26,872 nt of DNA from JBMFOH01 sp049969715 [NCBI: bacterium] (GTDB taxonomy: Bacteria > DUMJ01), in the NCBI GenBank assembly GCA_049969715.1, contig JBMFOH010000022.1:1-26872 (forward strand). Reading direction: 5' to 3'. Position numbers and translations under genes: made by a program. Position 1 is the first letter of the stretch, and the number at the start of each line of letters is the position of its first letter. Positions 1 to 26,872 of this stretch are shown here, in pieces. The notes beneath the pieces were generated by a model, which was not told where the DNA came from, ran no database searches, and saw nothing but the letters and a program-made list of their open reading frames with translations.

Positions 1-22
1 TTTTACATCAATTGAGTGACTA

Positions 23-50
23 TTGCAATCTTATAAATTTTTGGTAAAAT
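23..50 (+). promoter_or_regulatory. Putative sigma-70-type promoter of the tRNA cluster
   Basis: TTGCAA at 23-28 resembles a -35 box and TAAAAT at 45-50 resembles a -10 box, separated by 16 nt. Transcription would start about 57, just before the first tRNA at 61. The flanking DNA is very AT-rich. This is the only promoter-like pair seen ahead of the tRNAs and the long gene run that follows; start-site mapping would be needed to confirm it. Confidence 0.5.
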
Positions 51-60
51 ATATACCGAT

Positions 61-136
61 GGGTCGTTAGCTCAGTTGGTAGAGCACCTGACTCTTAATC
101 AGGCTGTCGCGGGTTCGAATCCTGCACGACCCACCA
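61..136 (+). tRNA. tRNA-Lys (anticodon CTT)
   Basis: The acceptor arm GGGTCGT (61-67) pairs with ACGACCC (126-132), followed by discriminator A and an encoded CCA (134-136). The D arm contains AGCTCAGTTGGTAGAGC, the anticodon loop CTCTTAA gives anticodon CTT, and the T arm carries GGTTCGAATCC. It is the first of three tRNA genes separated by only 4-10 nt, which probably form one precursor transcript. Confidence 0.97.
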
Positions 137-140
137 TTAT

Positions 141-226
141 GCGAGGGTGGCGGAACTGGCAGACGCGCTAGACTTAGGATCTAGTGGTTAATACCCGTGC
201 GGGTTCAACTCCCGCTCCTCGCACCA
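141..226 (+). tRNA. tRNA-Leu (anticodon TAG)
   Basis: The acceptor GCGAGGG (141-147) pairs with TCCTCGC (216-222), with one G-T pair, followed by A and CCA (224-226). The anticodon stem CTAGA/TCTAG encloses loop CTTAGGA, giving anticodon TAG. The long variable arm around TGGTTAATACCCGTG is typical of class II tRNA-Leu. It lies 4 nt after tRNA-Lys. Confidence 0.96.
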
Positions 227-236
227 GAATAGTGAT

Positions 237-311
237 GCGGAAGTAGCTCAGGGGTAGAGCATCTCCTTGCCAAGGAGAGGGTCGCGGGTTCAAATCCCGT
301 CTTCCGCTCCA
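237..311 (+). tRNA. tRNA-Gly (anticodon GCC)
   Basis: The acceptor GCGGAAG (237-243) pairs with CTTCCGC (301-307), followed by discriminator T and CCA (309-311). The anticodon stem TCTCC/GGAGA encloses loop TTGCCAA, giving anticodon GCC. The T arm is CGGGTTCAAATCCCG. It is the last tRNA of the cluster and is followed 13 nt later by a terminator hairpin. Confidence 0.97.
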
Positions 312-324
312 TAATGATAAAACT

Positions 325-355
325 CTCGATAGCCTATGCTATCGAGTTATTTTTT
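325..355 (+). terminator. Intrinsic terminator after the tRNA cluster
   Basis: CTCGATAGC (325-333) and GCTATCGAG (338-346) form a perfect 9-bp stem with loop CTAT, followed by TTATTTTTT (347-355). The structure ends 2 nt before the Shine-Dalgarno of the trigger-factor gene. Either the long downstream gene run is transcribed by read-through, or a promoter that I cannot recognise lies inside this region. Confidence 0.88.
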
Positions 356-366
356 GTGGAGGTATA

Positions 367-1581
367 ATGGAAAAAGAAGTTAACAAAATAGGAATTAGAG
401 TTACAGGAAAGATATCCTACACTGGGGAAGAAGTTTCTCAGGCGATAGATCAAGAATTACGAACTAGAGCTGTAAATGTTTTAGTCCCTGGATTTAGAAG
501 AGGGAAGGCTCCTCTAAAGCTTGTTGAAAATCTTTTAGGAAGAGATTCTCTATTAGAAAGGGCAGTAGATAGATTGGTAAATGAAGGTATCCAGAATGTG
601 ATATCAGAGTATAAAGTTACCCCTTTAGATATCAAGGATATTGAATTTATAGAGAGAGGCGATGGTAAGCCTCTTATCTTTTCATTTACTATTGAGACCT
701 ATCCACAAGTAGTGATTGACAATTATAAGGACTTGGTCTCTGACTTTACGTGGGAAGATCCAGTGGTAGATGATGAGGATGTAGATAACCTTATAGAGGG
801 TATGAGACAGAGACTCGGTACTTGGAAGACCGTAGAGGATAGGACTACCTTGAATAGAGGTGATTATGCCCTAGTAGATATTAAAGAGGACCCATCTCAG
901 CTTTTTGAAGAAAACCAAGATATAGGTTCTATTATAAGGATAGGGGAAGGAATCCTCTCACCTGGAGATGATGAGTCTCTTATAGGAGCTGAGGTAGGAA
1001 GTACTCATGAGATAGATACTAGGTTCCCGGAAGACTACTCTAAAGAATCCCTTAGAGGTAAAGAGATCAAACTTTATCTTCTTATAAAGGGTATAAAAGA
1101 GATAGAACTTCCTCCAATAGACGATGATTTTGCTAAGAGGTTTAATTATCAAACATTAGAAGCTATGAGGGAAGCCCTAAGGGGAAGTATATATAGGGAA
1201 AGAGTAACTCAGACAGAATATAAATTAGGTCAGGATATAAAGGATAAGCTTGCTGAAGTGATTAATGTAGAGATACCTGATATAATGGTAAGGAGTATCC
1301 TTGATGAATGGAAGAGGATCCTATATAAGGATAAAGAGGTGCCTGAGGATTTTGAGGAGAAAAATTATCAATATGCACTGAACGAGGTGAAAGCTACTCT
1401 TGCTTTGCGTTATATAGGAGAGAAAGAAGGCCTTGAGCCTACAGAGGAGGAGATAAATAATCTCATTAAGAGATGGAAGATAAAGAATATTACTCAAGAT
1501 ATAATAAATGAGGCTAGAACCAGGCTTATAGAGGATAAAGCCTTGAAATTTCTTGTAAATAGTATAAAGGAGAAAAAGTGA
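367..1581 (+). CDS. tig: Trigger factor, ribosome-associated chaperone/peptidyl-prolyl isomerase
   Basis: Trigger factor binds the ribosome exit tunnel and holds nascent chains. The N-terminal ribosome-binding signature GFRRGKAP is at residues 42-49. A central FKBP-like region follows at about 150-235 (GDYALVDI, then IGEGILSPG), and then a long helical C-terminal chaperone region. At 404 residues it is slightly shorter than the usual 430 or so, mainly through a compact C-terminus. The ATG is preceded by GGAGG at 358-362. The stop TGA overlaps the clpP start by one base, so the two are probably translationally coupled. tig next to clpP and clpX is a common bacterial arrangement. The gene begins only 11 nt after the tRNA terminator, so its promoter is unclear. 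Confidence 0.95.
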
Positions 1582-2180
1582 TGATGGCTGATTATCTTGT
1601 TCCTATAGTAATAGAGCAGACTAGTAGGGGAGAAAGGGCATATGATATATATTCTAGACTTTTAAAAGAGAGAATAGTTTTTATAGGGGGACCTATTGAA
1701 GATGAGGTGGCTAACCTTATAATGGCACAGTTACTTTTCCTTGAGGGAGAAAATCCAGAAAAAGATATATATCTCTATATAAACAGCCCTGGTGGTTCCA
1801 TTACTGCTGGATTGGCTATATATGACACTATGCAATATGTGAAGGCTGACATATGTACTATATGTATAGGACAAGCGGCGAGTATGGCGGCTATACTCCT
1901 TGCGGCAGGGACTAAAGGTAAGAGATTTGCACTACCGCATACTAGGATTATGATCCATCAGCCTGCTGTTTATGGGGGGCTCCAGGGACCTGCTACCGAC
2001 ATAGATATACAGACCAGAGAACTTTTAAGACTAAAGAAGATTGTAAATGAGATCCTAGCCAAACATACATCCCAACCCTTAGAAAAGGTAGAGCGCGATA
2101 CCGATAGAGATTTCTTTATGAGTTCACAGGAGGCTAAGGAATACGGTATAATAGATGAGATAATAGAGAAGAGACCATAG
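1581..2180 (+). CDS. clpP: ATP-dependent Clp protease proteolytic subunit ClpP
   Basis: ClpP is the serine peptidase barrel that degrades proteins unfolded by ClpX. The nucleophile Ser lies in GQAASMAA (about residue 101), the His in MIHQPA (about 126) and the Asp in DTDRD (about 177), so the catalytic triad is complete. The length of 199 residues is normal. Three in-frame starts are stacked: GTG 1578, ATG 1581 and ATG 1584. I chose ATG 1581 because AAAGGAG at 1566-1572 lies 8 nt upstream; GTG 1578 would be only 5 nt away. The start overlaps the tig stop codon by one base, and clpX follows 11 nt after clpP. Confidence 0.97.
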
Positions 2181-2191
2181 GAGTGGATATT

Positions 2192-3466
2192 ATGAAAGTT
2201 AGTAAAGAACCTTTGAGATGTTCTTTTTGTGGAAAGAGCCAAAATGAAGTGAAGAAGCTTATTGCTGGTCCTGGGGTATATATATGCGACCAGTGTGTTA
2301 GGATCTGTATGGATATCTTAGCAGAAGAGGAATTTCTACCCCCAAGTGTTTCTAGAGAGAAAGAGTTAGAATGGAGTAAGATTCCGAAACCTCATGAGAT
2401 CTATAATAGACTTAATGAGTACGTTATAGGACAAGAAAAGACTAAAAAGGTTTTGTCAGTAGCCGTTTATAACCATTATAAACGGATCCTATCTCCACAG
2501 GAAGATAATAAGGACGTAGAGATAAGTAAAAGTAATATCTTACTTATAGGTCCGACCGGTTCAGGGAAGACATTGATGGCGCAAGTTCTGGCAAAGATCC
2601 TTGATGTTCCTTTTACTATAGCGGATGCTACTACTCTTACAGAAGCTGGATATGTAGGAGAAGATGTGGAAAATATACTATTAAGGCTTATACAGGTAGC
2701 TGATTATGATATAAAAAGGGCGGAAAAGGGTATTATTTATATAGATGAGATAGATAAGATTGGACGTAAGTCTGAGAATCCATCTATAACAAGAGATGTC
2801 TCTGGAGAAGGTGTTCAGCAGGCACTTCTTAAGATCCTTGAAGGTACTATTGCCAACGTCCCCCCGCAGGGTGGGAGAAAGCATCCTCATCAAGAGTTCA
2901 TTCAAATAGATACTACCAATATACTTTTCATATGCGGCGGTTCTTTTGAAGGGTTAGAGAAGATTGTAGGTTCTAGAATAAGAAAGAAGTCTATGGGATT
3001 TATGGGGGAAGTGATATCTACAAATAGTAAGGAGAGTTCGGAGATTCTTTCTTATGTTTTGCCTGAGGACCTAATAAAATTTGGCCTCATTCCTGAATTA
3101 GTAGGAAGACTTCCTATCATCTCAACCTTAGATAGCCTTTCTAAGGAGGAATTGATAAGAATCCTTGTTGAGCCTAAGAATGCTATATTAAAGCAATATC
3201 AAAGATTACTTGCTCTTGATGGGGTAGACTTGGTTTTTACGCCAGGTGTTCTTTCTGCGGTAGCAGAAGAGGCACTGAAGCAAGGAACTGGAGCAAGAGG
3301 ACTAAGAAGTATAATAGAGAAGATAATGATAGATATAATGTATGAGGTGCCAAGACATCCAGAGATAGTGAGGTGCGTAGTAGATGAGAAGGTAGTAAGG
3401 GGTGAAGGCGAACCACTCCTTCTTACCCAAAAGGATGTAGATAGGATGGTTAGAGAAAGTGCCTAG
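2192..3466 (+). CDS. clpX: ATP-dependent Clp protease ATP-binding subunit ClpX
   Basis: ClpX is a hexameric AAA+ unfoldase that feeds substrates to ClpP. The N-terminal zinc-binding domain has Cys pairs CSFC (10, 13) and CDQC (32, 35). Walker A GPTGSGKT is at about 120-127, the substrate-gripping pore loop GYVG at 153-156, Walker B IIYIDE at 181-186 and the RKH loop at 229-231. The length of 424 residues is standard. An in-frame GTG at 2183 would add three residues, but GGAG at 2180-2183 lies 8 nt before the ATG at 2192, so the ATG is preferred. The 3' end overlaps lon by 8 nt. Confidence 0.97.
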
Positions 3467-5807
3467 GAGAAAATCTGAAATATTGCCTGTATTACCTTTA
3501 AAGAATACAGTAGTCTTTCCATACACTATTGTTCCATTGTACGTGGGAAGAGCTGTCTCCATAAGGGCTTTGGAGTTATCTAATGATAATGATAGGAAGA
3601 TATTTATAGTGGCTCAGAAGGATAGTGAGATTGATGATAACATTATGCCTAAAGACCTATACGAGATAGGAACAGTAGGCGAGATAGTACAGACGATAAA
3701 ACTTCCAGATGGGAGTTATAGGATAGTGGTAGAGGCAAGGTATCGTGCCAGGATTTTAGATTGTATATATTCTATAGATCAGTCCTCTCTTATCGCTAGG
3801 GTGGAGAAGTTAGAGGATATAAAAGAAGATTCTCTAGAGGTAGAGGCGTTATCTAGGAGGGTTTTATCCCAGTTTGATGAATATATAAGGCTAAACAAGG
3901 AGCTTCCTGCTGAAAGCGTTATAAGTCTAGAGGATGTTCAAGATGAGCCTAGTAGACTTGCCGATATGATAATCTCTAACCTTCCTATAAAGGGCACAAT
4001 GAAACAGGATTTTCTCTCTATGACATCTCCAAGGGAAAAGCTCCTTAAGCTTTCTAGCCTCCTTGAAAGAGAATTGAGAATATTAGAGATTGAAGATGAT
4101 ATCCAAAGCAAGGTTCAAAAGGAGGTAGAGGAGGTTCAGAAGGAGTACTATTTAAGGGCAAAATTAAAGGTTATCCAGGAGGAACTCGGGGAAAGAGACG
4201 ATCTTTCGGATACTGCATATTATAAGGAAAAGATAAAGGATATAGAGTTTTCTTCTAAAGAGATAAAAGAAAGGGTTATGGAAGAGGTAGAAAGGCTTAA
4301 TAAGGTTCCTCCATTTTCTCCAGAAAGTGGGGTAATAAAGACATACCTAGACTGGATTATTGAACTACCTTGGAATATATATACAGAGGATAAATTAGAC
4401 CTTAAAAAGGTAAGAGAAACTCTAGATAAAAATCACTATGGTCTAGAGGAGGCAAAGGAAAGGATAGTAGAGTTTCTAGCAGTAAAAAAGTATGGAGGTG
4501 GAGAAAAAAGTCCTATATTATGTTTTATAGGACCTCCAGGTGTAGGGAAGACATCCCTTGCTCAGTCAATAAGTAGCGCATTGGGAAGGAGATTTGTAAG
4601 GGTTTCTTTGGGAGGAATAAGGGATGAGGCTGAAATAAGAGGACATAGAAGGACATATGTGGGCGCCTTGCCTGGGAGAATCATTCAGGGGATGAAACAG
4701 GCACATTCTGCTAACCCTATCTTTCTCCTAGATGAGATAGATAAGTTGGGTATAGACTTTAGAGGGGATCCTGCATCTGCTCTTTTAGAGGTTCTTGATC
4801 CTGAGCAGAATAGAAATTTTAGTGACCATTATCTTGAGATTCCATTTGATCTTTCCCAGGTGTTTTTTATTACTACTGGTAACACTACAGAAAATATTCC
4901 CCCTGCTCTTTTAGATAGGATGGAGATACTTACATTGAGTGGCTATACCGAGGAAGAAAAACTTAACATAACTAGATATTTTCTCCTTCCGAAGCTTTTT
5001 AAAGAGCATAACCTCAGTCAAGAGAAGGTCCTTATAAGGGATGAGATTATTGTTAAGATTATAAGGGAGTATACGCGTGAGGCAGGAGTAAGGAATCTGG
5101 AGAGGGAATTGGCTAAGATCTTTCGGAAGGCAGTAGTTTTTCGTCTTGAGGGAAAGAGAAAGAGATTGAATGTTGATGAAGATATGTTAGTAGAACTATT
5201 GGGCCCTCCAAGGTTCCAAAAGGAGACCATAGAGAAACAGGCAGAGATAGGTTTGGCTAATGGTCTTGCCTGGACAGAATCAGGAGGAGAGGTACTTCCT
5301 ATAGAGGTTGTCTATATGAAAGGAAGCGGCAAGCTTATACTCACTGGTTCTCTAGGAGATGTGATGAAGGAGTCTGCCCAAGCAGCATTCAGTTTTGTTA
5401 AGAGTAGGAGTAATATCTTAGGTATCTCTCATAACTTTGGTGAGATTGATGTTCATATACATATTCCTAAAGGAGCTATACCTAAGGATGGACCATCTGC
5501 TGGTATAACGATGGCTGCTGCATTGGCTTCTGCCCTTTCTAAGATTCCATTAAGGCAGGATATAGCAATGACTGGAGAGATCACTGTAAGGGGGAGAATT
5601 CTCCCTGTTGGTGGAATTAAGGAGAAACTTTTGGCTGCTTATGGGATGGGGATAAGAGAGGTCATCTTACCGAGAGAAAATGAAAGTGATTTGGTTAAGA
5701 TTCCTGAACCTATAAAGGAAAAGTTGAATCTAAGATTAGTATCCTATATGGATGAAGTGTTTCCAATGATATTTTTAAAGGAGGGATACCTTGAAAGAGT
5801 TATCTAA
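3459..5807 (+). CDS. lon: ATP-dependent protease Lon (LonA type)
   Basis: Lon is a soluble AAA+ serine protease for damaged and regulatory proteins. The N-terminal substrate domain begins [11 protein letters not shown] (residues 11-21). The ATPase has Walker A GPPGVGKT (358-365) and Walker B FLLDEID (422-428). The C-terminal protease domain has catalytic Ser680 in GPSAG and Lys723 in GGIKEKL, with the same 43-residue spacing as E. coli Ser679/Lys722. The length of 782 residues is typical. The start is GTG within the end of clpX (8-nt overlap), with only a weak AGGA upstream, suggesting translational coupling. The 3' end overlaps valS by 17 nt. There is no membrane segment, so it is not LonB. 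Confidence 0.96.
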
Positions 5808-8394
5808 AGTATATAATCCAAAGGAAATAGCTCCCAAATGGCTAGAGAGATGGTTTAATTCTAAGATATTTTCTCCTGATCCTACAGATAACAATAATGT
5901 ATTCTCTATAGTACTTCCCCCTCCTAATGTTACAGGGAATCTCCATATAGGACATGCTCTAGGGTTTACTCTAGATGATGTAGTAGTAAGATATAAAAGG
6001 ATGAAAGGATTCCTGACCTTATGGGTCCCTGGCACAGACCATGCAGGTATTGCTACCCAAAATGTAGTAGAGAAGGAATTGGCAAAGGAGAATCTTACAA
6101 GGTATGATTTAGGAAGAGAAAGATTTCTCAAAAAGGTTTGGGAATGGAAGAGTAGGTATAGAGATAATATAGTAAGTCAACTGAAACAGATGGGATTTAG
6201 TTGTGATTGGACTAGAGAAAGATTTACTATGGATGAGGGCTGTTCCAAGGCAGTTAGAACAGCTTTTATTTGGCTATATAAGAAGGGGTTGATATATAGA
6301 GGGGAGAGGATAATAAACTGGTGTCCTAGATGTAGAACTGCTATCTCTGATATAGAGGTAGAGTACAGGGAATCAAAGGATAAACTCTACTATATACGGT
6401 ATCCTCTGATAGATGGTGGCTATATTACTATAGCTACAGTAAGGCCTGAGACTATGCTAGGAGACACTGCTGTGGCGGTTAATCCTCAGGACCCCAGATA
6501 TAAGGACTATGTAGGTAAGATAGCTATCTTACCACTGGTAGGAAGGAAGCTTCCCGTCATAGCTGATGAGGCTATAGAGATGGATTTTGGGACAGGAGCT
6601 CTTAAGGTAACCCCTGCCCATGATATAGTGGACTTTGAGATAGGAATACGGCATAATCTTCCAGGTATAAAGGTGATAGATGAAGATGGTAGGATTGAAG
6701 GTAAAGAAACAGGAATATATGCAGGACTAGATAGATTTGAGGCTAGAAAACTTATAGTAAAACATTTGGAAGAGAATGGCTTTATAGAAAAGATAGAGGA
6801 TTATACCCATAATGTAGGGCACTGTGAGAGATGCAATACAATATTAGAACCTCTTTTTTCTAAACAGTGGTTTGTCTCTATGAAACCTTTGGCAAAAAAA
6901 GCATTAGATAGGGATGATGAGATAAGGTTTATTCCTGAAAAATGGAGGAAGGTTTATCATGACTGGCTAATAAATATACGAGATTGGTGTATATCTAGGC
7001 AGATATGGTGGGGTCACAGGATACCAGTATGGTACTGTCAGGATTGTGGAGAGACTATCGTAGAGATGGAGGACCCAAGGGAGTGTCCTAGATGCCATAG
7101 TAAGAACCTTATCCAGGATGAGGATGTTCTAGATACTTGGTTTAGCTCTTCCCTTTGGCCAATGAGCACCCTAGGTTGGCCAGATGTTACAGAGGATTTT
7201 AAGACATTTTATCCTACATCACTACTTATTACAGGATATGATATCATCTATTTCTGGGTTGCCAGGATGATTATGATGGGTCTAGAGTTTACTGATAAGA
7301 TACCATTTAGTGAGGTGTATATTACTGGGCTTGTTAGAGATGAAAAGGGAAGGAAGATGAGTAAATCCCTTGGTAACGTGATAGACCCTATGGAAATGGT
7401 AGAGGATTATGGTGCAGATAGTTTAAGATTTGCCTTAACTTCTACTATAAGTGAAGGACAGGATATAAATCTAGGTAGGGAACGTCTAGAAGGAGCCAGA
7501 AATTTCACCAACAAGATGTGGAATGCGTCACGTTTTATTTTTATGAGTGTAAAGGAGGTTAATACTCCATCATCATTTGATGAGCTAGACATATATAGTA
7601 GATGGATCCTTACCCTTCTAGATAGGCTTATAGAAGAGGTAACGGCTTCTTATGATGATTATGACTTTAATAGGTTATCTCAATTATTATACAATTTCTT
7701 TTGGGATGACTTTTGTGATTGGTATATAGAGATTGCCAAATTACTCTTACGCGATGGTTCTAGATATGTTGGTTGGGTATTGATCACTGTACTGAAAAAC
7801 TATCTTAAGCTTATCCATCCAATTATGCCATTTATTACAGAAGAGCTCTGGAGTTATATGGAAGAAGGATTTCTATCTACCTCTAGCTGGCCTGAAAGGA
7901 TACTTTTTAGAGATGAGGAGAATACAAAGAGCGTAGAACTTATATATAGTGTGATAAGAAGTCTTAGATCTATAAAACAGGAGATTGGCATCCCCTTTGA
8001 AAAAAAGGTAGAGGGGTTTGTTTATAGTCAAGACCACTATGAGCTTTTATATAAGAATAGAGAAATAATATCTTCCTTGGCTAAGATAGAGCCCCTTAAT
8101 GTAATTCCCTATGTTTTACCTCATAAAAAGGGAATAGTAACTAGTGTGCACCCTGAGTTTGAAGTATATCTCCAACCTGAAGGTTTTCATTTTGAAGAGG
8201 AGATAGAAAGATTAAAGAAGAGAATATTAGAAGTAGATGAACAGATATTAAAGGTAGAAAAAAGATTACAAGATGAGGAATTTCTTTTGAAGGCTAAAGA
8301 AGAGGCGAAAGAAAAGGAGAGACTAAAGAGAGAGAATCTTTTAAAGGAGAAAGAAAAGCTTCTTTATAGACTCTCTCTTTTGTCATCCTCATAG
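5791..8394 (+). CDS. valS: Valyl-tRNA synthetase
   Basis: The enzyme charges tRNA-Val. It has the class I signature HIGH (52-55) inside the ValS-typical [16 protein letters not shown], and KMSKS (522-526). The CP1 editing domain begins near [19 protein letters not shown]. Cys pairs (WCPRC, CERC, YCQDC, ECPRC) suggest bound zinc, as in many thermophile and Firmicute enzymes. The charged C-terminal coiled coil (about 800-867) is the tRNA-binding arm of ValS. The start is TTG, supported by AAAGGAGGG 5-13 nt upstream; it lies inside lon by 17 nt. There is no T-box leader, unlike many Firmicute valS genes. Confidence 0.97.
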
Positions 8395-8396
8395 AA

Positions 8397-9695
8397 ATGA
8401 TCTCTTATCAGGATGCTTTAGATATTATAGAAGGGATATCTAAATTTGGTTCTAGATTAGAACTAGAAAGAATTAGAAGATTATCTGATAGATTAGATAA
8501 TATCCAGGATAAGATCCCCATAATCCATATAGGGGGTACAAATGGGAAGGGTTCAGTAGCAAGGATGATCTCTTCTGTTCTTATCAGTGCGGGATATAGG
8601 GTAGGCTTATATACATCTCCTCATCTTCATTCTCCTAGAGAGAGAATTCAAGTGAACAGTATTCCAATCGATAAGAACTCATTTTCTCAGGTTCTAGAAG
8701 AGATACTACCTTATATAGAAGATATCTCAAAAGAGGATAGCGAATTCTATCTAACTCAGTTTGAGATCCTTACTATGATGGCGTTTTTATATTTCTATAA
8801 GATGAAGGTAGACGTTATTGTTCTTGAGGTTGGTTTAGGGGGAAGATTAGATGCTACAAATATAGTCAATAACGTAGTGGCTACTGTAATTACTAACGTG
8901 GATTGGGACCATATGGATAGATTGGGAAGCACTATTCCACTTATTGCCAGAGAAAAAGCAGGAATAATAAAGAGAAGAACCCCTGTGATAACAGGTTCAA
9001 CTGGGGATGCCCTTAATGTAATAGAGGATACTGCTAAAGCATTGGATGCTCCTATATATGTTCTTAATAGGGATTTTTCTATCTCCTGGTGGGTGCTTTC
9101 TCAAACTGGTACAGAGATATACTTCAAGAATCGGAGAGTCGAGATACCGCTTTTTACTACTTTAAAGGGTATCTATCAGGTAGAAAATATGGCTATTTCA
9201 GTTATGACGCTTGAATTGATAAAGGACACCTTTCCATTTTCATCTGAAGATATGTATGTAGGGTTAAAGAATGCGTTCTGGCCAGGACGAATGGAAATTG
9301 TATCGGATAAGCCTATTGTCCTTCTCGATGGTGCCCATAATAAGGCGGGAATAGAAAAGCTTAAGACATCTCTTGGTATTCTTTTCTGTAAGAAACCAAC
9401 CCTTATTGTGGGTATTCTAAAAGATAAGGATGCCTACACAATGTTAGACCTCATAGCCCCCTATGTAAAGAACGATATTATCGTGACTGCCCCAAAGAGT
9501 AAAAGGGCTTTAGAGGTGGGGATACTCGCTAAGATAGTATTAGATGTAGGGAAGAAGCCTATTATTATGCCTACTATAAAAGAAGGCATATCAGTTGGGT
9601 TAGAGATAGAAAAAGAGTTTCTTTGTATCACTGGTTCACTTTATACTATAGCAGAGGCGAGAGAGGAATTTGTAAAGGGAATAGACAAGGAATGA
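8397..9695 (+). CDS. folC: Folylpolyglutamate synthase / dihydrofolate synthase
   Basis: The protein adds glutamate to folates (and, in many bacteria, to dihydropteroate), a Mur-ligase-like ATP-dependent reaction. The P-loop GTNGKGS is at residues 47-53, followed by the FolC signature SPHLHSPRERI (74-84), then VDWDHMDRLG with AREKAGIIK, and the LDGAHN motif near 310. The length of 432 residues is normal. It starts 2 nt after the valS stop with no strong ribosome-binding site, suggesting coupling. valS followed by folC is a conserved pair in Bacillus and relatives. It is the last housekeeping gene before the redox block. Confidence 0.95.
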   Translation: MISYQDALDIIEGISKFGSRLELERIRRLSDRLDNIQDKIPIIHIGGTNGKGSVARMISSVLISAGYRVGLYTSPHLHSPRERIQVNSIPIDKNSFSQVLEEILPYIEDISKEDSEFYLTQFEILTMMAFLYFYKMKVDVIVLEVGLGGRLDATNIVNNVVATVITNVDWDHMDRLGSTIPLIAREKAGIIKRRTPVITGSTGDALNVIEDTAKALDAPIYVLNRDFSISWWVLSQTGTEIYFKNRRVEIPLFTTLKGIYQVENMAISVMTLELIKDTFPFSSEDMYVGLKNAFWPGRMEIVSDKPIVLLDGAHNKAGIEKLKTSLGILFCKKPTLIVGILKDKDAYTMLDLIAPYVKNDIIVTAPKSKRALEVGILAKIVLDVGKKPIIMPTIKEGISVGLEIEKEFLCITGSLYTIAEAREEFVKGIDKE

Positions 9696-9710
9696 ATATG
9701 AGGTGATTTT

Positions 9711-10067
9711 ATGAAGCTAAAGGAATTAAAAGAGATAGTAGATGCTAAGGTGCTTTATGGGGAGTTTAATCTAGAAAAAGAGGTAAGTTCTTTTTATGCT
9801 TCTGATTTAATGAGTGATATCCTGGCTACTGCAAAGGAATCTGGGATTCTTATTACCGCAATGGTCCAGCCACAGGTTATAAGGACTGTCCAGATGCTTG
9901 ACCTTATAGCAATTATATTTGTAGGAGGGAAGTGCCCTCCCGAAGAGACATTAAGGCTGGCTAGAGAGGCAGAGATACCTATTCTAGTTACCAAGTACTC
10001 TATGTTTGAGACATGCGGCAAGATATATATGAGGATAAATGAAACAGATAGAAAAGGAATTTTATAG
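9711..10067 (+). CDS. DRTGG-domain protein, first copy
   Basis: This 118-residue protein resembles the small DRTGG-domain proteins (Pfam DRTGG) found beside bifurcating hydrogenase genes in Clostridia and Thermotogae. Its recognisable stretch is YASDLMSDILATA followed by a hydrophobic alternating segment (LITAMVQPQVIRT, LDLIAIIFVGGK) and a final CGKIY. The biochemical role of the domain is unknown; regulation or ligand sensing is likely. GAGGTGAT lies just ahead of the ATG. The gene overlaps the next CBS/ATPase gene by 29 nt. A second, related copy lies at 12179-12514, also ending TLCGKIYELG. Confidence 0.8.
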   Translation: MKLKELKEIVDAKVLYGEFNLEKEVSSFYASDLMSDILATAKESGILITAMVQPQVIRTVQMLDLIAIIFVGGKCPPEETLRLAREAEIPILVTKYSMFETCGKIYMRINETDRKGIL

Positions 10068-10908
10068 TCTATTAAAACTGCCTGTTACTGTAATAATGAA
10101 CGCAAATATGCCTAAGGTATTACCTGATCGTAAGATAACTCAGGTAAGGGAGATATTAAGGATAAACCAGTTAGATGGTGTAGCAATTACTGATGAAACA
10201 GGAAAACTTGTGGGTATAGTTACTATGTATGACCTTCTAAAGAGTATAGAAGAGAATAAAAAAGAAATGTGTGTTCAGCAGGTTATGACAAAGGATGTAG
10301 TTACTCTATCGCCAAATCATACCCTTGCCGATGCTATTGAATACTTTAGAGTCTATGGATATGGTAGATTTCCAGTTGTAGATGGAGATGGTAACTTCCT
10401 TGGGATGGTAACTCCTTTTGATATAATAATAAGATTACCTGTTCTTAAGGAAGAGAAGGAAGAGGTCAAAGAGAAGGTTATAAAGTTAGAGTTTTCCGTG
10501 GAGGGAGGAGATTTTATAAATGGTGGAGAGGGTTCTAGTAAGCTAAAGAGATATCTTCAACAGCTAGGTCTTTCTAGTTCCATCATAAGAAGGGCTGCAG
10601 TGGCTAGTTATGAGATGGAGATGAATATCGTAATTCATGCCTATAGAGGTAAGTTGATAGCAGAGATCTCTTCAGATAAGATAAAAATAAGGGCTGTAGA
10701 TGAAGGCCCAGGGATAGAAGATATAGAGAAGGCAAAACAGCCTGGCTATTCTACTGCTCCTCCTAAGGCGAGGGAACTTGGTTTTGGTGCAGGTATGGGA
10801 CTTTCTAATATAATGAGTTGTTCGGATTATTTTGATATAAAAAGCACTGTAGGGGTAGGAACAGAGGTAACATCTATTATCTATATAAAAGATGAAAAGC
10901 GGGGATAA
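10039..10908 (+). CDS. CBS-pair plus GHKL (anti-sigma-type) ATPase regulatory protein
   Basis: The N-terminal half (about 22-133) has two CBS repeats, which usually bind adenosine nucleotides: DGVAITDETGKLVGIVTMYDLL and FPVVDGDGNFLGMVTPFDII. After an acidic linker, residues about 150-289 form a histidine-kinase-like ATPase fold: N box near YEMEMNIVIHA (191-201), G1 DEGPGI (221-226), G2 GFGAGMGLSN (248-257). There is no phospho-accepting histidine domain, so an anti-sigma-factor-like kinase or ATP-sensing switch is more likely than a classical sensor kinase. The start at 10039 is supported by GAGG at 10031-10034 and lies inside the preceding gene. Homologues typically sit beside HydS and hydABC genes. 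Confidence 0.83.
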   Translation: MKQIEKEFYSLLKLPVTVIMNANMPKVLPDRKITQVREILRINQLDGVAITDETGKLVGIVTMYDLLKSIEENKKEMCVQQVMTKDVVTLSPNHTLADAIEYFRVYGYGRFPVVDGDGNFLGMVTPFDIIIRLPVLKEEKEEVKEKVIKLEFSVEGGDFINGGEGSSKLKRYLQQLGLSSSIIRRAAVASYEMEMNIVIHAYRGKLIAEISSDKIKIRAVDEGPGIEDIEKAKQPGYSTAPPKARELGFGAGMGLSNIMSCSDYFDIKSTVGVGTEVTSIIYIKDEKRG

Positions 10909-10911
10909 ATT

Positions 10912-12177
10912 ATGAGTATGATAAGGATAAATAGAGAGCTATGCAAAGGCTGTGTCAATTGTATCAGAGTTTGTCCTACTGAAGCCCTTAGAGTGAGGAA
11001 TAATAAGGCAGTTATCCTTGAAGACAGATGTATAGATTGTGGAGAGTGTATTACTACCTGCCCTGATCATGCTATAGAAGCTATCTTAGAGGGTATAGAG
11101 AATATAGCCTCTTACAGATATAAGATTGCCCTTATAAGCTCTGTAGTATATGCCCAGTTTGGTTTAGAGATATCTCCCTATGCGATAAGAGAAGCAATAA
11201 AAGGGCTTGGTTTTGATGCCACTATGGATGTGTCTTTTGGAGCTGAGGCTTCTATATCCTTTTTACAGGAACTTTTAAAGAATAATCCTGACAAGGTTTA
11301 TATATCTTCTATGTGTCCTTCAGTAGTAAAACTTATCCAACTAAAGTATCCATCTCTTGTAGAAAATCTTGCCCCGGTAGCTTCTATAGAGGAAATAGCA
11401 GCAAGATACATTAGAGAAGAGGCTATTTCTAAGGGATATAGGGAAGAGGATATAGGGGTGTTTCTTATTACCCCCTGTACAGCTAAAATAGCAGATATAA
11501 AGAAAGGTAGAGGTTTTTCATATATAAATGGAGCTATTAGTGTCTCTGAAATATATAGGCATCTCATAAAGAGGCTTCCTTTAGTGAAAGAAGGACCTAA
11601 GGAACCAGTATTTGGTAGAGGAATAAGCTGGGTGAGAGATGGAGGGGAGTCACGGCATTTACAGATACTAAATTATCTAGTAGTTGATGGGGTAAAGAAT
11701 GTATTGAGAGTACTTGATGACCTGGAATTGGGGAAACTGAGAGGTCTGAATTTTATAGAGGGGAGGATGTGCAGTGGAGGATGTGTGGGAGGTCCGCTCA
11801 ATGTGCAAAATCCATATCTGGCTAGAGTTAAGATAAGAATGTTAGAGGACTCCTACCCTCAGACAATAGATAATTCTATCTATGAATCGTTAAAAGCTAA
11901 AGGATACTTCAAAAAGAGCCAGTATAAACCACAGGATGAGCTACTTAAACTAGGAGAGGATATAAGTGATTCTATTAATAAGATGAGGCAGATTGAATCT
12001 ATCCTAGAGGAGCTCCCTGGGATAGATTGTGGTTCTTGTGGGGCACCTAACTGTAGGGCTTTAGCTGAAGATATAGTGAAAGGAGAGGCTAAGATGACAG
12101 ACTGTATCTTTAAATTGAAGGAAAATATTGAAGAATATGCAAAGAGCCTACTTAAAATAGTAAGAGAGGAAAAATAA
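10912..12177 (+). CDS. HydS-like, putatively sensory [FeFe]-hydrogenase-family protein with C-terminal 4Fe-4S domain
   Basis: The N-terminus has two [4Fe-4S] ferredoxin motifs (Cys 11/14/17/21 and 40/43/46/50). The middle is an iron-hydrogenase large-subunit-like domain keeping the four H-cluster Cys: SSMCPS (C135), TPCTAK (C189) and MCSGGCVGG (C287, C291). In catalytic enzymes the first motif is TSCCP; here the proton-relay Cys is Met134, and the second motif lacks the usual Met and Glu. This matches putative sensory HydS-type enzymes rather than H2-producing ones. Residues about 360-410 form an Fe-S domain (CGSC...C...C at 373, 376, 381, 398) of the type also found in RnfB. No PAS domain is seen. 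Soluble; start ATG 10912, with ATG 10918 as an alternative. Confidence 0.82.
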   Translation: MSMIRINRELCKGCVNCIRVCPTEALRVRNNKAVILEDRCIDCGECITTCPDHAIEAILEGIENIASYRYKIALISSVVYAQFGLEISPYAIREAIKGLGFDATMDVSFGAEASISFLQELLKNNPDKVYISSMCPSVVKLIQLKYPSLVENLAPVASIEEIAARYIREEAISKGYREEDIGVFLITPCTAKIADIKKGRGFSYINGAISVSEIYRHLIKRLPLVKEGPKEPVFGRGISWVRDGGESRHLQILNYLVVDGVKNVLRVLDDLELGKLRGLNFIEGRMCSGGCVGGPLNVQNPYLARVKIRMLEDSYPQTIDNSIYESLKAKGYFKKSQYKPQDELLKLGEDISDSINKMRQIESILEELPGIDCGSCGAPNCRALAEDIVKGEAKMTDCIFKLKENIEEYAKSLLKIVREEK

Positions 12178-12178
12178 G

Positions 12179-12514
12179 ATGACTATAAAAGATTTATCAG
12201 TAGCATTATCCTTAAAGAATCTTGGAAACAGTGAAGACCTAGAGAGGACTCCAACAGGAGGATACGTTGGAGACCTCTTAAGTAATGTAATGAGGTTTGC
12301 TAAGGAGGGTAATATATGGATTACTGTTCAGACCCACATAAATGTAATAGCAGTTGCTACCCTTATAGGTGTTAGTGGAATAGTTTTTGCCTGCGGAGCA
12401 GAGGTACCTCAAGAGACTGTAGAGAAGGCAAAAAGCGAGCATATCGCTCTCCTTTCTAGTGATTTAGATGCCTTTACTTTATGTGGTAAAATATATGAGT
12501 TAGGTATTAGATGA
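12179..12514 (+). CDS. DRTGG-domain protein, second copy
   Basis: This 111-residue protein is similar in plan to the one at 9711-10067: GGYVGDLLSNVM matches the YASDLMSDIL region, IWITVQTHINVIAVATLIGVSGIVFACGAEVP gives the beta-rich core in two halves, and the end is TLCGKIYELG. The two copies flank the CBS-ATPase and HydS-like genes. It starts one base after the HydS-like stop with GAGAGGA upstream, and its stop overlaps the PHP start by 4 nt (ATGA). The role is unknown; a sensory or regulatory partner of the HydS-like protein is an inference from conserved neighbourhood. Confidence 0.78.
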   Translation: MTIKDLSVALSLKNLGNSEDLERTPTGGYVGDLLSNVMRFAKEGNIWITVQTHINVIAVATLIGVSGIVFACGAEVPQETVEKAKSEHIALLSSDLDAFTLCGKIYELGIR

Positions 12515-13248
12515 ATGTTAATATAGACCTGCATATTCATACTCTTCTCTCGCCCTGTGCAGGGATAGAGATGATACCAGTGAATATAGTAAGAAAGGCT
12601 TTAGAAATGGGTGACGATATAATTGCCATTACAGACCATAATGCAGTAGGTAATATCTCTAGTGTAATAAGGGCAGGGTTGAAATACGCCCCGGATATAG
12701 TTATATTACCTGGTATTGAAATCACCTCTAGAGAAGAGGTCCATATTCTGGGGATATTCTCAACTATCGAGGATGCATATAAGATAGAAAAGGTCATCCA
12801 TAACAATCTCTCTGTCTCATATAATAAAGACTATATCTTCGACCAATTAGTAGTGGATGAGGAAGCAAACTTTCTGAGATATGAGGAACATTTTCTCTTA
12901 GGTGCCACCTCTCTTACTATAGAAGAGATAGTGGCGCTGATCCATTCTCTAGGTGGTATAGCAATACCTGCCCACATAGATAGAGAATCTTTTGGGCTTA
13001 TCTATACCCTTGGTTTTTTCCCTACAGACCTCAACGTAGATGCAGTTGAGATATCTAAGTTTGCCACAAAAGAGAAGATAGTAAGTTTAAAGGAGATGTT
13101 ACCTCCAGATATGCCCATTATCTTTTCTAGTGATGCCCATTTCTTAGAAGATTTTATCAAACCTAGAACCGTGCTCTCTTTAGAGGAAAGAAGTTTTACT
13201 GCATTGAGAATGGCTTTAAGAAGCTTACACTCTTATAAGGAGGTATAG
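12511..13248 (+). CDS. PHP-domain metal-dependent phosphoesterase
   Basis: The polymerase-and-histidinol-phosphatase fold is clear from DLHIHTLLSPC (His8, His10), ITDHN (Asp42, His43), PGIEIT (Glu70), EEVHILG (His78), PAHIDR (His155) and SSDAH (Asp208, His210), which together form the metal site. Family members hydrolyse nucleotide or sugar phosphates; the substrate here is unknown. The length is 245 residues. It overlaps the DRTGG gene by 4 nt and abuts hydC. PHP proteins recur between HydS and hydC in hydrogenase loci, so a signalling phosphatase paired with the nearby GHKL ATPases is plausible but unproven. Confidence 0.88.
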   Translation: MNVNIDLHIHTLLSPCAGIEMIPVNIVRKALEMGDDIIAITDHNAVGNISSVIRAGLKYAPDIVILPGIEITSREEVHILGIFSTIEDAYKIEKVIHNNLSVSYNKDYIFDQLVVDEEANFLRYEEHFLLGATSLTIEEIVALIHSLGGIAIPAHIDRESFGLIYTLGFFPTDLNVDAVEISKFATKEKIVSLKEMLPPDMPIIFSSDAHFLEDFIKPRTVLSLEERSFTALRMALRSLHSYKEV

Positions 13249-13710
13249 ATGGACTTTCAACAGCTGAAAGAGATAAGAGAGATAATCTCTAACTGGCAGG
13301 GGAAGCCTGGAGCTTTAATGCCTGTGTTACAGGAGATACAGGAGAGGTTTGGATATCTCTCTAAGGAGGCTATGGAAGAGGTATCAAAAGGTTTGAATGT
13401 ACCTATCCCAGATGTCTATGGGGTAGCTACATTCTATCATTTCTTCTCTTTAAAACCTAAGGGAAAGTATCAGATCCAGGTATGTGAAGGTACTGCCTGT
13501 TATGTTAAGGGTGCCAAGAGGGTCTTGGAGAAATTTCAAGAGCTTCTTGGAATAAAGGAGGGGGAGGTAACTCCAGATGGGAAGTTTTCTATAGAATCTG
13601 TAAGATGCATTGGAGCTTGCAGTCATGCTCCTGCAGTTATGATAAATGGACGGGTTTATGGACGTATGAATTCTGAGAAGATACAGCAGGTGTTAAAATC
13701 ACTTAAATGA
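13249..13710 (+). CDS. hydC: NuoE-like [2Fe-2S] subunit (HydC/HndA type)
   Basis: This is a thioredoxin-fold [2Fe-2S] protein that pairs with the NuoF-like flavoprotein in complex I and bifurcating hydrogenases. A helical N-terminal region (PGALMPVLQEIQERFGYL) precedes the cluster ligands Cys79 and Cys84 (VCEGTACYVKG) and Cys120 and Cys124 (RCIGACSHAP). The length of 153 residues matches HydC. AAGGAGG at 13237-13243 sets the start, immediately after the PHP stop. It overlaps the next GHKL ATPase by 4 nt. The symbol is by homology; here the partner may be the Rnf membrane core rather than HydA. Confidence 0.92.
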   Translation: MDFQQLKEIREIISNWQGKPGALMPVLQEIQERFGYLSKEAMEEVSKGLNVPIPDVYGVATFYHFFSLKPKGKYQIQVCEGTACYVKGAKRVLEKFQELLGIKEGEVTPDGKFSIESVRCIGACSHAPAVMINGRVYGRMNSEKIQQVLKSLK

Positions 13711-14246
13711 TGGAAGAGCTTTCTCTTCATATCTTAGATATAGTAGAAAATAGTATAAGCGCAGGAGCAAGTCTTGTAGAGATCGTCCTATCTATAGATA
13801 GAAAAAAGGATGAACTTAGCCTTACTATTACTGATAATGGTAAGGGAATGGATGAAGATATGGTAAAGAACATTCGGGACCCTTTTTTTACTACTAGAAC
13901 TACCCGGAGGGTAGGATTAGGTGTCTCGTTTTTAGATGAGATATCTTACCTTACTGGTGGAAGATTAGAGATAAAGTCTACTCCTGGAAAAGGGACGGTA
14001 GTTTTGCTTAGTTTGCCACTTAGTCATCCTGATAGGCCCCCTTTGGGGGATATTGTTTCAACCCTGATGACTATCTTAGTGGCAGCTAATGATATGAGAT
14101 TTATATATAGAGAGAAAAGAGACGACAATGAGTGGGTGTTTGATTCTGCAGATGTAATTGGTGTTTCAGACCCTGTATCCTTAAAACAGATAGGAGATGT
14201 ATTGTATAATAGTTACAAAGAATTTACTGGAGGTGAATTGATTTGA
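13707..14246 (+). CDS. Small GHKL (histidine-kinase-like) ATPase without phospho-accepting domain
   Basis: The protein of 178-179 residues has the histidine-kinase-type ATP site: N box LHILDIVENSISAGAS (Asn15), G1 DNGKGM (43-48) and a G2-like RRVGLGVSF (67-75). It has no dimerisation/phosphotransfer domain, no sensor domain and no membrane segment. The C-terminal 80 residues (PPLGDIVSTLMTILVAAND...) are of unknown type. Genes of this kind commonly lie between hydC and the HndB-like gene. Two starts, ATG 13707 and ATG 13710, are possible; the first overlaps the hydC stop as ATGA. An anti-sigma-like or complex-modifying function is inference only. Confidence 0.85.
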   Translation: MMEELSLHILDIVENSISAGASLVEIVLSIDRKKDELSLTITDNGKGMDEDMVKNIRDPFFTTRTTRRVGLGVSFLDEISYLTGGRLEIKSTPGKGTVVLLSLPLSHPDRPPLGDIVSTLMTILVAANDMRFIYREKRDDNEWVFDSADVIGVSDPVSLKQIGDVLYNSYKEFTGGELI

Positions 14247-14614
14247 AATCTTTAGATGATTTAAAACGTATAAGAGAACAGGCTCAGGCTCAGATAAGGA
14301 TAAGAACCCAAGAGGCAAACACTAAGATAATAGTTGGAATGGGAACCTGTGGTATAGCAGCTGGGGCAAGGGATACACTTATGGCTATTCTAGATGAATT
14401 GGCTAAGAGAAATATACAGGATGTAGTAGTTACTCAAACAGGCTGTATAGGATTGTGTGAGTATGAGCCATTGGTAAGTGTAGTAAAGCCAGGTCAACCA
14501 AAGATTATGTATATGAAGGTAAATCCAGAAAGAGCTAGACAGATAATTGCTAGTCATATAGTAAATGACCAGATTATAAATGAGTGGGTATTGAGTAGAG
14601 AAGAAGGGGCGTAA
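14243..14614 (+). CDS. Thioredoxin-like [2Fe-2S] ferredoxin (HndB-like)
   Basis: This small subunit resembles HndB of NAD(P)-linked hydrogenases, with the characteristic GMGTCGIAAGARDTL and VVVTQTGCIGLCEYEPLV. Visible cluster ligands are Cys36, Cys68 and Cys72; the family usually shows only these three in the motif. It is 123 residues long with a helical N-terminal extension rich in Gln and Arg. The start is TTG at 14243, backed by a strong GGAGGTG at 14229-14235, and overlaps the ATPase stop by 4 nt. It probably passes electrons within the NADH-oxidising module with HydB and HydC. Confidence 0.88.
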   Translation: MKSLDDLKRIREQAQAQIRIRTQEANTKIIVGMGTCGIAAGARDTLMAILDELAKRNIQDVVVTQTGCIGLCEYEPLVSVVKPGQPKIMYMKVNPERARQIIASHIVNDQIINEWVLSREEGA

Positions 14615-14615
14615 G

Positions 14616-16439
14616 ATGGCTATTGTTAGAGCTAATGTCCTTGTATGTGCAGGAAGTGCTTGTGTTTCTTCTGGGGCTTATAGTTTTAGGGATGCCCTTA
14701 TAAATGCACTAGAGAAAGCTGGAATCAGAGAAGAGGTAAATGTGGTAGATACAGGATGTGTAGGTACCTGTGCGTTAGGGCCAGTGGCAATAGTTTATCC
14801 CGAGGGTATATTCTATGTCCGTCTAAAGCCTGAAGATGCAGAAACTATTGTAAATGAGCACCTTCTGAAGGGTAGAATAGTGAATAGACTCCTCTATCAA
14901 GGTCCTATCTCTAAAGAGGTTTTTCCTTCTTTCTCTGAGATAGATTTTATATCAAAGCAAAAGCGTATAGTGTTGAGAAATATGGGTATTATAAATCCTG
15001 AAAACATAGATGAATATATAGCAAGGGAAGGGTATCAGGCGTTGGCAAAGGCGCTTAGTATGACACCAGAAGAGGTAATAGATACTGTTAAAAGGTCAGG
15101 GCTAAGGGGTAGAGGAGGAGCTGGTTTCCCTACAGGGATAAAATGGGAGCTTACTCGTAAGGCAAAGGGGAGTCCTAAATACGTTGTATGTAACGGAGAC
15201 GAGGGAGACCCAGGTGCATTTATGGATAGAAGTGTATTAGAGGGTGACCCTCACAGTGTGATTGAAGGGATGATGATTGCAGGTTATGCTATAGGTGCCA
15301 GCAAGGGATTTTTCTATGTAAGGGCAGAATACCCCCTTGCTATAGAGAGGCTTAAACTAGCTCTTAATCAAGCAAGAGAGTACGGACTTATTGGTGAAAA
15401 TATACTAGGTACTGGCTTCTCCTTTGATATAGAGCTAAGGAGAGGTTCAGGTGCATTTGTATGTGGTGAAGAGACTGCATTGATAGCTTCTATAGAGGGA
15501 CGTAGGGGTGAACCTAGACCTAGACCTCCATATCCTGCAAACAAAGGACTATGGGAAAATCCTACAGTTATAAATAATGTAGAGACCCTTGCAAATATAG
15601 CTCCAATTATCCTTAATGGAGCAGAGTGGTTCAGTAGCATAGGTACAGAGAAGAGCAAGGGAACAAAGGTCTTTGCCCTTGCAGGTAAGATTGCCAATAC
15701 TGGACTTATCGAGGTTCCATTTGGGATTACCTTGAGAGAGATTATCTTTGATGTTGGAGGAGGGATACCTTCAGGTAAGAAGTTTAAGGCTGCCCAGTTA
15801 GGAGGACCTTCTGGAGGATGTATTCCAGCAGAACACCTAGATACACCTCTAGACTATGAATCTTTAAAAGAGCTAGGAGCTATAGTCGGTTCTGGTGGCT
15901 TGATAGTTATGGATGAAGATAATTGTATGGTAGATGTGGCTAGATTCTTCCTTGAGTTTACTCAAAGCGAATCCTGTGGTAAGTGCCCTCCCTGTAGGGT
16001 TGGAACAAGGAAGATGTTGGACATCCTCGAGAGGATTGTAAATGGAGAAGGGGAAGAGGGGGATATAGAGCGTCTTATAGAGTTAGGTAATGAAATAAAA
16101 CGGGATTCTTTATGTGGGCTTGGACAGACTGCACCAAATCCAGTGTTAAGTACAATAAAGTATTTCAGAGAAGAGTATGAATCCCATATAAAGGAAAAGA
16201 AATGTCCTGCCAAGTCATGCAGAGCTCTGATTGCTTTTCAGGTTATACCAGATAAATGTAAGGGATGTGGCATATGTGCACGTGTATGTCCTGTAGGCGC
16301 TGCTCAGGGAAAACCCAGAGAGATTCATACTATAGACATAGACTTATGTATAAAGTGTGGTGACTGTTTTGTTAGATGTCCTTTTGGAGCGATAGAAAAG
16401 GTAGACTTAGTTTCTCTTCTTGAGAAAGTAGAAAGGTGA
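14616..16439 (+). CDS. hydB: NuoF-like NADH/FMN Fe-S subunit (HydB/HndC type)
   Basis: This 607-residue multidomain flavoprotein is the NADH-binding subunit of electron-bifurcating hydrogenase-type complexes. The N-terminal thioredoxin-like [2Fe-2S] domain has Cys11, 16, 48, 52. The NuoF core has the FMN/NADH motif GRGGAGFPTG (165-174), CNGDEGDPGAF and GEETALI (284-290), then an SLBB region. A [4Fe-4S] site uses SCGKCPPC (454, 457, 460) and Cys500, and two C-terminal ferredoxin motifs have Cys 548/551/554/558 and 578/581/584/588. In hydrogenase loci hydA normally follows. Here rnfD follows after 4 nt. The protein occupies the position of RnfC, which also carries a NuoF-like fold and SLBB domain, so it may supply the NADH site of an Rnf-like complex. 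Confidence 0.92.
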   Translation: MAIVRANVLVCAGSACVSSGAYSFRDALINALEKAGIREEVNVVDTGCVGTCALGPVAIVYPEGIFYVRLKPEDAETIVNEHLLKGRIVNRLLYQGPISKEVFPSFSEIDFISKQKRIVLRNMGIINPENIDEYIAREGYQALAKALSMTPEEVIDTVKRSGLRGRGGAGFPTGIKWELTRKAKGSPKYVVCNGDEGDPGAFMDRSVLEGDPHSVIEGMMIAGYAIGASKGFFYVRAEYPLAIERLKLALNQAREYGLIGENILGTGFSFDIELRRGSGAFVCGEETALIASIEGRRGEPRPRPPYPANKGLWENPTVINNVETLANIAPIILNGAEWFSSIGTEKSKGTKVFALAGKIANTGLIEVPFGITLREIIFDVGGGIPSGKKFKAAQLGGPSGGCIPAEHLDTPLDYESLKELGAIVGSGGLIVMDEDNCMVDVARFFLEFTQSESCGKCPPCRVGTRKMLDILERIVNGEGEEGDIERLIELGNEIKRDSLCGLGQTAPNPVLSTIKYFREEYESHIKEKKCPAKSCRALIAFQVIPDKCKGCGICARVCPVGAAQGKPREIHTIDIDLCIKCGDCFVRCPFGAIEKVDLVSLLEKVER

Positions 16440-16443
16440 TTAT

Positions 16444-17373
16444 ATGTCTATAGAGCAGAAACTTTATGTTTCTAGTCCTCCTCATATAAGAACCGATCAA
16501 GACGCTAGGTATTTGATGCGTCAGGTTTTAATTGGATTGATACCTGCCACTATAGCAGGACTTATATTCTTTAATTGGCATGCATTGGTTGTTCTAGTTC
16601 TCTCTATTGTTAGCTCTATTTTCTGGGAAAAGATAGTAATGTATATCAAGAAAGAGAAGAGAGAACTTGATGGGAGTGAGATCGTTACAGGTTTACTCCT
16701 TGGACTAAACCTGTCTCCCCTTGTTCCCTGGTGGATGCCAATCGTTGGAACATTTATAGCTATAGTGCTTGCCAAGGAGCTTTTTGGGGGTATTGGCTTT
16801 AATATATTTAACCCTGCTCTGATTTCCAGGGCATTCCTGTTAGCTTCTTGGCCTATGGAAATGACCGCTTGGATGGCTCCTTTCAATGGTGTAAGCCAAG
16901 CTACTCCTCTAAATCTTCTAAAACTTCAAGGAATATCCACTTCATATCTGACGCTCTTCCTGGGGAATAGAGGGGGATGCATAGGGGAGACATCTACTCT
17001 AGCACTCTTGATAGGTGCTGGATATCTCTTCTATAAAGGAGTAATAGATTGGAGAACCCCCATCCCCTATGTGCTTACAGTAGGGATATTAAGTTCAATC
17101 CTTGGTCGAGACCCTATATTTAATATGATGGCTGGAGGTCTTATCCTTGGGGCATTCTTTATGGCTACTGATTATACTACTACACCTATAACAAAACTTG
17201 GGAGAATAGTCTTTGGTGTGGGATGTGGAGTAATTACAACCCTTGTAAGATTCTATGGTGGATATCCAGAGGGTGTTTCATATAGTATTCTATTTATGAA
17301 TGCATTGACCCCCCTTATAGATAAATGGACAGTCCCAAAACCCTTTGGTTATAAGAAGGGAGTGAGAGCATGA
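16444..17373 (+). CDS. rnfD: RnfD, membrane FMN subunit of Rnf complex
   Basis: RnfD/NqrB-family integral membrane protein, 309 residues, with about eight to ten hydrophobic segments (for example 29-43, 47-60, 97-111, and several after 165). It carries the covalent flavin motif NGVSQATPLN, with Thr154 as the expected FMN attachment site. The opening SPPHIR and the segment GGIGFNIFNPAL are typical of the family. AGGTGA lies upstream of the ATG at 16444. It is preceded by hydB instead of rnfC. Its stop overlaps rnfE by 4 nt (ATGA), so rnfG, usually found between D and E, is absent here. Confidence 0.93.
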   Translation: MSIEQKLYVSSPPHIRTDQDARYLMRQVLIGLIPATIAGLIFFNWHALVVLVLSIVSSIFWEKIVMYIKKEKRELDGSEIVTGLLLGLNLSPLVPWWMPIVGTFIAIVLAKELFGGIGFNIFNPALISRAFLLASWPMEMTAWMAPFNGVSQATPLNLLKLQGISTSYLTLFLGNRGGCIGETSTLALLIGAGYLFYKGVIDWRTPIPYVLTVGILSSILGRDPIFNMMAGGLILGAFFMATDYTTTPITKLGRIVFGVGCGVITTLVRFYGGYPEGVSYSILFMNALTPLIDKWTVPKPFGYKKGVRA

Positions 17374-17963
17374 ACTTTTTTAAGGCATTTGTAAATGGTT
17401 TGTGGAAGGAAAATCCTATCCTTGTTTTGATGATAGGACTCTGTCCTACCCTTGCTGTTTCTACTGCAGCAATGAATGGGGTATATATGGGTTTAGCTGC
17501 TACATTTGTCCTAGTAGGTTCTAACTTTATGATATCTCTCATTAGAAGATGGGTTCCAGACCAGATACGTATCCCTATATTCATCACTATCATTGCTACC
17601 TTCGTTACTATAGTAGATATGGTTATGCATGCCTATGCTCCTGATATGTATAAGATACTTGGTATATTTATTCCTCTTATAGTAGTGAACTGTATAATCT
17701 TAGGAAGGGCAGAGGCATTTGCCTATCAAAATGGGGTAATAGCTTCTATTGGTGACGGATTAGGAATGGGGTTGGGTTTTACCCTCATACTTCTTATACT
17801 GGGAGGTATAAGAGAACTCTTAGGTAATGGAACCCTTTTTGGGTTCCAGGTGATGCCTCTATCTTATAAGCCTATACTCCTTATGATCCTTCCTCCTGGA
17901 GCATTTCTCACGATTGGATTCTTGCAGGCATTCCAAAGGTATAAGGGAGGTAATTCCAAATGA
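17370..17963 (+). CDS. rnfE: RnfE, membrane [2Fe-2S]-coordinating subunit
   Basis: RnfE is a six-helix membrane protein that, with RnfA, holds an intramembrane Fe-S cluster. The conserved Cys are present: GLCPTLAVS (Cys25) and VVNCIILGRAEAFA (Cys108). The length of 197 residues is standard for the short, non-fused form. It starts in the stop codon of rnfD and ends overlapping rnfA by 4 nt. The retained Cys indicate a functional electron path rather than a decayed gene. It is distinguished from RnfA by GRAEAFA and the GIRELLGNGTLFG loop. Confidence 0.93.
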   Translation: MNFFKAFVNGLWKENPILVLMIGLCPTLAVSTAAMNGVYMGLAATFVLVGSNFMISLIRRWVPDQIRIPIFITIIATFVTIVDMVMHAYAPDMYKILGIFIPLIVVNCIILGRAEAFAYQNGVIASIGDGLGMGLGFTLILLILGGIRELLGNGTLFGFQVMPLSYKPILLMILPPGAFLTIGFLQAFQRYKGGNSK

Positions 17964-18544
17964 TTACCCATCTGGCACTTATATTTATCGGGGCACTCTT
18001 AGTAAATAATATCTTACTTATAAGATTTATAGCTCTATGCTCATTCTTTGGGGTTTCAGATTCAATGGGGACATCTATAGGCATGGGTATGGCGGTAGTA
18101 TTTGTTATGGTACTTGCATCCTCTGCTAGCTGGATCCTATGGCATTTTGTACTCTTCCCATTGCATCTAGAGTACCTGGAGATATCAGGATTTATTCTTA
18201 CTATAGCAGCATTAGTCCAGTTTGTTGAATTATTCCTCAAGAAGAATAGCCCTTCACTCTATAGGTCTATGGGGATATATTTACCACTAATTACTACAAA
18301 CTGTGCTATATTAGCAGTGACACTTATAAATGTAATAAATAATTTTAATTTTATAGAAGCTATCATCTATGCTATAGGAGTAGGTGGAGGATACACACTT
18401 GCTATTGTGATGTTTGCAGGGGTGAGAGAACGTATCGGTGTAGCTCCTGTTCCCAAGATATTAAAGGGCTACCCTATAGCGTTTATTACTGCAAGTTTAA
18501 TGTCTTTAGCATTTTTAGGATTTAAAGGACTATTTGGTCTATAG
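17960..18544 (+). CDS. rnfA: RnfA, membrane [2Fe-2S]-coordinating subunit
   Basis: This is the inverted-topology homologue and partner of RnfE. Signature elements are NNILLIRFIALCSFFGVS (Cys27), LITTNCAILAV (Cys115) and the C-terminal GVRERI. It has 194 residues with about six membrane helices. GGGAGGTAA lies ahead of the ATG, which overlaps the rnfE stop. In canonical rnf operons rnfB follows rnfA; here a TRAP-like gene follows after 13 nt. No RnfB-, RnfG- or RnfC-type gene is present anywhere in the window. Confidence 0.94.
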   Translation: MITHLALIFIGALLVNNILLIRFIALCSFFGVSDSMGTSIGMGMAVVFVMVLASSASWILWHFVLFPLHLEYLEISGFILTIAALVQFVELFLKKNSPSLYRSMGIYLPLITTNCAILAVTLINVINNFNFIEAIIYAIGVGGGYTLAIVMFAGVRERIGVAPVPKILKGYPIAFITASLMSLAFLGFKGLFGL

Positions 18545-18557
18545 AGGAGATGAGAAT

Positions 18558-18794
18558 ATGAATGAGAATACCGATTGGAGATTAGCTGATTTTGTAGCAA
18601 TAAAAGCCCTTGAAGATGGTGTTACTATAATAGGGCTTACTAGAGGTAAGGAGACAAGGATTAGTCATACTGAAAAGTTAGATGCAGGCCAGGTGATGCT
18701 TGCCCAATTTACAGAGAATGTTGCAGCTATGAAGATAGAGGGTAGAGTAGAGATATATACCAAATTTGGTAAGATAACTGGTGGAGATATCTAA
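18558..18794 (+). CDS. mtrB: TRAP (trp RNA-binding attenuation protein)-like protein, MtrB family
   Basis: The 78-residue protein aligns without gaps to Bacillus MtrB over DFVAIKALEDGVTIIGLTRG, then SHTEKLDAGQ and LAQFTENVAAMKIEG. TRAP forms an 11-subunit ring that, with bound tryptophan, wraps RNA carrying (G/U)AG triplets. In B. subtilis numbering, Trp-contacting Thr25, Gly27, Thr30, Gln47 and Thr49 are kept, as are RNA-binding Lys37 and Lys56, but Arg58 is Glu. The start ATG 18558 has GAGGAG 8 nt upstream; an in-frame TTG at 18534 would overlap rnfA and is less likely. It lies in the rnf run, 13 nt after rnfA and 18 nt before glmS, with no trp genes nearby. Binding targets are unknown. Confidence 0.88.
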   Translation: MNENTDWRLADFVAIKALEDGVTIIGLTRGKETRISHTEKLDAGQVMLAQFTENVAAMKIEGRVEIYTKFGKITGGDI

Positions 18795-18812
18795 AGGAGG
18801 ATGAATAGATAG

Positions 18813-20642
18813 ATGTGCGGTATTGTTGGATATTTAGGAAGGAAAAAGGCTGTCCCTATTCTTATAGATAATCTTAAGAGATTGGAATATAGAGGTTATG
18901 ATTCTGCTGGAGTAGCTGTAGTAGAAGATTCTAAACTTATAGTAGAAAAGAGCGTAGGGAAACTTTCTAAGCTTGAATCGATAGTAACCCCTCTTGGGCT
19001 TCCTAGCACTATGGGAATTGGACATACAAGATGGGCCACCCATGGCAAGCCATCTGATATAAATGCTCATCCTCATACAGATTGTAAGGGAGAGATAGCT
19101 CTCGTACATAATGGTATCATAGAAAATTATCTAGAGCTGAAGTCTGCCCTTATAAGTCGTGGCCATAAATTTTCTTCTGAGACAGATACAGAGGTTATAG
19201 TCCATCTTGTAGAGGAACATTATAGGGGAGACCTATTGGAAGCGGTAAGAGAAGCTATTAAGGAGTTGGTGGGTTCATATGCTATAGCAGTAGTTACATC
19301 TAAAGAGCCTAATCGTATTGTTGTGGCAAGAAAGGATAGTCCTCTCATCTTAGGTATTGGAGAAGGAGAATATTTTGTTGCCTCTGATATCCCAGCTGTC
19401 CTCAACTATACTCGTAATATATGGATCCTAGAAAATGGAGAGATAGGAGATGTAACTCCTTCAGGTTGTACAGTTTATGATTCAGATGGGAATAAGAAGA
19501 AAAAGGAAACAATGGTAGTATCTTGGGATATCTCTATGGCAGAGAAGGGTGGTTATCCACACTTTATGATAAAGGAGATCCATGAACAGCCGAACGCTCT
19601 AAGAGAGACCTTTAGAGGAAGGGTGAATAGTGAAGGGCTAGTTAAACTAGAATTTAAAAATATTACTGAAGATGATTTGAGAAGAATAAAGAAGCTCTAT
19701 TTTGTTGCCTGTGGAACAGCTTATCATGCAGGCTTAGTTGGGAAGTATCTTATTGAAAGGTTTGTTCGTATCCCTGTAGAGGCAGATATAGCTAGTGAGT
19801 TTAGATATCGCGATCCGATCTTTGAGAAAGATAGTTTAATGGTAGTGATAAGTCAATCAGGTGAGACTGCTGATACCTTGGCTGCCCTACGTATGGCAAA
19901 GGAGAATGAAGTAAAAGTTATAGCTATATGCAATGTGGTAGGAAGTTCTATCGCTAGAGAATCTGATGAGGTCCTATATACATATGCAGGACCTGAGATT
20001 GCTGTAGCTTCTACAAAGGCTTATACATCTCAACTTATGGTGATATATCTATTTATGCTTCTCTTAGCAAAGGTAAGGAATACCATTCCTTCTGATAAGA
20101 TAAAGGAATTTGTGGAGGACCTAAGAAAGATTCCAGATGTAGCCTCTAGGGTCTTGGAGAAATTAGAACCAGCTATTATTGACCTGTCTAAAAGATACTA
20201 TAAGGCTCATGATGTCTTTTTTATCGGTAGAGGATTAGACTATGCCCTTAGCTTAGAGGGAGCTCTAAAGCTTAAGGAGATCTCCTATATCCATGCTGAA
20301 GCCTATGCTGCTGGAGAATTGAAACATGGTCCTCTCTCTCTACTTGAAAGTGGAGTCCCAGTTGTGTGTCTTGCTACTCAGGGTTACCTCTTAGATAAGA
20401 TGATAAGTAATATAAAAGAAGTGAAGGCAAGAGAAGCTACTGCTCTAGGTTTTGGTATTGAAGGGGACGAAGATTTAAAAAATGTATGTGATGAGACATT
20501 CTATATACCAAAAATAAATGATATATATTCCTGTGTAATTACAGTGATCCCTCTACAGTTACTTGCCTACTATATGGCGCGAGAGAGGGGATGCGATATA
20601 GACCAACCAAGAAACTTAGCAAAGTCTGTTACTGTAGAGTAA
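18813..20642 (+). CDS. glmS: Glutamine-fructose-6-phosphate aminotransferase (isomerizing)
   Basis: GlmS makes glucosamine-6-phosphate for peptidoglycan and lipid precursors. Cys2 (MCGIVGYLG) is the glutaminase nucleophile after Met removal; RLEYRGYDSAG and GHTRWATHG complete the N-terminal amidotransferase. Two SIS sugar-binding domains follow (SQSGETADTL at about 348-357; GRGLDYALSLEGALKLKE), ending in the diagnostic DQPRNLAKSVTVE. The length of 609 residues is typical. AAAGGAGG at 18793-18800 lies 12 nt before ATG 18813, a rather long spacing; a three-codon ATG...TAG frame fills the gap. No glmS ribozyme fits in the 18-nt spacer. A strong terminator follows. Confidence 0.97.
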   Translation: MCGIVGYLGRKKAVPILIDNLKRLEYRGYDSAGVAVVEDSKLIVEKSVGKLSKLESIVTPLGLPSTMGIGHTRWATHGKPSDINAHPHTDCKGEIALVHNGIIENYLELKSALISRGHKFSSETDTEVIVHLVEEHYRGDLLEAVREAIKELVGSYAIAVVTSKEPNRIVVARKDSPLILGIGEGEYFVASDIPAVLNYTRNIWILENGEIGDVTPSGCTVYDSDGNKKKKETMVVSWDISMAEKGGYPHFMIKEIHEQPNALRETFRGRVNSEGLVKLEFKNITEDDLRRIKKLYFVACGTAYHAGLVGKYLIERFVRIPVEADIASEFRYRDPIFEKDSLMVVISQSGETADTLAALRMAKENEVKVIAICNVVGSSIARESDEVLYTYAGPEIAVASTKAYTSQLMVIYLFMLLLAKVRNTIPSDKIKEFVEDLRKIPDVASRVLEKLEPAIIDLSKRYYKAHDVFFIGRGLDYALSLEGALKLKEISYIHAEAYAAGELKHGPLSLLESGVPVVCLATQGYLLDKMISNIKEVKAREATALGFGIEGDEDLKNVCDETFYIPKINDIYSCVITVIPLQLLAYYMARERGCDIDQPRNLAKSVTVE

Positions 20643-20655
20643 TCTTCAAGAGAGA

Positions 20656-20690
20656 AAGGGGTGGGCTTTAAAGCCCACCCCTTATTTTTT
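20656..20690 (+). terminator. Terminator between convergent glmS and hisG
   Basis: AAGGGGTGGGCTTT (20656-20669) and AAAGCCCACCCCTT (20670-20683) form a perfect 14-bp inverted repeat, with the central bases making the loop, followed by a run of six T (20685-20690) on the plus strand. It ends the long plus-strand run. On the minus strand the hairpin is followed by a weaker T/C-rich stretch, so it may also act for the hisG operon. The hisG stop codon (20668-20670) lies in the middle of the palindrome. Confidence 0.93.
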
Positions 20691-21291
20691 CTAGAAAGTT
20701 TTTTATCTCTTTTACCTTTATATGTAAACTTGCCTTATTCGCTATAAGACGTGCAGTAGATGGTGCTATCTCTTCCCATATCTTTAGGTTATTCTCTTTT
20801 AAGGTTCTCCCTGTAGAAACGATATCAACAATGATATCTGCCAGTCCTGTTGTAGGGGCTAGCTCTATAGACCCACTCAGATATAGAATCTCTATGGAGA
20901 TCCCTTTCTTGCTAAAGAATTCACTTGTTATTTTTGGATATTTTGTAGCTACCCTTAGGATTCCCTCCTTGATTAATACATCTTCTGGGCGTTTTTCTGC
21001 TGGTATGGCAGCTACTAGTTTACATCTGCCAAAACCTAGGTCGTAGAGCTCATAGACAGGAGGAGATTGTTCTAAAAGGATATCCTTCCCTATTATACCT
21101 AGGTCTCCTATTCCATACTCTACATATATGGGTACGTCTTTGGGCTTACAGACAAGAATCTTAATATCTTCTGTAGAGAATGATAATCTACGACTCTGTA
21201 ATATCTCACCAGGAAAAGATACATTGGTGCCTTTAAAGAACCTTACACAATCTTCTAATAATCTTCCAGAGGGTAATACTAAAGCTAACAT
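20668..21291 (-). CDS. hisG: ATP phosphoribosyltransferase catalytic subunit, short form
   Basis: HisG catalyses the first step of histidine synthesis, joining PRPP and ATP. The length of 207 residues identifies the short form that lacks the C-terminal regulatory domain and needs HisZ. The phosphoribosyl-binding loop is DIVSTGRTL (156-164), followed by ENNL; GDLGIIGKD and FGRCKLVAAIP are typical of the family. The ATG overlaps the hisZ end by 7 nt. The last codons (IRGGL, stop) lie inside the shared terminator hairpin. No other histidine biosynthesis gene is in the window. Confidence 0.95.
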   Translation of the reverse strand: MLALVLPSGRLLEDCVRFFKGTNVSFPGEILQSRRLSFSTEDIKILVCKPKDVPIYVEYGIGDLGIIGKDILLEQSPPVYELYDLGFGRCKLVAAIPAEKRPEDVLIKEGILRVATKYPKITSEFFSKKGISIEILYLSGSIELAPTTGLADIIVDIVSTGRTLKENNLKIWEEIAPSTARLIANKASLHIKVKEIKNFLEKIRGGL

Positions 21292-22394
21292 AAGAATACC
21301 TTCTTCTTACCTTTCAGTGAATTTAACATCTCTTCATTTTGGCAGTAAAATATCCCTACCTTGAAACCATTCTCCCTCTCTCTTTGTGCAAGTTTCATAG
21401 CCTCTTTAAATTTACCATTAGAGTAGCCAATGACAATATCTGGAATAGACTCTGTGCTTTCAATCTTTGATGCCACCCTTTCTATCCCTATTGCAAAACC
21501 TGTGGCTGGAAGAGATAACCCAAATTTTTCTAAAAGTCCATCGTATCTCCCACCTCCAACTACAGGTAGTCCTAGTTCTTCTAGATATCCTTCGATAGTA
21601 ATCCCTGTATAGTATTCAAAATCTCTCACCATACCAAGATTTACCTTTGTCATATTGTATCCTAATTCGTCTAGGTCAGTGATGAACTGAGCTAACTGAC
21701 TAAGAGGCGCTTCTAAATCTGGTAGATATTTTATAAACCGAGACGCCTCTTCTAAAATCTCTTTTCCTCCGCTTAGAAAGGGCAGTGCCTCTATAAACTC
21801 AAGAACATTCCTATCTTCTATGGAATCTTTTATCGTTACAAAGTCGCCATTCTTGATATAATCTATTATAGAAGTACCGGTAGCTTTTACTATTGATAGT
21901 AGTATCTTGGCATGTCCTATCTCTATGTGGATGGGAAGACCCAAGGATCTAAATATCTCTTCAATGATAAGGACTACTTCAATATCCCCGGTTATAGAGC
22001 CATCCCCTATGAGCTCTATCCCTCCTTGAGTAAACTCCTTTTGAACCAATGGTTGTGATGATATGTTTCTAAAGACCCTTCCTATGTAGTAGAACCTCAA
22101 AGGATTTTTTATCTCTCTAAATCTGGTCGTTACTAATCTAGCTATAGAGGTAGTAAATTCTGGCCTCATAGAGAGAAGTGCTCCATCTCTATCTATCACC
22201 CTATAGAAGACTGTCTCATCCTTTAGATTGGTACCTGTAGATATAATCTCTGCGTATTCTAAGGTAGGGGTAATAACTTCTCTATAGCCAAAGGACTCAC
22301 AGACCCTTCTTAAGGCATTCTCTACAGTCCGTATCTTCTCTACCTCATTGGGTAGATAATCTCTAAAACCTGGAGGAGGACTTAGATAACTCAT
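21285..22394 (-). CDS. hisZ: HisZ, regulatory subunit of ATP phosphoribosyltransferase
   Basis: HisZ is a histidyl-tRNA-synthetase-like protein that activates short HisG and mediates feedback by histidine. Class II synthetase elements include PPPGFRDYLP (6-15), RPEFTTSIAR (motif 2 region) and GGGRYDGLLEKFG with GFAIGIERV (motif 3 region). The 369-residue length is shorter than HisS (about 420), and the anticodon-binding domain is reduced to a remnant. Together with an adjacent 207-residue HisG, this makes HisZ much more likely than HisS. The start overlaps the upstream RACE-type gene by 4 nt. Confidence 0.93.
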   Translation of the reverse strand: MSYLSPPPGFRDYLPNEVEKIRTVENALRRVCESFGYREVITPTLEYAEIISTGTNLKDETVFYRVIDRDGALLSMRPEFTTSIARLVTTRFREIKNPLRFYYIGRVFRNISSQPLVQKEFTQGGIELIGDGSITGDIEVVLIIEEIFRSLGLPIHIEIGHAKILLSIVKATGTSIIDYIKNGDFVTIKDSIEDRNVLEFIEALPFLSGGKEILEEASRFIKYLPDLEAPLSQLAQFITDLDELGYNMTKVNLGMVRDFEYYTGITIEGYLEELGLPVVGGGRYDGLLEKFGLSLPATGFAIGIERVASKIESTESIPDIVIGYSNGKFKEAMKLAQRERENGFKVGIFYCQNEEMLNSLKGKKKVFLC

Positions 22395-24196
22395 TTTGCA
22401 AACTCAAAATACATAGCATCCATAAATTTGTCCTGAAAATCTTTCCTCGATGAGAGTTCTATATAATAGATATCTTTGGCTATATTTTCTGCTATACTTC
22501 TGTAATCTTTATTCATAAGGGCAAGCTTAGCTCCTTCCCCTGCTGCATTTCCTATAGACCTAACCCTTTCTAAAGGCAAAGGAGGTAGAAGTCCTATTTT
22601 TATTGCACTCTCTGGGCTCAAGAAGGTGCCAAACGCTCCAGCCAGATACACCGTATCAATATCGTCTATGTTTCTCCCAGACTCTTCCAATAGTATCTCT
22701 ATCCCAGCTCTTATGGCTCCTTTAGCTAACTGGAGTTCTCTTATGTCCTTCTGGCTTATAGGTATCTCTTTCCCATGAGCTTTTAAGACAAACTCCTTTC
22801 CATTAGGTCCATTACGGATTAAATCTTTGAATAACTCTCCATTTGGCTCTATGATTCTCCCTGTCTCATCTAACATCCCTAGCTCTAACATAACAGCTAT
22901 AGCATCTAATAATCCAGAACCGCATATTCCTATAGGAGGAACATCGTCTATTATATGGATTTTTAGCCCTCCATCATCTACAGATATATGGTCTATGGCC
23001 CCTCTTGCTCCTCTCATTCCATAGGTGATATTCGCCCCTTCAAAGGCTGGACCTGCAGCAGTGGAACAGGCAAAAAACCTCTCATTATCCTTAAGGACCA
23101 TCTCTCCGTTTGTTCCAATGTCTATTGCAAGTTTTATTCCGTTCCCTTTATACAGTCCGGCAGATAATACTACTCCAATAGTATCTGCTCCAACATAACT
23201 TGAGATATTAGGTAGTAGATAGCACTTTCCATTTGGATTTATGTCTATCCCCAACTCTTTGGCGTCAATCAATAGTGCCCTAGAGAATACTGGTATATAA
23301 GGAGAGACAGCAATATAATCTGGATTTACTCCTAGGAATAGATGCATCATAGTTGTATTCCCTACAATGGTCATATCGTATATATCCTCTTTTTCTATTC
23401 CATTCTTACTACAAAGCCCATAGATGAGAGAATTGATCTCTTCCTTTATGAGGTTACTGAGATCTTCTAACCCTCCCTTTGAAGCATAGTCTATTCTGGA
23501 GATTACATCTGCTCCCCTTTTTGCCTGCGGATTCATAGTAGATGCTACGTCTAAGACGTTTCCTCCTTCTAAGTCTACCAGATACACTACAACAGTGGTT
23601 GTTCCTATATCCACTGCTATTCCCAACAGGTGTCTATTTTTAACCTTTCTTACTTCTATAAGCTCACCATCATAGATAATGGCTTCTATGTTAAAGTCGC
23701 TCTCCCTTAAGACTTTAGGGAGAACCTTTAGTACCTTCCTCTTTACTGAGGTTATTCCTAACCCAACTGAATCTTCTATCCTTTCTAAATCAGGACGTTG
23801 GTCTTCTAGAGAAGGATTGGGGAGCTTAACATTGAAACGTCTCACTGCTGGGTTTAACTCTGTTTTCTCCATTGTAACCCCACTAGTAAGGATATGATGG
23901 ACATATATTCTTGTTTCCTCTGGGACTTCTACTTCAACATTTCCAAGTATTCTTGCCTGACAGGCAAGTCTAAACCCATCCCTTATCCTCTCCTCTCCAA
24001 GCAGTCTTATCTCACTAGAGGTAGGAGTAGTTACTTTCCCAGAGACCTTAACCTTACATTGACCGCACCAGCCTGCCCCACCACAAAGAGTTTCTAGTTC
24101 TATTCCTAGCTCTTCTAGAGCCTTCATAATAGTGGTGCCTTCTTCTACATTTTGTTCTATACCATCGGGGTAAACCCTAATCTTAAATTTATTCAT
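22391..24196 (-). CDS. RACE-type protein: [2Fe-2S] ferredoxin domain plus ASKHA/DUF4445 ATPase domain
   Basis: The N-terminal plant-type [2Fe-2S] domain has Cys38, 44, 47 (CGGAGWCGQC) and Cys79. From about residue 190 an ASKHA-type ATPase region follows: AVDIGTTTVVVYLVDL, VGNTTMMHLFLGVNP, YVGADTIG, LAIDIGTNGEMV, STAAGPAFEG and GICGSGLLDAI. The 601-residue plan matches reductive activators of corrinoid enzymes (the RamA/AcsV-like group), which use ATP to return Co(II) corrinoids to Co(I). No corrinoid protein or methyltransferase gene is in the window, so the client is unknown. It overlaps both neighbours by 4 nt; AGGAGA precedes the start. Confidence 0.88.
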   Translation of the reverse strand: MNKFKIRVYPDGIEQNVEEGTTIMKALEELGIELETLCGGAGWCGQCKVKVSGKVTTPTSSEIRLLGEERIRDGFRLACQARILGNVEVEVPEETRIYVHHILTSGVTMEKTELNPAVRRFNVKLPNPSLEDQRPDLERIEDSVGLGITSVKRKVLKVLPKVLRESDFNIEAIIYDGELIEVRKVKNRHLLGIAVDIGTTTVVVYLVDLEGGNVLDVASTMNPQAKRGADVISRIDYASKGGLEDLSNLIKEEINSLIYGLCSKNGIEKEDIYDMTIVGNTTMMHLFLGVNPDYIAVSPYIPVFSRALLIDAKELGIDINPNGKCYLLPNISSYVGADTIGVVLSAGLYKGNGIKLAIDIGTNGEMVLKDNERFFACSTAAGPAFEGANITYGMRGARGAIDHISVDDGGLKIHIIDDVPPIGICGSGLLDAIAVMLELGMLDETGRIIEPNGELFKDLIRNGPNGKEFVLKAHGKEIPISQKDIRELQLAKGAIRAGIEILLEESGRNIDDIDTVYLAGAFGTFLSPESAIKIGLLPPLPLERVRSIGNAAGEGAKLALMNKDYRSIAENIAKDIYYIELSSRKDFQDKFMDAMYFEFAK

Positions 24197-25179
24197 TTAT
24201 CTTCTCCTGATATCAAAATTAATTCTCTGAGATTATACCATAAAATCATTTCCTGTGGTATAGAAAATGTTTTAGCTGGGTTTTCTATAAATATCATATC
24301 TATAGTTTTATTATCTATTCCTTCTTTAATTAATGCCGGAATAAGAACCTCTGGAATATATGTATAGGGGCGTATTTTATCCTTGTCTCCATCCGGCTTG
24401 TCAACATTATACCATCCGGCATCATGGGATAGAAGTAGCTGTGAGGTAAAACCTTTAGCCACAGTATCTTTGATAAGGCTTATATGAAAATCCAGAGGTT
24501 TAATGCCAATACTATCATACTCTATCCAACATCCTTCGTCTGCGAGCCTAAATATAATATCTCTATCCTCAATACTATCTGAATGGACTACTATAAGGTT
24601 AGATGGAGAGACCTTGTATCTCTTTATGACCTCTAGCACCATTATAGCTACATTTCCTTCACCTGTATGACAAGCTATCTTTAATCCAGTTTCAAGATGA
24701 GTAATGGCTGAAGCCTCGACCAACTTCCTATCTATTTCACTTAGATAATTCGGGTCTACCCCTATCTTAATAAATCCTGGTTTAATTCTTGTATCATCTA
24801 TTCCTTCTAGCCATTCCTTAACCCATCGAGATGCCAGTTTATTTTTATCCTCTTCATATGCAGACCTCGGTATGTATTTATCATTTCCTGCTCCATAATA
24901 TCCAGTATTGGTAAGTATGTGGATATCCAAAATCTTTGAGAGTTGAAGGAGAATCTTTACATTACGTCCAAGATAGGCTGGAGTGCAGTCTATAAATCCA
25001 GTAAATCCTAAATCTTTGATAGCCTTAAGATAGAAAGACATAGTTTCTATAACATCTTCCTCGTTATATTTAGTCTCTAGGGTATTCTCTGCTCCAGAAA
25101 AATCAGTCAAGATATGTTCATGAACCAAGGTCTTACCTAATAAAGAATCATCTATAGGGCCTCTTACTGTAACTATCAT
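24193..25179 (-). CDS. Phosphotriesterase-family metal-dependent hydrolase
   Basis: This is an amidohydrolase-fold protein of the PTE/PHP-lactonase group, 328 residues. Binuclear metal ligands are visible: HEH (His20, His22), probable carboxylated Lys138 in GFIKIGVD, His171 in ACHTGEG, His199 in VVHSD, and Asp253 in LSHDAGW. Members hydrolyse lactones, phosphoesters or carbamates; the true substrate cannot be read from sequence. It is the first gene of the minus-strand operon, with GGAGGG at 25187-25192 seven nt before the ATG and an extended -10 promoter upstream. The stop overlaps the RACE-type gene by 4 nt, suggesting a shared process. Confidence 0.88.
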   Translation of the reverse strand: MIVTVRGPIDDSLLGKTLVHEHILTDFSGAENTLETKYNEEDVIETMSFYLKAIKDLGFTGFIDCTPAYLGRNVKILLQLSKILDIHILTNTGYYGAGNDKYIPRSAYEEDKNKLASRWVKEWLEGIDDTRIKPGFIKIGVDPNYLSEIDRKLVEASAITHLETGLKIACHTGEGNVAIMVLEVIKRYKVSPSNLIVVHSDSIEDRDIIFRLADEGCWIEYDSIGIKPLDFHISLIKDTVAKGFTSQLLLSHDAGWYNVDKPDGDKDKIRPYTYIPEVLIPALIKEGIDNKTIDMIFIENPAKTFSIPQEMILWYNLRELILISGEDK

Positions 25180-25209
25180 AAAACTTCCCTCCGATAGATA
25201 TTTTTATCT

Positions 25210-25218
25210 ATTATAACA
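25210..25218 (-). promoter_or_regulatory. Extended -10 promoter of the phosphotriesterase operon
   Basis: On the minus strand the sequence TGTTATAAT (25218 to 25210) is a perfect TATAAT with an upstream TG, the extended -10 pattern. No good -35 box lies 16-18 nt upstream. Transcription would start near 25203, giving a leader of about 24 nt before the ATG at 25179. Confidence 0.6.
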
Positions 25219-25223
25219 TCTAG

Positions 25224-25238
25224 ACAAATATTATTTGT
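25224..25238. promoter_or_regulatory. Palindrome between divergent promoters, possible operator
   Basis: ACAAAT (25224-25229) and ATTTGT (25233-25238) are perfect inverted arms around a 3-nt centre ATT. The site lies between the two divergent extended -10 elements, and its right end touches the TG of the plus-strand promoter. A repressor bound here could affect both directions. It could also be a chance AT-rich palindrome. Confidence 0.4.
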
Positions 25239-25246
25239 GCTATAAT
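25238..25246 (+). promoter_or_regulatory. Extended -10 promoter of the DUF1156 methyltransferase gene
   Basis: TGCTATAAT (25238-25246) is a perfect TATAAT with TG one base upstream. TAGACA at 25221-25226 resembles a -35 box, but the 14-nt spacing is too short, so the TG extension may substitute. The predicted start is near 25253, with GGAGG at 25270-25274 and the ATG at 25285. Confidence 0.6.
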
Positions 25247-25284
25247 TTTAACTAAAAGGTCTCTTTTTTGGAGGAAAATGATTT

Positions 25285-26328
25285 ATGGGGCACTTTGGAA
25301 AAAGCTTTATTGAAGATACATTTCCAGTGAAAGAGGTAAGCGAGGAATCGGCAAAGGAAAAAAATATTCGCCACGGTCATATATCAACACTACATATCTG
25401 GTGGGCAAGACGTCCTCTAGCAAGCTCAAGGGCTACAGCTTATTCTGCCCTCACCCCATCTCCTGAGTCTATCAATGAGATAGAAAGTAAGAGACAATTT
25501 ATTATAGAATTATCTAAGTGGGAAAACTCTCTAGATAAGATTATTATAGAAAAGGCAAGAAGGGAGATACTATCTTCTAATGGGGGAACACCACCAAAAG
25601 TCCTTGACCCATTTTCTGGTGGAGGTTCCATTCCGCTAGAGGCATTAAGGCTTGGATGTGAAGTCTATGCCAGTGAATATAATCCAGTGGCAGTTCTTAT
25701 ATTGAAATGCACATTAGAATATCCGCAAAAGTATGGAAAGCCAAGAAAACGAAAGATAAAGGATGGAATGATAGAGAGAGAAGAAGAGTATAATCCCCTA
25801 GTAGAGGATGTTAAGAAGTGGGGTAACTGGGTCTTAGAAATGGCAAGAGAAGAGATTGGTAGATTCTATCCATCAGATGAGGATGGCTCAATTCCAGTTG
25901 GCTATATCTGGGCAAGAACTATCCCTTGCCAGAATCCATCCTGCAATGCAGAGATCCCTCTATTGAGACAATTTTGGCTGGCAAAAAAAGATAACAAAAA
26001 GGTAAGCCTATACCCTTATGTGGAAGGAAAAGAAATAAAGTTTAAGATTGTTGGAGATGGCTATGAACCTTTCCCAAAGGACTTTAACCCTGAGAAAGGC
26101 ACTGTTTCTAGGGCAATAGTGGTCTGCCCTGTCTGTGGTTCTACTATAGATGATGATACAACAAGAAGGTTGTTCCAGGAAGGTAAAGCAGGACAGGTAA
26201 TTCTTGCAGAAATGGTTGATCTATTCTATCCTCTTCTACCCCTTTTTAGTCTTCTTTTAGATTTTCTCTATGCTATTAAACTCTTCAAGTCTATCTTCCC
26301 CCTAGCATTATCCCTCCATATCTCCTGA
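25285..26328 (+). pseudogene. DUF1156-type DNA methyltransferase, truncated by an insertion sequence
   Basis: The N-terminal part matches DUF1156-domain methylase-like proteins of anti-phage loci: [20 protein letters not shown] (13-32), the [14 protein letters not shown] block, and an SAM-binding motif [19 protein letters not shown] (107-124), then SEYNPVA. Cys pairs in IPCQNPSC and VCPVCG suggest zinc binding. Family proteins are usually around 900-1000 residues. Here the native sequence appears to end near residue 311 (about position 26217), and the last 36 or so residues (from about [10 protein letters not shown]) are antisense of the IS that follows. GGAGG lies 10 nt ahead of the ATG. The remainder, if present, lies beyond the window. 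Confidence 0.82.
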
Positions 26329-26872
26329 GTTACATATACAAAATTTAATAAACCTTCCTCTGACTTCATCCCCCTTGTCGTTTTATACCTTATCTTAGTC
26401 CTGCCTATACCCCTTTCTGTAAAATTATTCTCCCTAGGGACTCCTCGCCTCCTTTCATAAGTGGTTAAGTCCCTCCATTTCTCTGTTAACCTTAATAGAA
26501 ACTGTGTTACCTCGTCTCTACTACCCCTTTCTTTTAACTTCTCAAGATACATACCCCAGATTCTCATCCCTCCCTCTTTTGTGGGTGCTCTCGCCAGTTC
26601 CATTATTACCTCCTTCTCCTCTACACTAAGGTCTAGTTTATTCAGCGCTTTACTGATATTCTTTAACACATGCACTAGACATAACTGTCTCTCTACATCT
26701 GTATCCATAAATCCGTCTCTATAGGAAGCATGGTCATCTGTTACTAACACCTCTAAGCCTAACTCTCTATTCAATTCTTCTACCTTCTTCTTGAAAGTCT
26801 CTGAAGTTTCATTCGGTAAAATCTCTACATCTAATATAACTTCATCTATACTAAAGACTACGTTTATAATCC
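26218..26872 (-). mobile_element. Insertion sequence, one end inside the methyltransferase gene (partial)
   Basis: Protein similarity to the DUF1156 methyltransferase stops near 26217, and about 50 nt later the stop codon of a minus-strand transposase begins. The element therefore has its transposase 3' end at about 26218-26270 and runs past the window end. The exact boundary, terminal inverted repeats and target duplication cannot be fixed because the other end is not visible. Confidence 0.75.
26268..26872 (-). CDS. DDE-type transposase, 5'-truncated by the window edge
   Basis: The frame is open from the window edge (first full codon at 26870) to TAG at 26268-26270, about 200 codons. It reads [11 protein letters not shown] (likely first Asp), [14 protein letters not shown] (second Asp), LCLVHVLKN (the C-x2-H pattern common in IS256/MULE-like enzymes), and a C-terminal [20 protein letters not shown] with the likely catalytic Glu. 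The family is uncertain: IS256-like or an unclassified group. The catalytic residues look intact. The true start lies outside the window; an internal TTG at 26774 is not the start, since homologous sequence continues upstream. Confidence 0.85.

What the first reader, a model, noticed from the sequence alone, without database searches (positions are those of the whole stretch)
13249..18544. Hybrid locus: HydBC-type NADH module joined to an RnfDEA membrane core
In typical rnf operons the order is C-D-G-E-A-B. Here the position of rnfC is taken by hydC, a GHKL ATPase, an HndB-like gene and hydB, with only 4 nt between hydB and rnfD. In hydrogenase loci hydA would follow hydB; it does not. HydB and RnfC share the NuoF-like FMN/SLBB fold, so HydBC could replace RnfC as the NADH-reactive part. 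This suggests a membrane-bound, ion-translocating or bifurcating NADH/ferredoxin oxidoreductase not matching standard Rnf, Nqr or HydABC. Gene order and motifs are seen; the complex itself is inference.
Basis: partly seen in the sequence, partly recalled or inferred. Interest (0 to 1): 0.8.

Follow-up and report, generated by a model that had tools for sequence, protein, structure and literature searches.

The report
Pared-down hydrogenase-Rnf gene locus
A bacterial gene cluster that in related bacteria encodes two separate energy enzymes, a hydrogenase and the Rnf ion pump, here lacks four genes (hydA, rnfC, rnfG and rnfB), leaving the NADH-handling half of one right beside the membrane half of the other, which may or may not mean that they now form a single new complex.

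Summary
hydC, a GHKL ATPase gene, an HndB-like gene and hydB run straight into rnfD, rnfE and rnfA, with 4 nt between hydB and rnfD. The window holds no hydA, rnfC, rnfG or rnfB, nor pieces of them.

The window looks like a reduced version of it. Direct hydB–rnfD contact occurred in 0 of 73 other rnf loci; rnfC preceded rnfD in 73 of 73.

All conserved cluster cysteines and the RnfD flavin site are kept, and codon usage is even across the junction, so decay or chimeric assembly looks unlikely.

Best reading: a BfuA-less "Rnf-Bfu", in which HydBC takes RnfC's place on RnfDEA. Nearly as likely: the missing subunits are encoded elsewhere. The organism's genome is not held, so this could not be decided.

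The parts
9711..10067 (+). DRTGG-domain protein, start of the hyd part of the super-locus
   Evidence: PF07085 E 1e-8; same place in several relatives
10039..10908 (+). CBS pair plus HATPase (anti-sigma/serine-kinase-like)
   Evidence: PF00571 E 2e-26, PF13581 E 9e-8
10912..12177 (+). HydS-like [FeFe]-hydrogenase paralogue: 2x[4Fe-4S], H-cluster domain, C-terminal PF04060 FeS domain; keeps 16 of 16 conserved Cys. Its L1 motif reads SSMCP, in the 15 aligned relatives S-S/A/T-S/A/T-CP; the usual first Cys of this motif (TSCCP, recalled) is missing in all of them
   Evidence: PF02906 E 7e-31, PF04060 E 1e-14; alignment; sensory role inferred
12179..12514 (+). second DRTGG-domain protein
   Evidence: PF07085 26.0 bits, cut-off 25.2
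12511..13248 (+). PHP-domain phosphoesterase-like protein
   Evidence: PF02811 27.7 bits, cut-off 26.4
13249..13710 (+). HydC / BfuC (NuoE-like [2Fe-2S] subunit)
   Evidence: PF01257 E 2e-56; 4 of 4 conserved Cys
13707..14246 (+). GHKL ATPase that accompanies hydC-hydB in relatives
   Evidence: PF02518 E 6e-19; synteny
14243..14614 (+). HndB-like 2Fe-2S ferredoxin
   Evidence: NF041613 E 4e-10, under its cut-off; synteny
14616..16439 (+). HydB / BfuB (FMN, NADH and FeS-cluster subunit); C-terminus 11 residues longer than in the 11 relatives shown
   Evidence: PF01512, PF10589, Fer4; C-terminus; 22 of 22 conserved Cys; best PDB match 7t2r_B
16425..16446 (+). hydB-rnfD junction: ribosome-binding-like AAGGTGA overlaps the hydB stop, 4 nt spacer, rnfD ATG
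   Evidence: sequence
16444..17373 (+). RnfD with the covalent-FMN motif (ATPL, Thr154), the riboflavin-contacting Asn123 and Asp243, and the N-terminal PHI docking arm
   Evidence: TIGR01946 313 bits; alignment to A. woodii RnfD
17370..17963 (+). RnfE (Cys25, Cys108; R67, L103, V106, N107, E115 kept; gating L22 is I here)
   Evidence: TIGR01948 279 bits
17960..18544 (+). RnfA (Cys27, Cys115 = A. woodii C25, C113; equivalents of E88, Y105, L108, T110, T111, N112 kept; those of D64, T73, E126 not)
   Evidence: TIGR01943 245 bits
18558..18794 (+). mtrB (TRAP, tryptophan attenuation protein), at the place where rnfB would be expected
   Evidence: PF02081 E 4e-32, NF009724 110 bits, cut-off 117
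20656..20683 (+). terminator-like hairpin (12 bp stem) after glmS
   Evidence: 16 terminator-like sites found in 9500-21500, 8.2 expected; this is the longest stem

Best explanation
Shown: compared with the hyd-rnf super-locus of relatives, this locus lacks hydA and rnfC (neighbours there), rnfG and rnfB, and keeps intact genes for HydBC and RnfDEA in the same order. That it arose by loss is the simplest inference. Inferred: HydBC (the BfuBC core that handles NAD(H) and ferredoxin) and RnfDEA work as one membrane complex, an Rnf-type member of the Bfu family without BfuA. HydB, the homologue of RnfC, would dock on RnfD, possibly by the retained RnfD N-terminal arm. It would pass electrons between the riboflavin of RnfD and its own FeS/FMN chain, so that ferredoxin and NADH are both handled at HydBC while RnfA/E/D move electrons and an ion (probably Na+) across the membrane. 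Because the RnfA/E cluster ligands and both RnfD flavin sites are retained, an extracytosolic flavin carrier (RnfG or a similar FMN-binding protein) encoded elsewhere is probably still needed.
For: Gene order and 4-nt junction. Super-locus in relatives: HydB lies 3.2-4.5 kb upstream of RnfD in 19 of the 24 genomes where I paired the two within 30 kb on one strand; the 11 of these 19 that I fetched all have hydA and rnfC in that gap. In the 16 loci with HydA as the next profiled gene before rnfC the two are 97-1280 nt apart, so hyd and rnf need not be one transcript there, while here hydB and rnfD are tightly coupled. The slot after hydB can be swapped: in one genome (G139, L083) a formate dehydrogenase catalytic subunit with a BfuA-type N-terminus stands there instead of hydA, upstream of rnf. 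The partners missing on the two sides, HydA for HydBC and RnfC for RnfD, are neighbours in relatives and leave halves that could fit, HydB being homologous to RnfC. No decay: 22 of 22 HydB, 4 of 4 HydC, 2 of 2 RnfE and 2 of 2 RnfA conserved Cys kept, RnfD FMN motif kept; departures at columns at least 90% conserved are 4 of 68 (RnfD, 13th most deviant of 64 rows), 1 of 53 (RnfE, 45th of 64) and 4 of 47 (RnfA, 5th of 58). Codon usage z -1.7 to +0.2 for hydB, rnfD, rnfE and rnfA. Precedents: Bfu Type 4 (BfuA-less) and membrane-bound Mbh-Bfu and Nuo-Bfu, all predicted (PMC9304861, passages).
Against: Direct hydB-rnfD contact was seen in 0 of 73 other rnf loci and in none of the 24 HydB-RnfD pairs, so there is no conservation behind it. 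The AE1 cluster ligands and most Na+-path residues of RnfA/E are intact; in known Rnf they need RnfB as electron donor and RnfG as shuttle, neither encoded here. RnfD keeps the arm (PH invariant in the other RnfD rows aligned) that in C. tetanomorphum Rnf is buried in RnfC (PMC9588780, passage), which fits an RnfC encoded elsewhere equally well. HydB shows no clear sign of a changed partner: window-specific changes are spread over the protein; at columns at least 90% conserved it is the second most deviant of 11 rows (23 of 316). No genome, expression data or structure of a complex is available.
Confidence: 0.4

Rival explanations
1. Scattered genes: HydBC pairs with a HydA, and RnfDEA with RnfC, RnfG and RnfB, encoded elsewhere in the genome. 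The two enzymes stay ordinary and the locus is only a broken-up super-operon.
For: Many sampled genomes encode several HydB-type proteins: the match column often reads 2 or 3 at E <= 1e-150, 3 being the most that were scored. Some have more than one RnfD match. RnfD/E/A keep the cofactor ligands and most of the Na+-path residues examined. rnfG is missing from the cluster in 10 of 73 other loci, plus one RnfD-RnfG fusion; six of those genomes were searched for FMN_bind and all six have such proteins in other places. G028 shows that this super-locus does come apart: rnfCDGEAB follows HydS-like and DRTGG without hydCBA, while one HydB match is reported for that genome.
Against: In 73 of 73 other loci rnfC stays next to rnfD (351 nt at most), and rnfB was called in 68; the other five are four contig ends and one partial, sub-threshold ORF. 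A detached rnfC or rnfB was not seen in these loci. At least two or three separate relocations are needed.
Confidence: 0.38
2. Remnant: the hydrogenase and Rnf are being lost and HydBC and RnfDEA are leftovers without a joint function.
For: Four core genes are missing; the HydS-like protein is unusually diverged (24 of 105 otherwise invariant columns changed, the most of 14 non-redundant rows).
Against: All seven genes from hydC to rnfA are full-length, closely packed and keep cofactor ligands and most conserved columns; no pieces of the missing genes were found.
Confidence: 0.1
3. Artefact: a chimeric contig or collapsed assembly at the hydB-rnfD, rnfD-rnfE and rnfA-mtrB junctions.
For: No whole genome is held, so the window may be a metagenome record (inference); no second copy of the arrangement was found.
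Against: Several clean junctions with overlapping or closely coupled start codons, and homogeneous GC and codon usage on both sides.
Confidence: 0.05
4. As in the best explanation, but the HydS-like protein also replaces RnfB: its C-terminal FeS domain resembles the FeS segment near the start of RnfB that holds the mobile B8 cluster, and its N-terminal 2x[4Fe-4S] domain also resembles RnfB, so it could feed the RnfA/E cluster.
For: HydS-like residues 364-398 match A. woodii RnfB 41-75 and residues 11-59 match C. tetanomorphum RnfB; the RnfB profile scores it at 73.9 bits. That RnfB 41-75 is the B8 domain is inferred from its place next to the membrane helix.
Against: Relatives that do have rnfB carry the same HydS-like protein with the same domains; no membrane anchor is apparent by eye (no predictor was run).
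Confidence: 0.05

Closest known systems
Bfu family (HydABC-type bifurcating enzymes), Type 4, BfuA-less; Rub-Bfu is the only named example in the passages seen (PMC9304861, abstract and passages)
   Same: BfuBC core with all conserved cluster cysteines; no BfuA next to it; an unrelated redox partner encoded directly after BfuB
   Different: The partner here is a membrane ion-pump core (RnfDEA), not rubrerythrin; the paper's only mention of Rnf is in a reference title
Mbh-Bfu and Nuo-Bfu (predicted membrane-bound Bfu complexes, PMC9304861, passages)
   Same: A BfuBC core joined by gene order to an ion-translocating membrane module
   Different: They keep BfuA and use NiFe-hydrogenase or complex I modules, not Rnf
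Rnf complex, RnfABCDGE (A. woodii 9eri, C. tetanomorphum 7zc6)
   Same: RnfD, RnfE and RnfA homologues with the cofactor ligands and most Na+-path residues examined
   Different: RnfC, RnfG and RnfB not encoded in the window; HydBC stands where RnfC would be
hydABC-rnfCDGEAB super-locus of Bacillota (seen here; no description noticed in the listings)
   Same: Same order of the genes that remain, from DRTGG to rnfA
   Different: hydA, rnfC, rnfG and rnfB missing
NQR/RNF-like partial systems (PMC8238504, passages)
   Same: Part of the Rnf core with another NADH-reactive module
   Different: Those are RnfD-NqrF fusions with FMN-binding or ApbE genes nearby; no RnfG-type FMN-binding gene was found in the window; ApbE was not searched for by profile, and none is among the genes that I named

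Membership tests
Rnf complex | RnfD, RnfE and RnfA membrane core | tested here: met
   TIGR01946, TIGR01948 and TIGR01943 above cut-off
Rnf complex | AE1 [2Fe-2S] ligands (two Cys each in RnfA and RnfE) and covalent-FMN Thr in RnfD | tested here: met
   ligand roles from PMC11889175 (passages)
Rnf complex | RnfC, RnfG and RnfB encoded with the core | tested here: not met
   No match in six frames of the window; elsewhere in the genome not testable
HydABC / FeFe-Bfu hydrogenase | HydA (H-cluster catalytic subunit) after hydB | tested here: not met
   HydA follows HydB in 28 of the 30 loci L037-L066, the other two end at a contig end
Bfu family | BfuBC core with FeS-cluster cysteines and FMN/NADH site | tested here: met
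   PF01512, PF10589, PF01257; 22 of 22 and 4 of 4 conserved Cys
Bfu family, Type 4 | No BfuA homologue; unrelated partner adjacent | tested here: inconclusive
   True in the window; the rest of the genome is unknown
Bfu family | Electron bifurcation activity | not testable with these tools
   needs purified enzyme
NQR | NqrB rather than RnfD; NqrF and NqrA present | tested here: not met
   RnfD model 313 bits, NqrB model 160 bits and under its cut-off of 350; no NqrF- or NqrA-like gene beside rnfDEA. Elsewhere in the window an AcsV-like protein matches the nqrF model weakly through its 2Fe-2S domain
Single HydBC-RnfDEA complex | Conserved direct hydB-rnfD linkage in relatives | tested here: not met
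   0 of 73 rnf loci
Single HydBC-RnfDEA complex | Physical association of HydB with RnfD | not testable with these tools
   needs co-purification or complex modelling

The most novel reading that the evidence does not exclude
An ion-translocating Rnf-Bfu: the bifurcating BfuBC core has replaced both RnfC (NAD site) and RnfB (ferredoxin site) on an Rnf membrane core, with the HydS-like protein or a distant FMN-binding protein supplying the remaining electron link. NADH, ferredoxin and a membrane ion gradient would then be coupled in one enzyme without H2.
Probability: 0.3. Interest if true: 0.8.

Novelty: new variant of a known kind. Interest (0 to 1): 0.5.

Why it matters
If HydBC does replace RnfC, it would be, to my knowledge, the first Rnf driven by a bifurcating module. 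It would add a third predicted kind of membrane pump to the Bfu family, and it would suggest that anaerobes can rebuild respiratory enzymes by deleting the parts between two neighbouring operons. Even if it does not, the hydABC-rnf super-locus found around it is a gene-order hint that the bifurcating hydrogenase and Rnf are run as one unit (H2 to NADH plus ferredoxin to ion gradient) in some Bacillota, and its swappable slot after hydB can be mined for new third substrates.

Tried and rejected
Finding the organism. No whole genome is held. The genome-contig scan with RnfD gave one locus, an ordinary rnfCDGEAB. Viral contigs with RnfD and with HydB gave no relative. Order, class and phylum draws around other genomes gave no RnfD above 59% identity in the rows listed (one search's list is cut). 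ValS, sought in 80 chosen genomes, is at best 52-53% identical over nearly its whole length; higher values came only from partial matches (G218, G183). I infer a deep Bacillota lineage without a close relative among the genomes searched; its name stays unknown.

Considered and rejected. Chimeric gene set by foreign origin: codon usage is even. Misidentified NqrBDE: the Rnf models score far above the Nqr models. RnfA under relaxed constraint: with 11 non-redundant rows the window looked worst (9 of 54), but with 58 non-redundant rows it is fifth (4 of 47), so I dropped that claim; one Gly that is invariant in the others, two residues before the cluster Cys, is Ala here. Clustering of HydB changes near its first C-terminal cluster (R466K, E469D, and D451S) is suggestive only and not used. 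An RnfD tree (47 rows) left the window on a long, unplaced branch.

RnfG-less clusters: 11 of 73 loci have no separate rnfG between D and E; one of these is an RnfD-RnfG fusion. This weakens the surprise of the missing rnfG in the window.

Biases of the census: 80 loci were given, 7 without rnfD were dropped, and one duplicate (L155) was left out beforehand. Eleven of the rows (L067-L077) were chosen because HydB lies near RnfD, so the frequency of the super-locus is not a population estimate; the 0 of 73 for direct contact should not be helped by that choice. 'Next gene' in the census means next gene hit by one of nine profiles. Most of the genomes behind the 30 best RnfD loci are also in the census. 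The phylum draws overlap heavily.

Not run: structure prediction (no multimer offered; single chains would mainly confirm folds).
Full report
What is there. The window carries three tRNA genes, then on one strand tig, clpP, clpX, lon, valS, folC, DRTGG, CBS-HATPase, a HydS-like [FeFe]-hydrogenase paralogue, DRTGG, PHP, hydC, a GHKL ATPase gene, an HndB-like gene, hydB, rnfD, rnfE, rnfA, mtrB and glmS, closed by a 12-bp terminator-like hairpin at 20656-20683; hisG, hisZ, an AcsV/RACo-like gene and a phosphotriesterase-like gene follow on the other strand (clpP to folC and glmS are named from their sequence, no family search was run on them). Spacers from tig to glmS are short or negative. hydB ends at 16439, rnfD starts at 16444, and D/E and E/A overlap by 4 nt. 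A ribosome-binding-like AAGGTGA overlaps the hydB stop.

What is missing. Profiles built here from other loci for HydA, RnfC, RnfG and RnfB found no copy and no fragment in the six frames of the window. The only hits were cross-matches: HydB with RnfC at 53 bits and with RnfB at 34 bits, and the HydS-like protein with RnfB at 74 bits and with HydA at 57 bits. Whether these genes lie elsewhere cannot be asked, because no genome is held for this window.

Where it comes from. In a draw of 398 genomes from the phylum of G001 (a Bacillota MAG), 211 have an RnfD match at E <= 1e-20 and 329 a HydB match at E <= 1e-150. Pairing printed places, 24 genomes have HydB upstream of RnfD on the same strand within 30 kb, and in 19 of them the gap is 3.2-4.5 kb, just the room of hydA plus rnfC; none is smaller. 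I fetched 20 stretches. Eleven (L067-L077) show hydC, GHKL, hndB, hydB, hydA, rnfC, rnfD, (rnfG), rnfE, rnfA, rnfB in one order, behind HydS-like, DRTGG and PHP and, as far as tblastn finds them, DRTGG, CBS-HATPase and folC; six more (L078-L081, L085, L086) show most of the hyd part without rnf in the stretch; L084 has only hydC, hydB and hydA behind folC; L082 and L083 are described below. A census of 73 rnf loci from other genomes gives rnfC as the next gene before rnfD in 73 of 73 (351 nt apart at most), direct hydB-rnfD in 0 of 73, HydA as the next profiled gene before rnfC in 16 (97-1280 nt apart), no separate rnfG in 11 (one of them an RnfD-RnfG fusion), and rnfB called in 68; the other five are four contig ends and one locus with a partial, sub-threshold RnfB ORF. 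Eleven of the 73 were picked for hyd-rnf closeness. The thirty best RnfD matches, mostly of the same genomes, also all have rnfC upstream. So the window looks like a reduced form of this super-locus: hydA and rnfC (neighbours in relatives) gone, rnfG gone as in several other lineages, rnfB gone. Two other genomes show that the array is pliable. G139 has a formate dehydrogenase catalytic subunit with a BfuA-like N-terminus in the hydA slot, upstream of rnfCDEAB. G028 lacks hydCBA at the place and keeps rnfCDGEAB behind HydS-like and DRTGG, with one HydB match in the genome.

Is what remains functional? All cluster cysteines conserved in relatives are kept: HydB 22 of 22, HydC 4 of 4, HydS-like 16 of 16, RnfE 2 of 2, RnfA 2 of 2; RnfD keeps the ATPL flavin site and, by the printed alignment to A. 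woodii RnfD, the two riboflavin-contacting residues. Of the residues that PMC11889175 (passages) ties to Na+ movement or gating, RnfE R67, L103, V106, N107, E115 and RnfA E88, Y105, L108, T110, T111, N112 are kept by alignment to the A. woodii chains; RnfE L22 is I, and the outer-surface RnfA D64, T73 and E126 are F, I and N. Departures from columns at least 90% conserved are ordinary: RnfD 4 of 68 (13th most deviant of 64 rows), RnfE 1 of 53 (45th of 64), RnfA 4 of 47 (5th of 58), HydC 2 of 25 (5th of 19), HydB 23 of 316 (2nd of 11); at strictly invariant columns HydB departs in 4 of 213, fourth of 19 rows and tied with others. GC and codon usage do not change across the junction. The HydS-like protein is the exception, with 24 of 105 otherwise invariant columns changed, which would fit a change in what it senses once hydA is gone (inference).

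How it may work. In known Rnf, electrons pass from ferredoxin through RnfB to the RnfA/E cluster, RnfG, the two flavins of RnfD, and RnfC to NAD+ (PMC12174285, PMC9588780 and PMC11889175, passages). [quoted passage not shown] HydB is a homologue of RnfC, with an FMN/NuoF-like part and a C-terminal two-cluster ferredoxin domain. Placing HydBC on RnfD in RnfC's stead would give an Rnf-type, BfuA-less Bfu enzyme. Shown: gene order, intactness, homology, synteny with the super-locus. Inferred: loss as its origin, docking, electron path, ion coupling. The weak point is that RnfA/E and RnfD are kept as if RnfB and RnfG still existed; a flavin shuttle at least should be encoded elsewhere. I give this reading 0.4 and the scattered-genes reading 0.38.

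Comparison with what is known. Schut and colleagues (PMC9304861) name four Bfu types; Type 4 lacks BfuA and has Rub-Bfu as the only named case in the passages seen; Mbh-Bfu and Nuo-Bfu are predicted membrane members. Rnf occurs in that paper only in a reference title. PMC8238504 (passages) describes partial NQR/RNF-like systems as RnfD-NqrF fusions. PMC11406978 (passages) discusses Rnf and BfuABC of Hydrogenedentota as separate enzymes. Eight paper searches showed no title or abstract describing a HydBC-RnfDEA locus or the hydABC-rnf super-locus; for most listed papers I saw only the listing, and the full texts may hold more. In PMC5113046 (S. schinkii, passages) rnfCDGEAB and the [FeFe] hydrogenase clusters carry unrelated locus-tag ranges. 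The library lacks most subscription journals.

Verdict. A real and well-formed gene arrangement, a new variant of known systems, best explained as a pared-down hyd-rnf super-locus. Whether it encodes a hybrid complex is open and directly testable with the organism's genome.

Noticed in passing
L067-L077 (for example L067:2876-16615): A super-locus of HydS-like, DRTGG/PHP/CBS genes, hydCBA and rnfCDGEAB (or rnfCDEAB) in a number of Bacillota, suggesting joint regulation of bifurcating hydrogenase and Rnf.
   Followed up: yes
L083:1-10447 (genome G139): The hydA slot before rnfCDEAB is taken by a formate dehydrogenase catalytic subunit with a BfuA-like N-terminus, followed by mobA- and fdhD-like genes (names recalled from the sequence); hydB and fdh are broken in this contig.
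   Followed up: partly
L072, L073, L074, L076, L077, L083, L131, L134, L145, L157: rnfCDEAB-type clusters without rnfG between D and E (L131 ends before rnfB). The six whose genomes were searched (L072-L074, L076, L077, L083) all have other FMN_bind proteins, several with two or three FMN_bind domains in one open frame.
   Followed up: partly
L123:5441-7060: A 539-aa RnfD protein whose C-terminal part reads like RnfG (fusion; judged by eye).
   Followed up: no
L114:3-2321: Second HydB copy fused to an NfnB/GltD-like FAD domain (recalled from the sequence), followed by HydA and rnfCDGEAB.
   Followed up: no
window 10912-12177: The HydS-like protein ends in a PF04060 FeS domain that matches RnfB (residues 364-398 against A. 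woodii RnfB 41-75) and is unusually diverged in this window.
   Followed up: partly
window 18558-18794: mtrB (TRAP) sits directly after rnfA and before glmS. TRAP genes were found in 20 of 41 genomes searched; their neighbours were not examined.
   Followed up: no
window 22391-24196 (-): AcsV/RACo-like corrinoid activation protein (NF040756, 481 bits, below its cut-off of 800) beside a phosphotriesterase-like gene, hinting at corrinoid methyl metabolism.
   Followed up: no
window 25285-26774: A DUF1156 gene (partial match to anti-phage-associated family NF042963) stops after 347 aa, and an IS66-like transposase piece on the minus strand begins there, apparently an insertion.
   Followed up: partly
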